From contig NC_012030.1 in NCBI RefSeq assembly GCF_000022205.1, positions 310,001 to 374,000 on the forward strand: a stretch of DNA of 64,000 nucleotides, in the 5' to 3' direction. This document shows positions 1-64,000 of the stretch, piece by piece. The DNA is from Halorubrum lacusprofundi ATCC 49239 (GTDB lineage: Archaea > Halobacteriota > Halobacteria > Halobacteriales > Haloferacaceae). The notes below the pieces were generated by a model. That model was not told where the DNA came from and searched no databases. It worked only from the letters and a program-made list of their open reading frames with translations. Numbering within the stretch: position 1 is the first letter of the stretch; each line of letters begins with the position of its first letter. The position numbers and the translations under genes were made by a program.

Positions 1-7
1 CCTAATC

Positions 8-906
8 ATGTCTACGCAAACTACACGAGACGGAAATCGAGAACAGCTTCAGGAATTGCTACGGGATCTCTTCCAGTTCGACGCTGCCGATCTCGACTTT
101 GGTATCTACCGCATATTGAACCAGCGTCGAGACCGTATTGAACAGTTCATCGAAGAAGATCTCCTCGACTCCGTCGATGAGAGTCTCGAGTCTCTGGCCG
201 ACGCGAAGCGCGCGGAGATCGAAGAGGAGCTCGAAGAGAAAGCCCCAGAACTGCGTCAGGACTGGGATGACGATATCTTCAATCCCGATGGGTCGCTGAA
301 GGACCAGTACACAAACCTCGGACAGAAAGACCTCGAAGAGTACCAGGACCTCTATGAGACGCGGGAAGATGTCGCCGTCGCTGAGGAGACGGAATCCCGT
401 ATCTTCAACGACTTATACCGGTTCTTCTCTCGGTACTACGAGGACGGAGACTTTCACACCAAGCGCCGTATCTCCTCGAAGGACTCGAAGTACTACGTCC
501 CGTACAACGGAGAGGAGACGTACTTCCACTGGGCGAACAACGACCAGTACTACGTCAAAACGGGCGAGCACTTCACCGATTACCGGTTCGAGGCCAACGA
601 GTGGACCGTCGAGTTCCGTTTAGAGGAAGCGGATGTGCCGCAGGACAACGTTAAGGGGGACAGCCGATACTTTGTGCTCGGCCGTGGCGACCCGGTTTCG
701 ACGGACGCTGACGAGCAGACGGTGACAATTCGGTTCCAGTACCGACAGATCACCGAAGACGAGGCCGACGACTACGTCGAGGCGTACAACGAGGCGGCGG
801 ACGATGATCGTAGCTCCTTCGCGCACATGACGCCCAAGATGCGGTGTGACGCCCTCGAAGGACGCATCCTAGGCTACGTCGAGGACGCAGGTGCCGAACG
901 TATCCT
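8..906 (+). pseudogene. N-terminal fragment of type III-like adenine DNA methyltransferase
   Basis: About 300 residues are readable from the ATG to the left end of an ISH3 element; the last 15 or so residues of the open frame are encoded by the IS. The N-terminus (RDLFQFDAADLDFGIYRI, then an acidic helical region) resembles the start of large site-specific adenine methyltransferases of the type III / N4-N6 methylase group. The catalytic motifs (FxGxG, DPPY-type) would lie further downstream and are missing, so the fragment cannot be a working methylase. The family call rests on recognition of the N-terminal region only. It is one of two large methyltransferase genes cut by an IS in this window. 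Confidence 0.6.
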
Positions 907-2305
907 CAGTACTTCACAAAGCCGCTTAGTTAGAACGTCTGCTTGCTGAAGGTGTGTCTAAAACCAAACAAGCAGACGGTGAGATCCACGAGGACCAGCT
1001 TCTTAACTTTCTCGTCAACCGCCTTGACGAGGAAGTTTCGCTCTCGTTAGCCAATAACGCTGAAATCACTGCTGAAGACATCTATGAGGTCCTCGTCGGC
1101 GCTTGCGCCGACGGGACCTCTGTCTCTACGCTCTGTGCGTCGAGCCAGAACTCACCCGCTGGGAACACGGTCCTCTACCATCTTCGGACGAAGTTCGAGC
1201 CGGAACGGCTCGAACGAGTCGCTAACACGCTCCTGCGAAAGGATCTCGATGAATTGCTCCCCGAACAGGTGGAGGTCTGCGCAGACCTCCACCTGCGGCC
1301 CTACTACGGTGACGAAGACGACACAGACGGCCTCTATCACTCGGTAGCGAAGCGTGGAACCACTGCGTTCCACGCCTATGCCACACTCTACGCGCGTGTG
1401 AAGAACAAACGCTACACGCTGGCGGTACGCCGTCTCAAAGACGGCGATACCGCAAGTAGTGTCCTCGCTGAGTTCTTCGGTGTCCTTGACGGCCTTGACG
1501 CCGGGGTCAAGGCCGTCTACCTTGATCGCGGATTCTACGACAGTAAGTGTCTCACGCTGCTTCAGGCGCACAATTACGCGTACGTGATCCCGATCATCCG
1601 GTGGGGTGAGGCGATTCAGCAAGAGCTCTCGGAAGGATGGAGTCGCGTCATTCAGCATGATCTGACGGGGAAACTCGACGGTCACAGCTGGACCGTCGAT
1701 TTTCCCGTCTACATCGACTGTACGTACCTAAATGGGAAGTATGACGAGAACGGTGTGGCGCGTCACGGCTACGCCGCTGACGCGCCGTTCATCGACTCAC
1801 CACGGGACGCTCGATACCACTACTCGAAACGCTTCGGTATCGAGTCAAGCTATCGCTTGTTTGAGCAAGCGATAGCGACAACGACAACACGAGATCCAAC
1901 GGTACGGCTGCTGTACGTGGTGGTGAGTCTCCTCTTACAGAACGTCTGGCGGTACCTTCACTACGAGTATGTGGCGACGCCCCGCCGAGGCGGGCGTCGC
2001 CTCTGGTGGTGGCCGTACAAGGAGTTCGTCAATATGATTCGACGAGCTGCGTGGACGGCCCTCGCGGTGCGTCGGGCCGTCCCCGCGAATCGGCCACCTG
2101 ACGACCGATTCCACCGCTAACCACCGACCGAGCAAGCCAGCGGAGTGAGTGGCGACGCTGTCGCGTCGGCGGCTGACCGCCGCCGACAGCGACAGCTCTC
2201 CGTCGATCCGTCCGTAATTCTCTCGTCGAGACCGTCAGTACAACCGCTTCGACACAGAACTCAGGCCGCAGAAACAGCTAGCCGAGGATGCTTTGTGAGG
2301 TACTG
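907..2305 (+). mobile_element. ISH3-family insertion sequence, copy 1 (1399 bp)
   Basis: The left end CAGTACTTCACAAAGC and the right end, read inward, CAGTACCTCACAAAGC form a 16-bp inverted repeat with one mismatch. One full transposase gene lies inside. The right part contains a GC-rich hairpin near 2155-2195. It is almost identical to copies 2-4; one silent T/C difference was seen near 1489. Flanks (ATCCT left, ATACT right) do not form a target duplication. Confidence 0.92.
954..2120 (+). CDS. ISH3-family transposase
   Basis: A 388-residue DDE transposase with a GTG start. Candidate catalytic residues are the Asp of LDRGFYDS and the Glu of YSKRFGIESSYR, which fits the Y(2)R(3)E signature of IS4-like DDE enzymes. 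Length and sequence match haloarchaeal ISH3-type transposases. It is intact and present in four practically identical full copies in this window, suggesting recent activity. Confidence 0.92.
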   Translation: MSKTKQADGEIHEDQLLNFLVNRLDEEVSLSLANNAEITAEDIYEVLVGACADGTSVSTLCASSQNSPAGNTVLYHLRTKFEPERLERVANTLLRKDLDELLPEQVEVCADLHLRPYYGDEDDTDGLYHSVAKRGTTAFHAYATLYARVKNKRYTLAVRRLKDGDTASSVLAEFFGVLDGLDAGVKAVYLDRGFYDSKCLTLLQAHNYAYVIPIIRWGEAIQQELSEGWSRVIQHDLTGKLDGHSWTVDFPVYIDCTYLNGKYDENGVARHGYAADAPFIDSPRDARYHYSKRFGIESSYRLFEQAIATTTTRDPTVRLLYVVVSLLLQNVWRYLHYEYVATPRRGGRRLWWWPYKEFVNMIRRAAWTALAVRRAVPANRPPDDRFHR

Positions 2306-2598
2306 ATACTAACATCATATTGGCTAACTATCTGTATATGACGGTTAGAAACAAAAAGAGTCAACTGATGGATGCGCGCGCTCTATTCAGCACGGCCTGA
2401 AAAAGCTATCAGCAGCTGAGGATCTCAACAGAGCCGTTGTGGAGTGATATTCGTGTGTTGGTAGTGGCTGCCAACAGACTCGGGGGTTTCCGAGGTCTGA
2501 GTCTTAAAAGGACCTCCATCTTGCGAGTGTAAACCCGCGATTCAGAGGCTCTGTGTATTGTTTCCGGGAGGGGGTACACCCCATGTTTTCAGTGTGCG
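2306..2598. other. Non-coding stretch with an IS6-type end remnant
   Basis: No credible gene. At 2419-2434 the sequence GGATCTCAACAGAGCC resembles the right terminal repeat of IS6-type elements (compare 44906-44921). The stretch before it (2374-2398, containing CTCTATTCAGCACGGCC) has a related copy on the opposite strand near 5905-5930, so both are probably relics of the same class of element. A short hairpin CTCGG/CCGAG lies near 2480. Confidence 0.45.
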
Positions 2599-2895
2599 TC
2601 ACTCGAAGACATCATCCCTGAGCTGCCGATCGAGCCACGGATCCCCTCCGTGCATTTCTCGGACGACCTCTTCGATCTCGTTTGTTATCGTGATTCCCGC
2701 GTAATTGCTTACTCTGAGTTCTGTCTCGGCCATTCTCCTCGTCATCTCCGCGTTCAAAAAATCAATTGTCACTTCGAGAGCTTCCGCGAGCTTGTCGTCG
2801 CCGTGTTCTCGGCGGAATACTTGGATGTCGTCTCGATCGGCGTCGAGAACTGCTTGGAAGGTTGCGGTGCCCTTGATCTCGTCTGTGTCAGTCAT
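2599..2895 (-). CDS. Hypothetical protein (98 aa)
   Basis: Starting at the ATG giving MTDTDEIKG, the protein is 98 residues, acidic and predicted mainly helical, without membrane segments or recognisable motifs. The frame can be extended upstream, but that extension overlaps the probable promoter of the divergent AbrB gene, so the internal start is preferred. No function assigned. Divergent to the AbrB/recombinase pair. Confidence 0.5.
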   Translation of the reverse strand: MTDTDEIKGTATFQAVLDADRDDIQVFRREHGDDKLAEALEVTIDFLNAEMTRRMAETELRVSNYAGITITNEIEEVVREMHGGDPWLDRQLRDDVFE

Positions 2896-2993
2896 GTGAT
2901 CGCATACGTTCTGAGGTCGGATTAGGAATTGGGTGCTGCGTGATACCGTGACGTGATCTCCGACTATCTGCCGTTCGCGAGTCGGTGATGTGT

Positions 2994-3017
2994 CCACGGG
3001 GCCTCCACCACGGGGCC
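2994..3017. promoter_or_regulatory. Direct repeat in divergent intergenic region
   Basis: CCACGGGGCC occurs twice (2994-3003 and 3008-3017), 14 bp apart, between the divergent genes starting at 2895 and about 3067. It could be an operator for the AbrB-like protein; this is inference from position only. Confidence 0.3.
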
Positions 3018-3066
3018 ACCCCCAACAGATCCAAGTATGGGTACAGAGTTGTTCCCATTGGAAACC

Positions 3067-3231
3067 ATGCCAGAAACCACGAAGACAACAGTCGTTCAGG
3101 ACAGTGATGGGTACTACAGAATCCGGATCCCCAAATCGCTTGGTGACGCAATGTCACTTGCAGGCGAAAAAGTAGAGTGGTCGGTCGACTCAGGAAAATC
3201 TCTCAAAATTACCCGGGTGGACGATGACTGA
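3067..3231 (+). CDS. AbrB/MazE/SpoVT-type DNA-binding protein
   Basis: A 54-residue protein when started at MPETTKTTVV; an in-frame upstream ATG at 3037 would give 64 residues. The sequence (VVQDSDGYYRIRIPKSLG, then LAGEKVEW) has the swapped-hairpin AbrB pattern of one basic beta-strand followed by IPKxLxxxLxL. Such proteins are dimeric DNA-binding antitoxins or local repressors. Its stop overlaps the ATG of the serine recombinase, so the two are co-translated, and it probably regulates that gene. Confidence 0.75.
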   Translation: MPETTKTTVVQDSDGYYRIRIPKSLGDAMSLAGEKVEWSVDSGKSLKITRVDDD

Positions 3232-3934
3232 CGTGGTGCGCGTCATCAGGCAAAGTCAAGGCACCGAGGACAGTATCTCACTCCAGCAGCAGCGGGAAAA
3301 AACACGGGCGCTGGCTGAGAATCTCGACGCGGACTTGATCGACACAGTAGATCTGAATAATCACTCGGGCTTTAGCCTGTTTAGAAAAGACCCAGGAGAT
3401 GAGCGTCTGGATTCTCACCCTGAGGTGCAGAAGATGATTGAAGGGTTGCGCGCCGGGCAATGGGATTACCTGATCGCACACGACGATACCAGAATCGCAC
3501 GAGATGAATTCTATTCCGTGATTCAGTACGCCGCGCTCCAAGGTGACTGCGAATTCCAATTCGTCTCTGATGTCCCGGATGATCGACTCACGTTCAGAAT
3601 TCAGAGGATCGTAGAAACGGAAACGAAAGCTAAGGAAATCCAGAAATCAAAGGCAGCGGTAGAGCATCGACGGGAGCAGGGGTATCATCACGGATCCCCA
3701 CCGTTCGGACTCAGATTCGACGCTAACGGTGAGTATCTGGTCAAGGACATGGACGAGTGGCCGACCGTTGAGCGTGTATTCACCCTACGGGAAGAGGGGC
3801 TGTCGTACCGAGACATCTCGGATAAAGTCAAGGTAATCTCAAAAAGTGGAGTAGGAAAAATCGTGCGCAAGAACCGGGAGATGTATTTGAAACGGATGGA
3901 CTCAGATCACCCCGCTGTTTCTACTGCAGAATAG
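3224..3934 (+). CDS. Serine recombinase (resolvase/invertase family)
   Basis: A 236-residue protein. The N-terminal catalytic domain has VIRQSQ (nucleophile Ser11 in the R-x-S motif), SLQQQREK, and DDTRIARD, matching the resolvase LDRLxR motif. The C-terminal part has a recombinase-like basic segment (HGSPPFGLRFD) and a helix-turn-helix (LREEGLSYRDISDKVKVISKSGVGKIVRKN in shorter form). It lacks the long zinc-containing C-terminus of large serine integrases. The ATG overlaps the preceding AbrB gene. Probable role: site-specific inversion, resolution or integration of a small element. Confidence 0.82.
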   Translation: MTDVVRVIRQSQGTEDSISLQQQREKTRALAENLDADLIDTVDLNNHSGFSLFRKDPGDERLDSHPEVQKMIEGLRAGQWDYLIAHDDTRIARDEFYSVIQYAALQGDCEFQFVSDVPDDRLTFRIQRIVETETKAKEIQKSKAAVEHRREQGYHHGSPPFGLRFDANGEYLVKDMDEWPTVERVFTLREEGLSYRDISDKVKVISKSGVGKIVRKNREMYLKRMDSDHPAVSTAE

Positions 3935-4072
3935 CCACTGACTGACGAGTTCCCTGCCGTAGTCACTGGTGGGACGTATCGTTCAAGTCACGGTTTAAGT
4001 AGCAATGTGCCACATGTTAGGATGTACGTGGCGACTCAGTCTAGTGGTTTCGAGACTCAACCCTCGGAACGA

Positions 4073-4078
4073 TTTAAA
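4073..4078 (+). promoter_or_regulatory. TATA box of the gene at 4104
   Basis: TTTAAA lies 26-31 bases before the ATG, the spacing expected for a leaderless haloarchaeal transcript starting at or next to the start codon. Confidence 0.5.
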
Positions 4079-4103
4079 CACCGTTGCCTGCCACTCAAAG
4101 TAG

Positions 4104-4355
4104 ATGACTCAGTCCAAATCTAACGATTCTGACGACAAAACGGTGTGGAATAGCGACATCACTATGAGCGACATCTCCACTGGTGAAGAAATTGAAGATG
4201 CTCTTGACGAAATTGTTGTTGACGTTGAAGAAGAGGAAGAGTCGCACCACCAAAAGACGATGAAGGTGGTCCAAAATTTTGGCGTGGACCGCTGGGTGTT
4301 CACCGAGGAACTCAACCCAGCACCGGGAGCCACCGCTGGTGAGATGACGCTATGA
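4104..4355 (+). CDS. Hypothetical acidic protein (83 aa)
   Basis: Strongly acidic small protein with a run of Asp/Glu around residues 30-48 and a C-terminal segment (KVVQNFGVDRWVFTEE). A TATA box at leaderless spacing and an ATG support it as a gene. It ends 32 bp before an ISH8 element. No domain recognised. Confidence 0.5.
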   Translation: MTQSKSNDSDDKTVWNSDITMSDISTGEEIEDALDEIVVDVEEEEESHHQKTMKVVQNFGVDRWVFTEELNPAPGATAGEMTL

Positions 4356-4387
4356 TGGGCGGCTCTGAGCGAGTTTGGGTTGACGGC

Positions 4388-5790
4388 CATTCGTCTTTAG
4401 CTAAGACTCACACCTCGGTTGCGTAGCGGTAGCGAGCGTCTCTTGTAATATCGGTCGTTGCTGGTGAATCTTCTGTGCGTCTTCGATCAGCCGCTCCAAC
4501 AGCGGCGGTGGCGAGTAGCCGAGATACTCGCCGAGTTCGTGGAGGATGAGCTGGGCGTGCGACCGGAAGGTCGCCGCCCAGCGCTCCGGCGGAAACACGA
4601 TCTCGTCGCCAGCCTGCTCAGTGACCAGTTCCAACAGCTCACGGCTCACCAGCAGTGACAGCAACGCTGCGTACAGTAAGATCTTCACTACGTCCTCGTT
4701 GCTTGTGTCGAACTCGTCCAGGTCGTACTGTGTCTTCAACTCACGGAACAGCAACTCAACTTCCCACCGACACCGGTATATCTGCGCTAAGTCTGCCGGA
4801 AAGAACTCCTCTCTCGACAGATTTGTCACGTACAGATGGTAGTCGTCGGCGTCCTCGTTGCGGACGCCGACGACGCGGAACCGCTTCGTATCTAGCGACC
4901 GCGTCCCGTTGTACGGCCCACGCTTGAACTCGACTTCGACCTCCACATCGATGTACGTCCGCGAGAGGTCATCGAGAACCTCTCGGAGCTGCTTGCCCTC
5001 TAAGGGAATGGCGCGCCCGCGCCATTCCCGTAATTCAGCCGTAATCACCGGATTTGCGTTCTGTTTGAGTCGGCTCACGAAGTAGCCGCCGTTCTCGTCA
5101 ATCCGCGCAAACCGGCGGTACTTGAAGTACGCTAAGTCGAACAACACGAGGCGGTTCTCAAGCCACGACCCTGTCTTGAACAGCGTGCTATCGTGTGTTT
5201 TCTCGTCGGTAACATCGATCCGTTCAATCGTTTGGTCAGTAGCATTGTGGAGCAGGTGGAGCTTCGCTCCAGCCTGCTCCTCGTGGCGGGCTTCGTACTT
5301 CTCGGAGAGAAACTCGTGTAACCGCAACACCGTTCCATCGGCGATTATCACGTCCCTGAATCGGTTGATATCAGCGTCAACAGCATCGGGAACAGCGACC
5401 TCGTCGAGACCATGCTCGACGAGGTCGCGGAGGTACTCCGCGAGCGTCGGCGTCAACCGCTGATAGAACCCACCCGGTGAGATCGACTCGTCAGCTGTCG
5501 AGTTGTAGCTGCGTCGAAACCCTGCGAGTGTTCGGCTTTCGCCTGCGGCGAAGCCGAACACGAATGCCCAGATGAAAGCGGGAATCTGGAGCTTGCGGTC
5601 GCGTTCGACCACGCCGAGTTCCTCGGCGTGCTCTTCGAGGAACTCGGAGGGAAACAGTGTAGTGAGCCGACGCATAATTCGAGATGAGGAAGTCTGGTTG
5701 TACACAGACTCGACTTCCTCATTCCTCTCGAAAAGAAGCCTCGATAAGCTACCGCAGTACAGCGATTCATCTCCTAACTAAAGACGGATG
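4388..5790 (-). mobile_element. ISH8-type (IS4 family) insertion sequence, copy A (1403 bp)
   Basis: The ends are CATTCGTCTTTAGCTAAGA and, from the other side, CATCCGTCTTTAGTTAGGA, an imperfect inverted repeat of about 19 bp. It contains one transposase on the minus strand. No direct duplication is visible in the 10-11 bp flanks. It appears identical to copy B at 6964. Confidence 0.9.
4401..5705 (-). CDS. IS4-family (ISH8-type) transposase
   Basis: 434 residues. DVIIADGT carries the first catalytic Asp, and YRCRWEVELLFRELK matches the IS4 signature Y(2)R(3)E(6)K with the catalytic Glu. The long beta-rich insertion between the catalytic Asp and Glu residues is typical of IS4 enzymes. Full length and apparently intact. 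Confidence 0.92.
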   Translation of the reverse strand: MYNQTSSSRIMRRLTTLFPSEFLEEHAEELGVVERDRKLQIPAFIWAFVFGFAAGESRTLAGFRRSYNSTADESISPGGFYQRLTPTLAEYLRDLVEHGLDEVAVPDAVDADINRFRDVIIADGTVLRLHEFLSEKYEARHEEQAGAKLHLLHNATDQTIERIDVTDEKTHDSTLFKTGSWLENRLVLFDLAYFKYRRFARIDENGGYFVSRLKQNANPVITAELREWRGRAIPLEGKQLREVLDDLSRTYIDVEVEVEFKRGPYNGTRSLDTKRFRVVGVRNEDADDYHLYVTNLSREEFFPADLAQIYRCRWEVELLFRELKTQYDLDEFDTSNEDVVKILLYAALLSLLVSRELLELVTEQAGDEIVFPPERWAATFRSHAQLILHELGEYLGYSPPPLLERLIEDAQKIHQQRPILQETLATATQPRCES

Positions 5791-6023
5791 CCCCGAGTGT
5801 ATCCCCTTACGTGTATCGTCCACAATATTGATCGAGTCATCTAACGATCAGTACAGGTGAAGGCGTTACCGGAGCAGTTGCCTATCTCTCGGACAGGCGT
5901 CAGAAACGGCCTGCTGAATATAGAGGGCGGAGTGAGCAAGCATCCTCGATTTATTTCTACCTAGTCTAATTGAATGATATGTCATGTGGCGTCGGGCGGA
6001 ACTGTAAATCCAAAAAGGCAGTG
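5791..6023. other. Non-coding stretch between ISH8 copy A and the HNH gene
   Basis: No gene seen. Near 5905-5930 a segment resembling 2374-2398 in reverse orientation suggests an older IS relic. Confidence 0.35.
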
Positions 6024-6923
6024 CTACTGAAGCCACCGTCGTAGACCCAACCCCACAATAGCATTAACACTCAAGAAACATAGCCATATGAACCCAAATC
6101 GGTCAAACAGGTGCTTTCTGACAGTTATTGTGTCTCCTCCTATACCCTGTTGACCGGCGGAGAGAGCGTAGTACCCGTCTGTCCAAATCTCGTTCTCATA
6201 AGAGAGGTCTGATTCCGCGGGGAGTGAATTCTCTGGGTTATATAGATTCTCTGCTTGGACAGTAACAGTTTCTTCTTGATATGTCTCGGGCGGTAGGTTG
6301 TAATCAATGGTGAGCAGCGTCTCTTCATTTCCCCGCCATCCCACTTGTCGATTAATTGTAATTCGACCTCGCAAGTGCCGGTCTGATGGATTCTCTATCC
6401 GGAGGGAGATCTTTGTCGATCCTCCCTCAGAGATTTTATTATCATCAATTGTATGCTGGATATATAGAGGTCTTCCGTTGTTCAGAGAGTATTTCATATC
6501 GCTATCTGGATCATTTTTCAAATGATAATCTAACTCATAAGACTGGCTAACTGTCTGGCCCTCCGGCATAACCTGCATGATGGCAGATCCAGTGATAATG
6601 ACCGCAATAAGCAGTGATAGACCGACTAGACCAGCGATTAGTTCTTCAGGACTAAGTTCCTCAGTAGCTTGGTTGGTAGAAGAGGAATTAGAGCGTCCAC
6701 CAACCCCATGACCATGTATATCTTCATGACAGGATTTACAAACGGTGGTAAGATTACTGAATCGATGTGATCCCCCCTTCGATTTTGGCTTTTTATGATG
6801 AGCGTGGAGTTCGGTGTTTCCTCGTGAACCCCCTCTTGATCCACATTTTTGACAACGATAATTGTCGCGCTTGTATACTTTCTTACGGCGACTATTCCAG
6901 TCAGAGGGGTAGTCCTTTCCCAT
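6024..6923 (-). CDS. Membrane-anchored HNH endonuclease-domain protein
   Basis: A 299-residue protein. Residues 10-72 form an HNH domain: CxxC at 24-27, the LHAHHK core at 39-44, and a second zinc pair CKSCHEDIH at 62-70. A hydrophobic helix follows at about 96-117, then some 145 residues with an extracytoplasmic beta-domain character (SLRIENPSDRHLRGRITI), and a second hydrophobic helix at about 268-293. This predicts a cytoplasmic nuclease tethered to the membrane with an external sensor-like domain. HNH nucleases cut DNA; the reason for membrane tethering is unknown, and a role in defence against incoming DNA or viruses is inference. A TATATTATAAG motif about 25-35 bases upstream fits a leaderless start. 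It is the only gene between two identical ISH8 copies. Confidence 0.75.
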   Translation of the reverse strand: MGKDYPSDWNSRRKKVYKRDNYRCQKCGSRGGSRGNTELHAHHKKPKSKGGSHRFSNLTTVCKSCHEDIHGHGVGGRSNSSSTNQATEELSPEELIAGLVGLSLLIAVIITGSAIMQVMPEGQTVSQSYELDYHLKNDPDSDMKYSLNNGRPLYIQHTIDDNKISEGGSTKISLRIENPSDRHLRGRITINRQVGWRGNEETLLTIDYNLPPETYQEETVTVQAENLYNPENSLPAESDLSYENEIWTDGYYALSAGQQGIGGDTITVRKHLFDRFGFIWLCFLSVNAIVGLGLRRWLQ

Positions 6924-6963
6924 TCCTTATCATGTATTTTGACTTATAATATATGTATGTGTT

Positions 6964-8366
6964 CATTCGTCTTTAGCTAAGACTCACACCTCGGTTGCGT
7001 AGCGGTAGCGAGCGTCTCTTGTAATATCGGTCGTTGCTGGTGAATCTTCTGTGCGTCTTCGATCAGCCGCTCCAACAGCGGCGGTGGCGAGTAGCCGAGA
7101 TACTCGCCGAGTTCGTGGAGGATGAGCTGGGCGTGCGACCGGAAGGTCGCCGCCCAGCGCTCCGGCGGAAACACGATCTCGTCGCCAGCCTGCTCAGTGA
7201 CCAGTTCCAACAGCTCACGGCTCACCAGCAGTGACAGCAACGCTGCGTACAGTAAGATCTTCACTACGTCCTCGTTGCTTGTGTCGAACTCGTCCAGGTC
7301 GTACTGTGTCTTCAACTCACGGAACAGCAACTCAACTTCCCACCGACACCGGTATATCTGCGCTAAGTCTGCCGGAAAGAACTCCTCTCTCGACAGATTT
7401 GTCACGTACAGATGGTAGTCGTCGGCGTCCTCGTTGCGGACGCCGACGACGCGGAACCGCTTCGTATCTAGCGACCGCGTCCCGTTGTACGGCCCACGCT
7501 TGAACTCGACTTCGACCTCCACATCGATGTACGTCCGCGAGAGGTCATCGAGAACCTCTCGGAGCTGCTTGCCCTCTAAGGGAATGGCGCGCCCGCGCCA
7601 TTCCCGTAATTCAGCCGTAATCACCGGATTTGCGTTCTGTTTGAGTCGGCTCACGAAGTAGCCGCCGTTCTCGTCAATCCGCGCAAACCGGCGGTACTTG
7701 AAGTACGCTAAGTCGAACAACACGAGGCGGTTCTCAAGCCACGACCCTGTCTTGAACAGCGTGCTATCGTGTGTTTTCTCGTCGGTAACATCGATCCGTT
7801 CAATCGTTTGGTCAGTAGCATTGTGGAGCAGGTGGAGCTTCGCTCCAGCCTGCTCCTCGTGGCGGGCTTCGTACTTCTCGGAGAGAAACTCGTGTAACCG
7901 CAACACCGTTCCATCGGCGATTATCACGTCCCTGAATCGGTTGATATCAGCGTCAACAGCATCGGGAACAGCGACCTCGTCGAGACCATGCTCGACGAGG
8001 TCGCGGAGGTACTCCGCGAGCGTCGGCGTCAACCGCTGATAGAACCCACCCGGTGAGATCGACTCGTCAGCTGTCGAGTTGTAGCTGCGTCGAAACCCTG
8101 CGAGTGTTCGGCTTTCGCCTGCGGCGAAGCCGAACACGAATGCCCAGATGAAAGCGGGAATCTGGAGCTTGCGGTCGCGTTCGACCACGCCGAGTTCCTC
8201 GGCGTGCTCTTCGAGGAACTCGGAGGGAAACAGTGTAGTGAGCCGACGCATAATTCGAGATGAGGAAGTCTGGTTGTACACAGACTCGACTTCCTCATTC
8301 CTCTCGAAAAGAAGCCTCGATAAGCTACCGCAGTACAGCGATTCATCTCCTAACTAAAGACGGATG
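6964..8366 (-). mobile_element. ISH8-type (IS4 family) insertion sequence, copy B (1403 bp)
   Basis: Same ends and gene content as copy A, and the same orientation. Its right end interrupts the 3' part of the Eco57I-like methyltransferase gene. No target duplication is visible. Together with copy A it encloses 1173 bp carrying only the HNH gene, a composite-transposon-like layout. Confidence 0.9.
6977..8281 (-). CDS. IS4-family (ISH8-type) transposase
   Basis: 434 residues, identical in translation to the enzyme of copy A, including ADGT and the Y(2)R(3)E(6)K signature YRCRWEVELLFRELK. Confidence 0.92.
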   Translation of the reverse strand: MYNQTSSSRIMRRLTTLFPSEFLEEHAEELGVVERDRKLQIPAFIWAFVFGFAAGESRTLAGFRRSYNSTADESISPGGFYQRLTPTLAEYLRDLVEHGLDEVAVPDAVDADINRFRDVIIADGTVLRLHEFLSEKYEARHEEQAGAKLHLLHNATDQTIERIDVTDEKTHDSTLFKTGSWLENRLVLFDLAYFKYRRFARIDENGGYFVSRLKQNANPVITAELREWRGRAIPLEGKQLREVLDDLSRTYIDVEVEVEFKRGPYNGTRSLDTKRFRVVGVRNEDADDYHLYVTNLSREEFFPADLAQIYRCRWEVELLFRELKTQYDLDEFDTSNEDVVKILLYAALLSLLVSRELLELVTEQAGDEIVFPPERWAATFRSHAQLILHELGEYLGYSPPPLLERLIEDAQKIHQQRPILQETLATATQPRCES

Positions 8367-11300
8367 AGGGACCACGTATCGGAACTTCACCATCAGTAAT
8401 CTGTTCTTTTTGAAGAGTAAACAGAGCTACCGTATATCGTGGTTCAACGTTGTCAAAAACCCACTCACGTTCGTTTTTCAAGAAAGTCAGGTCTGTGACA
8501 TTCCCTTTTTCAAGAATCTCATATCTCAATGTCTCCGCACCAGGGCTGATAAACGCGGCTCGGGGGAGAACAACACCAAGGTAACCAGAATCACTGATAA
8601 GTCTCCAAAAGCGCCAACTGAAGCCCTGATATAGATCTGGATCCCCACGACCCATATCAGGATACGGACCGTTGGTTAAAATCTGGCTTCGTTGCCGTTG
8701 TGCTCGTCGTTCTTCCTCCAGTTGTAGCGCCAGATCTGGTCTTTTAGTCTCAAGCTCTGTTATCTTCTCTTCACGTTCGTTTTTGTCCAGTCCACTCAGA
8801 CCTGGGTAGTGTCTTCGCCAAAACTCGTCACGTTCGATCTTTGCTTGTTCCCAAGGCGGATTTCCAACGATCACATCGAATCCGCTGTCATCACCATCGA
8901 AGACTTCTGGAAATGATGCGGGGAAATGGAGAGGATTCGTAGACTCCAGAACGTCCTTTGCTCGTTCATAGCTCTCGTGATCTCTCACGTCGATGCCAGT
9001 GTCAGACACTGGGTCGGTATTTATCTCGTCATCTATACGGGACGCAGCTAAGATATCAAATCTCGCTCGAACTTGGCCAAGGTTCTTTTCTATTTCTACA
9101 CGAGTTTTGCGTGCTTCTTGTACCTGTTCAGCACTGGCATCGGCGAAGCTCCCCAACTGTTCAATATCATCTCGAATATCGTTCATTATGCTCTGACCGC
9201 CAGCAAACATCCCTAATGATGACTGCTCGATATCAAGTATATCCGTCACTTCGTCGAGCGTTCCGATTCCAGCCAGCGAGTCGCCAGTCACGAGATTGTA
9301 ATCAAGGAACGTTAACGGGAGACCGGGAACAAACGTATGTACCCAAATCGATAGCCGTGCAAGTTCGGTCGAAAGTGGGTTTATGTCAACTCCGTAGATA
9401 CAGCGACGGGCAACTTGACGACGCAGGAGCTGTCCACGTTCGACCGGTGGTGCGTACTCTTCGTCTTCGAAGGCATCTAATGCCGCGTCTTCGAGGTTGT
9501 CGAGTTCGTCCTCGACGGGCGACAGCGGTTTCTCGGTCAGATACGCATAGAGTCGAGATTCGATGCGGTCGACAGCCCCGACAAGGAAGTGACCAGATCC
9601 CATCGCAATATCCGACACCCGAAGGTCGAAGAACGCATCCGCAGCGGCGTGTTCGCCCTCTTCCTCACGGAGCCAGTCGATACGTTCGAGATGGTCATCC
9701 AGTGCGGGTTCCAGTGAGTGATCAAGAAGATGCTCAACGAACCGAGATTTCGTATAGTACGTCCCCGTCGCTTTTCGCTCTCCGGACTGACCATGAAGAT
9801 AGACCTCTCCTTCTTCAACAACTATGTCCTCGTGATCATCACCGAGTGTCTGTTGACCATCTATATCGACTGGGACATAGTGTCCTTCGTTGTCAATTGT
9901 AAGCGGCTGTTCGGCCAGCGACAACTCAGACTCCAGCAGACCCTCGTATACGACCCCGAAATCTCGGACACCGATATTCCTGAAGTCGACAGGCCCCTGA
10001 TAGCCGTCCCCTGTTTCGTCGATCAGGAGGTTCGCCAATACAGGTCCGAAATCGGCATTATCAAGTCGAATATCCGCCAGCTTCGCACCGGCTTGAGAGA
10101 TATCCGGATCTTCAGAGAGTAAGGTCCCCTCGTAAGCGGGAAGTCCTAACTCGTCGTGTCCGCGGTGGACGGCCCGCGAAAGATGCATCACGTCGTCCCA
10201 GTGGTCGTAGAATCCGGCGTCGAAGTCACCGTCGTCCTCAATGAAGTCGTGGAGGTCGTGCGCCTTCTGTTTGAGAGAATTCCGGTCGTACCGCTCGTTA
10301 CGCCGTCGCGGGAGGAACTCTTCGTCTTCAGCGTAAGCGATGAACAGCAACCGGTAGAGGAGCACCAACGTCATCTCATAGGTCTCGTCCAACTGTTCCT
10401 TCGTCGGATCGTCGATATCACGTGCACGGGCGATCGCTTCCGCCAGATCTGGCACAACATCGTCGTAAATCCGTTCACGGAGTCGTTCTCCAAGAGCCGC
10501 TGCGTAGTCTTTCGATCGCTCCATAATGTCATGGAGCGTGCCGTCTTCTCGGAGTGCATTGGCGGAGAATAGCAGCCAGAGATATGCAGCCTTCTCGTCT
10601 GCAAGGAGACTCGTGTTCACCTCGACGTAGGTGTCTGTTCGACCGCGTGAGCCAAACCCTGCATCGGGATTTGTTGTGTACAGTCGTAACGTATCGCCAC
10701 TGCTTCCGATGACGTATTCGAGATTGCGTTTGTCGGCTTCATTGAGCGCATAGGCCACTGGTGACTGACCTACAAAGCGTTCTTGCGTGTGGTCAAACGA
10801 CTCGTCTTCTTGAAGGAACATCGCCACAGCTCGCTCGTGGCCATCGCTTGTGTCCTTCAGGACAGAGCTCTGATCGGTGAGGTGCTCGATCTCGTAGTTG
10901 AGCCCTTTGATCATCTCACGCGGGTCATCGTCAATTGCTTGTTGGGCGCGGTTGGTTGCGTCCTCCCAGTCGTCGCGTTCGGGGACACCGACTTTGAGCT
11001 CGTGCGTTGAGAGTAGACCTTGATTCCGAAGTCCAGTCAGTTCCTCGTCGAGCTGGGGAAGCATTTCAGTGAGGAACCGTTGGGCCGCGTGTCGGTTTGA
11101 TTCGTCAAGAGCGGTATCACAGACACGATCTGCTTGTCCCCGGTCGACATCCCGATAGACGGGCGGCTCTTCCCCGCTGGGACCGCATAGCCCGGCATAA
11201 TTGTCATAAAGCGCAACAACGAGAACGGGGTTTACTCGCCCACCACGCCGATCTGTGTACGTCTTCTGGAGAAAACCTTTGGTCGGTCGTTCATCGTGAT

Positions 11301-11418
11301 CAACGACGACAACCTCCAATGCACTCGACCCATTTCCTTGGTAAAATTCAAAATTGTCTCCGTCCCGATCGTAGTTCCAGGGACGACCAGAGCGAGATTC
11401 GAGAAAGTCAGTGATCAT
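8367..11418 (-). pseudogene. Eco57I-like restriction-modification methyltransferase, 3' truncated
   Basis: About 1017 residues remain from ATG 11418 to the ISH8 boundary. The middle has the SAM-binding motif SDIAMGSGHFLVGAVD and GVDINPLSTELARLSIW; the adenine-methylase motif DVIVGNPPWEQ (NPPW) comes later. The first 500 or so residues are the helical/nuclease-like N-terminal region usual for single-chain Eco57I-type or related phage-defence methylases. The sequence stops after RYTVALFTLQKEQ, where the target-recognition region would begin; the last few residues of the open frame come from the IS. Methylation motifs are present but specificity is probably lost. TATATAA about 25-30 bases upstream fits a leaderless start. 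Confidence 0.78.
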
Positions 11419-11733
11419 AGCTGTTTATCATCAGTACGTATGTATATAATTTGCTTACAAATCACCAGAGGGAAGAACTCTCCAATCAAGCCGTCGCTTG
11501 TGGTGGCACTTCTATCAGATGAATAAATAATGTGCGATATACAGGGTGCCGATTATGTGTCTGATTTCGTGGACGCCCACCTTTCGATATCGGAGAATTA
11601 TTAGTTGAGTCTCTGGGTCTGAGTACCTGTCTACGGTATTTCTACCTTCACGCCCGGAACACTTATAAGAAATTAGAACTAGCCTGCTAGCGTTCCTATC
11701 TCGAAAAACAAACAGGGAACAAAGAGGCTACAA
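11419..11733. other. Intergenic region with two divergent promoters
   Basis: No gene. An AT-rich TATA-like stretch around 11440-11450 serves the minus-strand methyltransferase. CACTTATAAG near 11658-11668 may serve the plus-strand gene at 11734. Nothing else recognised. Confidence 0.4.
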
Positions 11734-11870
11734 ATGAGCTCGCTCTCCACATCCGCGACGGCGCATAGCACTCAGCAAACACTGTATGATGTCACCATTT
11801 CTGAGCGGTTGCGCTCCTTTCCAAGTGGCATCATTCTCCGATATGAGGCAACAGAGATATTTAAAAAATT
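11734..11870 (+). pseudogene. N-terminal fragment of unknown protein cut by ISH6
   Basis: An ATG preceded by AGAGG at ribosome-binding distance opens a frame of about 45 residues (MSSLSTSATAHSTQQ... EIFKK) that runs into the left end of ISH6. No family recognised. The rest of the gene is not found on the other side of the element, which carries a CARF gene on the opposite strand, so material was probably lost with or after the insertion. Confidence 0.4.
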
Positions 11871-13314
11871 GGTCGTGTCGCAAAGTCCTCTAGAGTTCAG
11901 TAGTAACTGACTCCCGTGAAGGCGGGGTTGCCTCTGGTGTCCAAACCGAGGTACCCCATGCACGCCACAATCGACGTGCGGTTCGAACTGAGTATCGACG
12001 ACGACAAAACGCTACCGCTCGCCACGCTTGCCGAGGCCGTCACTGACCAGAACCTCGAAGCAGTCCTTCTCGAATCGCTGGTCGAGAGCCTCGACGCCGC
12101 CAGCGTCGAGGCGCTCTGTGGTGAGAAACACGCACATGGCAACGGTGACCAGCGCTTCCAACGCGCCGGCACCGACACCCGCACAGCTGTCACAACTGCC
12201 GGAGAACACGAGTTCTCTCTCCACTACGTCGAAGATACAGCCGCTTCCCCAGACGAATCCAGCTACTTCCGGCCCGTCGAAGACGTTCTCGACTTCGACG
12301 GGCAGAACCGCTATCAGCAGGACATCGCCGCCAAAAGCGTCGATCTCGCTACCTCGCTCAGCTATCGAGACGCTGCCAATCACGGCGACAGCTTCGTCTC
12401 GATGCCGTCGCCGACCACCATCAACCGCCGTGCCAAGAAATACGGCCACAAGCTCAAACAGTTCCTTCCAGACTGTGTCGCTGGCACAGACGCTGACGCC
12501 GTCATTCCTGACGGGACAAAGTGCCACAGCCAAGACGACGACCGCTCGTCCCACTCCGTCCAAGCAACGCTCGGCGAAGACACCGCCGAAGAGTCACGCT
12601 CCCTGCTGGATCTGTCGGTCAACGCTGACTGGGACGAAACTGCCGCCGAACTCGATGATATCGGCGCAGTCACTGACGACGCGACGGTCGTCAGTGACGC
12701 TGATAGCGGCATCGTCACAGCCTTTACCGACGAAAACCGTGACCACCAGCTCGATCTCGTCCACGTCGGCCGAACGCTGGGTTACACCCTCTGGGACGAT
12801 GGCGTCTTCTCCTTGGACCGTCGGAAGGAGATCGTTTCGGAGGTGATCGACGAGGTGTTCCATCTGAAGAACTCTGTGGCGAAGCATCGTCCAGCGGAGG
12901 AGTTCGCGGCGATCCGCTCGCGGATCGCGCGAACGAGAGAGCGATTAGAGAAGACAGCGTGGCAACTGGAGCAGTTCGGGTCAGCAAAGGCTGCAGGGTA
13001 TCTTCGGCGGTGGCTGCCGTCGATTGTGACGTTCGCCGAGCACGCTGTCGAGGGGTTCGAGGTTCCGTGGACCTCGAACCCCGTCGAACGACTGATGGGC
13101 GAGGTCAGCAAGCGGTGCAAGAACCAGTGGATGCGCTGGACAGCAGAGGGATTGGAAGCGATACTCCAACTTCGGTTGGTGAAGTACGCCGACCCCGAGT
13201 ACTACCAAGCGTTCCTCGACGAACTGCTCCAACGTTCGACCAAAACAGCAATCAACTGTGACCTCTCAATTGAGAGTACCAGCGGCAAAGTCTAGACCGC
13301 TTTGCAACACGACC
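11871..13314 (+). mobile_element. ISH6-family insertion sequence (about 1444-1452 bp)
   Basis: The left end GGTCGTGTCGCAAAG and the inward right end GGTCGTGTTGCAAAG form the inverted repeat, which may extend outward by AATT on both sides. It holds one transposase gene. No matching 8-bp target duplication is visible. Genes on both sides are truncated, so the element marks a deletion or rearrangement breakpoint. Confidence 0.85.
11958..13295 (+). CDS. ISH6-family transposase
   Basis: About 445 residues from the ATG giving MHATIDVRFEL; upstream in-frame starts would add 14 residues. It resembles haloarchaeal ISH6 transposases, with an N-terminal zinc/DNA-binding type region, a DDE-like core (SDADSGIVTAF, VHVGRTLGYTLWDDG) and the conserved C-terminal TSNPVERLMGEVSKRCKNQW in two shorter blocks. 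Appears intact. Confidence 0.85.
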   Translation: MHATIDVRFELSIDDDKTLPLATLAEAVTDQNLEAVLLESLVESLDAASVEALCGEKHAHGNGDQRFQRAGTDTRTAVTTAGEHEFSLHYVEDTAASPDESSYFRPVEDVLDFDGQNRYQQDIAAKSVDLATSLSYRDAANHGDSFVSMPSPTTINRRAKKYGHKLKQFLPDCVAGTDADAVIPDGTKCHSQDDDRSSHSVQATLGEDTAEESRSLLDLSVNADWDETAAELDDIGAVTDDATVVSDADSGIVTAFTDENRDHQLDLVHVGRTLGYTLWDDGVFSLDRRKEIVSEVIDEVFHLKNSVAKHRPAEEFAAIRSRIARTRERLEKTAWQLEQFGSAKAAGYLRRWLPSIVTFAEHAVEGFEVPWTSNPVERLMGEVSKRCKNQWMRWTAEGLEAILQLRLVKYADPEYYQAFLDELLQRSTKTAINCDLSIESTSGKV

Positions 13315-13668
13315 AATTATTTGATCGTGGGCCATTGTCGCAACCGTCAGCGGCAGCAAGACATCTCGGGCACCACCGCTGAGACTCACCACAACTGAGC
13401 CCTTCGCAGTCTGAATACACTCACTGCATCCCATTACGGCTGTCTCGAAGTCATTATGTGGAATTCGCTGCACACTGACCGAAATCGTCGGCTCGATCTC
13501 TTGGAATAGTTGTTCCACATCTGCAACTGCTTCAGCTGCTCGGTCGTTATCTGTCTCCTTAGCTGGTCGTACTAGCACAACTGCATCATCGCTACCGATT
13601 CCGTGAGTAATCAGTGCTCGTGTTACACTGGTCGTGTTAAATCCGATTGGTGAGATATAGGTCTGCAC
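13315..13668 (-). pseudogene. csa3: Csa3-like CARF-domain CRISPR regulator, C-terminus lost
   Basis: The frame from GTG 13668 begins MQTYISPIGFNTTSVTRAL and continues with VVLVRPAKE and VVVSLSGGARDVLLPLTVATMA, the pattern of the CARF Rossmann-like domain of Csa3 regulators. About 118 residues remain; the C-terminal winged-helix DNA-binding domain is replaced by the ISH6 end. Csa3 proteins sense cyclic oligoadenylate-type ligands and control CRISPR adaptation or interference genes. It is divergent to cas6. As it stands it keeps the ligand domain but has no DNA-binding domain. Confidence 0.75.
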
Positions 13669-13792
13669 TGCCAACCGCTACATACTGCCTACGTATAGTG
13701 TTGCACGATTCTGCAATCATCATTGAATTGTTCCGTATTCGATAGGTCGCTGGATTTATACTGGCTGCTTGAACAGTTAGAGTGACGACTGT
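13669..13792. promoter_or_regulatory. Divergent promoter region of csa3 and the cas operon
   Basis: The 124-bp gap between the CARF gene and cas6 contains GATTTATA at 13753-13760, 33-40 bases before the cas6 ATG, the probable TATA box of the whole cas operon. The region is the natural binding site for the Csa3-type regulator. Confidence 0.5.
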
Positions 13793-14659
13793 ATGGAAAC
13801 CCAACCGAAAACGGACTCCCGACTCCGGCAGATTGAGCTGTCTCTCCGAGCTGACCACCGGTTTGCCGTGCCGCTGTCCGATGGTTACTCGGTCTATAGC
13901 GCCCTGCTAGCCCTCCTGCAGTCGTCGGACGAAACCACGAGTGCCCGTGTCCACGACTCGAATATTGGCAGTCTCCACAACAGCGGGCTGCGTGGTCCCT
14001 TCGGTAACTCTGACCGATCACACCACAAGCTCGTCACGCCGAACACCGAATATTCTGTCTCACTAGGAATCACCGATCCCGAGGACGAAGCCATCTTTGA
14101 GGCTCTCGTCTCCTCGCTGGTCCTCGCTGACGAGTCACTCGAACTGACTCACGGCACCCTCCATCTCGATTCCTTCGAGAGCGAGAATACTGGACACGAG
14201 GAACTGCTCTCGCAGGCGTCGACGTTCGATAATCCATCCATTGAGATAGAGTTCCGAACGTCGACCTGCATCGAAGAAGCAGGCTCCGTGACGACGATGT
14301 TCCCGACGCGAACGGCTGTGTTTTCGAGTCTACTCGGGAAGTGGAACAATACAGCTCCTCACGAACTGGAACTGGATGTTGACCGCGAGACACTGGCGGC
14401 GTCAGTGATTGAGAAACCTGACGCCAGAAGTTATCAAACACATAGTGTCCTAATAAATCGGGTCGACAGTTCTGACGGGAACCAACAACCCATTTTTAAA
14501 CAAGGGTTTTCGGGGAGCTGTACATTCGAATTTAAAAACGCCAGCGACAGCGTCCAGAACGCCGTGACCGCGCTTGCGCTGTTTGCAGAGTATTCGGGTG
14601 TCGGGAGTGCAGTGGCACGTGGGTGCGGGAATGTAAACGTAGAGGTGACCAATGAATGA
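13793..14659 (+). CDS. cas6: Cas6 crRNA-processing endoribonuclease
   Basis: 288 residues. The C-terminal glycine-rich loop GVGSAVARGCGNVNVE is the Cas6 signature. The rest fits tandem ferredoxin-like (RAMP) folds, with strands such as FKQGFSGSCTFEF. Cas6 cuts the repeat RNA of the array transcript to give crRNAs with an 8-nt 5' handle. First gene of the type I-D operon; its stop overlaps the cas10d start (ATGA-type overlap), so translation is coupled. Confidence 0.9.
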   Translation: METQPKTDSRLRQIELSLRADHRFAVPLSDGYSVYSALLALLQSSDETTSARVHDSNIGSLHNSGLRGPFGNSDRSHHKLVTPNTEYSVSLGITDPEDEAIFEALVSSLVLADESLELTHGTLHLDSFESENTGHEELLSQASTFDNPSIEIEFRTSTCIEEAGSVTTMFPTRTAVFSSLLGKWNNTAPHELELDVDRETLAASVIEKPDARSYQTHSVLINRVDSSDGNQQPIFKQGFSGSCTFEFKNASDSVQNAVTALALFAEYSGVGSAVARGCGNVNVEVTNE

Positions 14660-17600
14660 GTAAGCAAGACAACGATCAACAGCAGGATCTTACTGAGTTC
14701 GGTGGCGGATCAGCGGAGACAGGAACGAATGAGTCGAATAGTGAGTCGACAGCAGGCGTTGAATCGTTCTCGCCGGAACTCTTTGAAGATCCAGACGGAG
14801 CATTCGCCCCTGATGAAACTGAGACAGATGACCAAGCTGCACTCAATGAAGTATTTAAAGAATATTTATCAGAGATAGACGGTAAACTTGTTGAGGCGGG
14901 TTGGCTGTTCCTGCCGAACAAGAGTATCGAATACGGGAAAGTCGACCAGTCGATGCTCAACCACACGCGGAATCTCGTATTCTTCCTTCATCGCTTGGCA
15001 ACGCAGGCCGAAACAGCAGGACTACCACCAATCTCACCGAACGAACTGCGTGATTTGATTGCACTCGCAGTTATTCACGATTATCACAAACTCCGAGAGG
15101 AAGATGAAAACAGGGTAAAGAGGTTTGATATTACGCTCATAGAACTGGAGCCTTTCATTGATGAGATCGGTCTTCAGGAGTTCAGTGAAGAACCGTCTGT
15201 TGAAGACTCAGAGCTAACGATACGTGATTTTCGGTCGTGTACCGTTGATCACCATGCAACTGATAATGCGAAGTCGACAAACGTCACCCTCAAATGGAAA
15301 GACTACCGTCCACTCATCCGTCTCGCAGATGGCATGGCGTCGTCGACAACGCCTGAAATGGCGGCCAATTCGCGGGCACAAGAACAGTTCAGTAAGTGCT
15401 TCCCTGCTGTTGATGTTGAACTCACATATCATAGAACAGACCACGTAAGCGGCATCTTCACGAATCTACTCAATGCAGCCGTGAGTGACTATCTCAAAGA
15501 AGAGTTCGGATACACACTACTCACGATCTATCAAGACGGCTGTGTCTATATTGCTCCAACCGACGGAAGCCAGCCGGAACTCACAGACGAGTTCATTGCG
15601 GACATTACTGATGGCGTCAGTAAGAATATTAGCGAATCGCACCCATCATACAAAGATCTTGACCAACTTCAATCGAATTTCTCAATTGTAGGTGCTCAAG
15701 GACTGTACAGTCTCAATCCACCAGATTTCTTTTATGTTGGTGCAACGAAGATGCTCCGAGCAGTTGTCAGGAAGGGTATTGCTGATGGCGATTCCAACAG
15801 TTATCCGAGCGATACTGCACTTGAATCAATGGAGCAGTTAGAATCTGCTCTTAGTCAGTCATTCAACAAGACTGAGCAACAGTATGGGCTCGCACGGTTC
15901 GTGAATACTGTAAAAGGTGACTTTGTTAAACCGATTCTCGATAATAATTCGACAGCTGAAGACCTGATTCAAGCCACAGTCGACGTGTTTGGACTTCCTG
16001 AAACACTCGGTGAGAAACTCACAAACCTGCCGGAAGAAGTTTCGGCGGAGCTTACAAGCGGTGGCAAATGGGAGTACTCGTACGCAATTGCAGATGGACT
16101 CTTGGAGGAGTACGGTACAGGTCCCGCGATACCTGCTGCTGAAGACGAGATCGTTGCGATGCTCGAATCAAAATTAGCAATGCTCGCTGGTGACGAGTCC
16201 GACTGGTGGCAGGTAGTCAGAGACGAGCACGCAGGAACGATCAAACAGGAGGTTCAGGCGTTTGTTGGCGAAAACCTTCGGGTCGGTGCTGGTGAGATTG
16301 CCATGACAGCATCAACGGTCGACACGTTCGACGAATACGTAAAGAAATCCCGAGGGAAAACCTGCACACTCTGTAGTCGCGGCGTTGCTGCGGGTGGCAA
16401 CTTAGGGCCAATGAAATCATCAAAGTCACTGACTACGTTGCAGAGTGGTTTCTCAAACCGAGAGATGATTGGTGGGACGAAACGTGATAACTTGCTCTTG
16501 TGTTCGACCTGCCGTATCGAGTTCTCACTTCGTGAAACGGCAGCTCGTCGCCGAAGCGATGGACGGCTTTTTTTCCATCTCGTCCCGGACTATTTTTATA
16601 CACCATTCTCATGGCAGCTCTACTCACGGCTTATCAACCGGTTTACTGGTGAGAACCGTGTTCGAATTAGTCGGCTTGCTGAGGCGATCTATGATCTTGA
16701 ATCGCCAGCTGAGTTTGCCTCGGTGATGGACGAGCTCACGCAGCCCGAAGGCAATGGACGGACAATGATTGAATCACTTTCACAAGAATTCGATCAAAAC
16801 AAACAGTTCGGTGCCCAGACAGTCAGCTACTTCAAGAATCCGGATAACGATACGGAGTTCCAGTTCTTCGGTGGCTTTCTGGCGTTGACTATCAGTGCGT
16901 ATACTGGGATGCGTGTGTCGATGAGTGCATCACCTATTCCGGAGATGCGTTCACGAGACTTCCAAGAGTTCGCAAAGATCGACAGTGGATTCACACAGGT
17001 CTCGAACTTCTACGGCGAGACTGTGCCACTGTCAGAACTACAGGGTCGACTCCAAGCAGCGGCATCGCTGATCAAGTTAGGCCATGCCCTGCAGGGTAGT
17101 TCTCGGAACGACTCACTGTTCGCAAAGTACCTTCGGGTGACGCGAAACGAGCTGCTTCCGGGGTCGCACCTGCTCAAGCGTGCTGCCCAGTCCTCAAGTG
17201 AGGGGCCGTATATTCCCGCCCTGATGAGGTACGCAGTCACGCTCGACGAACAGGCCGGTATCAAACAGTTCGGATCAAACATGAGTGACACACCACACAG
17301 CCGCATTACACAGCTCGCAGACCTCGCATACGACGCTATTCGTCCCGCAAGTGGACATGGGCGCAAACCCCACCGCGTCGAACGCGTGTTCCGTGAGAGT
17401 ATCAAGGCGGTCTCGAAAACAGGCGACCAGTTGAGTCGAGACGATTACGTGATGCTCGTCTCGGGACGACTCCAGAAAATGCTCGACAGACAAGCCGGAG
17501 ATTCGGTGTATCCAGTGAGTGCAGAAGACTCAAACGCTGGCACATCACTTCAGGACCGTATCGAGGAGTATGCTGGCTTCTTCGTAGATGAGATACTCTA

Positions 17601-17760
17601 TGGGATAGCCAACGGTCGACCATCACAGCTGAAACGGCTCGAAAATAACCTTTCTGACGGCTTTTTCGGTGCGACACTCCGTGCAGAGTCGGAGTACTAC
17701 GACGCACGTGACGAGGAAAGCCAAGACGACGATGCAGACGACAATAGGAGCAATCAATGA
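14656..17760 (+). CDS. cas10d: Cas10d (Csc3), type I-D large subunit with HD motifs
   Basis: 1034 residues, the expected size for Cas10d. N-terminal HD-type nuclease motifs are visible: NHTRNL with His103, VIHDYHK with His141-Asp142, and DHH at 199-200. A zinc-binding pair follows near residue 570 (CTLC) and residue 615 (CSTC). The GGDD cyclase motif of type III Cas10 is absent, as usual for type I-D. In type I-D this protein is the large subunit, recognises the PAM and supplies the DNA-cleaving HD activity, while the partner Cas3 is a helicase only. The start overlaps the cas6 stop and the stop overlaps the csc2 start. The acidic, Ser/Gly-rich first 60 residues look like a haloarchaeal extension. 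Confidence 0.93.
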   Translation: MSKQDNDQQQDLTEFGGGSAETGTNESNSESTAGVESFSPELFEDPDGAFAPDETETDDQAALNEVFKEYLSEIDGKLVEAGWLFLPNKSIEYGKVDQSMLNHTRNLVFFLHRLATQAETAGLPPISPNELRDLIALAVIHDYHKLREEDENRVKRFDITLIELEPFIDEIGLQEFSEEPSVEDSELTIRDFRSCTVDHHATDNAKSTNVTLKWKDYRPLIRLADGMASSTTPEMAANSRAQEQFSKCFPAVDVELTYHRTDHVSGIFTNLLNAAVSDYLKEEFGYTLLTIYQDGCVYIAPTDGSQPELTDEFIADITDGVSKNISESHPSYKDLDQLQSNFSIVGAQGLYSLNPPDFFYVGATKMLRAVVRKGIADGDSNSYPSDTALESMEQLESALSQSFNKTEQQYGLARFVNTVKGDFVKPILDNNSTAEDLIQATVDVFGLPETLGEKLTNLPEEVSAELTSGGKWEYSYAIADGLLEEYGTGPAIPAAEDEIVAMLESKLAMLAGDESDWWQVVRDEHAGTIKQEVQAFVGENLRVGAGEIAMTASTVDTFDEYVKKSRGKTCTLCSRGVAAGGNLGPMKSSKSLTTLQSGFSNREMIGGTKRDNLLLCSTCRIEFSLRETAARRRSDGRLFFHLVPDYFYTPFSWQLYSRLINRFTGENRVRISRLAEAIYDLESPAEFASVMDELTQPEGNGRTMIESLSQEFDQNKQFGAQTVSYFKNPDNDTEFQFFGGFLALTISAYTGMRVSMSASPIPEMRSRDFQEFAKIDSGFTQVSNFYGETVPLSELQGRLQAAASLIKLGHALQGSSRNDSLFAKYLRVTRNELLPGSHLLKRAAQSSSEGPYIPALMRYAVTLDEQAGIKQFGSNMSDTPHSRITQLADLAYDAIRPASGHGRKPHRVERVFRESIKAVSKTGDQLSRDDYVMLVSGRLQKMLDRQAGDSVYPVSAEDSNAGTSLQDRIEEYAGFFVDEILYGIANGRPSQLKRLENNLSDGFFGATLRAESEYYDARDEESQDDDADDNRSNQ

Positions 17761-18746
17761 TCTCAGACACACTCACCGCAGCACTAGAAGACGGCACAGT
17801 TTCGATGGACGAAATGACGAACACCCCTGGAACCAATTATACAACGATCCTCGTTCTCCGTGAATTGGAGAGCCACGCAGTGTTTACGACGAACGGACAG
17901 GACGCGGATATTGCGTCGCTATCCGTCGTTGGTGATGATTCGAGTATCGAGTACTCGCCGGGACTCATGTTTATGCGGAAACAGACCGGAAGCGACCGGC
18001 GGATGGGGAAAGCAATCCAGCGAGAGTTACTGAAGTACGACCGTCCGGATTCGATGGAGGTCAACGATATGAACCCCAAATCGGTTGAATCAGCACTCTA
18101 CGGGAGTGCAGCCAGCGGTGACGACGATGTCGACATTGGCGTCACCTCTCGGGTGATGTATGATACGGCGTTCACCGTTCGAGATGCTAGTGCGTGTATC
18201 GACGAGAAGTTCCAGAACGCGCCCGGTGAGGGGTATGCGAAAGGATCACGTTCAACGATCCGTGAGCCGGACTTCTTCGAACCTGGAACGCTGTTCCCGT
18301 GTGCAATCACCCTTCGAGATGCGACTCCGGCTGAAGTCGCGTTTGTCGCCGCTATCACGAAACGAAACAAGCGCTACGGAGCCGCAACAACGCGACTTGG
18401 CCGTGTGAAAAACCACATTCTCGGAGTGTACACCGGCTCTGAGGAAGGGCCATCAAACCGAGAACTGACGGCCAACGTTATCACATCGTTTGCCGCGGAC
18501 GGCGAACAGACGCTCAGTGATGTGGTTCAGGCACCAGCACTTGACGTTGCGCACGCCTGTGAGTACGTCAAAAATGCCTACGATGCAGCCTGCGAGAACG
18601 AGATTGCACAAGAGCCAGTCGATGAAGAGACGGTCAGCGAACTGCTGTCGCTGGCGGCTGACGATGAGCTACAGGCAGTTCTCGAAACACAACAGCCACG
18701 TTCAGAGGCGTTCATCGATGGTGCAATCGATACTGACGGAAACTAA
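17757..18746 (+). CDS. csc2: Csc2 (Cas7-type backbone subunit of type I-D)
   Basis: 329 residues. Matches the Csc2/Cas7d family: N-terminal RAMP strand TTILVLRELESHAVFTTNG, central region with FFEPGTLFPCAITLRDATP, and NKRYGAATTRLGRVKNHILGV. It polymerises along the crRNA to form the backbone of the surveillance complex. The ATG overlaps the end of cas10d. Confidence 0.93.
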   Translation: MISDTLTAALEDGTVSMDEMTNTPGTNYTTILVLRELESHAVFTTNGQDADIASLSVVGDDSSIEYSPGLMFMRKQTGSDRRMGKAIQRELLKYDRPDSMEVNDMNPKSVESALYGSAASGDDDVDIGVTSRVMYDTAFTVRDASACIDEKFQNAPGEGYAKGSRSTIREPDFFEPGTLFPCAITLRDATPAEVAFVAAITKRNKRYGAATTRLGRVKNHILGVYTGSEEGPSNRELTANVITSFAADGEQTLSDVVQAPALDVAHACEYVKNAYDAACENEIAQEPVDEETVSELLSLAADDELQAVLETQQPRSEAFIDGAIDTDGN

Positions 18747-18755
18747 ATAATCCTC

Positions 18756-19502
18756 ATGCAAGTCATCGAAGCAACGCTTACCACACACGGGAAAGTCGGC
18801 TTCGCCTCGCGTGAAGTCGGCCGAATGACGGATACGGACTCCTGTATCCTGAATACGGCGCTCCACTACGCACTCGATCTTGCTGGTGGTCGCTACGTCG
18901 ACGTCAGTCATCAGCCAACATACATCGAAGACACTGCTGAGATAGTAAATGACGTATACGTCAGCCCTGCGGCACCTGCTCGTATCGAGCGAAATGAGTC
19001 GATAAAAACGGAGTACATCACGACGAATCGGAATGCTCGGAGTGACACGTACGCGACACCAAATTACCCCGCAGCGGATGATCCGACTGGAAAATCAAAA
19101 AAGAATCTTCCCACGTTCGAACGAGAGCGGGCACTCGCCCCTGAAAACGTGTTTCGGTTCTATGTGTTCCCGTATGGTCGGGACGCAACCGAAGTCGTAT
19201 CGCAGCTTCCGTCGTATATTCGCTTGGGGAAAAAGCGCGGGAAAGGACATGTTCGCTACCGGATCGTCGACGGAGCGCGTCGTTCCGGAGAGTTCACGCT
19301 AGGACATCCACTCAGTGTCTACGATCACGAAACGACACCTACCGGCGGTGTTGTAATGAAGCAGATGCAGCCGACGCCAGTCTGGTTCGAAGCCGAGTTC
19401 GATACGGAGTATTATGCGATTGAACCGCCGTTCCGAAATCAATCACGCGTCTGTTATCCTGCTGATGCAAAATTCTTAGCCACAAAACGGAACGATGTCT
19501 GA
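18756..19502 (+). CDS. csc1: Csc1 (Cas5-type subunit of type I-D)
   Basis: 248 residues starting 9 bp after csc2. Cas5-like: short N-terminal strand MQVIEATLTTHGKVGFASRE, then LPSYIRLGKKRGKGHVRYRI, a typical Csc1 glycine/basic segment. It caps the 5' handle of the crRNA within the complex. Its stop overlaps the cas3 start. Confidence 0.9.
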   Translation: MQVIEATLTTHGKVGFASREVGRMTDTDSCILNTALHYALDLAGGRYVDVSHQPTYIEDTAEIVNDVYVSPAAPARIERNESIKTEYITTNRNARSDTYATPNYPAADDPTGKSKKNLPTFERERALAPENVFRFYVFPYGRDATEVVSQLPSYIRLGKKRGKGHVRYRIVDGARRSGEFTLGHPLSVYDHETTPTGGVVMKQMQPTPVWFEAEFDTEYYAIEPPFRNQSRVCYPADAKFLATKRNDV

Positions 19503-21648
19503 GCACGATCCAGTTTCGTTTCAGCTTGCAGGGCTTGGTCTGCGAATGTACCCCGGAGAGTACCCTGTGGATGAGGTTATCCCTCATAAACATCAGTGGG
19601 CACTGCATGATGCACTCACAGACCGTCTTCCAGGACTGTTTGTAGACGATGCGCCGACAGGAGCCGGTAAAACGCTGGCATGGCTCGCTCCCGTCGTCTC
19701 CGAGGGACTCCAGACAGTAGCAGTATACCCGACGAACGCGCTTATTGAAGATCAGGTCCGGAATATCGACGAGAAACTCGAAGATGTTGAGGGAGGAAAT
19801 AATGTCCGTCTCCTTGCTGTGACTAGTGAAACGCTCCAGAACGAACACGCCGAGCAGTTCCCATCGGCTAACACAAACGGTGAACGGCTTCGAGACCTCC
19901 TCAAAGTAGCATTCGACAGCCGTGAGACGGTTATCCTTCTCACGAACCCAGACATATTTGTCCTGCTTCGTCGAGAAATCTATCGGGAGAGAATCGATGC
20001 GATCTCTCGGTTTGAGGTGGCTGTTGTTGATGAGTTCCATCGAGCAACACGAAAAGAGCGAAACACGATGCTCTTTCTGCTCGATGAGATGTACGAGACT
20101 AATGAAGCGATCTGTCGACTTAATCATCTCGTATTTCTCAGTGCAACTCCTGAGAAAGAACTCGAACGCCAGTTTGAGGAGGCAATGGGTGTGCCGTATT
20201 ATCGAGTCAGTGAAGTAAACTGGCGAGAGACGCCACTACCCGAAGTTCCTGATACTGAGGAGTCTGTGATTGCATTCGCTCCTAATGAACTCCCATCGAA
20301 CTATCGGGCAGTCCTGCCACCAGTTGATCTGACAATCACACCAGCACCGACCTTTGAGGCTGCAACAGCGATCCTTGACTCGGAAGACGTGTTGCATGAT
20401 CGATTGCGGGACGGCAGGACAGTGATGATGCTTGATGGGGTTCACGAGGTTGATCAAGTATATAATTCGTTGGCTCAATCAGACCTCAATGGGGCCGTTC
20501 GAATCGATGGGTTTCACCGGGAAAACGTGCGTGAGAAACTCGATACGTTCGAGACGTTAGTGAGTAATTCTGCGGTTGAGGTCGGTGTCGACTTCGATAC
20601 AGAGCAAATCATCTTCTCAGGTCACGATGCGGCGAGTTTCTTCCAACGCCTTGGTCGACTCAGAACTCGCCCGAACCGGTCTGCAGCGTATGCATATGTC
20701 CCACCGTATCTCCTTGACGCGCTCAACTCGATGGCCAACAAATATACTGGCCAATGGATTGACAGAGCAACATTTGAAGAGTATGTTAGTTCGGGATACA
20801 TTGACGCGTCGACACCCGGATCATTCGACTGGCGATACTCGGCTGTCGAAGCCTACGATCACGTCGAAAAACGAGCAAAGAGTGCACCATCAGATGATCA
20901 GCCAGCAATACGGGAGACAGGCTGGAAACGCATTGAACGTCACTTCTTCCACAACCACGAGAAGGAACTTACTGAGGCTGATCTGAAACGATTATATGGT
21001 GTTGCAGGTACGCCACTTTTGGATTCGCTCCAAACTTATCGCGGTGACAGCATACAGACAGTAGTTTATAACAACCAGTCACAGACGCTTCAGACATACA
21101 GTATCCCACATCTGCTCCGTCATGGGGATGTCTCGTTCCATTCGAAAGACGAGTTTCTTTCTATCCTTCCAGAGCAGTTGCATAACCAGGTATCACGGCT
21201 GGAACCATACAGTAGTGGCTACTGTCTCTATCAGGGAGGGTATGAAGACGAAACAGATACTACGGACGAAGAGCAGTTGACTGGACGGTTGGTTACCTAC
21301 AAAGCAACTGGTGAACTGTATTCGTTATTAAGTGATGTCTCACGGGATATTCGAACACCGAAAGTCTGCACTGGACTCGAAATCGAGACAGAGCCGAGCG
21401 TCAGCGGTCTCGATTTACTAAAGGGGGGCCTCTCGGATACTGAAGTTCTTTGTTATCCGTTGGAGGGCCACGTCTCCCAGATACAAAACCAGTATTCGCT
21501 CGGTCCGTTTGGATTTATTTATCCACTGTATTACACGGAAGGAGATGCAGCAGTAGCATTCAGCCACGATGCCCTGTATTTACACTGTCGCGTCCAAGAT
21601 CGGATCGAGGCCGAATCAAATACGATTGATGAGGTGCTTGATTTTTGA
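19495..21648 (+). CDS. cas3: Cas3 helicase of type I-D (no HD domain)
   Basis: 717 residues, superfamily 2 helicase. Walker A APTGAGKT at 53-60, Walker B DEFH at 179-182 (in place of DEAH), SAT motif at 216-218 (FLSATPE), and motif VI FFQRLGRLRTR. There is no N-terminal HD nuclease, as expected for type I-D where Cas10d carries it. It unwinds and translocates on target DNA after complex binding. The start overlaps the csc1 stop and the end overlaps the cas4 start. Confidence 0.93.
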   Translation: MSEHDPVSFQLAGLGLRMYPGEYPVDEVIPHKHQWALHDALTDRLPGLFVDDAPTGAGKTLAWLAPVVSEGLQTVAVYPTNALIEDQVRNIDEKLEDVEGGNNVRLLAVTSETLQNEHAEQFPSANTNGERLRDLLKVAFDSRETVILLTNPDIFVLLRREIYRERIDAISRFEVAVVDEFHRATRKERNTMLFLLDEMYETNEAICRLNHLVFLSATPEKELERQFEEAMGVPYYRVSEVNWRETPLPEVPDTEESVIAFAPNELPSNYRAVLPPVDLTITPAPTFEAATAILDSEDVLHDRLRDGRTVMMLDGVHEVDQVYNSLAQSDLNGAVRIDGFHRENVREKLDTFETLVSNSAVEVGVDFDTEQIIFSGHDAASFFQRLGRLRTRPNRSAAYAYVPPYLLDALNSMANKYTGQWIDRATFEEYVSSGYIDASTPGSFDWRYSAVEAYDHVEKRAKSAPSDDQPAIRETGWKRIERHFFHNHEKELTEADLKRLYGVAGTPLLDSLQTYRGDSIQTVVYNNQSQTLQTYSIPHLLRHGDVSFHSKDEFLSILPEQLHNQVSRLEPYSSGYCLYQGGYEDETDTTDEEQLTGRLVTYKATGELYSLLSDVSRDIRTPKVCTGLEIETEPSVSGLDLLKGGLSDTEVLCYPLEGHVSQIQNQYSLGPFGFIYPLYYTEGDAAVAFSHDALYLHCRVQDRIEAESNTIDEVLDF

Positions 21649-22262
21649 GCACACCACAGACAATCGGACAGCGTGATACACTCGTACCTGTGAGCGCATT
21701 AAACGAGTTTGTCTACTGTCCACGCCGATTTTATTATCAGCACTACCACGACGAGATGGGAACACCATACGAGCTTATAGATGGGCGATCAAAACACGAA
21801 AAGCAGTCTCAAAGAGGGGGATGGATCACCGAGAGATATTTCAGAGCAACCGAACTCGATCTCCACGGAAAAATTGATTTGATCGAATCGGGTGGGGATG
21901 TACTCACACCAGTAGAGCGGAAGCGTGCCGAAAGCGGACAGTATTTCCCAAGTGACGAGGTGCAGCTTGCGGGCTACTGTATGTTACTTGAAGCCGCAAT
22001 CGAGGAGCCAGTTAATGTCGGCTATATTTATTTGTATGAAACTGATGAGCGGTACGCGATCCAAATCACAGAGAGCCATCGAGAAACGGTACACAAGATC
22101 ATCGATAAAATCCGATCAATGTCAGTCGACTCAATCCCTCCACTCACGGACAACCCAAAGAAGTGTGAAGCCTGCTCAGCACGGGAGTATTGCATGCCCG
22201 AGGAGACAGCCATCCTGGAGCCCGAGAAAGCCCAGGGTACGGGCTGGGAGGGCGAGGTATGA
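21645..22262 (+). CDS. cas4: Cas4 exonuclease (adaptation)
   Basis: 205 residues with a TTG start overlapping the cas3 stop. RecB-family nuclease motifs: Asp78 in HGKIDLI and Glu91/Lys93 in PVERKRA. Fe-S cluster cysteines: Cys25 (EFVYCPRRFYY) and Cys174, Cys177, Cys183 (KCEACSAREYC). Cas4 trims prespacers and helps select PAM-correct spacers. Its stop overlaps the cas1 ATG. Confidence 0.92.
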   Translation: MSTPQTIGQRDTLVPVSALNEFVYCPRRFYYQHYHDEMGTPYELIDGRSKHEKQSQRGGWITERYFRATELDLHGKIDLIESGGDVLTPVERKRAESGQYFPSDEVQLAGYCMLLEAAIEEPVNVGYIYLYETDERYAIQITESHRETVHKIIDKIRSMSVDSIPPLTDNPKKCEACSAREYCMPEETAILEPEKAQGTGWEGEV

Positions 22263-23254
22263 AAGCCACCGAAGGGATGTTCGACGAGTCAGTGGTCTAC
22301 GTCACCAAGCAAGGAAGCCAGGTTGGCACCGAGGGCGGTCGAATCACCGTCTGGGATGTCGACGGCGACGAGGGTGAGTTAGCCTCGTTCCCGACCGAGA
22401 AGCTCGATACGATCAACGTCTTCGGCGGGGTGAACTTCTCGACACCGTTCGTCGCCGAGGCCAACCGTCACGGGATCATTCTGAACTACTTCACCCAGAA
22501 TGGAAAGTATCGGGGGAGCTTCGTACCTGAAAAGAACACCATCGCGGAGGTCCGGCGAGCCCAGTATGACCTCGACGAGACTGCGGAGATCGACATCGCG
22601 GCAGATATGATCGCCGCCAAGATCCGAAACGCTCGGACGCTGCTCTCGCGGAAGGGCGTCCACGGGACGGAGCTGCTCAAGGATCTCGGTGTGCGGGCGA
22701 CGACAGTAGCTACGAAGGACGGCCTCCGTGGTGTTGAAGGAGAAGCCGCCGAGCGCTACTTCAACCGTCTCGATGAGACACTCACCGATGGCTGGACCTT
22801 CGAGAAGCGGACCAAGCGACCGCCAGAGGACCACATTAACTCATTGCTATCACTGACCTACGTGTTTATGAAAAACGAAGTGCTGAGCGCGTTACGGCAG
22901 TACAATCTTGATCCATTCTTGGGTGTGCTACATGCGGATCGGCATGGCCGACCCTCGCTGGCACTCGATCTCCAGGAGGAGTTCAGACCGATCTTCTGTG
23001 ATGCGTTCGTGACACGGTTGGTTAATCGCGGTGTCATCACCCACGATGAGTTCACTCAGGACAATCATTTGGCCGACGATGCATTTCAGACCTACTGCTC
23101 AAAGTTCGACGAGTTCATGCAAGAGGAGTTCACCCATCCGTACTTTGAGTACACTGTGACTCGGCGTAAGGCAGTGCGACAGCAGGCGATTCTCTTACGG
23201 AAAGCAATCACTGGCGAGTTGGATGAATATCATGCGCTAACTTTTTCAAAATGA
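22259..23254 (+). CDS. cas1: Cas1 integrase
   Basis: 331 residues from the ATG overlapping the cas4 stop; a longer upstream frame would overlap cas4 by 70 bp and is rejected. Metal-binding catalytic residues fit Glu160 (GVEGEAAERYF), His225 (GVLHADRHGRPSLALD) and Glu240 (DLQEEFRP). It integrates new spacers at the leader-repeat junction as a complex with Cas2. Confidence 0.94.
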   Translation: MKATEGMFDESVVYVTKQGSQVGTEGGRITVWDVDGDEGELASFPTEKLDTINVFGGVNFSTPFVAEANRHGIILNYFTQNGKYRGSFVPEKNTIAEVRRAQYDLDETAEIDIAADMIAAKIRNARTLLSRKGVHGTELLKDLGVRATTVATKDGLRGVEGEAAERYFNRLDETLTDGWTFEKRTKRPPEDHINSLLSLTYVFMKNEVLSALRQYNLDPFLGVLHADRHGRPSLALDLQEEFRPIFCDAFVTRLVNRGVITHDEFTQDNHLADDAFQTYCSKFDEFMQEEFTHPYFEYTVTRRKAVRQQAILLRKAITGELDEYHALTFSK

Positions 23255-23529
23255 CCATGCGCTTGGCAATAGCCTACGATGTGAGTGAGGATTCGAACCG
23301 CAGGCAAGTATATCGAACGCTCCAGAGGTATGGGGCATGGCGGCAGTACAGTGTCTTCGAGGTCGACGTGACTAAGACAGATCGCGTTGAGCTTGAAGAT
23401 GAACTCGAATCTCACATCGAGCCATCGGACGGTGATCGAATTCGTATTTATCGGCTCTGTCAGTCCTGCCAAGACAATACAACCGATCTCGGGTCCGATC
23501 CCCCCGGCGAACAATCGAACGTTCTCTGA
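23251..23529 (+). CDS. cas2: Cas2
   Basis: 92 residues with the ferredoxin-like Cas2 pattern: strand RLAIAYDVSED with Asp10, WRQYSVFEVDV, and DRIRIYRLC. It is the structural partner of Cas1 in adaptation. The ATG overlaps the cas1 stop, and a second ATG two codons later is also possible. Last gene before the leader. Confidence 0.93.
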   Translation: MTMRLAIAYDVSEDSNRRQVYRTLQRYGAWRQYSVFEVDVTKTDRVELEDELESHIEPSDGDRIRIYRLCQSCQDNTTDLGSDPPGEQSNVL

Positions 23530-23644
23530 ACAGGGTTACGTCGACCCTTATTAAGTCTCTGTACAGCCCCAGTCGACGTAGCGGGGGTTAGATTTTGAGC
23601 ACTGAGAAAGGCTTTTGACCCCTATAACCGTATATTCACCCCCT
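23530..23644 (+). promoter_or_regulatory. CRISPR leader
   Basis: 115 bp between cas2 and the first repeat. It contains a perfect 9-bp inverted repeat, TACGTCGAC at 23537-23545 and GTCGACGTA at 23572-23580, and AT-rich TATA-like sequence (CTATAACCGTATATTC) at 23622-23637 just before repeat 1. The decayed repeats are all at the other end of the array, which confirms this side as the leader. Confidence 0.8.
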
Positions 23645-26600
23645 GTCGAGACACTCAGAAAACCCAGCACGGGATTGAAACTTACCCTCAAGGTACTATG
23701 TGCTGTGCTGCACTGTTGTCGAGACACTCAGAAAACCCAGCACGGGATTGAAACGACATCCACGGTGTTAACCCCCGGTGTTGTACCTGTGGTCGAGACA
23801 CTCAGAAAACCCAGCACGGGATTGAAACAGAACCGCGCGTCGGGGACGTCGAAACAGGCGAACGGTCGAGACACTCAGAAAACCCAGCACGGGATTGAAA
23901 CAAAGTCGCTGAGGTCGCCCTCGACGGCTTCGAGGTGTCGAGACACTCAGAAAACCCAGCACGGGATTGAAACATCCACAGATCCGGACCCTCAAAGGGA
24001 TACCCCCCGTCGAGACACTCAGAAAACCCAGCACGGGATTGAAACAATTGTTCGAACTCGACCGCGGTGTTCAAGCGCGTCGAGACACTCAGAAAACCCA
24101 GCACGGGATTGAAACCAGATCGGAACAGAACGGTAAGTAGCGGTTCGCTGTGTCGAGACACTCAGAAAACCCAGCACGGGATTGAAACCAAGAAAGGGTC
24201 ACAGTCGTGTTTTAGCACAGTCGGTCGAGACACTCAGAAAACCCAGCACGGGATTGAAACCTGAAGGCCGGGCGATACGAGTGCGGACACTGTCAGGTCG
24301 AGACACTCAGAAAACCCAGCACGGGATTGAAACCGGGACGAAGACCATCCCACCGATCTCGGAGGTCGAGACACTCAGAAAACCCAGCACGGGATTGAAA
24401 CCGTCCGATGGACTCCGTGACGGGAGTGGGAGTGTCGTCGAGACACTCAGAAAACCCAGCACGGGATTGAAACCGTGTCGACCTCTCGAACGTCGAGCTC
24501 GGAGATATTGTCGAGACACTCAGAAAACCCAGCACGGGATTGAAACCAGATCGGAACAGAACGGTAAGTAGCGGTTCGCTGTGTCGAGACACTCAGAAAA
24601 CCCAGCACGGGATTGAAACATATTGTCGATGTATTGCGCCGAATCGGTTGGGATGTCGAGACACTCAGAAAACCCAGCACGGGATTGAAACCTGCTTGAA
24701 GTGCCGAACCACTTCTAAAACAATCCGTCGAGACACTCAGAAAACCCAGCACGGGATTGAAACCATGAGGGTGAGACAGTGGGGGCCAACCTCACGTCGA
24801 GACACTCAGAAAACCCAGCACGGGATTGAAACAGCGTGGTTCCGAAGTCACCGAGCTCGTCCAAGTGTCGAGACACTCAGAAAACCCAGCACGGGATTGA
24901 AACATCAGTTTTGGATACCTATAGGAATAGGTTAGTTAGGTCGAGACACTCAGAAAACCCAGCACGGGATTGAAACGCAGCTACAGGGTGGGTGGTGACA
25001 AGCCAAAAAAAAGTCGAGACACTCAGAAAACCCAGCACGGGATTGAAACCAATCTTCGGGAGTGCCGAATGGGGTTATCCAGGTCGAGACACTCAGAAAA
25101 CCCAGCACGGGATTGAAACCTAACACAGGGGGCTGCGATGTTGGTGGTTTTGGTGTCGAGACACTCAGAAAACCCAGCACGGGATTGAAACGCCAAAGGG
25201 GATCGTCTACGCGGAACACGAACCCGGTCGAGACACTCAGAAAACCCAGCACGGGATTGAAACGGGCAGCGTGACCCCCGTCTCGCCGCTAAACGACGTC
25301 GAGACACTCAGAAAACCCAGCACGGGATTGAAACAAGCAACCCGACACGTTGACGAAGAGTAAGTAGCGGGTCGAGACACTCAGAAAACCCAGCACGGGA
25401 TTGAAACTTGCAGACACAGATTGTCTCACCATTGAAGAGATGTCGAGACACTCAGAAAACCCAGCACGGGATTGAAACTTACCCTCAAGGTACTATGTGC
25501 TGTGCTGCACTGTTGTCGAGACACTCAGAAAACCCAGCACGGGATTGAAACTTCCGTCGGGGGTTTCCTCTCCGGGGTGTTCGATACCTGGTCGAGACAC
25601 TCAGAAAACCCAGCACGGGATTGAAACGACATCCACGGTGTTAACCCCCGGTGTTGTACCTGTGGTCGAGACACTCAGAAAACCCAGCACGGGATTGAAA
25701 CAGAACCGCGCGTCGGGGACGTCGAAACAGGCGAACGGTCGAGACACTCAGAAAACCCAGCACGGGATTGAAACAAAGTCGCTGAGGTCGCCCTCGACGG
25801 CTTCGAGGTGTCGAGACACTCAGAAAACCCAGCACGGGATTGAAACATCCACAGATCCGGACCCTCAAAGGGATACCCCCCGTCGAGACACTCAGAAAAC
25901 CCAGCACGGGATTGAAACAATTGTTCGAACTCGACCGCGGTGTTCAAGCGCGTCGAGACACTCAGAAAACCCAGCACGGGATTGAAACCAGATCGGAACA
26001 GAACGGTAAGTAGCGGTTCGCTGTGTCGAGACACTCAGAAAACCCAGCACGGGATTGAAACCAAGAAAGGGTCACAGTCGTGTTTTAGCACAGTCGGTCG
26101 AGACACTCAGAAAACCCAGCACGGGATTGAAACCTGAAGGCCGGGCGATACGAGTGCGGACACTGTCAGGTCGAGACACTCAGAAAACCCAGCACGGGAT
26201 TGAAACAGCCCGTCACCATCAAAATGCCTGTTGATACTAATGTCGAGACACTCAGAAAACCCAGCACGGGATTGAAACTTCATCGTCGTCGACCACTCGT
26301 CGCCAAGAACGCACGTCGAGACACTCAGAAAACCCAGCACGGGATTGAAACCGAACAACGGCTACCTTCACATTCACATTGCGGTGTCGAGACACTCAGA
26401 AAACCCAGCACGGGATTGAAACAGCGATTCAACGAGTTTGTAGAGTCCGAGCGTCATGTCGAGACACTCAGAAAACCCAGCACGGGATTGAAACCACTGT
26501 AGGCGGCCACTCCCCCACTTTGATCGCCGGTCGAGACACTCAGAAAACCCAGCACGGGATTGAAACGTGTTGTAGCCGGAGAGAATCGAATACTGTTCGA

Positions 26601-29403
26601 TGAAGTCGAGACACTCAGAAAACCCAGCACGGGATTGAAACTACTGTTTGTCCGCGTAATCCGGATCGAAGCGGTGTCGAGACACTCAGAAAACCCAGCA
26701 CGGGATTGAAACCGCTGCTCATCGGCTACGAACCCGAAGTACCGCGATGTCGAGACACTCAGAAAACCCAGCACGGGATTGAAACATATCGCACAGGTCA
26801 CCGGATACAAGAAGGATTCACGGTCGAGACACTCAGAAAACCCAGCACGGGATTGAAACGAAGCAGGGGCTTGCCCCTGACCCGACCGGCGGGTCGAGAC
26901 ACTCAGAAAACCCAGCACGGGATTGAAACTGTCCGTTTTGGACGGGCGAGCCAGCATACTGTGATGTCGAGACACTCAGAAAACCCAGCACGGGATTGAA
27001 ACACCTTTTGAGGTCCAGCGAGTAGAATATTCTTTGGGTCGAGACACTCAGAAAACCCAGCACGGGATTGAAACCAATATTCACCGACCAGGATGTACAC
27101 GAACTCCGCGTCGAGACACTCAGAAAACCCAGCACGGGATTGAAACTCGGTCCTGTGTCATCCATCGGCTGCGGTCAGCGTCTGTCGAGACACTCAGAAA
27201 ACCCAGCACGGGATTGAAACTGGTCTGGTTGTGGTTCGAGACAGTCGCGGTCAGTGTGTCGAGACACTCAGAAAACCCAGCACGGGATTGAAACATTTCG
27301 TCGGCCTCGTAGCCGTAGGCGCTCATCACGGTCGAGACACTCAGAAAACCCAGCACGGGATTGAAACGAGGTACTCGACCTCAGATACGTCAGCGCTGTT
27401 GACGTCGAGACACTCAGAAAACCCAGCACGGGATTGAAACCTGGGATGACGAGGTTCCGCGCTGCGAGGATCGCGTTGTGTCGAGACACTCAGAAAACCC
27501 AGCACGGGATTGAAACTGATCTCTAACTCTGGCGAGATCAACCCGTGTTCGTCGAGACACTCAGAAAACCCAGCACGGGATTGAAACTAGTACTCTGTCC
27601 CGCCGTCGTAGGACGTCAGTCGTCGAGACACTCAGAAAACCCAGCACGGGATTGAAACGTTCTTTCGAATACGATACAAGAGTAGCGGGCGGGTCGAGAC
27701 ACTCAGAAAACCCAGCACGGGATTGAAACTAGTACTCTGTCCCGCCGTCGTAGGACGTCAGTCGTCGAGACACTCAGAAAACCCAGCACGGGATTGAAAC
27801 ACGTGGACGTCGGCGTCTGGGATACCTATGGCAGTGCGTCGAGACACTCAGAAAACCCAGCACGGGATTGAAACTGTTCTCGTATAGGCTGATTGCCCTG
27901 TTCTCATTAAGTCGAGACACTCAGAAAACCCAGCACGGGATTGAAACTCCAAGGGACCTTCCGAGCCCCAGATCGAGAGACTGGTCGAGACACTCAGAAA
28001 ACCCAGCACGGGATTGAAACGCGGACGTATCCGCACCAGTGTCCCATGCTTGTCGTCGAGACACTCAGAAAACCCAGCACGGGATTGAAACACCTGGAGT
28101 TCGCTTGTTACAGGGGATAACTCTTGGGTCGAGACACTCAGAAAACCCAGCACGGGATTGAAACCATCCCCGAGAGCGTGAGCGACGCGCTGCCGACCGG
28201 TCGAGACACTCAGAAAACCCAGCACGGGATTGAAACACATAAGTGTGTGTGTCATTACAGCCAGTGGTGCTGGTCGAGACACTCAGAAAACCCAGCACGG
28301 GATTGAAACATTCCGTCAAACGGGAAGACAAATACCAAGAGAGTGGTCGAGACACTCAGAAAACCCAGCACGGGATTGAAACGGGATCTCGTCGCCGCGG
28401 TCACTGTCGAGTATGACGTCGAGACACTCAGAAAACCCAGCACGGGATTGAAACCACGACATAATCAATGACGACTGAACGCGAACGCAGAAGTCGAGAC
28501 ACTCAGAAAACCCAGCACGGGATTGAAACGCCATGCACCGCCACATCGAACTCGGCGGTCATGGCGTCGAGACACTCAGAAAACCCAGCACGGGATTGAA
28601 ACGGACGCCCGAGCCGCTGTGGGACGACGACCGCGGACGTCGAGACACTCAGAAAACCCAGCACGGGATTGAAACCGGAATACAGCGGAGCTAGTCCAAA
28701 CGCTCGGTGAAGTCGAGACACTCAGAAAACCCAGCACGGGATTGAAACCACGACATAATCAATGACGACTGAACGCGAACGCAGAAGTCGAGACACTCAG
28801 AAAACCCAGCACGGGATTGAAACGCCATGCACCGCCACATCGAACTCGGCGGTCATGGCGTCGAGACACTCAGAAAACCCAGCACGGGATTGAAACGGAC
28901 GCCCGAGCCGCTGTGGGACGACGACCGCGGACGTCGAGACACTCAGAAAACCCAGCACGGGATTGAAACCGGAATACAGCGGAGCTAGTCCAAACGCTCG
29001 GTGAAGTCGAGACACTCAGAAAACCCAGCACGGGATTGAAACGATCGATTCGAGAGCGTCGAGGCGGTCCGGCGGGCCGTCGAGGCGACCAGAAAACCCA
29101 GCATGGGATTAAAACAAGCAGACCGCCGACCGCGGAGCCAGTCAAGTTTGTCGAGGCACCCAAAAAATCTACAACGGAATTGAATCCCACTCCCGCTGGT
29201 CAGTTCGTTAACCGCGCGTTCGGTCGAGACAGCCAGAAAATCCACGACGGAATTGAAACCACGAGGTGAAGGTGTGCGAGCCCGGCCGCCGGTTGTCGAG
29301 ACAACCAGAAAATCCACGATGGAATTGAAACGTTGTGACCCGTCGGCGGTAGCAAGCTGCTGAGTTGTCGAGACGGCCAGAAAACCCAATACAGGACTGA
29401 AAC
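23645..29403 (+). CRISPR. Type I-D CRISPR array, 80 repeats and 79 spacers
   Basis: 37-bp repeats begin GTCGAGACACTCAG and end GGGATTGAAAC (the 3' ATTGAAAC is typical of type I repeats). Repeats 1-75 (23645-29042) appear identical. Repeats 76-80 (starts 29079, 29150, 29223, 29295, 29367) carry several, mostly transition, changes. Spacers are 31-39 bp, mostly 34-37. Internal duplications: spacers 1-9 recur at 25479-26169; the four-spacer block 28455-28748 is repeated in tandem at 28749-29042; one spacer occurs three times (24116, 24547, 25989); another occurs twice (27588, 27730). That leaves about 64 different spacers. Open reading frames running through the array are artefacts of the repeat. 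Confidence 0.97.
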
Positions 29404-29460
29404 AAAGTAGGGGTTTGCTCCCGACCAGACCGGCGGAGTTGAGACGAATTGATGTCGGGC
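29404..29460. repeat. Degenerate array tail beyond repeat 80
   Basis: Directly after repeat 80 a 33-bp stretch matches the intact spacer at 26860-26892 except for about six, mostly C/T, differences. It is followed by GTTGAGAC-like sequence that may be a ruined 81st repeat. It marks the oldest, decaying end of the array. Confidence 0.5.
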
Positions 29461-29518
29461 CGTAATCGAGTTATACGATAATACGATTAGATTCCACAGA
29501 CAATCCCAGCTGATCGCT

Positions 29519-29908
29519 CTAGTAGGTTTCTGTCTCAACATCTAGCCGTTCGAAATCCTTCAGATTACGGGTCAGTACAGGCTCGTCAACTACGTCAGCT
29601 GTTGCAGCAATGATCACGTCACCGTCATCGACGGTATTCCCTTCATTTACGAGTTGTCCCGACAGTCGACCGGCCTTCCGCATAACTGCGGTATCGGCTG
29701 GGTGAACGGGTTTTGAGGAAAGCACAGTCTCGACTTTCTCACGTTCTGCATCCGACTGGTTCGACCGCGCAATCCCGTAAAAGAGTTCAAACAGTGTCAT
29801 CGAGGACAGCCGTTGCTGGATGAGGTTCTCTTCGAGCTCACGGGCTTTCGAGATCGCTCCCTCATCGCTATTCATCAGGTCGATCAGAAAAGACGTATCT
29901 AACAACAC
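29519..29908 (-). CDS. vapC: VapC-type PIN-domain toxin
   Basis: About 129 residues from the GTG giving VLLDTSFLIDL, placed directly after the antitoxin stop; an ATG nine codons earlier would overlap the antitoxin. PIN acidic residues: Asp in LLDTSFLIDL, Glu in TLFELFYGI, Asp in DDGDVIIAA and NLKDFERL. PIN toxins are Mg-dependent ribonucleases cutting tRNA or rRNA. Operon with the antitoxin; lies just past the old end of the CRISPR array. Confidence 0.87.
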   Translation of the reverse strand: MLLDTSFLIDLMNSDEGAISKARELEENLIQQRLSSMTLFELFYGIARSNQSDAEREKVETVLSSKPVHPADTAVMRKAGRLSGQLVNEGNTVDDGDVIIAATADVVDEPVLTRNLKDFERLDVETETY

Positions 29909-29909
29909 T

Positions 29910-30152
29910 CTACACACCCTGCATCTCGTCGGCAACCCCTTCTAATTCGCTGTGGCGACGTTCCCGTCGCTCCGCGATAGCATCTTTCATACTAGCAGCT
30001 TCCTCGTCATCGAGAATACCGGCCAATTCGAGGAGTGAGTGCTCTCCTGCGAGCCGGAGAACGACATCTGTGAACGTCTCTTCCTCCTCTTTGTGGGCTT
30101 TCAGGCGTTCGTAAGCTTCGTCAGAGAGCCGGATACTTTTCGACATTTGCAT
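29910..30152 (-). CDS. vapB: VapB-type antitoxin
   Basis: 80 residues. The N-terminus SKSIRLSDEAYERLKAHKEEEETFTDVV (in part) is the haloarchaeal DUF217/VapB pattern: a ribbon-helix-helix start followed by a long helical C-terminus that would wrap the toxin. Its stop codon is one base before the toxin GTG. Binds its own promoter in related systems. Confidence 0.82.
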   Translation of the reverse strand: MQMSKSIRLSDEAYERLKAHKEEEETFTDVVLRLAGEHSLLELAGILDDEEAASMKDAIAERRERRHSELEGVADEMQGV

Positions 30153-30167
30153 ACGGGTGTATGCAGC

Positions 30168-30617
30168 CTATCGACTCAAGTCTTGCCCCGCTATACGTGA
30201 TCGGCAAAACCAGTCAGGCGCACCTGTGTACTCCGCCCAACAGTGCTTGTGGCACGGTTCGCCACGCTGGTTCGGGATTGCACGGTCCATATCGACCATC
30301 TCTCCGCAGAGATCACACTCAGCGCGATGACCCATCTGCCGAGTCTCGACGTCAAGGTCTTTCACTTCGATATAGAGCTCATGGAGCGCACGGGGCGTCA
30401 GCCGGACGAGCACCTTTTCGCGGTCGTCTGGATCACGTTTCTCTGGCGTGTACGTGAGTATCCAATCTTGGCCGTCCTCCCCGTCACCACCAGGACCAAG
30501 CGAGATCGTTTGGGCGAGCTCGTCGGGGACGTAGTGCCATTCATTGTCTCAAAACCGGGGGTAATGGCCAGCTGGACGTGGGTACTCTGGGTCGATATCT
30601 TCGCTCTCGTCGGTCAT
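30168..30617 (-). pseudogene. Zinc-finger protein gene with an in-frame TGA
   Basis: From ATG 30617, which overlaps the integrase stop (ATGA), the frame reads MTDESEDIDPEYPRP...HYPRF, then TGA at 30548-30550, and continues in the same frame for about 126 more codons (DNEWHYVPDELAQTISLGPG..., CDLCGEMVDMDRAIP, PCHKHCW) to a normal stop. Coding quality on both sides is uniform, so this is one gene of about 149 codons with a nonsense change, probably TGG to TGA. The Cys/His pattern suggests one zinc site. Function unknown; it follows the recombinase as a coupled partner. Confidence 0.7.
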
Positions 30618-31231
30618 ACTCGGATCATGTGATCGTACACTTGCTCAGTTGTCTGGATGCTGCGGTGCCGAAGACGATTCCTCACGTCGTACAACGTGTT
30701 ACCATCCTCGGCGTTCATCATGCGATAGGCAACACTGTGGCGGAGTGCATGGGGCGTCACGTCGCCCGGCTCGCCGCGAGTGCCGTCGAGAAGGTATGGC
30801 TCGACGCCTGCCTCTTCGGCGACCTTCGAGACCGCGTTCCGGACGCCCTGAGTGGTGATCCGGTCGCTCGACCGCGAAGGGAACAGTGCGGGTGAGTCTT
30901 TCCAGCGGCTGTTGAGATACGACGACAGCAGCCGTGTCACATCTGAGGCGAGCTCCAACGTCGCCGGTGCGGGCTCGTTGTCGTTGGGGTAGTCCTTCTG
31001 GATCTCTGTCGGTAGGTAGAGAGCCGTGTTGCCCTCCCTGAGCATATCGACGTCGATGGCCACCAACTCGCCGACCCGGAGCCCGGTATCGTACATGAGC
31101 GCGATGATCGCCTCGTTACGCTGCTGCAGGTAGTCGGCACCGGTTGAGTAGCACGCCGACCGGAGTGCGTCGACTTGGTCAAGTGTGAGCCATACCTTTG
31201 CTCGAACTTTGGAATCTATATTCTGAGCCAT
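30614..31231 (-). CDS. Tyrosine recombinase / integrase (XerC/D-like, short form)
   Basis: 205 residues. Catalytic residues: Arg in YDTGLRVGEL, His-x-x-Arg in PHALRHSVAYRM, His in NRLRHRSIQTTEQ and the nucleophile Tyr in QVYDHM. It lacks a long N-terminal arm-binding domain but covers the whole catalytic domain. Such short haloarchaeal integrases serve plasmids and proviruses. Upstream lie TATATAAAG-like sequence and repeated AACTTTGGA motifs. Confidence 0.88.
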   Translation of the reverse strand: MAQNIDSKVRAKVWLTLDQVDALRSACYSTGADYLQQRNEAIIALMYDTGLRVGELVAIDVDMLREGNTALYLPTEIQKDYPNDNEPAPATLELASDVTRLLSSYLNSRWKDSPALFPSRSSDRITTQGVRNAVSKVAEEAGVEPYLLDGTRGEPGDVTPHALRHSVAYRMMNAEDGNTLYDVRNRLRHRSIQTTEQVYDHMIRV

Positions 31232-31308
31232 TTGATGGAGTACTCTTTATATACTATAGTCCGTCCGGACCCACTTAACTTTGGAGTCTATATAAGAAGT
31301 CCAAAGTT
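31205..31308. promoter_or_regulatory. AACTTTGGA operator-like repeats at the integrase promoter
   Basis: AACTTTGGA occurs at 31205-31213 and 31277-31285, each followed by (A/G)TCTATAT, and its complement TCCAAAGTT lies at 31300-31308. The last two form a perfect 9-bp inverted repeat around a TATATAA box. The first site falls in the 5' end of the integrase gene. Suggests autoregulation or recombinase binding sites; inferred. Confidence 0.45.
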
Positions 31309-31310
31309 CG

Positions 31311-31427
31311 ATGAGCCAGTCTCTGAACAGTGGTGACGTGAGTGATGTTGAAGTCTGGCGCGGTGAAATGACGGTTCGATTCCGGGATTCGGCGCTGACG
31401 ATTTTAGATATAAGATCGACGCACTGA
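31311..31427 (+). CDS. Possible small protein (38 aa), divergent to integrase
   Basis: An ATG just downstream of a TATATAA box opens a 38-residue frame (MSQSLNSGDVSDVEVWRG, then MTVRFRDSALTIL). The amino-acid pattern looks coding, but the frame is short and could be the remnant of a longer gene. No family recognised. Confidence 0.3.
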   Translation: MSQSLNSGDVSDVEVWRGEMTVRFRDSALTILDIRSTH

Positions 31428-31443
31428 CCGAACACGTGCTCCG

Positions 31444-32091
31444 CTACTTTATCTCGTACTCAACTAGTGGTGTCGACGTATCGCCCGACTCCCAGATCAT
31501 GCGGACAGTATCGCCCGACTCCAGTTCAACCTTATTTAGATCGTAAGTGACTGTCGGGATTGGCTCCCAAAGATTAATTCCGCCATCATCGAAACTGAAA
31601 GTCGTTCTATCGATAGTAGGGTTATTACTCTCCACTATTTCGTTAGTCTTGATGGCGATAACTGTTTGATCACCTGAGGAGATTTGATCTGATTCCGTAG
31701 TTTCCCACGGATTAACAATGTGATTGTAATCATATGCTTCCCACTCGTAGTATTCTTCGGGGGGATCAGGTGTTGCCCATGCTGGCTCGCAGTTGATTGT
31801 CACATTTATATTATCTTTATCAATATTATCACCGCCCTCATGGGTGAGTGTGACAATGGTCATCTCCGCCGAATGTCCCTCGCCATCATTTATTATTCGA
31901 TCTTCGTGCTCGGCGTCGATAGTCGCTTGTGGTGGGCTCTCAGATAATGAACCGGCCAGCCCAAACGCACTCGCACCAATAGCTGCAGCGATAATTAGTG
32001 TTAGTGCGACAACTAAAATGACACCAATTACAGGAGACACTGACCTGTCAACCCCTGTCCACTGAATAAGGTCCCTCACCCGTTTATGCAT
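31444..32091 (-). CDS. Type IV pilin-like protein (archaeal pilin N-terminal domain)
   Basis: 215 residues. Near the N-terminus RSVSPVIGVILVVALTLII is a class III signal: charged residues, a short SP segment and a hydrophobic helix as recognised by archaeal prepilin peptidase. The remainder is an acidic, Asn-rich beta domain expected outside the cell. Likely a minor pilin or adhesion subunit. The start codon is 3 bp from the left end of ISH3 copy 2, so the native promoter has been displaced. Confidence 0.8.
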   Translation of the reverse strand: MHKRVRDLIQWTGVDRSVSPVIGVILVVALTLIIAAAIGASAFGLAGSLSESPPQATIDAEHEDRIINDGEGHSAEMTIVTLTHEGGDNIDKDNINVTINCEPAWATPDPPEEYYEWEAYDYNHIVNPWETTESDQISSGDQTVIAIKTNEIVESNNPTIDRTTFSFDDGGINLWEPIPTVTYDLNKVELESGDTVRMIWESGDTSTPLVEYEIK

Positions 32092-32094
32092 ACT

Positions 32095-33493
32095 CAGTAC
32101 TTCACAAAGCCGCTTAGTTAGAACGTCTGCTTGCTGAAGGTGTGTCTAAAACCAAACAAGCAGACGGTGAGATCCACGAGGACCAGCTTCTTAACTTTCT
32201 CGTCAACCGCCTTGACGAGGAAGTTTCGCTCTCGTTAGCCAATAACGCTGAAATCACTGCTGAAGACATCTATGAGGTCCTCGTCGGCGCTTGCGCCGAC
32301 GGGACCTCTGTCTCTACGCTCTGTGCGTCGAGCCAGAACTCACCCGCTGGGAACACGGTCCTCTACCATCTTCGGACGAAGTTCGAGCCGGAACGGCTCG
32401 AACGAGTCGCTAACACGCTCCTGCGAAAGGATCTCGATGAATTGCTCCCCGAACAGGTGGAGGTCTGCGCAGACCTCCACCTGCGGCCCTACTACGGTGA
32501 CGAAGACGACACAGACGGCCTCTATCACTCGGTAGCGAAGCGTGGAACCACTGCGTTCCACGCCTATGCCACACTCTACGCGCGTGTGAAGAACAAACGC
32601 TACACGCTGGCGGTACGCCGTCTCAAAGACGGCGATACCGCAAGTAGTGTCCTCGCTGAGTTCTTCGGTGTCCTCGACGGCCTTGACGCCGGGGTCAAGG
32701 CCGTCTACCTTGATCGCGGATTCTACGACAGTAAGTGTCTCACGCTGCTTCAGGCGCACAATTACGCGTACGTGATCCCGATCATCCGGTGGGGTGAGGC
32801 GATTCAGCAAGAGCTCTCGGAAGGATGGAGTCGCGTCATTCAGCATGATCTGACGGGGAAACTCGACGGTCACAGCTGGACCGTCGATTTTCCCGTCTAC
32901 ATCGACTGTACGTACCTAAATGGGAAGTATGACGAGAACGGTGTGGCGCGTCACGGCTACGCCGCTGACGCGCCGTTCATCGACTCACCACGGGACGCTC
33001 GATACCACTACTCGAAACGCTTCGGTATCGAGTCAAGCTATCGCTTGTTTGAGCAAGCGATAGCGACAACGACAACACGAGATCCAACGGTACGGCTGCT
33101 GTACGTGGTGGTGAGTCTCCTCTTACAGAACGTCTGGCGGTACCTTCACTACGAGTATGTGGCGACGCCCCGCCGAGGCGGGCGTCGCCTCTGGTGGTGG
33201 CCGTACAAGGAGTTCGTCAATATGATTCGACGAGCTGCGTGGACGGCCCTCGCGGTGCGTCGGGCCGTCCCCGCGAATCGGCCACCTGACGACCGATTCC
33301 ACCGCTAACCACCGACCGAGCAAGCCAGCGGAGTGAGTGGCGACGCTGTCGCGTCGGCGGCTGACCGCCGCCGACAGCGACAGCTCTCCGTCGATCCGTC
33401 CGTAATTCTCTCGTCGAGACCGTCAGTACAACCGCTTCGACACAGAACTCAGGCCGCAGAAACAGCTAGCCGAGGATGCTTTGTGAGGTACTG
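32095..33493 (+). mobile_element. ISH3-family insertion sequence, copy 2 (1399 bp)
   Basis: Same 16-bp ends and length as copy 1. Left flank ATACT, right flank ACTAT: no 5-bp duplication. The left end abuts the pilin start codon, and the right end falls inside a glycosyltransferase gene. Confidence 0.93.
32142..33308 (+). CDS. ISH3-family transposase
   Basis: 388 residues, translation identical to the other full copies. GTG start, catalytic-type motifs LDRGFYDS and YSKRFGIESSYR. Confidence 0.92.
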   Translation: MSKTKQADGEIHEDQLLNFLVNRLDEEVSLSLANNAEITAEDIYEVLVGACADGTSVSTLCASSQNSPAGNTVLYHLRTKFEPERLERVANTLLRKDLDELLPEQVEVCADLHLRPYYGDEDDTDGLYHSVAKRGTTAFHAYATLYARVKNKRYTLAVRRLKDGDTASSVLAEFFGVLDGLDAGVKAVYLDRGFYDSKCLTLLQAHNYAYVIPIIRWGEAIQQELSEGWSRVIQHDLTGKLDGHSWTVDFPVYIDCTYLNGKYDENGVARHGYAADAPFIDSPRDARYHYSKRFGIESSYRLFEQAIATTTTRDPTVRLLYVVVSLLLQNVWRYLHYEYVATPRRGGRRLWWWPYKEFVNMIRRAAWTALAVRRAVPANRPPDDRFHR

Positions 33494-34440
33494 ACTATGT
33501 CTCGACCGAGTATCCGTCTTATGATGTCGACGTCGTCTCTCGCGTCCCTGTTCCGGAACGCCTTCGGGCCATCCTCGCGCGCGAGTACGACGTCATTCAA
33601 ACGGACGAGCTGATAGCCAACGGAATGCTCGCTGCCGGTGCGTCGGTGATCTACGACATCCCGCTCGTTGTCGCGATTCGCGGATGGGCCGACTACACGA
33701 ACGCCCATGGACAGTACGGCTGGCTCAAGGACGCCAGCATTCGCGCCCGAACCCGTCTCGCCCTCCACCAGACGTCTGAGGTGATATTCATCAGCGACAC
33801 CACTAGTGAGACATTTCGCGAGCAGTATCCAGTTACCCAGTACTCTGTCATTGGCCGGCCCGTCGACACCGACCGGTACGGTACCGGCCGGGCAAGTGAC
33901 CGAGAGACGTTCGACCTCCTCACCGTCACGAACCTGCGCTATGAAGAGAAGTACGATGGCGTCCTGACTGTGTTGCGCGCCCTCCAACCGCTGTTCGAAG
34001 AGTATCCGACACTCCAATACAGAGTCGCCGGCGGCGGACAGTATCTGGATGCGCTCCGCAAGTATCTCGGTGACTACGAATACGCCGACCGCGTGACCGT
34101 CCTCGGGTTCGTCGAGGCCGTCGAAGGCGAGTTCGCCAGCGCCAACGCATTCGTCTACGTGAGCTTTCTCGACTCTTACGGGACCGTAGTACTGGAAGCA
34201 CAGGCCGCCGGCCTCCCCGTTATCGGCGGTGACGCCATGGGAGTTCCGGAAGCCGTCGGGGACGCCGGTGAGGTCTGTCCCCCGACACCTGGCGGCATCC
34301 GCGATGCACTCGAACGCCTCATCACCGACGACGACCACCGCGAGTCACTCGCGACCCAAAGCGGTAAGAAGATGGCAACGTACAACGAGGAGTGCGCCGC
34401 TGGTCACGTCGATGTCTGGGAACGAGTACTCGATACATAG
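33494..34440 (+). pseudogene. Glycosyltransferase family 4 protein, N-terminus lost
   Basis: Reading in frame from the ISH3 edge (YVSTEYPSYDVDVVSRV) to the stop gives about 314 residues. Recognisable GT-B features: VIYDIPLVVAIRGWADY in the linker region, FDLLTVTNLRYEEKYDGV starting the C-terminal domain, and FVYVSFLDSYGTVVLEAQAAGLPVIGGD in two blocks, the E-x7-E donor-binding signature. The first part of the acceptor-binding domain is missing. An internal ATG at 33625 could start a shorter product, but it would lack much of the N-terminal domain. Remnant of a surface-polysaccharide cluster. Confidence 0.8.
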
Positions 34441-34458
34441 TCAGCGGTCGAACCTGCG

Positions 34459-35814
34459 CTACTCCTGATATCCGAGGTCGCGAAGTCGCTGGCGCACCTC
34501 CTCGTCCATCTCGACATCACCGAGGTCCTCGCGGCTTTCGTCTAACGTCGCCAGATGATCCTCAAGCGTTTCGCGGAGGTCCGATAATACGTTGGGATTC
34601 CCAGTAGCAAGATCGTTCATCTCCTCCGGATCAGCGGTAAGGTCGTAAAGTTGCTCAGCTCCGTTTTCCTCGCGGATATACTTCCAGTTCGTGGTCCGAA
34701 CGGCAAACCGACGATCATCTGTGTCGGTGTCGGCCCATTCGGCGATGACTTCTGACCGGTTCCACTGGTCCTCGACCTGACTCAGCGGTTGACCCCGATA
34801 GGTCTCCGGTCGATCGACATCCGCTTTATCAGCGAGAGTGGGTGCTAGATCCATCAAGCCAACGAGATTGTCGTTTTCTACTGTCTCATCTTCTCCAGTG
34901 TCAACGAACAGCGGCACATGAATTACTTCGTCGTAGAAGGTAGCACTGTGACTGAACCCACCGTGATCGAGGAACTCCTCTCCGTGATCGGCGGTGAATG
35001 CGATTACGGGATTATTGTCCCATTCTGCCTGAAGTGTTTCTATTAGGCGTTCAACCTGTGCGTCGACATAGGATATTTCGGAGTCATAAAGATCAATGAG
35101 CGTGTTAAACTCCTGATCAGTTATCTTCTCCGGTGATTCCAACATTTTCCTCCGAAGCTGAACAGCGTCACGGTCGTTGACCGGTTCATCGCGGAATCGC
35201 CGCTGATGCTCCGCTGGTGGGACGTACGGATGGTGGACATCCATGTAGTGCACCCAAAGGAAGCGGGGATTGCTACTCGTTGAAGACGCCCAAGAGAGCG
35301 CACGATCGGTGATTTCCTCAGCGTCGATGTAGGCAGAACCGAGTTCAATACCTGCTCGTTTCTCCGTTGCGTTGAACGCCTGCTGAAGAAAACCGTAGAG
35401 ATGGCCATCGGAGTCAAGGTGTGTTTTGACCTCCTGTCGAAGTTTAGCGAGTGTCCCTGGGTCCGATTTCGAATCAAAGAACCGATTGAATCCTCTATCG
35501 TAGCCAAAATCAGCAGAGAGATAGAGGTTCGAGTGGAAGCCAGCAGTCTCGTACCCGGCCTCTTCTAAAAGTTCGGCAATTGTGGTTCGTTTCGAGGAGA
35601 GTCGTTCGAATCCTCCGTACTCAAGAGCGTACGACGAAGTCATAATAGACGGAAACGAAGGTCGTGTTGAACATGCATGGGAAAAGGCGGACGTGAACGT
35701 CTGGGCTGATGCCGCGCGCTGGTCAAGATTTGGCGTTGTATTCCGATCGTAGCCGTGCCAGCCGACGTGATCGGCGCGTAACGAGTCAACTGTTACTAAA
35801 ACGATATCGCGCAT
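34459..35814 (-). CDS. Sulfatase family protein
   Basis: 451 residues of the alkaline phosphatase/sulfatase superfamily. N-terminal metal site IVLVTVDSLRADHVGWHGY, active-site region HACSTRPSFPS with a Cys at the formylglycine position, and ADHGEEFLDHGGF with the second metal site. It hydrolyses sulfate or transfers similar groups on glycans; substrate unknown. No signal peptide is seen, so it probably acts in the cytoplasm on glycan precursors. Convergent with the truncated glycosyltransferase and downstream of another glycosyltransferase on the same strand. Confidence 0.85.
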   Translation of the reverse strand: MRDIVLVTVDSLRADHVGWHGYDRNTTPNLDQRAASAQTFTSAFSHACSTRPSFPSIMTSSYALEYGGFERLSSKRTTIAELLEEAGYETAGFHSNLYLSADFGYDRGFNRFFDSKSDPGTLAKLRQEVKTHLDSDGHLYGFLQQAFNATEKRAGIELGSAYIDAEEITDRALSWASSTSSNPRFLWVHYMDVHHPYVPPAEHQRRFRDEPVNDRDAVQLRRKMLESPEKITDQEFNTLIDLYDSEISYVDAQVERLIETLQAEWDNNPVIAFTADHGEEFLDHGGFSHSATFYDEVIHVPLFVDTGEDETVENDNLVGLMDLAPTLADKADVDRPETYRGQPLSQVEDQWNRSEVIAEWADTDTDDRRFAVRTTNWKYIREENGAEQLYDLTADPEEMNDLATGNPNVLSDLRETLEDHLATLDESREDLGDVEMDEEVRQRLRDLGYQE

Positions 35815-35836
35815 ATATTCAGGTGTTGCTGGCGAC

Positions 35837-36835
35837 CTATTTTATGCTTTTGAGCGCATCCGCATAATCCTCCGCTATCCGTTTCCAATCAAATTCTGAG
35901 ATGAACAATTGGAGTTGCTCAACGCTTTCACGCTCTCCAGCACGTTCGATGGCACCCGCTATAGATCTTGGATCGGGATCGGCATATTCCACCCGTTCCC
36001 GGAATCTCTCTTCCGCTAGTCCACTAGCTTGAACGACCGATAGTCCCGCAGCACCGTACTCTAATATCTTGAGTGTATGAGGATCATCAACCAACGAAAC
36101 GCCGACATCAGCCACATTGAGATACCCAGGGATGGTCTCGTGTGGAACGAGTCCTAAATAGTGAATGTTCTCCTGGTCGGCATCCACCTCTTCAAGCATT
36201 TCTCTGAGACTGCCCTCTCCGAGAACAATCAACGACCAGTCAGGAAGATTCGACATCGTCATCAGTAACTCTCTGATGTGATATATGGGTTCAAGCCCGC
36301 CGACGTAGATCGCTACATTTTCGCGAAGCTCGTATTCGGATAACTGATCCTGAACAGAATCAATGATCTCTGAATTGGGACTAGCAAACCGACGATAATC
36401 AACACCGAGTTCGGTCTTCATATGCTGGCTAGCGTAACGAGAAACCCGATCGTACTCTTCCTCGTACACGTACAGTACCAACTCGGCTAGCGCGAATGAG
36501 ATATTTTCGGCTATTCGAACTGGGATCGAAAAGAACGGAGGGTTGTTTTCACGAAACTGTCGGATGGGATCTACGTGGTCAACAATCACGGGCTTTCCGG
36601 TTACGCGCCCGATCAGTGTCCCGGCGATCGCCCCTGCACGAGTGGTTCCAAGGATCACGTCGTATCGGTCACGTTCTCTGATCGCTGTTCGGACAGTTGT
36701 GAGTGTAGTTCCCACAACATCAACGTTGAACCCCTCGTTTTGTCGGAGATGGGAGGCAATTCGTTCTCTCCCAACACTGATGTTGTCCGGTTTATCTGGA
36801 GTAAACCACCGAACTTTGGGGTTCACCTGAGTCAC
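35837..36835 (-). CDS. Glycosyltransferase (GT4-like)
   Basis: About 332 residues if begun at GTG 36835 (VTQVNPKVRWFTPDKPDN); GTG 36826 is equally possible. The longer frame up to 36991 would overlap the divergent gene and is rejected. The GT-B fold is suggested by RYDVILGTTRAGAIAGTLIGR in two blocks, VAIYVGGLEPIYHIRELL, and DPHTLKILEYGAAGLSVV (E-containing donor site). Probably builds a surface glycan with the neighbouring sulfatase, which lies 22 bp downstream. Confidence 0.78.
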   Translation of the reverse strand: MTQVNPKVRWFTPDKPDNISVGRERIASHLRQNEGFNVDVVGTTLTTVRTAIRERDRYDVILGTTRAGAIAGTLIGRVTGKPVIVDHVDPIRQFRENNPPFFSIPVRIAENISFALAELVLYVYEEEYDRVSRYASQHMKTELGVDYRRFASPNSEIIDSVQDQLSEYELRENVAIYVGGLEPIYHIRELLMTMSNLPDWSLIVLGEGSLREMLEEVDADQENIHYLGLVPHETIPGYLNVADVGVSLVDDPHTLKILEYGAAGLSVVQASGLAEERFRERVEYADPDPRSIAGAIERAGERESVEQLQLFISEFDWKRIAEDYADALKSIK

Positions 36836-36910
36836 ATCCGAATGACTTCTTCCACCTATAAGAACGCTCCGTTGATAACATATTAAATGGTTTCCGGCGG
36901 ATATACGAAT

Positions 36911-37414
36911 ATGAACCTTCCTTACGCTCTGTCTGAGATACGACATCACGGTCTTGACCGAACATGGTGGCGGAAACGGTTCCTGACGCACGTCGTAAGT
37001 AGATATTTTACTGGAATCACCCGGCCTGAATCAGATCCGGTCACCGAGGAGGAGTGGGATAATTTGATCATTTTGGACGCATGCCGATACGACCTATTTG
37101 CGGAATTATTTGAGGAGAACCCGCTTCCAGGAATGTTGGAGAAACGACAGAGTATGCAGTCGGGAACGCCCGGATTTCTCTCAGAAAATTTTGATAACAA
37201 GCAATTTCATGATATTGTCTATGTCACTGGAAATCCGTATGTAAACACGAATCTTCCGGATGAAACCTTCCACGCTGTCGAGTCAGTCTGGAAAGATGGC
37301 TGGGACAACGACCTCCAGACGATTCATCCAGCTACGATGGCCAATCGAGCTATGAAAGTAGCTGAAGACTACCCAAACAAGCGTATCATAATCCATTTTC
37401 TCCAGCCACATACT
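36911..37414 (+). pseudogene. Sulfatase-like hydrolase, 3' end lost to ISH3
   Basis: The first 168 residues (from MNLPYALSEIRHHG) are present. LIILDACRYDLFAE is the metal-site start typical of haloarchaeal sulfatase-like hydrolases, and IIIHFLQPHT is the conserved QPH segment, after which ISH3 copy 3 begins. A TATA-like ATATTAAA about 25-34 bases upstream supports the start at 36911 as leaderless. The second metal site is missing, so it is inactive. Confidence 0.75.
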
Positions 37415-38813
37415 CAGTACTTCACAAAGCCGCTTAGTTAGAACGTCTGCTTGCTGAAGGTGTGTCTAAAACCAAACAAGCAGACGGTGAGATCCACGAG
37501 GACCAGCTTCTTAACTTTCTCGTCAACCGCCTTGACGAGGAAGTTTCGCTCTCGTTAGCCAATAACGCTGAAATCACTGCTGAAGACATCTATGAGGTCC
37601 TCGTCGGCGCTTGCGCCGACGGGACCTCTGTCTCTACGCTCTGTGCGTCGAGCCAGAACTCACCCGCTGGGAACACGGTCCTCTACCATCTTCGGACGAA
37701 GTTCGAGCCGGAACGGCTCGAACGAGTCGCTAACACGCTCCTGCGAAAGGATCTCGATGAATTGCTCCCCGAACAGGTGGAGGTCTGCGCAGACCTCCAC
37801 CTGCGGCCCTACTACGGTGACGAAGACGACACAGACGGCCTCTATCACTCGGTAGCGAAGCGTGGAACCACTGCGTTCCACGCCTATGCCACACTCTACG
37901 CGCGTGTGAAGAACAAACGCTACACGCTGGCGGTACGCCGTCTCAAAGACGGCGATACCGCAAGTAGTGTCCTCGCTGAGTTCTTCGGTGTCCTCGACGG
38001 CCTTGACGCCGGGGTCAAGGCCGTCTACCTTGATCGCGGATTCTACGACAGTAAGTGTCTCACGCTGCTTCAGGCGCACAATTACGCGTACGTGATCCCG
38101 ATCATCCGGTGGGGTGAGGCGATTCAGCAAGAGCTCTCGGAAGGATGGAGTCGCGTCATTCAGCATGATCTGACGGGGAAACTCGACGGTCACAGCTGGA
38201 CCGTCGATTTTCCCGTCTACATCGACTGTACGTACCTAAATGGGAAGTATGACGAGAACGGTGTGGCGCGTCACGGCTACGCCGCTGACGCGCCGTTCAT
38301 CGACTCACCACGGGACGCTCGATACCACTACTCGAAACGCTTCGGTATCGAGTCAAGCTATCGCTTGTTTGAGCAAGCGATAGCGACAACGACAACACGA
38401 GATCCAACGGTACGGCTGCTGTACGTGGTGGTGAGTCTCCTCTTACAGAACGTCTGGCGGTACCTTCACTACGAGTATGTGGCGACGCCCCGCCGAGGCG
38501 GGCGTCGCCTCTGGTGGTGGCCGTACAAGGAGTTCGTCAATATGATTCGACGAGCTGCGTGGACGGCCCTCGCGGTGCGTCGGGCCGTCCCCGCGAATCG
38601 GCCACCTGACGACCGATTCCACCGCTAACCACCGACCGAGCAAGCCAGCGGAGTGAGTGGCGACGCTGTCGCGTCGGCGGCTGACCGCCGCCGACAGCGA
38701 CAGCTCTCCGTCGATCCGTCCGTAATTCTCTCGTCGAGACCGTCAGTACAACCGCTTCGACACAGAACTCAGGCCGCAGAAACAGCTAGCCGAGGATGCT
38801 TTGTGAGGTACTG
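37415..38813 (+). mobile_element. ISH3-family insertion sequence, copy 3 (1399 bp)
   Basis: Same ends as copies 1, 2 and 4. Left flank ATACT, right flank ACGTT: no duplication. The left end interrupts a sulfatase-like gene. Confidence 0.93.
37462..38628 (+). CDS. ISH3-family transposase
   Basis: 388 residues, identical in translation to the other three full copies. GTG start. Confidence 0.92.
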   Translation: MSKTKQADGEIHEDQLLNFLVNRLDEEVSLSLANNAEITAEDIYEVLVGACADGTSVSTLCASSQNSPAGNTVLYHLRTKFEPERLERVANTLLRKDLDELLPEQVEVCADLHLRPYYGDEDDTDGLYHSVAKRGTTAFHAYATLYARVKNKRYTLAVRRLKDGDTASSVLAEFFGVLDGLDAGVKAVYLDRGFYDSKCLTLLQAHNYAYVIPIIRWGEAIQQELSEGWSRVIQHDLTGKLDGHSWTVDFPVYIDCTYLNGKYDENGVARHGYAADAPFIDSPRDARYHYSKRFGIESSYRLFEQAIATTTTRDPTVRLLYVVVSLLLQNVWRYLHYEYVATPRRGGRRLWWWPYKEFVNMIRRAAWTALAVRRAVPANRPPDDRFHR

Positions 38814-38869
38814 ACGTTAGCTTAGTACGCCCGGGTTCAGCTACCCGTAGTCGACATTTGTTATAGAAG

Positions 38870-39106
38870 TCACGTCCAGAGTCCTTCTTGGGTCCCGTCA
38901 ACGAAGATTCCTCCATCACTTGTGACGGTTACTTCATGCTCAGAGAGTTCAAATGTCAAGGTCCATGATGCAGTACCATGTGATGCCAACCGGTGAATTG
39001 CCTCGGGGTCAATATACTCGTAGAGAGTAAGATCGAGTTTGGAAGGTTCAGTCTCTTTTGCCTCTGCAATAGCTTCGACAATATCCGGAACCGGAGACTG
39101 TTCCAT
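38870..39106 (-). CDS. HalOD1 domain protein
   Basis: 78 residues that match the halobacterial output domain HalOD1 over almost the full length: VPDIVEAIAEAKETEPSKLD, LYEYIDPEAIHRL, then LTFELSEHEVTVTSDGGIFV. HalOD1 is usually a stand-alone or C-terminal output module of haloarchaeal signalling proteins; its activity is unknown. It lies near a histidine kinase on the same strand. Confidence 0.85.
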   Translation of the reverse strand: MEQSPVPDIVEAIAEAKETEPSKLDLTLYEYIDPEAIHRLASHGTASWTLTFELSEHEVTVTSDGGIFVDGTQEGLWT

Positions 39107-39340
39107 GAGACAATCTAGAAATTGAGCACAAATAAATGTAAGACCCTATTTATATGTGTGTCAAAAAGTGAAAATGACTTAAGAATCAATTAGTAGAGTA
39201 TCGCTACACCTATTCCCGATATCTTGCACGTCGTGGGATGATCAGCGCTCTGTAGAGGGCATCAGAGACACAAGCGAACAGAGGATCATCAACTGATCAG
39301 CCACAACTACCGACACTGAATCGGTTTGACGATTACTCTG

Positions 39341-41105
39341 TCACTTTTCAGGTTTGAACTCATCATTCGAGCTCCCGACCGGCAATTGAAACGTTATCAC
39401 ACTTCCTTGAGGGTCGTTATCCGTAATTATCAACTCTCCACCGAGCGTCGTTGTAATCCACTTCATCACCCACAACCCAATCCCAAGACTGTGACCAAGC
39501 GGTGTTTCCTCACCAGAGTTGATTGCATGCCGTTCGAGTTCCGGAACTCCGGGTCCATTGTCAGCGATAGTTATTCGAAACTGATCTGCACCTAAGTCAC
39601 GCTGAACCGTGATCGCTACTTCAGGTATGGGCTGCTCGGTGTGTTTGATTGCGTTCGTGATAGCCTCATCGATGGCATTCGTGAACAATTCTGTGTTCCG
39701 AACGTGGATGTCTCCGGTATCTCCACTTGTACAGGTGATGTTCACATCCGGGTACTGTCTTTGATACGTTTCGACAAGCGACTCTATATCAAGCTGCTCC
39801 CACCTCTCGTGAGTTTCGGCTCGATCCCAAATTGAGCGAATCTCTGCTGTCTTCTCGCCGATATTTTGCATTGATGCAGCTTGCTCTCGAATTGCCATAA
39901 CTGACGCTCGACGAGACTTGGGGTCCAACTCTCCGTCTTCCAATAACTCTGCGTGACCATCGATTACGTTGAGCGCGTTCCGCAAGTTATGTCGCATAAC
40001 ACGATTCAGGACACCAAGCGTCTGTCTTGTGAGCACGTCCTCAGTGATGTCTTCTGTCATTCCGACGAAATGGGTTATGTCGCCTTTCTCATCCGTAACT
40101 GGGGTGATTGTCTGTTTCGCTTCGTACAGCTCACCGAATTTTGTCTTGTTGACAAGCTCTGATTTCCAGACATCGCCATCGGTAATCGTCTCCCACAACT
40201 CCGTATAGAACTCCTTATCCTGCTGACTTGATTTAAGAATCCGAGGAGTACGACCAATAGCCTCAGCAGGGGAATATCCGTTCACTCGCTCAAAGGTAGG
40301 ATTGACGTACTGAATCGTTCCATCCGAATCGGTGATCACGACTGCTTTTTCGGACTGCTCAGACTGTACTTTGAACAACGAGAGATCCTGTTCGTATCGC
40401 TTCTCGTTGGTGATGTTCTGTTGATAGCCGAGGAAGTTCGAGACCGTTCCAGAGTCATCCCGGATCGGGATAGTCGTGACTCGATTCCAGAACATCGAGC
40501 CGTCTTTGCGGTAGTTTCGCAAATCGACAGTGACAGGCTCTTGGGCCTCGATCGCTGCTCCCATCTCCGCAACTGTCTCCTCGCGTGTGGCTTCACCTTG
40601 GAGGAATCGACAGTTCCGACCGAGGAATTCCTCGCGGTCGTATCCGGTCAGCGTACAGAACCCATCGTTCACTTGGATGAGTGGATTGTCGGGCTGAGAT
40701 GGGTCTGAAACCGTGATGCCGATGGGGGCTTGATCCATGGCCTGTTCGGAGAGAAGCTGACCGCTGTCTGCATCCGTCTCTCTGATCGGGAACACCGACG
40801 TTTGTACTCGCTCGGTGTCGTCCCATTCGACCACCGAACTCACGAGGATGGCGCGTTGTGGCTGATCAGTATCCGTTTGCAACTCAACATTCAGTCCAGA
40901 GGTGCGTTCGTCGCCACCGTAGATGTGGGCCACGCGCTCCCGGAGTGGTGAGCGGTAGTCCGACGTGACGAGATCGATAAGTGGAGTGCCAGTGAGTTCC
41001 TCTGGGGATTCTGCCCCTAAAAGTGCACAGGCCATGGGGTTCGCGTAGACGATGTCTAGATCAGAGTGAATAAAGAACAACTCCGGCATCGTCTTTGTAA
41101 GCATA
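39341..41105 (-). CDS. LOV/PAS-domain sensor histidine kinase
   Basis: About 587 residues from ATG 41105 (MLTKTMPELFFIHSDLD); the frame extends 15 residues upstream. Order: an N-terminal PAS-like domain, a second PAS domain that is a LOV photosensor, a third PAS domain (VVITDSDGTIQYVNPTF), then an H-box VLNRVMRHNLRNALNVIDG and a HATPase domain with DEAITNAIKH, ADNGPGVP and LGIGLWVMKW. The LOV domain has the flavin-adduct motif GRNCRFLQG plus NYRKDGSMFWNRV and FLGYQQNIT, the residues that hold FMN. It should autophosphorylate under blue-light control. Cytoplasmic, no membrane segments. Confidence 0.88.
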
Positions 41106-41929
41106 ATTGAAATATACTGTCGAATAGGGAAGTACCTACGGGGTGCCAACCAATTATATTATTAAACATTCTGTTTCTTTTTATTGTGTGATATAATAAC
41201 ACGCAATGCTTGATGTGAACAAGCAAATTCTGTTTGCTGGATGCATCCACTATATTTCACACGCTAGGTGGTAGCTATGTCAGCAGATTTCTGTTGTTCA
41301 CTGGATCAGCCATCATTCAGGTGAACTTAGGAGTCTCTCTATAAAGAACAAAGTTTGTCTTAACAGTTACCATGATACTATCACGGGGTCTGCCAAGCTG
41401 ATCTATCGAGGTTTTATCAGAACTTGCCGTGCAAGATGCAGGGCGCGAATGTGGCATCGCTGTCGATCTGTTTTCGGCCTGTTTGATTCGAGTAGTACAG
41501 GATTAACACTATAACACATAGAATGTTCCCCATCGAACTGTGTTCAGTATATATCGACAGGCTGCGCGTAGTGTAGTTGTTTACACAATTAACCACGGCG
41601 AGAGGTCCAGAATGCTCAACTGTTTCATGGTCCAGTTTACCTATTGACACTGATACCCGTCTTCGAATCGCCTATGTGTTTGAAACACTCATCGATACGG
41701 GATCAAACACGTACAGCGGCTCTCGTTTCGACCATGGTATCCATAACATACCACCAGTAGTATCGCATTTATTTTGGCAATATGCGTATTTTTATACTTT
41801 TAATATATTAAATTCATATAAAAAATATTATAATATGAGGTGGTAGAGATAGTATCTACATTTTTATTACCATCTACTTACGCCAAGTAGGCTAATTGTT
41901 ACAATATACCTATCTGGTCAGTTATAATT
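41106..41929. other. AT-rich intergenic region (824 bp)
   Basis: No convincing gene. Short frames exist but lack support. A promoter-like TATATTATTAAAC stretch near 41153-41168 may serve the LOV kinase. 41765-41845 is very AT-rich. A possible decayed coding trace (DTDTRLRIAYVFETLIDTG) lies around 41650-41710. Confidence 0.35.
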
Positions 41930-42211
41930 GTGAACTCTTCCAGTGGTGGCTGTCCGAACTGTGGATCAAGCGACACAGTCGAACAGCGGGTCCTGGAACA
42001 CTGTCACTGTGGTTGCATCCAGAAACGTTCGGCATTCACAAACGGCTGTCCAAAATGCTCTCACTCCGAGATTGAAGACGAGATGCGATCAGTGGGAACG
42101 ATCCGCATCTGCAACGTGTGTGACAACAACTGGCGACCGAGGGCAGATGGTGGATCGGTCTCGACCAATCGAACCGGAGATCACGATAGCCAGATCGACC
42201 TCAGCAAGTAT
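41930..42211 (+). pseudogene. Multi-zinc-ribbon protein, truncated by ISH3
   Basis: From GTG 41930, 94 residues are native before ISH3 copy 4. Cysteine pairs: CPNC (residues 8-11), HCHCGC, CPKC and CNVC, giving two zinc ribbons. The arrangement HCHCG...F..GCPKC......VGTIRICNVC resembles TackOD1-type output domains, but this is tentative. The C-terminus, probably a further domain, is lost. Confidence 0.5.
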
Positions 42212-43610
42212 CAGTACTTCACAAAGCCGCTTAGTTAGAACGTCTGCTTGCTGAAGGTGTGTCTAAAACCAAACAAGCAGACGGTGAGATCCACGAGGAC
42301 CAGCTTCTTAACTTTCTCGTCAACCGCCTTGACGAGGAAGTTTCGCTCTCGTTAGCCAATAACGCTGAAATCACTGCTGAAGACATCTATGAGGTCCTCG
42401 TCGGCGCTTGCGCCGACGGGACCTCTGTCTCTACGCTCTGTGCGTCGAGCCAGAACTCACCCGCTGGGAACACGGTCCTCTACCATCTTCGGACGAAGTT
42501 CGAGCCGGAACGGCTCGAACGAGTCGCTAACACGCTCCTGCGAAAGGATCTCGATGAATTGCTCCCCGAACAGGTGGAGGTCTGCGCAGACCTCCACCTG
42601 CGGCCCTACTACGGTGACGAAGACGACACAGACGGCCTCTATCACTCGGTAGCGAAGCGTGGAACCACTGCGTTCCACGCCTATGCCACACTCTACGCGC
42701 GTGTGAAGAACAAACGCTACACGCTGGCGGTACGCCGTCTCAAAGACGGCGATACCGCAAGTAGTGTCCTCGCTGAGTTCTTCGGTGTCCTCGACGGCCT
42801 TGACGCCGGGGTCAAGGCCGTCTACCTTGATCGCGGATTCTACGACAGTAAGTGTCTCACGCTGCTTCAGGCGCACAATTACGCGTACGTGATCCCGATC
42901 ATCCGGTGGGGTGAGGCGATTCAGCAAGAGCTCTCGGAAGGATGGAGTCGCGTCATTCAGCATGATCTGACGGGGAAACTCGACGGTCACAGCTGGACCG
43001 TCGATTTTCCCGTCTACATCGACTGTACGTACCTAAATGGGAAGTATGACGAGAACGGTGTGGCGCGTCACGGCTACGCCGCTGACGCGCCGTTCATCGA
43101 CTCACCACGGGACGCTCGATACCACTACTCGAAACGCTTCGGTATCGAGTCAAGCTATCGCTTGTTTGAGCAAGCGATAGCGACAACGACAACACGAGAT
43201 CCAACGGTACGGCTGCTGTACGTGGTGGTGAGTCTCCTCTTACAGAACGTCTGGCGGTACCTTCACTACGAGTATGTGGCGACGCCCCGCCGAGGCGGGC
43301 GTCGCCTCTGGTGGTGGCCGTACAAGGAGTTCGTCAATATGATTCGACGAGCTGCGTGGACGGCCCTCGCGGTGCGTCGGGCCGTCCCCGCGAATCGGCC
43401 ACCTGACGACCGATTCCACCGCTAACCACCGACCGAGCAAGCCAGCGGAGTGAGTGGCGACGCTGTCGCGTCGGCGGCTGACCGCCGCCGACAGCGACAG
43501 CTCTCCGTCGATCCGTCCGTAATTCTCTCGTCGAGACCGTCAGTACAACCGCTTCGACACAGAACTCAGGCCGCAGAAACAGCTAGCCGAGGATGCTTTG
43601 TGAGGTACTG
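42212..43610 (+). mobile_element. ISH3-family insertion sequence, copy 4 (1399 bp)
   Basis: Same ends and length. Left flank AGTAT, right flank ATGTT. Both neighbouring genes are cut at the element ends. Confidence 0.93.
42259..43425 (+). CDS. ISH3-family transposase
   Basis: 388 residues, identical in translation to the other full copies. GTG start. Confidence 0.92.
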   Translation: MSKTKQADGEIHEDQLLNFLVNRLDEEVSLSLANNAEITAEDIYEVLVGACADGTSVSTLCASSQNSPAGNTVLYHLRTKFEPERLERVANTLLRKDLDELLPEQVEVCADLHLRPYYGDEDDTDGLYHSVAKRGTTAFHAYATLYARVKNKRYTLAVRRLKDGDTASSVLAEFFGVLDGLDAGVKAVYLDRGFYDSKCLTLLQAHNYAYVIPIIRWGEAIQQELSEGWSRVIQHDLTGKLDGHSWTVDFPVYIDCTYLNGKYDENGVARHGYAADAPFIDSPRDARYHYSKRFGIESSYRLFEQAIATTTTRDPTVRLLYVVVSLLLQNVWRYLHYEYVATPRRGGRRLWWWPYKEFVNMIRRAAWTALAVRRAVPANRPPDDRFHR

Positions 43611-44145
43611 ATGTTAGGTAATGTTTTTTGAAAGTTTTCCAATCGTCAAACGACGCCCACTGCATAACTTGTAGTGGACCAACGTCAGAATCTAAAAGAG
43701 TGTTACAGAATGTCCTCCTACCGTCGTGCAATCCGAGATATTGCCAACCTTCATCTCCAGTCTCATCTTGAATCCTATCAGCAGCAGCTTGGACGTGCCT
43801 AATACATGTACGCATGGAGTGGTCGATTACTTCATCACTGGAATCAACATCAGATGTTTCTTCGACCGTTTGAATTCGAATAGCAAGACTCGATGGTACA
43901 GGTGTCTCTCTGTATTTATCTCCTTTCCCTTCCCATACTCTCAACACGTAATCTCCGTTATCTCTCCGGCGTAGGTCTTTGAACTGAACGTCGCCTATCT
44001 CTTGCCGTCGTAGGCCACAGTAAGATGCTAATCCCCATGCGATACTGGAAGTAGTGTTATCGATTTCATCGTACAACGCTTCGCGTTCTTCCTTGGTCAA
44101 GCTCACACGAAAACCGTCATCCTCCTCGTAGGATTCCAGTTGCAT
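43611..44145 (-). pseudogene. Tyrosine recombinase, last residues replaced by ISH3
   Basis: About 178 native residues. Catalytic Arg in ASYCGLRRQEIGDV, His-Asp-Gly-Arg-Arg (HDGRRTFCNTLL) and the nucleophile Tyr near FKKHYL are all present. The frame then enters the ISH3 right end, which supplies a foreign tail. Only a few residues after the Tyr are lost, so residual activity is possible. Different from the integrase at 30.6 kb. Confidence 0.78.
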
Positions 44146-44252
44146 CTATGTCCAATTACAATATGTTTACGGACATAATAGTATGGATTTAATTTGAACG
44201 GTAGAATTACGTCTCTTAGGGTAGGGTAAGAGCGACGAGAACAGCACTGTAT

Positions 44253-44296
44253 AATCTATTTTGTCCAACTCTGTGTAGGAAGTTGGACAATAGATT
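44253..44296. promoter_or_regulatory. Long inverted repeat between integrase and restriction gene
   Basis: AATCTATTTTGTCCAACT and AGTTGGACAATAGATT pair over 16 bp with a two-base bulge and a 10-base loop. It lies upstream of both divergent genes. Candidate operator, recombinase site or small hairpin RNA. Confidence 0.4.
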
Positions 44297-44459
44297 CTAA
44301 CTTTACGATGTACATTTCCATAATACATTCTCAATACTAATTAATATCATACAGAATACATTAATTTACCTTTGGTGATTTTGATGACCTATGGGAGATA
44401 TTCAGGATTTCGAAGATTTCGTTGAATCCTTAGAAGAGATTAGCAAGATGGGTTTCGTG

Positions 44460-44921
44460 GGCTCTGTTGAAATCCTCATCAAGTGACATATTCCGACCCA
44501 GTCTCGGTCCGTACAACGCGCTCAACTACTCTCTCATATCAAAACGCAAACGTTCTAACGAAACTAAAATACGAAGCAGAAAGTAGCATATTAGTAATGT
44601 AGCTAGAATGATAAGACTCACGGTAGTTCCCAAAGGGACAGCTATCGATATCGCCATCCAAACGGGGACAGCTAACAAAATATGAACTGGTTTGATCCTC
44701 ATATTGCCTGCTATTTTCTTCGATTTAATGGACATATTATCGATGTAGCATCCTATTCACTTGTACTTTAATGCGAAGATTTGTTGAAATATTCAGCAAG
44801 TGATTCATTCTGGGCCGGTCGCGGTCAGTACGGGAAACTCACGCCTCAATCAACACGCAGCTCTCAGCGACCGGCTATTTCAGACGAGAACATATCTGAA
44901 GAATAGGATTTCAACAGAGCC
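44460..44921. mobile_element. IS6-ended non-autonomous element with 8-bp target duplication
   Basis: 462 bp bounded by perfect 16-bp inverted repeats GGCTCTGTTGAAATCC and GGATTTCAACAGAGCC, as in haloarchaeal IS6-family elements. GTTTCGTG lies directly on both sides (44452-44459 and 44922-44929), the 8-bp duplication expected for IS6. No transposase; it carries a small membrane-protein gene. Sub-terminal segments around 44478-44530 and 44797-44850 are related as a degenerate direct repeat. Confidence 0.88.
44526..44735 (-). CDS. Small membrane protein carried by the IS6-ended element
   Basis: 69 residues: a basic N-terminus (MSIKSKKIAGNMRIK), two hydrophobic segments (about 18-33 and 37-55) and a charged tail. 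It fills much of the element, so it is a passenger rather than host sequence. Function unknown. Confidence 0.5.
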   Translation of the reverse strand: MSIKSKKIAGNMRIKPVHILLAVPVWMAISIAVPLGTTVSLIILATLLICYFLLRILVSLERLRFDMRE

Positions 44922-45639
44922 GTTTCGTGGAAACTCATAGAAATGCAGATACAGGTGTCGGAAAGACACTCGAAGATTTGCTTGGAATTGAGGAAAACAA
45001 TGTACCCGGACCAGATACGGCTGGTGTCGAACTGAAGTCTGTTAGAAATTCATCAGGTAGTCTCACATCTCTGTTCACTAAGGAACCTCCGAAAGGTGAT
45101 GAGTATAGACCATTCTGGTCACAGAAGATGGTCAATGAGTTAGGTTATGTTGATGATAAAGGTAGGCAAGCTCTGAAAGTCACCGTTAGACCTGATGAGC
45201 CGAATAATCGTGGTTTCTACTTAGATTACACTGATGACACAATAGAAGTTGTTCACGAAGATGTAGGTACGTGTGCTATTTATCCAATTGAATGGTTACA
45301 AGAAAAATTCGAAGATAAATTCCCTCAGATGGTTATGGTATTTGCAGATTCAGAAAAACGTGATGGGAGAGAATATTTCCATTATGTGGATGCGTACCAT
45401 CTCGACGGTTTCGACGGAGACGAATTCCTTGAATTGATGCGTGAAGGAATCATTACTCTAGACCTCCGAATGCACCTGAAAGAATCTGGTGCGAATAGAA
45501 ACCGTGGTACTGCTTGGAGGATTATGGATGAAAGCAAGCTTGACCGAGCATTCGCAGAACGTACACCTCTACTAGATGATATAGACCCCGAAGATTATCG
45601 AGATAGTGGTCAAACAACACTTCCAAGCGACGACGACGA

Positions 45640-47001
45640 TTAGTTAGTTTCTGGTGCTCTGAGAATCACGATATTCTCATTAGACATTAGCTCACCAGTG
45701 TCTCCAGTAACGTTCTCTGGAGCATTGGAAAGTGGCATAGTTTTGTTCGGAATCTCTCGCGGTAGATTCACGTCGAATTCATATCCTAAGTGCTCACACA
45801 GTTCTACCGTAATAAGGTGAGTCGGGATATTCACTCGGCTCATTGTTCGATTGGCTACTACCCACGCAACTGGTTGACTGGGTTTAGCTATCTTCGCTAC
45901 TTCTTCCATCACAGCATAATAATCTGAGAAGAAATTGAGTGCATCATCTGACCTTCCTTCTTTCTCTCTCAAGGTCTCCAGCGTTTCTTTGAGAGCAGGC
46001 GAATATTCTTCTAAATCAGATAGCGGCTCTACAATCTCGTTTTTACCACCAAGTCCATTTTTGTCTACGTTACGCATCTCGTCGTAGGTGACTTTACCAG
46101 TCAAGAGAGCAGGGTCTTGTGAGAATTGACCGTAGGCTACTGTTGTTTTATGGTCGCCGTATGGTGGTGATGTAATGACAATATCTGCAACATCTTCTCC
46201 AACATCTTCAGTGGCTGACCGGGAATCTGAATAGTGTATCGTAGTTTCTAACGAATGGTCTACAACATCACTATATTCCAACATCAGGTTATAATTTTCT
46301 TTTAGCTTTTTCGTGAATATAGATTCCAAATCTGGGTTGTGTTCTTCCCTATCTTCTTCAGATAAACGATACCGTTTGAATTCTCCGTTACGTTGATAGC
46401 TTACTTTACGTGTAGTGTGAGATAGAACGATACGCCAAAATCGAGCATATTCGATTCCGTATTCATCTTCAACTTCATCGATACGGTTTCGTAGAAGACT
46501 CAGTTCATACAATTGAGGTTGTGGAAACCACCCGTCTCGAACCTCTGGTAATTCCAACGATGACACCTCGCCTTCTGACTCATATTCTTCGCGTACGTCA
46601 CGAAGGTCTGAACTTAGATTCTGCAATATGAAGTCACGAGAATCAGATAAATCGTTTCGTTCTAATGGCGTTGCTTTGGCTTCACTCAACATTACAGCAA
46701 ACGGGTTGATGTCATTCGCTTCAGCATTCAGTCCATGTAGGCGAGCTTCCACAGATGTTGTTCCACTTCCTGAAAATGGGTCGTAAATCAAATCTCCTTC
46801 TTCAATCACGCCTTCATCGAGATAGTAGGACAGCAAATTATCTACAATCTGAGGAACCATACGTGCAGGGTATTTGTGTAACCCATGAGTGTATTTCTGC
46901 GTGTTTACGCCCTTGAACGTCCAATCAATATCATCTAAACTCGTGATTTCATCTGGTTCAGATACAGAGCCTAGAACGCTTTGTCGTGAATCCTTAGTCA
47001 T
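45640..47001 (-). CDS. DNA methyltransferase (TSPPY type, probably N4-cytosine) of the R-M pair
   Basis: 453 residues. SAM-binding motif YDPFSGSGTTSVEARLHG near residues 73-90, then the catalytic motif VITSPPYGDHKT near 280. The TSPPY form is usual for N4-cytosine methylases, and the order (SAM motif before catalytic motif) places it in the alpha-like permutation. It would protect the sites cut by the neighbouring MvaI/BcnI-like enzyme. The gene is intact although its endonuclease partner is disrupted. Confidence 0.87.
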   Translation of the reverse strand: MTKDSRQSVLGSVSEPDEITSLDDIDWTFKGVNTQKYTHGLHKYPARMVPQIVDNLLSYYLDEGVIEEGDLIYDPFSGSGTTSVEARLHGLNAEANDINPFAVMLSEAKATPLERNDLSDSRDFILQNLSSDLRDVREEYESEGEVSSLELPEVRDGWFPQPQLYELSLLRNRIDEVEDEYGIEYARFWRIVLSHTTRKVSYQRNGEFKRYRLSEEDREEHNPDLESIFTKKLKENYNLMLEYSDVVDHSLETTIHYSDSRSATEDVGEDVADIVITSPPYGDHKTTVAYGQFSQDPALLTGKVTYDEMRNVDKNGLGGKNEIVEPLSDLEEYSPALKETLETLREKEGRSDDALNFFSDYYAVMEEVAKIAKPSQPVAWVVANRTMSRVNIPTHLITVELCEHLGYEFDVNLPREIPNKTMPLSNAPENVTGDTGELMSNENIVILRAPETN

Positions 47002-47158
47002 GAATAGTCCTATGTGACTGGTGGTAAGAGGTAGTTGTTTCGTAAACGAGCTACCTTATCATACTATGTTATTCTACGATTCCATTATATTTACGATGTG
47101 GATTAATAGTGTAAAGTGCTGGTATTAATTAACACGTCATTCATCCCCTCAGTCAACT

Positions 47159-47374
47159 GTGGTAGATATACGACTCAATGATGCTGATAAATCTATACTC
47201 TCTGAGCTGCAGGAAGGACGTGTAACAGCAGTATATCTTGAGACACAAATTGATTGGTCTCGTTCATATATTACGCAGAGATTGAAGCGTTTAGAGGAAC
47301 ACAATATTATAGAAAACTTGGAAGATACAGGATTGTATTCTATACAAGTTGACGTAGACGAAACAGAATTCTAA
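47159..47374 (+). CDS. Winged helix-turn-helix protein (71 aa)
   Basis: GTG start. MVDIRLNDADKSILSELQEGR, ITQRLKRLEEHNIIENLEDTG and YSIQVDVDE give the helix-helix-recognition helix-wing pattern common to small haloarchaeal wHTH regulators. Next to the R-M pair; may control it, by position only. Confidence 0.72.
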   Translation: MVDIRLNDADKSILSELQEGRVTAVYLETQIDWSRSYITQRLKRLEEHNIIENLEDTGLYSIQVDVDETEF

Positions 47375-47413
47375 TCTACATATTCAAATACGAAACCGAA
47401 TCCACGTCGGCGT

Positions 47414-47602
47414 ATGCATCCGTATAGATTGGCCGACCGAGTGCGAATCGATATTCCCGACGAGAACGATGTGAATTTTGAATACCATGGAGAACATGGA
47501 ATGGTGCTCTCCCGTCGAGATGGAGTCTACGAAGTTGCGCTCGATGATTCGAATATTGTGCTGGAGGTCACAGCAGAAGAAGTTCGACCACCACTCTATT
47601 AA
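47414..47602 (+). CDS. Small SH3/KOW-like protein (62 aa)
   Basis: RLADRVRIDIPDENDVNFEYHG, HGMVLSRRDGVYEVALDD: resembles small haloarchaeal proteins with a KOW/L21e-like barrel (a basic start, HGxxGxV turn, then V-DD). Function unknown; may bind nucleic acid. Confidence 0.55.
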   Translation: MHPYRLADRVRIDIPDENDVNFEYHGEHGMVLSRRDGVYEVALDDSNIVLEVTAEEVRPPLY

Positions 47603-47797
47603 CCAACACACTCTGTATTTTGTTGGTTAAGATTCTGCAGTGGAAAAGCAGGGGGTAAGCTCCATCATGAGTCCGACTGGCTGTCGTCCTCCGTCTGAAT
47701 ATATGCCGAGACTTACTACTGAATTGCCATCTATCACGCATCTTATACAGATAGAATTCATTGCTTAATCTGGAGGGCCTAGCGGGGGCAAAAGAAT

Positions 47798-47819
47798 CTC
47801 AGTTGTGGGGGCAACTGAG
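47798..47819 (+). terminator. Terminator-like hairpin
   Basis: CTCAGTTG, loop TGGGGG, CAACTGAG: a perfect 8-bp stem followed by the pyrimidine-rich TCCTTGCTTTT. It sits just before the ISH3-derived element and may end transcription from the left. Confidence 0.45.
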
Positions 47820-47844
47820 TCCTTGCTTTTCAGAAAGTCTATTC

Positions 47845-48206
47845 TCAGTACTTCACAAAGCCGCTTAGTTAGAACGTCTGCTTGCTGAAGGTGTGTCTAA
47901 AACCAAACAAGCAGACGGTGAGATCCACGAGGACCAGCTTCTTAACTTTCTCGTCAACCGCCTTGACGAGGAAGTTTCGCTCTCGTTAGCCAATAACGCT
48001 GAAATCACTGCTGAAGACATCTATGAGGTCCTCGTCGGCGCTTGCGCCGACGGGACCTCTGTCGCGTCGGCGGCGGTCAGCCGCCGACAGCGACAGCTCT
48101 CCGTCGATCCGTCCGTAATTCTCTCGTCGAGACCGTCAGTACAACCGCTTCGACACAGAACTCAGGCCGCAGAAACAGCTAGCCGAGGATGCTTTGTGAG
48201 GTACTG
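47845..48206 (+). mobile_element. Miniature ISH3 derivative (362 bp)
   Basis: Same left and right ends as full ISH3, with the first about 225 bp and last about 140 bp kept and about 1037 bp deleted at a short CTGTC repeat. The first about 57 transposase codons are followed by out-of-element sequence, so there is no functional enzyme. It could be mobilised by the full copies. Flanks ATTCT and ATTAT do not match. Confidence 0.88.
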
Positions 48207-48213
48207 ATTATGT

Positions 48214-48387
48214 ATGTCAAAAGTAATTTGGACACTTGCTGTAGCATATGGTCTCGTTGGACTCGGTCTATTCTACAGTTTAGCAGTAGATTCTAGTGAG
48301 CTATTTTTAGCCATGACTACCGTCATCTATGTTCTAATGCTTCCATTAGCATATCTAGTCTATAAAAAACGGGTTGTAAGTGAGTAA
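48214..48387 (+). CDS. Small membrane protein (57 aa)
   Basis: MSKVIWTLAVAYGLVGLG begins the first of two hydrophobic helices, and TTVIYVLMLPLAYLVYKK is the second, with a positive tail. It lies between the miniature ISH3 and an IS6-type terminal repeat at 48458-48473, the same setting as the small membrane gene at 44526. Function unknown. Confidence 0.5.
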   Translation: MSKVIWTLAVAYGLVGLGLFYSLAVDSSELFLAMTTVIYVLMLPLAYLVYKKRVVSE

Positions 48388-48457
48388 TCGCTCAAGAAAC
48401 AGCCAATTCCCACATCTACGTAGCAGCTGTGTCACTGCTAAAAGTGTTAGTTCAATA

Positions 48458-48473
48458 GGATTTCAACAAAGCC
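48458..48473. repeat. IS6-type terminal repeat remnant
   Basis: GGATTTCAACAAAGCC differs by one base from the right end of the element at 44460-44921, and the preceding AATA is shared. It marks the point where a histidine kinase gene is cut, so this is the surviving right end of a second IS6-ended element whose left part was replaced by the ISH3 miniature. Confidence 0.65.
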
Positions 48474-49800
48474 AGATAGTCCCTTGGCGGTTCAAGACGC
48501 GAATGCGTCTTCAGCGATTTCTGAGACAGCCATCGAGACGTTTGATTTGGGAACGTACATCGGTGCTAAACTGACCGTTAACAACGAACCATACGGGACG
48601 ATTTGCTTCGCCGATAAAGAAGAACGAGGCACTACGTTCAGTGATGCTGAAACACACTTCGTGGAACTGCTGGCTCATCTGGCCAGAAACGCGATTGAAC
48701 GACGGACTTACGAACAGGAACTCGAAGAGCGTGAAGCTCGTCTTGATGAACGAGAAGAAGAGCAGCGGGCCCTCATCGATGCCAGTTTCGATCTAGTGTT
48801 CCGTATCGATACTGACGGACAGTTCACGTTTATATCAGATACTGCAGAAGATCTCTTGGGCTACACACCAGAGGAACTCGTTGATCGCCCGTTTAGCTTG
48901 TTACTCCCAGATAACGCCTCCGTTGAGCTAGCAACAGAGACCTACGAACAAGCATTAGCTGGTCAGTCCGTCGAAGAAGAATATCTTGTCGTTGAATCCA
49001 AGACAGGCGACCAAGTCGTCTTAGATGTTCGAAAGGTCCCAATCTACGAGAGCACCGTTCCGAAAGAAAACCGAACAACCGCTGATATCGTCGGTGTTCA
49101 AGGGGCTGCAAAAGCAGCAACTGAACGGTTTCACCGCGAACGACTGAACCACGTTCTGAATCGTGTCCTCAGACATAACCTCCGGAACGATATGAACGTC
49201 ATCGGCGGATTTTCAGAGGTCCTCGAAAAACGGTTGTCTGGCGAGAACGCGGAGCTGGCCGAGCGAATTAACAGGACAAGCGACCGACTGTCACAGCTCT
49301 CTGAGTCGACTCGCAAGCTAAGTGAGAATATGGACCTCGCTCCTGAGCTGGAGCCCATGGATATCACACCCATGGTGGAGCGTGCGGCCAGCCAAATCAC
49401 CGAGCGATATCCCGACGCAGATATCACGGTGAAAATGCCCAGCAAGATAGTGGCGCAGAGTACCCTCAGTTTGGAAACGGCTGTCTGGGAATTACTCGAT
49501 AATGCCGCTAAGCACGCGGGAGACTATCCAGAGGTGTCAGTCGAAGTAACGACGATAGAAGATCGGGTTGCAATACGGATTTTTGACGACGGCCCCGGGT
49601 TGCCGCCCAGCGAGCGGTCGGTACTGACAACTGGTGAAGAGACGCCGCTCGTTCATGGCCAAGGACTGGGATTGTGGCTCGTCTACTGGATTATTGAGGG
49701 CCTGAACGGCGATCTGCAGCTACACAATGACGATCCTAGAACGTGTATTGAGCTCCGACTCCATGCTGGTGAAGTGCCTTCAGAATCCTCTGGTGAATAG
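48474..49800 (+). pseudogene. GAF-PAS sensor histidine kinase, N-terminus lost
   Basis: In frame from the IS6-type end (DSPLAVQDANASS). It contains the second half of a GAF domain (YIGAKLTVNNEPYGTICFADKE), a linker coiled coil, a PAS domain (ASFDLVFRIDTDGQFTFISD), the H-box RVLRHNLRNDMNVIGGFSE and a HATPase domain (ELLDNAAKHA, FDDGPGLP, GLGLWLVYWI). Kinase core complete, input region truncated. A TTG at 48484 could start a shortened protein. Confidence 0.82.
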
Positions 49801-49820
49801 GGTCTGGAGTTGATAACGCA

Positions 49821-51542
49821 ATGACTACACTTCAGACAGCCACCAGTCAATTGCAAGCGTCACTCCCGGTGTTTGAGTTGTACATTGTCGTTTTCGTAGC
49901 TGCCGCAGTAATCTGCTTTGCTAGCATCTTCCGCACCAAGCAGATCAACCAACACGATACGCGGAACGGGTTGATCGCACTCCTTGCAACAAGTGGAGCC
50001 TGGGCTCTTCTTCAAGTCGCCTATCTCATCGCTCCAACACCGGATCTCAAATATGTCTTCTACTTGGTCGGTCTTGTTGTTGGCCTTGCCACTGTCGGCC
50101 CGTGGCTCTACTTTTGTTCAGCCTACACGGGACGGTCGCTCCATCACAACACTACCTATCAGCAAGTCGCTGTTGGAGTCTATCTCGGCATCGTTGCCGT
50201 CAAGCTCACGAACCCGATCCACGGGCTGTACTTCACGTCGATGATGGTCGACCAGCCGTTTACCCACCTCATGATCAATCACGGCATCCTCCACTGGCTG
50301 GCGATGGGGGTAGCCTACGGGCTGGCGGTCGTCGGCATTTTCATGTTGTTCGAACTCTTCACCCAGGTCGACTACGATACCCGACCGTTCGTCGCACTCA
50401 TTGGGTTAACGGCCCTGCCAGTCATCCTCGATATTTTAGGAGCTATTAGCAACTCGTTTGTCAACATCGGCTACTCTGCTCTTGGTGTCGCCGTCTTTGC
50501 GGTCGGTGTGCTGTTCATCTATACGGACCGCTTCGGGACTATTCAGTTGGCTGGTCAGTACGATGATCCCGTGATCGTCCTTGACGATGATGATGAGATC
50601 CGTGATTTCAATCGGAGCGCGGCAAGACTATTTCCAGCACTCGAAGGCCGTCTTGATGAACCGCTTGCCGAAGTCTGCCCGGAGCTCGCAGCCACGACAC
50701 GGAATAGAGAAGTCTATCAATATACCAACTGCGACGAGACACAGTACTTCCGACCAACGAGAAACTCCTTTAGTGCAAACAACGTCCAGCTCGGGTTGCT
50801 GCTTGTGTTGAGTGACGTGACCGATGAAGAACGCTACAGACGGCGGCTCGAAGCCCAAAACGACCGTCTTGAACAGTTCACTGGTATGGTTTCCCACGAC
50901 CTCCGGAACCCGCTCAACGTCGCCCAAGGTAATAGTGAGATCATCTATGAACTCCTTGACGCCACGAAAACTGACGACGGGTACGAACCGTTGTCTGATG
51001 AGACCCTTGATACAGTCGTTACCTCGGCGAAGACCCTATCCAACACTCTTGATCGAATGGAACGCTTGATCGATGACTTGCTCGTATTGGCCCGACAGGG
51101 CCAAGCAATCGATAGCCGTGAGGTGGTGTCACTGGCAGCCATCGTTGAGAACTGTTGGGAGATGGTCGACCACAAGAACGCGGCGCTGGTCGTTGACGAT
51201 GACCTTACTTTCGCAGTCGATCCTGACCGTCTCCAACAACTCTTTGAGAACCTGTTTCGCAACGCCATCGAACACGGGGGTGACGACGTGACGATCCGGG
51301 TCGGTGCTCTCGAAAATAATGGTTTCTACGTCGAAGACGACGGCCCGGGCATCCCCGAGGAAAAACGCGAAGCCGTCTTCGATTCTGGGTTTACAACGAA
51401 CCGCGACGGAACCGGCTTCGGGCTCGCAATCGTCAAGGAAATTGTTGAGGCCCACGGCTGGACTGTCTCGGTGGCTGACAGCGACGAAGGGGGTGCACGC
51501 TTTGAGGTAACGGACATCGAGACCAAGCACTCAGACGAATAA
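49821..51542 (+). CDS. 7TM-type sensor histidine kinase
   Basis: 573 residues. Seven hydrophobic helices occupy about residues 15-235 (histidine-kinase N-terminal 7TM region), then a short PAS-like domain (VIVLDDDDEIRDFNRSA), HisKA (FTGMVSHDLRNPLNVAQG, phosphorylated His) and a HATPase domain (LFRNAIEHGG, EDDGPGIP, GTGFGLAIVKEI). Membrane sensor of unknown signal. Starts 20 bp after the truncated kinase gene. Confidence 0.9.
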   Translation: MTTLQTATSQLQASLPVFELYIVVFVAAAVICFASIFRTKQINQHDTRNGLIALLATSGAWALLQVAYLIAPTPDLKYVFYLVGLVVGLATVGPWLYFCSAYTGRSLHHNTTYQQVAVGVYLGIVAVKLTNPIHGLYFTSMMVDQPFTHLMINHGILHWLAMGVAYGLAVVGIFMLFELFTQVDYDTRPFVALIGLTALPVILDILGAISNSFVNIGYSALGVAVFAVGVLFIYTDRFGTIQLAGQYDDPVIVLDDDDEIRDFNRSAARLFPALEGRLDEPLAEVCPELAATTRNREVYQYTNCDETQYFRPTRNSFSANNVQLGLLLVLSDVTDEERYRRRLEAQNDRLEQFTGMVSHDLRNPLNVAQGNSEIIYELLDATKTDDGYEPLSDETLDTVVTSAKTLSNTLDRMERLIDDLLVLARQGQAIDSREVVSLAAIVENCWEMVDHKNAALVVDDDLTFAVDPDRLQQLFENLFRNAIEHGGDDVTIRVGALENNGFYVEDDGPGIPEEKREAVFDSGFTTNRDGTGFGLAIVKEIVEAHGWTVSVADSDEGGARFEVTDIETKHSDE

Positions 51543-51846
51543 TGGACTCACTCATCTACCGACTAACCTGGATTGCTATACTTAGTCTCTAAGTAGAGCA
51601 ATCTGTTCTGCTGGTCTCGTTCTCTTTCTGTTGGTGATGTGTGTGTCGACCTCAACCGATCACCTCGCTTGTCAAGTGGCTTTGTTTCCAACGTTAGTAC
51701 TATCTACTAACGAGAGTTGTTCGTCAGCCAGATTGGCTCTGATTGGCTGTCGACCATATGCATAAGCAGATATCACAATCGACGAAACTGTCCCGTAGCT
51801 ATCGCCACCGAAAGACACAGTATTCTGTGCTCACATAGTATTCTGT
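51543..51846. other. Intergenic region with hairpin and toxin-antitoxin promoter
   Basis: 304 bp without a gene. CGTTAGTA/TACTAACG at 51692-51712 is a perfect 8-bp hairpin with a 5-base loop. The vapB operator repeats are at the right end. Confidence 0.45.
51819..51846 (+). promoter_or_regulatory. Direct repeats before vapB (probable autoregulatory operator)
   Basis: AGTATTCTGT is present at 51819-51828 and 51837-51846, ending immediately before the vapB ATG; the first copy is also inside CACAG...CTGTG dyad symmetry. Ribbon-helix-helix antitoxins bind such repeats. Confidence 0.5.
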
Positions 51847-52077
51847 ATGCCGACTATCACTGTCAACGTCGATGATGAACTCAAAGAGCGGATGGAGAAC
51901 CACCCTGAGATCAATTGGAGTGAGGTAACTCGACAAGCAATCTCTGAGAAAATCAAGAAGCTTGAATTGATGGATGAGCTCACAGTAGATAGTGAACTAG
52001 GAGATGAGGATGTGGATGAAATAGCTGCGAAAATCAACGGCAGCGCACGCCAGCGCCTTGAAGAAGAGTCGGAGTAG
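51847..52077 (+). CDS. Ribbon-helix-helix antitoxin (VapB-like)
   Basis: 76 residues. PTITVNVDDELKERMENHPEINWSEVTRQAI is the RHH strand-helix-helix pattern; the C-terminus is helical and acidic for toxin binding. Eight bp before the PIN toxin gene. Confidence 0.8.
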   Translation: MPTITVNVDDELKERMENHPEINWSEVTRQAISEKIKKLELMDELTVDSELGDEDVDEIAAKINGSARQRLEEESE

Positions 52078-52085
52078 ACTACCGA

Positions 52086-52502
52086 ATGAAACTGGTTGTA
52101 GATGCGAATGTCGTTATCTCAGCTCTCATCTCAGATTCAAAAACACGGGAACTCATCGTTACGCTAGAGCCTGATCTTCTGACGCCAGAAGTTGTTCACG
52201 ATGAGATAGAACGCTACGAGGATCTCATCGTCGAGAAGTCAGGAATGGACCTAGACCGGGTACGACAGTTTATCGATCTACTGTTTGATCATATTGAGAC
52301 AGTGCCCGCAAGCGAATTCTATCAGCATATCGATCAGGCCGATAGTGCAATTGGTGAGGCTGATCCAGATGATGTTCTGTATGTTGCTTGTGCTCTTGGC
52401 TGTGAAGCAGCAATTTGGAGTGATGATTCAGATTTCAACGAACAGGACCTCGTCTCGGTGTTTACCACCGGTGAGGTTATTGGGTCGTTTGACACTGTCT
52501 GA
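52086..52502 (+). CDS. PIN-domain toxin (VapC-like)
   Basis: 138 residues. KLVVDANVVISALISDSKTRE carries the first Asp, EVVHDEIERYEDLI the Glu, and ADPDDVLYVACAL plus SDDSDF the distal acidic residues. Forms a type II toxin-antitoxin pair with the upstream RHH gene; a ribonuclease by family. Confidence 0.85.
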   Translation: MKLVVDANVVISALISDSKTRELIVTLEPDLLTPEVVHDEIERYEDLIVEKSGMDLDRVRQFIDLLFDHIETVPASEFYQHIDQADSAIGEADPDDVLYVACALGCEAAIWSDDSDFNEQDLVSVFTTGEVIGSFDTV

Positions 52503-52862
52503 GTAGAGAGTTCGTATGTAGAGCGATTTCTCTGAGCCTGAACTAATATCAGTCACAGGTGGGTGCTGTCGACCGGAGTTTCGAACTACTAGGCAATACT
52601 TTAAGTCACTCCATCTCACAAGCTAAGCCAACAGCTAAGGAAAATAAATAACCGAGAAGGCAGCTGGTTGGACACCTACTGCTTCTTCTCGGATGAATAT
52701 AAGCGTTTGCCTTCAGTGAGCCACTGCTGTATCTCTCACTACGTGTTGTGTGAGGAACATAGTGCAACTGCAACAGATATGTCAAAATACACAAGATCAA
52801 CGGTAGAAACCGACGTTAATCTCACCACAAGCCGATAGTTATGACTCACCAGAATTGTTCCA
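52503..52862. other. Intergenic region before the stem-loop cluster
   Basis: No gene, repeat or RNA recognised in these 360 bases. Confidence 0.4.
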
Positions 52863-53068
52863 AACGAAAATCCGGGGCCAAAGTTCCTACGCTCGATCCC
52901 GGATTTCGTTTCGTAGTATCCCGAAGCGGATCAGTGGATATGATCCTACGAGGAGCGTGTGACGGTATGCTCCTACCAGTAAGGTCGACGTTCGGGTTCA
53001 AATTCCTTTCGGCCCTTACTGGTTGTAGGTCGATCTCCACAGAGTCCGCTTCACCATACGGCGGGCTC
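52863..53068 (+). ncRNA. Cluster of five consecutive stem-loops before the 1002-aa gene
   Basis: Inverted repeats follow each other: 52863-52910 (AACGAAA..TCCGGG with CCCGGATTTCGTT), 52928-52946 (GGATC/GATCC), 52951-52974 (AGGAGC/GCTCCT), 52975-53023 (ACCAGTAAGG/CCTTACTGGT, perfect 10 bp) and 53042-53068 (GAGTCCGC/GCGGGCTC), the last ending one base before the ATG at 53070. It could be a structured 5' leader, a separate RNA, or DNA hairpins at a replication origin. The RNA class given is provisional. Confidence 0.45.
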
Positions 53069-53069
53069 C

Positions 53070-56000
53070 ATGCACTCAGAACCCAATAATCAAGATCGAC
53101 ACCCCGATATTCGGCAGGTTGCGCCTGATGGATCACTTTCGACAGCTGGCATCCTTGTCAGTGATGTCTCTCCAAGAATTACTGAGTGGGTTCCAGGGCT
53201 GCTCGACGAACTCCTCCCAAGCAGTGTTCGAACTCTTCGAGAATACATTGCTCACACTGATCCAGGAATCCTCTCGGACGGGCGATACGGTTCGCTGGTG
53301 GGCAAAATGCAGGCCGATACCTTGGGGGTCACGCATCGAGAATGGGGGTCGACGACCGACACGTGGAGTGATGATGAGGCTGAAGCCGTCGAATACCTCC
53401 ATTCGCTATTTAATCGCGCTGTCAAGTACCACGATCAGTCGACCGACGAACTATCGAACTACCACCAGCAGCGTGAGAAAAATATCGACACTGCACTGAC
53501 CAAGATCGGGACTGGCAAAGGTCCACTCAACGGTGGCCTCGAAGCACTCGCTAAAGGCCCCGTTGCACTTCACAGTGAGTTCGACGAGGCTCCACAGCCC
53601 ATTACGCTCATCCTCGATGGGCAGTCCTGGACGGACCTCGACGACCGGTCAACTGGTGTACGGGCTCTCGCTGCAATTGCAGTCCTCGGGTCAGCCTTCG
53701 ATGTTCGTCTCGTTATTTCGCCTGGGCTAGACCAGCATCTCCGTCGACGGTATTCTACGTGGTACGATACACATCTGGGTCTTACTGAGAGTGCTGATAG
53801 GTCCACACAAGAAACAGTGGCTACGGCTGGTCGCTCATCAGCGACGACCCGTCGACGCGCGTGGGAAGTACTGCAGGAGCTCCCAGAAGACTCTGGACGT
53901 CTCCGGTTGCTTGGGAATCTCCCAGTCGACGGCTCACGCGACTATCGGGACCTCAAACAAGACGACGAAATCGGCGTCACACCGGGGACTGTTGGCCGCT
54001 ACGTCCTTGACCTCGAAGAGTTGGGTCTCGCCTCTATTGACCGCTCTGGACAGTACAACAGTGCCTCTCTCACGTCGCTTGGCCAGCTTGCTGTCGAGGA
54101 GTTTCTGACCGCTGATTACCGGACGGTCCACCCCTCCCAGTCGAGATTGCAGACGGCTCTTACGCCGACCCCTCAGTCCGATGCAGGTACAGTGTATAGA
54201 GCGCAAGCAAGCACGGAAGGAGGGGAGGGGACACCTCCGACAGCAACCGCCGAGGAGTGGATGGCCGCAACGGGCTCCCCCACCAACGGCGACAGCTACG
54301 TCCAGTGGCTCAACGGCCCCTCTGAGATCCTCGACGCATGGGGAATGCACCACCGATACGCCGCTGGCCGCCGAAATCGCGGAGTAAACCTCGTTGACGA
54401 CCGGCTCGCGAAGTTTGACGACGGTCGCATCTCCTATCTCAGTTGTTTCGACGACGATCTGCTCGTTATGTCTCAGTGGGGTGGCCCTCTCCCAACACTG
54501 GGACGTATTGCGGGAGCCTTACTGAGCGATAAAGCACTGAGTAAGATACTGACTCCATCTGCCCTTGGCAGCGAGTTCGAGGCAATCGACGATGGTGTCG
54601 TCGACAAACTCGATCAAAAGGTAGGCGATATCATCCGTTGGGGTCACCAGATCGGCTGGTTTAGCGAAGACGAGGAACAATACGATGATTGGAGAGAACG
54701 TATCGGCACCGTTCGAAGCCTTTGTCTCGAAAAAGTCGGTGAGCTCACCAACAGCGACGATATCGAAGCTCGGAAAGAACTGTTTCGAGATCTCCAGGGG
54801 TTGATTGCTTCGGCAACACAGCTCTACTACGCTATCGGCGTCGACGTAACGATCAACATCCGAATGCCGGACACAGGGATGCTGATTCGGGATGAGAAAC
54901 GCCTGAATGACTTTCTGAATTTCACTCGGTACACCGTCCCCAAACAGTCTGTCTACGGGATCCACTCGGGATACCGAATGCTCCTGGAAGATCGCGAAGA
55001 GAAGCTGAAAAAGCGACTGTCGTACGATGTCGATAGTTCCGACCCAGCGATGCATCTGACCGCCTCATGGGTGTTTTCGGGACCAACAATGACGGATCTC
55101 AAACCACAAATTGAGAAGGCAATCGAACAGGAAGCAAGCGAGATCCGAGAGGCTATTGCCGATGGAACGGAGGCGGCACCGGTGATGGAGATCCCCGTCC
55201 AGATCTCGAACACCTATACTGCTACCCGAGAGCTCGTCGAAGAATTTGCGACGGCGAAAGGCTACGAGGTCTCCCATCGGGGTGATATCCATGAGCGAAA
55301 CGACGACTTAGAGCGTCTGGTTCGGCTGTTCCTCCGGGTGTTAGGGACTGCTGATCGGCCACACCGGGCTTGTCCATCGGATGTCGCCGAAGCCATGTTG
55401 CATATCGCTCGGTCGACTCAGAGCTTCGATTTCATCAGTATTCGGGACATCGCCTACGGGCTGTCACAACTGCCAGCAGAGCGGTTACTGCCCGATCTGC
55501 CGCCGACAGCGACGAAACTGCTGAAAACACTGCTGGATGCAGACGAGCCGATGCGACGCTCCAAAATTATTGAGGCCGCTGGGATCTCTGGGAGTAGCTA
55601 CGACCGGTATATCAACGAGCTCGCAGCGTGGGACATCATTGAGCCGACCGAATCTGAGGGTCGACGGCGGTGGGAAGGGCACTTAGAGACATGGTGGAGT
55701 CCCCAGAGTCATCGCGAAGAACCGTTTGGAGAACCAGAGCCAGATACGGCAATCATCGACGCAGAGTTCGCCCGTGATGTAGGGAGCCGAGTACTGTGCC
55801 ACTACATAACGCACTATGATCTCCCCGAGTTAGAAGAGGTGTATATGAGTGGACTCTGTCCGATAGCTCCAGACGATGATATCGAGGCGTTGTTCGGACG
55901 GCATCGTCGGTTATCACGGTGGTGGGCGTTCCTGTGGGGGGCGTATGCAGATGAAGACGAGATCGCGAACGCTGAAGCTGTGACAGGATCGGAGACTGCA

Positions 56001-56078
56001 GTTCGGATTGGACAGTTGCCGGGCTCGGTGGAGGATTCACAACAGAGCCTCGGTGAGTGTAAATCTGTGTCGACCTAG
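53070..56078 (+). CDS. Large helix-turn-helix protein of unknown function (1002 aa)
   Basis: No enzymatic motif was recognised. Residues about 185-245 (ITLILDGQSWTDLDDRS, AAIAVLGSAFDVRLVISP) look like an alpha/beta domain. Two winged-helix-like regions are visible: about 290-345 (DLKQDDEIGVTPGTVGRYVLD, LEELGLASID) and about 820-870 (LLKTLLDADEPMRRSKIIEA, AGISGSSYDRYINELAAWDI). Cytoplasmic, acidic. Size, HTH pairs, stem-loops just upstream and a plasmid-like neighbourhood suggest a replication, partition or large regulatory protein of a mobile replicon, but this is inference. Confidence 0.6.
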   Translation: MHSEPNNQDRHPDIRQVAPDGSLSTAGILVSDVSPRITEWVPGLLDELLPSSVRTLREYIAHTDPGILSDGRYGSLVGKMQADTLGVTHREWGSTTDTWSDDEAEAVEYLHSLFNRAVKYHDQSTDELSNYHQQREKNIDTALTKIGTGKGPLNGGLEALAKGPVALHSEFDEAPQPITLILDGQSWTDLDDRSTGVRALAAIAVLGSAFDVRLVISPGLDQHLRRRYSTWYDTHLGLTESADRSTQETVATAGRSSATTRRRAWEVLQELPEDSGRLRLLGNLPVDGSRDYRDLKQDDEIGVTPGTVGRYVLDLEELGLASIDRSGQYNSASLTSLGQLAVEEFLTADYRTVHPSQSRLQTALTPTPQSDAGTVYRAQASTEGGEGTPPTATAEEWMAATGSPTNGDSYVQWLNGPSEILDAWGMHHRYAAGRRNRGVNLVDDRLAKFDDGRISYLSCFDDDLLVMSQWGGPLPTLGRIAGALLSDKALSKILTPSALGSEFEAIDDGVVDKLDQKVGDIIRWGHQIGWFSEDEEQYDDWRERIGTVRSLCLEKVGELTNSDDIEARKELFRDLQGLIASATQLYYAIGVDVTINIRMPDTGMLIRDEKRLNDFLNFTRYTVPKQSVYGIHSGYRMLLEDREEKLKKRLSYDVDSSDPAMHLTASWVFSGPTMTDLKPQIEKAIEQEASEIREAIADGTEAAPVMEIPVQISNTYTATRELVEEFATAKGYEVSHRGDIHERNDDLERLVRLFLRVLGTADRPHRACPSDVAEAMLHIARSTQSFDFISIRDIAYGLSQLPAERLLPDLPPTATKLLKTLLDADEPMRRSKIIEAAGISGSSYDRYINELAAWDIIEPTESEGRRRWEGHLETWWSPQSHREEPFGEPEPDTAIIDAEFARDVGSRVLCHYITHYDLPELEEVYMSGLCPIAPDDDIEALFGRHRRLSRWWAFLWGAYADEDEIANAEAVTGSETAVRIGQLPGSVEDSQQSLGECKSVST

Positions 56079-56114
56079 CAATAGTGATTAGTGAATACAG
56101 ACGGACATTGAGGT

Positions 56115-56216
56115 ATGGGACGAAAGAAACTCCTGATGGTTGTGACAATGGCGGCAATTATGGCTACGCTCTACATCCGAAAATCTGGCACGACGGAGAT
56201 TGAGAGCGCCGAATAA
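56115..56216 (+). CDS. Small hydrophobic protein (33 aa)
   Basis: MGRKKLLMVVTMAAIMATLY followed by a polar tail: one short hydrophobic segment after a basic start, like a single-pass membrane microprotein. ATG start, 36 bp after the large gene. Support is limited to composition and position. Confidence 0.4.
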   Translation: MGRKKLLMVVTMAAIMATLYIRKSGTTEIESAE

Positions 56217-56802
56217 GACTCACGAGCAGCAGTTTCTCTCTGTAAATTTTGTTGTAATTGCCTTTGACCAATGATTTTTAGTTAGAAAATAGACTAGTAG
56301 CAAGTGGTTGATCCACCGGCCCTGATGGATCGACCACCTCTGGGGTATCCCGCCGTCTCGGACCCTTTCACCACCTCCGGGCTTTCGACCTCGTAGAGAT
56401 CCTACCAATATCTGATCCTAATTTAGGCTATTTGTTTGCTATTTGTGTTCTTTGACTCTCGAATGTACTGTACTGCGCTACATAATCCGTCATTCTATTT
56501 GTGATAAGCGTATATCCACTGGCTTTATGAGATTCACTGAAAGATTTATATGCCAGTGTCCTCATGGTTATGGTAATGAGTGTCAAGGGGGTGTCGGTCT
56601 GAATTACGGCTATAGTGAGGGTCGACGCTGGCGTTTGGAGCCATTGTCGACCCTTTGGCAGTAATTGCATAGGGTAGTACAACTTCTCATCACGCCTTAC
56701 CACAGTACCCGGCTCCAGATCGGCCCTGATTGACCCAAGCCGTTCCCATCACCGGCTTGTGGTCTGCTTTCTCATGTTCACCACTCCTTGCTGAGAGGGT
56801 TT
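56217..56802. other. Non-coding region with hairpins and a possible small RNA
   Basis: GTGGTTGATCC (56304-56314) pairs with GGATCGACCAC (56327-56337), an 11-bp stem with one G-T pair. Further on, TTTATATG at 56545-56552 looks like a TATA box, and 56618-56654 forms a perfect 9-bp stem AGGGTCGAC/GTCGACCCT. No open frame of significance follows the promoter, so a short RNA starting near 56575 is possible. Confidence 0.4.
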
Positions 56803-57780
56803 TCAGTCGACTTCGCTTGCAGAGCTAAAACTGGTGAGTTCGTCGATACGGGCTTCGAGCTCTTCAATTTCGTCTTGGAGTTGGTCAGTCTCTGGGTTGT
56901 CAGCAGCAGCGAGTTGATCTTTGAGGCCCTGGAGGCGGGATTCTTTACGCTCTTCGTCGACATCGGCTTTGCGGACGTACTGGCTTTCGTTGATCTCGTA
57001 GAGATCCGATTCAGAGAGGTCGGTGACTTCGAGTGCCTCGTCGACTTTGGAGCTGTCGACGGTGGTAACACGTTCGCGATCAATACCTTGGTCTTCGAGT
57101 AGTTCGATGACGGTCTGGTCGTCTTTGAGGGTTCGATTGCGTCGACTGGTGCGCTGAACAGAGCCATACTGACCATGGACGGGTTGATCGTGGTGGAGGC
57201 GGTCGAGGAGAAGCGAGCGAACGTTCTGGCGGAGATCGTCAGCATTGCGCTGAACATCCGAGCAGAGCGTATAGAGATTGACCAGCTCAGAGGTTTCCAT
57301 CGTTTCGAGGTCGGTCGGCTCATAGCGTTCGAGGGCATCGATCAAGAGCAACGAATCCGAGTAGAGTGGGAGGTCGGGTTCCTCACGGACGGTTTTGTGG
57401 TCTTGGTTTTCGACAGTAAGTGAGGCGTCGACGAGCGAGGAGGGGGTAGGTGAATCGGTGTTTTTCAGCACACCCTCGCGTTGGTCGATCTCGAAGCGTG
57501 GATGTACAGAGATGATGGTAGCGTAGGGTTCGGCATCAGCTGGGAGACGATCAAGATCAAAGGGCTGTGGGGACTCAGAGATCCGTTGATAGAGAGTCTC
57601 GAATTGGTCCCGTTTGAGTGGAATAGTAGTGTCTTGCTCACGGTAGGAGATGAGGAGTCGATGTTCTTGGACGTCTTGGAGGCGGAATGGCTTTTCAGAC
57701 AGTGGGGTATGGAAGGACGTATCGGGTGGCACCTCGTCTAGTTCGTCGAGAATCGTGTGCCAGGTGACGGAGAATGGCAT
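56803..57780 (-). CDS. Hypothetical coiled-coil protein (325 aa)
   Basis: The N-terminal 100 residues are mixed (FRLQDVQEHRLLISYREQD, YATIISVHPRFEID). The middle has a helical segment with YTLCSDVQRNADDLRQNVRS, and the C-terminal 60 residues form a coiled coil (LQGLKDQLAAADNPET, LQDEIEELEARIDELT). No membrane segment. Family not recognised. Codon use and acidity match neighbours. Its coiled coil suggests oligomerisation. Confidence 0.6.
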   Translation of the reverse strand: MPFSVTWHTILDELDEVPPDTSFHTPLSEKPFRLQDVQEHRLLISYREQDTTIPLKRDQFETLYQRISESPQPFDLDRLPADAEPYATIISVHPRFEIDQREGVLKNTDSPTPSSLVDASLTVENQDHKTVREEPDLPLYSDSLLLIDALERYEPTDLETMETSELVNLYTLCSDVQRNADDLRQNVRSLLLDRLHHDQPVHGQYGSVQRTSRRNRTLKDDQTVIELLEDQGIDRERVTTVDSSKVDEALEVTDLSESDLYEINESQYVRKADVDEERKESRLQGLKDQLAAADNPETDQLQDEIEELEARIDELTSFSSASEVD

Positions 57781-58088
57781 ATGAATACGTTAGCTTCGGG
57801 AGACAAAATGCTAGTGTCGACTGTATCCTGTTGTATTCTTGTGTAATGTTGCCAACCATTATTGTTTCTGGAGTGAATATTCCAAGTTGCGCTCCGTCTT
57901 GGAGGGCCGGAGCGTCAGCGGGGACCCACCCAACGATCAAGCCGTGACCTACACTCCGTCATTGTGTAGGTCTCACGGATTTTGCGGTGTATTTTGTGTG
58001 GTTCACTCACTGCTTGGACGACGTGGCGGATGACAGTAGCGTGAACAGTCATGTATCTTTATGTTGTGTTGCTGTCTCACAGTGTGAT
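57781..58088. other. Intergenic region with two adjacent hairpins
   Basis: CGCTCCG/CGGAGCG (57890-57896, 57908-57914) and GACCTACA/TGTAGGTC (57946-57953, 57965-57972) are perfect short stems lying side by side between divergent genes. No open frame with support. Confidence 0.4.
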
Positions 58089-58238
58089 ATGAGGGTACCA
58101 CAGCTCAGCACTTTGTTTGGTGGTCGACGAGATCAGACCTACTCTGAGTGTCGGAGATGTGGGTCGACGGTGGAGTCGGGAACGACAGTCTGTCCAGTGT
58201 GTGAACAGCAGTCGGTTGCTGAATATGTTGTGAGTTAG
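58089..58238 (+). CDS. Zinc-ribbon microprotein (49 aa)
   Basis: MRVPQLSTLFGGRR followed by CRRCGSTV and CPVCEQQS: two CxxC knuckles 14 residues apart, enough for one zinc ribbon. Such small zinc finger proteins are frequent in haloarchaea; role unknown. Confidence 0.6.
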   Translation: MRVPQLSTLFGGRRDQTYSECRRCGSTVESGTTVCPVCEQQSVAEYVVS

Positions 58239-58299
58239 GGATCGATTCTCTCGACAGTCTCAAGTTCCTTGTTATCGCAGTGCTTATTACGAACTCTCA

Positions 58300-58737
58300 A
58301 TGGATATCTCCGAAGAACTCACCTGTCTGTTTACTGCTGAAGTCGAAGAACACGACCAATCGTACGTTCTTGAAGTACCTAAACAGGAAGTTGATGTCGG
58401 CTACGTCGACTCTGCTGAAGATTACCAAGTTGCACTTGTCGGGACCGCTGAGAACCCCTCACAGTCGGCTCCTTCACAATCAAGCGATACCCACGATCAG
58501 CAACCGGAGACTGATCAGCCACCCGTAAGCAAAGGCGAAAATCGGGTTGTCGAGGTCTCGGAGTTAGGAGATCAAGGAGATGGTCTTGCCCGCGTAGAGC
58601 GTGGTTTCGTCGTAATCGTTCCTGAGACCAAGAAAGGACAGCGGGTTCGGATTAAAATCGAAACGGTGCGAGAGACAGTTGCGTTTGCACACGTGCTCGA
58701 ACATCTCGGTAGTGCCGACTCCATGGCTTCAAATTAG
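58300..58737 (+). CDS. TRAM-domain protein
   Basis: 145 residues. The C-terminal half is a TRAM domain: VVEVSELGDQGDGLARVE, RGFVVIVPETKKGQRVRIKI, VRETVAFAHVLE. A Ser/Gln/Asp-rich linker separates it from an N-terminal 50-residue part that may be a second small barrel. Archaeal TRAM proteins bind RNA and can act as RNA chaperones. ATG start. Confidence 0.85.
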   Translation: MDISEELTCLFTAEVEEHDQSYVLEVPKQEVDVGYVDSAEDYQVALVGTAENPSQSAPSQSSDTHDQQPETDQPPVSKGENRVVEVSELGDQGDGLARVERGFVVIVPETKKGQRVRIKIETVRETVAFAHVLEHLGSADSMASN

Positions 58738-58967
58738 ACTATATCACGTCGACTGAATTCTGCTAAAACTAAAAGACTACATCAGTAGCTAAGTGGCTGT
58801 TTGGAAAATTAGTTTCTTCGATAACAAATGTTTAGTATCATCTGAGAATCCTGTATGTAGTCTGTTCAAAAGTACTTATAATGTGCATGTTTCTCACATT
58901 TTCTGAATTAAACAGCGCGGTTCCACTTGATCCTAATATTTATTATATTGTATATTGACCATTATAT

Positions 58968-59561
58968 ATGTCTCGTGAAATCAACCGATTAGATACTGTG
59001 GACAGGAAACAGACTGCTGAACCGACAGTTGAAACAGGGACGTCCGAATCGGTTGAGTGGCGAGATATCTCCGTAGATACGGATAGAGCCACCGAAACTG
59101 CTACACAAAGCAGTTCTGTGGCTGATCGGATTCAGGTGCTTACGGGCGAACCACTCACCATCGAGACTGGGGACATAACAGCAACACTTGTTGGAGTTGC
59201 CCAAGTGCGGATTGACGACCTTGTCTACGCACACCAACGCAACGGGATTGTCAGTTCTACACGCACTTGTGCGTTGTTCGATGTTGAAAACACGAGTAAT
59301 GCTCCCATTCACTGGATGAGCAGACAGACCAAATTCATCGGTAGCGATGGCTACACATACAGACAGGCCAATCTCTCACTCGATCCATCGCGGTTGGGTG
59401 CTGGCTGTTTCTCCAGACAGGTAGAGGTCGAACCAGGCTGTCGAGCCCGGATAATCACACCGGTTGAACAGTTGCCCCCGAGAGTCGACGTAAAGAAAGT
59501 TGTCCACACAATCTCACCCCGAGGACGGCTTGGCAACCAACGACTCGCATTCTCCCTCTAA
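58968..59561 (+). CDS. Hypothetical protein with C-terminal beta domain (197 aa)
   Basis: The first 70 residues are polar and probably unstructured. Residues about 80-195 look like an immunoglobulin-like beta sandwich (CALFDVENTSNAPIHWMSRQ, FIGSDGYTYRQANLSLDPS) similar in style to DUF4352-type domains. No signal peptide. AT-rich promoter (TATTATATTGTATATTG) about 20-35 bases before the ATG supports a leaderless start. Confidence 0.55.
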   Translation: MSREINRLDTVDRKQTAEPTVETGTSESVEWRDISVDTDRATETATQSSSVADRIQVLTGEPLTIETGDITATLVGVAQVRIDDLVYAHQRNGIVSSTRTCALFDVENTSNAPIHWMSRQTKFIGSDGYTYRQANLSLDPSRLGAGCFSRQVEVEPGCRARIITPVEQLPPRVDVKKVVHTISPRGRLGNQRLAFSL

Positions 59562-59651
59562 TCATTGGTTACCGCCGTTCAGAAGTGTTTTCTATATGAC
59601 TGATCTGTCGCCGTCGACATGGTCGTCTAGCCTATACTCAATTGTACTCAC

Positions 59652-60674
59652 CTAGCTACTTCGAGGAAGCCGAAGCCGAACGGCAGTCCCGAAGTCTTCA
59701 GGAATTTCGATCTCAAGGCTGCCACCGTAGCGTTCAGTGAGCCATTTGACGAGCCATAACCCTAGTCCGCTACCATGTTTTAATGGCGAGACGTCCATGC
59801 TTTCTGTGACGATTTGACGTTCGGTCTGCGGAATTCCGGGACCGTTGTCAGCGACGATCAATTCAACCATATCGTCGTCGACATTTGCAGAGATGATTGC
59901 TTTTGGTATCGACGACGTGTTGTGTCGAATTGCATTATCTAGTAGACTGTCGACAACGATCTGTAGTCGCTTGTCGGCTACTACGGTAAGATCACGAGGA
60001 CAGTCGACGGTAATATCGGCCTCTGAGAACCGTTCTCGGCAATCTTCCTCAACTGTTTTGATGACCGCATGAAGATCGGTTGGCTCTACTGATGTGGGCT
60101 CGTCGAGGACTTTTCGGATCGTATTTGCCTCTGAACACAGCTGGGTAAGACTGTCGGCGGTTTCAATAACTGATTCGAGGGCTTCACGAGTCTGTTCGTT
60201 TTCTGCAGACTCGACGGCATGCTTACTGTAGGCAGTGATGATGTTCACGTCGTTGCGTAAGTTGTGACGGAGGACACGCTGAAGGACATCGAGGTATCGT
60301 TCCCGACGGAGCTTATCAGTAATATCACTGTAGATTGCAAATCCATGCTCCTCCCCTGTTGGGACGCCTCGGTACAGGAACTTTCGGGGACCATTGGAAG
60401 TCATCCGTTCAATAACCGCTCGGTTCGGCTTCCCATCGGCTGTTCGCTGATCAAAGGTTTTGGCCTCATCACGCTGGTCGTCCGGTACTATCAGTTCGTT
60501 GAGCGGCAGACCTGTGACCGACTCATCCGCACAGAACACCTCACGGAACGCCGCGTTCGCCTGGACGATGATCGGCTCGTCATCTTCTAATTTGAACTCC
60601 ACAGTGGGGTCATTTAATTGATTGAATAGCGATTCGAAGTGATTCGTGGTCGTTGTCAATTGCTGGGCTGTCAT
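59652..60674 (-). CDS. PAS-domain sensor histidine kinase
   Basis: 340 residues. PAS domain (VEFKLEDDEPIIVQANAAFREVF in part), H-box VLQRVLRHNLRNDVNIITAYS, and HATPase domain (SLLDNAIRHN, VADNGPGIP, GSGLGLWLVKWL). Cytoplasmic. Next to the transducer gene on the same strand, which may share a signalling circuit. No response regulator lies nearby. Confidence 0.88.
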   Translation of the reverse strand: MTAQQLTTTTNHFESLFNQLNDPTVEFKLEDDEPIIVQANAAFREVFCADESVTGLPLNELIVPDDQRDEAKTFDQRTADGKPNRAVIERMTSNGPRKFLYRGVPTGEEHGFAIYSDITDKLRRERYLDVLQRVLRHNLRNDVNIITAYSKHAVESAENEQTREALESVIETADSLTQLCSEANTIRKVLDEPTSVEPTDLHAVIKTVEEDCRERFSEADITVDCPRDLTVVADKRLQIVVDSLLDNAIRHNTSSIPKAIISANVDDDMVELIVADNGPGIPQTERQIVTESMDVSPLKHGSGLGLWLVKWLTERYGGSLEIEIPEDFGTAVRLRLPRSS

Positions 60675-60870
60675 AGGAATGGGATCAACACTCGATCGTA
60701 TCTTTTTGGGTGCTGAGGGTATCCGCCTCGTGTTTCGAAGACGGAGTTGTCGTACTTGTTGAACAGATCATGACAATACTGACTGCCTTCCTACTTGATC
60801 GGTGGTCTTCGATAGTGACGTCAAAACGGCTGGTTAGTGTCTTAACCGTCTTGATGTCACACATTGTGTC

Positions 60871-62040
60871 TTATTGACTAGCTTCGAACTCGGTGTCCCA
60901 GTCGTCGCTGAATGTATCGACAAGCTGGGCAATCTCGGTTACTTCGGCAGTCTGTTCTTCATTGGCGGCGGCGAGTTCGTCAATCTCGCTTGCGAACATA
61001 CGTGCCTTATTGCTGGCGTCGTTGGTCATGGAGGCGATCTCCTCGGTACTGGCTGCCTGTTGGTCGGTTGCATCGGCAATCTCGGCAATCCCGTCGTCGA
61101 TCTCACCGACAGCTTCGACAATCCGATCGAGATTGTCAATGGCATTGTCGACCTCTTCGATCCCGTTGTCGATGCTATCGTTGGCCTGGTCGATACTCTC
61201 GACAGTCTGTTTTGTATCAGATTTAACACGGCTGGCCATTTCCTCAATGTCGACAGCCTGCTCTTGGGTTTCCTCGGCTAGGGTTTTGATTTCGTCGGCG
61301 ACGACAGCAAAGCCTTCGCCAGCTTCGCCAGCACGAGCGGCTTCGATTGAGGCGTTGAGCGCGAGCAGGTTCGTCTGTTCAGCTATATCTTGGATGACGG
61401 TGACGACTTCATCGATCTCTTCCATCCGTTCTTGGAGTGTCTGAATATCGTCCTCAACATTGGCTGCAGCTGTGTCGACCTCACCCATGGCATCGATAGC
61501 GTCACTGGCAGCCTCTTGGCTTTGTTCGGCCATTTGACGAGCATTACTGCTTTCGCTCCGTACCTCTTCGGAGCTGGATGCAATTTCCTCGATAGTGGCA
61601 CTCAGATCAGAGGCCTCATCCGCAACCTCTGTCATATTATTCGCCTGTTCGCTAGCAACACCGCTTATCTCATCGGTGCTTTCGGCAATCTGTTCGGCAG
61701 CCGCAGTAAGTTCGTGGGTGGACGTTTGAAGTTCTTCGAGCCGATCACGCTCGATTACAACCTTATCACTATCGGCACGAGCACTTTGAGGCTGCGAAGA
61801 TTGTTGGGTTCCGACAGGGGACTGTTGATTGGCGACCTGTGGTGCGGTTTCGGATTGAACTCCTCCATCTGATCTCATCTGCTGTGAAGGGGGATCTGTC
61901 ACACCTGATCTGCAATTCATCTTTTGACCCACACAGCCTATTTTACCCGTGTTTGTCGATCTAGAACTGTCTTCAGGTTGGTCTTCGACACTACTTTTGC
62001 TACTATTCGGGACAAATGTTCGAATTATGCTTTTGAGCAT
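60871..62040 (-). CDS. Soluble methyl-accepting-type transducer
   Basis: About 389 residues from the ATG giving [14 protein letters not shown]; the longer frame (421) would add a hydrophobic stretch of poor coding quality. After a Ser/Gln-rich linker, residues from about 100 onward form the long coiled-coil signalling domain, with the CheA/CheW-binding hairpin tip [20 protein letters not shown] (20 residues, the strongest match). No transmembrane segments and no HAMP with this start, so it is a cytoplasmic transducer. Confidence 0.85.
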
Positions 62041-62236
62041 ATCTATGCCAAGACAGCAAATGATAATAAGATTACCTATTGGCAAATTATTCATTACAAT
62101 AGTCATATTGAATCCTATGTATCTCAGTTTGTACATTGGTCTCTACAACTCACCTAGTCGAAATAAGAGCCATAGAGACTCGATCTGTTCTCACATCGCA
62201 CCTGCACTTGGTATCGCTAAGACTGCTCGCTCTTAT

Positions 62237-63714
62237 CACTACTTCTGCGGTTGATCACCAATCAGTCAACCCCCTCACCATAGCCGCGCCGATATCTCTC
62301 GCTTTCTCTCGTCTCAGCCCCTTGTGTTCTGCAATCTGTGTAGCCATTTCGTAGACCAGTTCTCGAGCAACTTTGGGAAACGGAGGGAGCCGAGCGGTCG
62401 CGCTTTGCGCGGCCCGCTCGGATGATATAAACGCATGCGTAAGCAAGACAATCGTCACGTGGTGATGCCATCCTTTCCACGTACGGCCTTCGAATTGATC
62501 CAATCCGAGTACCTGTTTGGCGTCTTCGTGAAAACGCTCGATTGCCCATCGAAGATGGGCATATCTCACTAACTCTTCTAAGCTCCACTCGTCAACTCCC
62601 CAGCACAGCCACGCTCGCAACTTATCTTCAGCATCCTCTATTAGAAGCCACCCTCTTTCGTCTGAAATTCGGCGTTTTGCCACGCTCTTCACAACACAAA
62701 CGCGTGTACGAAAGAACCGCCCAGTAAGCGGTTCTTTCGTTCCTTCTGCCCACGTTATCTCCCTCCAATCTTCATCATCAAGGTCAGCACAGATCTCTAC
62801 AGCGGACTGGGGAATCACGTCCTCAGGATATCGTGGTTCGGACGGGGGTCGGCCACGTCCCGACCCCCGTCCAAGTTCCTCAATCGGAGTTGATTCTGGA
62901 ATAACAGGCAGAGCTTTTGGTCTGACACCGAGTATATAGGGTTCATTCCATTCTCTGAGTTGAGTTCGGAATGAGAGATATTTCCCATACCCCGAGTCGG
63001 CCCCCACGCAGGCGTGGGGGACCGACGCTTTCCGTGCACGCGAAACAAGACCAATCGCGATCTCTGGCTTCGTCCGGAAACGAATGTCTTCAGGAATATC
63101 GCACTGCTGTCGCCGGTCTTCAAATTCGTCATCTTCAACCCACTTACGGGGAAGATACAACTCCAAGCCAAGTGGCCACGTGATTTGGTCGGCGTTCCGG
63201 GCCTCGCCCGGAACCGCTGCCACAAGGTCAACGCCAACCTGACAGGAAGCAATCTTCCCGATTGATCCGGCGTACTGACGCTTGACACCCACACTATGAT
63301 GACCTTGTTTGAGCATATCAACATCATCGACGATCAGCATCGCCGCTGGCGATGCGATCGTCTCTGGGATTTGTTGATTGAGATGATTCTGGACAGCCTC
63401 ATATTCCCATGGACTTTCGCTAATGAAGCGTCTAATGCGGTGTTCGTTGATTGCAAGCCGTTTGCCAATTCCTCGAAAAGTTTTGTGACTACCAGGTCGA
63501 ATCAGCCCTTCAACGTAGGCAGGAGCAACATTCCACGTGTTGGCTGCACGTGACCACGTTGATCCATCGGGGCGCGTCGTAAACGCGCCCCGAAGAGAGG
63601 CAAGAAACCGTCGGATGGCGGTTTTCGGAGTTCGCATACCAAACGAAACACTGTTCATACAGAGCCACAGGAGATGAGCAGAGATAGCGCCGCCGTTGAA
63701 CCGCAGAAGTAGTG
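62237..63714 (-). mobile_element. IS701-family insertion sequence with TTAT target duplication (1478 bp)
   Basis: Ends CACTACTTCTGCGGTT on both sides in inverted orientation (16 bp perfect). TTAT lies at 62233-62236 and 63715-63718, the 4-bp duplication of this family. One transposase inside. The only full IS in the window with an intact target duplication. Confidence 0.9.
62255..63658 (-). CDS. IS701-family transposase
   Basis: 467 residues. LIVDDVDMLKQGHHSVGVKR and QYAGSIGKIASCQVGVDLV are the family's first catalytic block, VGADSGYGKY the second Asp, and HLRWAIERFHEDAKQVLGLD the C-terminal Glu block. Full length. Confidence 0.9.
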   Translation of the reverse strand: MNSVSFGMRTPKTAIRRFLASLRGAFTTRPDGSTWSRAANTWNVAPAYVEGLIRPGSHKTFRGIGKRLAINEHRIRRFISESPWEYEAVQNHLNQQIPETIASPAAMLIVDDVDMLKQGHHSVGVKRQYAGSIGKIASCQVGVDLVAAVPGEARNADQITWPLGLELYLPRKWVEDDEFEDRRQQCDIPEDIRFRTKPEIAIGLVSRARKASVPHACVGADSGYGKYLSFRTQLREWNEPYILGVRPKALPVIPESTPIEELGRGSGRGRPPSEPRYPEDVIPQSAVEICADLDDEDWREITWAEGTKEPLTGRFFRTRVCVVKSVAKRRISDERGWLLIEDAEDKLRAWLCWGVDEWSLEELVRYAHLRWAIERFHEDAKQVLGLDQFEGRTWKGWHHHVTIVLLTHAFISSERAAQSATARLPPFPKVARELVYEMATQIAEHKGLRREKARDIGAAMVRGLTDW

Positions 63715-63781
63715 TTATGTAGAAACGTGGAACGTTCCTATAGCTACGGTCTACGATCCCAAATGAGGAGATGCGCCCTCC

Positions 63782-63868
63782 TCAGATCCAGCCTTCGGCC
63801 GGATACTTCGCCAGCTCATTGATCTCGGCGTGATCACCATCACCACGGAGTCGCTCGATGCGCCTCAT
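63782..63868 (-). CDS. Possible microprotein (28 aa)
   Basis: ATG 63868 opens MRRIERLRGDGDHAEINELA, ending at TGA 63782. It starts 10 bp after the stop of the upstream gene and has a basic then acidic helix-like composition. Short, so only weakly supported. Confidence 0.25.
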   Translation of the reverse strand: MRRIERLRGDGDHAEINELAKYPAEGWI

Positions 63869-63877
63869 CAGCCATGA

Positions 63878-64000
63878 CTATCGGCTGTCTTGATGGGAAT
63901 CTCTGACAGTAAGTGTATAGAGACGTTTGCGGGCGTCCTGCAGTGATGTTCTCGATTCGACGACGTCGACTTGTTGTAACTCATTGAGACCGTACCGTAC
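63878..64000 (-). CDS. C-terminal part of a gene running off the window
   Basis: The last 40 residues (RYGLNELQQVDVVESRTSLQ, DARKRLYTLTVRDS) end at TAG 63878. The amino-acid pattern is coding-like, with a helical C-terminus. Could be the end of a transcriptional regulator, but the family is not identifiable from this piece. Confidence 0.45.
   Translation of the reverse strand, partial: VRYGLNELQQVDVVESRTSLQDARKRLYTLTVRDSHQDSR

Follow-up and report, generated by a model that had tools for sequence, protein, structure and literature searches.

The window, i.e. the whole 64,000-nucleotide stretch of Halorubrum lacusprofundi DNA that was analysed, lies on contig C3 (431,338 bases) of a genome made up of three contigs. 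On its forward strand, an open reading frame of 1002 codons starts with the ATG at position 53070 and ends at 56078. The sequence-only reading had described the product as a giant HTH protein, and had assigned neither the protein nor the inverted repeats that precede its gene to a known family. A tblastn search against plasmids revealed 66% identity with RepH of Halobacterium pNRC100 across 100% of the query; the matches in pNRC100, pNRC200 and pHSAL2, described as "plasmid replication protein RepH", were 66-67% identical over 98-100% of the protein. In addition, PHROG 17376 (replication protein) matched the 1002-amino acid ORF with E=3e-52. The protein homology search that the earlier reading had advised thus found RepH, and an unknown protein family is ruled out by the pNRC100 RepH homology. 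On the strength of this homology, the ORF is shown to code for the plasmid replication protein RepH (gene repH). The HTH call was reasonable, but the matches behind it are weak: residues 277-346 (HVO_A0261_N winged helix) and 815-858 (IclR-type HTH) both score below the Pfam cut-offs. The sole match in a profile search against solved structures was a winged helix (profile positions 786-863, E=0.007), and an AlphaFold model built on seven sequences (pLDDT 36) was too poor for use.

RepH of the haloviruses phiH1, phiCh1 and ChaoS9 belongs to the same broad family, with a common core at about residues 424-694 (PMC6471424, PMC6210493), but is only 25-30% identical to the protein analysed here, and over part of it. 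Some distant RepH proteins, namely L033, L034 and L046, begin with a longer N-terminal extension where the window type has the inverted repeats; in L046, on plasmid pNG300, this extension is annotated as DUF5817.

The autonomously replicating fragment of pNRC100, its published minimal replicon, consists of repH and ~550 bp of AT-rich DNA upstream, and repH is required for autonomous replication of the plasmid (PMC1447603, PMC1906834). The setting in the window is similar: the stretch 5' of repH (51600-52860) is AT-rich, as in the pNRC100 minimal replicon (PMC1447603), with 45-47% GC over 51.6-52.9 kb compared with about 54% in the surroundings. From the full-length identity of 66% with the protein of the pNRC100/pNRC200/pHH1 minimal replicon and this AT-rich upstream setting, we conclude that the locus is, as far as homology can tell, a RepH-type plasmid replicon of the pNRC100 kind, which is known and not new. 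The idea of a replication origin with its initiator was right in kind, being supported by the RepH homology and the pNRC100 minimal replicon. Orc1/Cdc6-dependent haloarchaeal origins with ORB repeats also have inverted repeats next to the initiator gene, but their initiator protein is not RepH. Just 5' of the repH leader, a gene with a PIN domain (PIN_2; 52086-52502) possibly codes for a plasmid-maintenance toxin; a VapC-like gene is also present in the repH-containing L-region of phiH1 (PMC6210493).

In a genome of the same genus (G052), a repH hit has the same coordinates as one on plasmid pHrrPV6 of Halorubrum sp. PV6, in keeping with a Halorubrum-like host. A second repH gene is present on contig C3 (45650-48646). 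Its protein is 96% identical to that of the window, and its leader is identical. The homology of the two units begins at window position 48474 (aligned from position 5055 of L058 onward, i.e. G000:C3:41054 onward), and the duplicated stretch of ~6 kb (48474-54482) takes in the 5' half of repH. Over 51570-54482, which was checked at single-base resolution, the two are identical; in the rest of repH, after 54482, the divergence is ~13%, with 158 of the 208 substitutions at third codon positions, and the two units are more divergent beyond. The sharp border inside repH at 54482 points to a recent gene conversion or duplication, or to two related plasmids having been joined in the assembly and, because of such an origin, the identical leaders of the two copies are uninformative on selection. 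A 325-amino acid ORF of unknown family lies downstream of repH (56803-57780, reverse strand); since a relative (83% identical DNA) also follows the second repH copy, it may belong to the replicon, e.g. as a partition function.

An internally deleted remnant of an insertion sequence (47840-48207) adjoins the duplicated repH unit. The same insertion sequence is present in the window in four nearly identical copies (902-2306, 32090-33494, 37410-38814 and 42211-43611), and another one in two identical copies (4388-5790 and 6964-8366). The window also carries a CRISPR array of ~75 repeats (23645-29042; Rfam CRISPR-DR56). Two blocks of spacers occur twice within it: one of nine, starting at 23652, reappears in order at 25449, ~1.8-1.9 kb on, and one of four, starting at 28425, reappears at 28719.

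The five closely packed inverted repeats that had been noticed before the ORF were located at 52862-53068. Hairpin A (52862-52911), the most conserved stem, is formed by AAACGAAAATCCGGG (52862-52876) and CCCGGATTTCGTTT (52898-52911). It is followed by hairpin B (52928-52946), with arms GGATC (52928-52932) and GATCC (52942-52946); hairpin C (52952-52973), with arms GGAGCGT (52952-52958) and ATGCTCC (52967-52973); and hairpin D (52975-53023), with arms CCAGTAAGG (52976-52984) and CCTTACTGG (53014-53022). The last one, the P5 hairpin (53042-53068; arms GAGTCCGC, 53042-53049, and GCGGGCTC, 53061-53068), leaves a single base before the ATG, as had been claimed. The minimum-energy fold of the block is an alternative to these separate hairpins. 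It is a multibranch domain closed by the long-range stem P1 (52923-53052), in which GAAGCGGAT (52923-52931) pairs with GTCCGCTTC (53044-53052), and it contains the stems P2 (52934-52938 with 53036-53040) and P3 (52946-52951 with 53023-53028). P1 is exclusive with both hairpin B and P5. The conserved sequence runs ~270 bp further 5' of the block and includes another hairpin (CCGAGAAG with CTTCTCGG, 52652-52692), which is recognisable at the same place in the relatives. A candidate TATA box, TTTAAGT (52600-52606), of which TAAGT is nearly invariant in the relatives, could be the repH promoter, and a second TATA-like site, TATAAG, lies at 52698-52703 within the conserved stretch. All these elements are on the forward strand. 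A GGGTTCAAATT motif in hairpin D resembles a T-arm; ARAGORN found no tRNA, and a tRNA-like element was rejected.

The calculated folding energy of the 52855-53069 segment was -87.3 kcal/mol on the forward strand, against -64.7 ± 4.5 kcal/mol for 200 dinucleotide shuffles (z = -5.0). The excess was as large on the reverse strand (z = -5.2) and with DNA parameters (z = -4.8). A larger GC-corrected excess was found in just 2 of the 256 window tiles of the same length, which places the block within about the top 1%; to this extent, with z about -5, the repeat density is indeed far above background. A search of Rfam with 52500-53200 gave no family match, the only hit being a worm microRNA family at 18 bits, far below its threshold.

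Nine distinct leaders upstream of close repH genes, that of the window included (RepH at least 62% identical), were aligned over ~500 bp; they came from Halonotius, Halolamina, Halorussus, Halobacterium, Haloarcula, Halohasta and Haloarchaeobius, plus L011. The sequence-only reading had stated beforehand that homologues lacking the hairpins, or stems that do not covary, would count against it. The hairpin block was present upstream of all nine genes, with compensatory changes in several stems, and each close leader folded better than its shuffles (z from -2.8 to -7.9). The distant RepH genes, in contrast, do not have the hairpins: the z values of their leaders were mostly between -2.2 and +0.8, with the exception of Halorubrum L044 (z = -4.8), where, however, an annotated ORF spans the leader. 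When 391 haloarchaeal genomes were scanned with the hairpin A pattern, nine matches were obtained in eight genomes, only before close repH genes and in one orientation. The pattern was absent from 2.9 million viral contigs, a further difference from phiH1, phiCh1 and ChaoS9.

The leaders are also more similar than the fourfold-degenerate sites of repH are: identity is 0.87 versus 0.49 for Halonotius, and 0.63 versus 0.37 for the pNRC100 type. Compensatory changes were observed in hairpins A (C-G to A-U) and B (U-A to C-G, between the two groups of leaders), in P1 (C-G, U-G, U-A), in P2 (G-C to A-U), in P3 (two pairs) and at the base of hairpin C. In the local-hairpin fold 97% of the alignment cells are paired, a pairing that was reached by none of 500 shuffles. 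The sequence of hairpin D is almost wholly replaced in some relatives, and its stem is retained in all of them. Since the nine distinct sequences fall into only two similarity groups, these changes represent few independent compensatory events. The sequence comparison thus shows that the ~210-bp hairpin block is a cis element conserved in the pNRC100-like subfamily of RepH. Two tiles elsewhere in the window have a comparable folding excess, as a functionless chance cluster of inverted repeats might; the presence of the block in all close homologues, its compensatory changes and its slower evolution than fourfold sites refute this reading, which we consider the least probable of all.

Conservation of the block could also stem from a small protein or leader peptide encoded over the hairpins, in an 82-codon frame that starts at the ATG at 52841. 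The ATGACTCA start is invariant in 9/9 sequences, and in six of them the frame stays open beyond the repH start, but it closes after 40-41 codons in the other three relatives. Moreover, differences are spread equally over the three codon positions and, of the codon differences counted over all pairs in the first 26 codons, 373 are nonsynonymous and 32 synonymous. With no codon-level purifying selection, the 82-codon gene was rejected as very improbable.

When plasmids were searched at the DNA level, the 480-bp leader gave no match; nonetheless, a direct comparison reveals recognisable homology with the pNRC100 leader. The latter has the same arrangement of hairpins A, B, C, D and P5, and differs from the window leader in hairpin D, in the P2 and P3 stems, and in the balance of folds, the pNRC100 type favouring P5 and the window type P1. 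The structured leader, in pNRC100 too, appears to be undescribed in Rfam and in the searchable literature. This novelty is provisional, because the primary 1993 paper on pNRC100 lies outside the literature covered. Hence, of the proposal that an undescribed system made of two unassigned parts is present here, what stands is the leader, whose hairpins have neither an Rfam match nor a description in that literature; the replicon is of a known kind and its protein is RepH.

Within the block, the segment TCCGC (53045-53049) has two possible partners: an upstream GCGGA, with which it forms P1 around hairpins C and D, or a downstream GCGGG, with which it forms P5. These three segments permit two exclusive folds in 9/9 sequences, and both partners are retained. 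The GGA(T/C) sequence is common to P1 and hairpin B; at its T/C position all nine leaders have the compensating base in hairpin B, and P1 is still paired there through U-G, C-G or U-A. The calculated energy gap between the P1 and P5 states ranges from 0 to about 9 kcal/mol among the nine leaders, with P1 preferred in the window group and P5 in most of the pNRC100 group. In every leader P5 adjoins the start codon.

We favour an attenuator-like RNA leader as the mechanism, a possibility that had been raised from the sequence together with an origin and an RNA-protein system; the last of these found no specific support. The most likely reading, to which we would give about an even chance, is that the conserved hairpin block of this RepH replicon serves the repH mRNA as its 5' leader and would limit RepH synthesis and hence plasmid copy number. 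The RNA reading is preferred because the position of P5 is fixed at the start codon and because hairpin D tolerates replacement of its sequence; the equally strong folding of the opposite strand counts against it. The block would be transcribed with repH. In the P1 fold, TCCGC would be paired far upstream and the start codon left free of a hairpin; in the P5 fold, it would be paired just downstream, and a hairpin would lie flush with the ATG. The balance between the two folds might be tuned by RepH itself, an antisense RNA, salt or temperature, and the switch could thereby set RepH translation and, through it, the plasmid copy number. That the leader is such a bistable copy-number switch of an archaeal plasmid, specific to pNRC100-type RepH and opposing a long-range stem to a start-codon hairpin, is a tentative proposal and rather doubtful. 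That both partners are retained could simply mean that a GCGGA-type protein-binding site is present three times, and not that there is a switch.

Such sites would be expected if the block acted as DNA, i.e. if the inverted repeats at the origin were binding sites for RepH or host proteins, or extruded a cruciform at initiation; RepH might then also repress itself through the nearby repH start. We regard this as a serious possibility of somewhat less than even probability, not far behind an RNA leader switch. The block falls inside the known pNRC100 minimal replicon, it goes one-to-one with the RepH subfamily, the pattern that an initiator and its cognate sites should show, and GCGGA occurs three times in alternating orientation. 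That folding is equal on both strands, and persists with DNA parameters, also agrees with a DNA element. Stem mismatches comprise 19 G-U and 20 A-C cells; with G-U not in excess this is what a DNA element allows, and since the two counts are about equal the comparison itself favours neither RNA nor DNA. However, neither iterons nor other direct-repeat arrays were found in the region, and a stem that survives sequence replacement, as in hairpin D, fits recognition of structure and not of sequence. Furthermore, interruption and partial deletion of the pNRC100 upstream region were tolerated according to PMC1447603, although this source and PMC1906834 disagree on whether the region tolerates interruption.

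The strong folding on both strands would also suit a separate small RNA transcribed from either strand of the block, e.g. an antisense RNA that controls copy number by targeting the repH transcript. Mapped antisense RNAs are on record for Halobacterium NRC-1 (PMC6523106), but repH is absent from the main text of that report, and neither promoter nor terminator evidence was found for such an RNA, so that we consider it unlikely.

The preferred RNA leader would have counterparts in bacteria. Switchable or antisense-controlled leaders precede the rep genes of bacterial plasmids (IncFII, IncI, ColE2 and similar). Like these, the candidate repH leader is a structured sequence in front of the gene for the initiator, and its alternative pairing could restrict how much initiator is made; unlike them, it belongs to an archaeal host, and it shares no homology with them.

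RepH genes are present on large plasmids of Halobacterium and of many other haloarchaea, and we know of no description of how RepH acts or of what sets its level. A structured element that is conserved, follows one RepH subfamily exactly and is also present in the genetically tractable pNRC100 provides a testable handle on archaeal plasmid copy control. If the element acts as DNA, the block is a precise candidate for RepH binding. If it is a true RNA switch, an archaeal initiator gene would, unusually, be controlled through its leader, and a bistable leader would add a new kind to the regulatory RNAs of archaea, one so far overlooked in the model plasmids pNRC100 and pNRC200.
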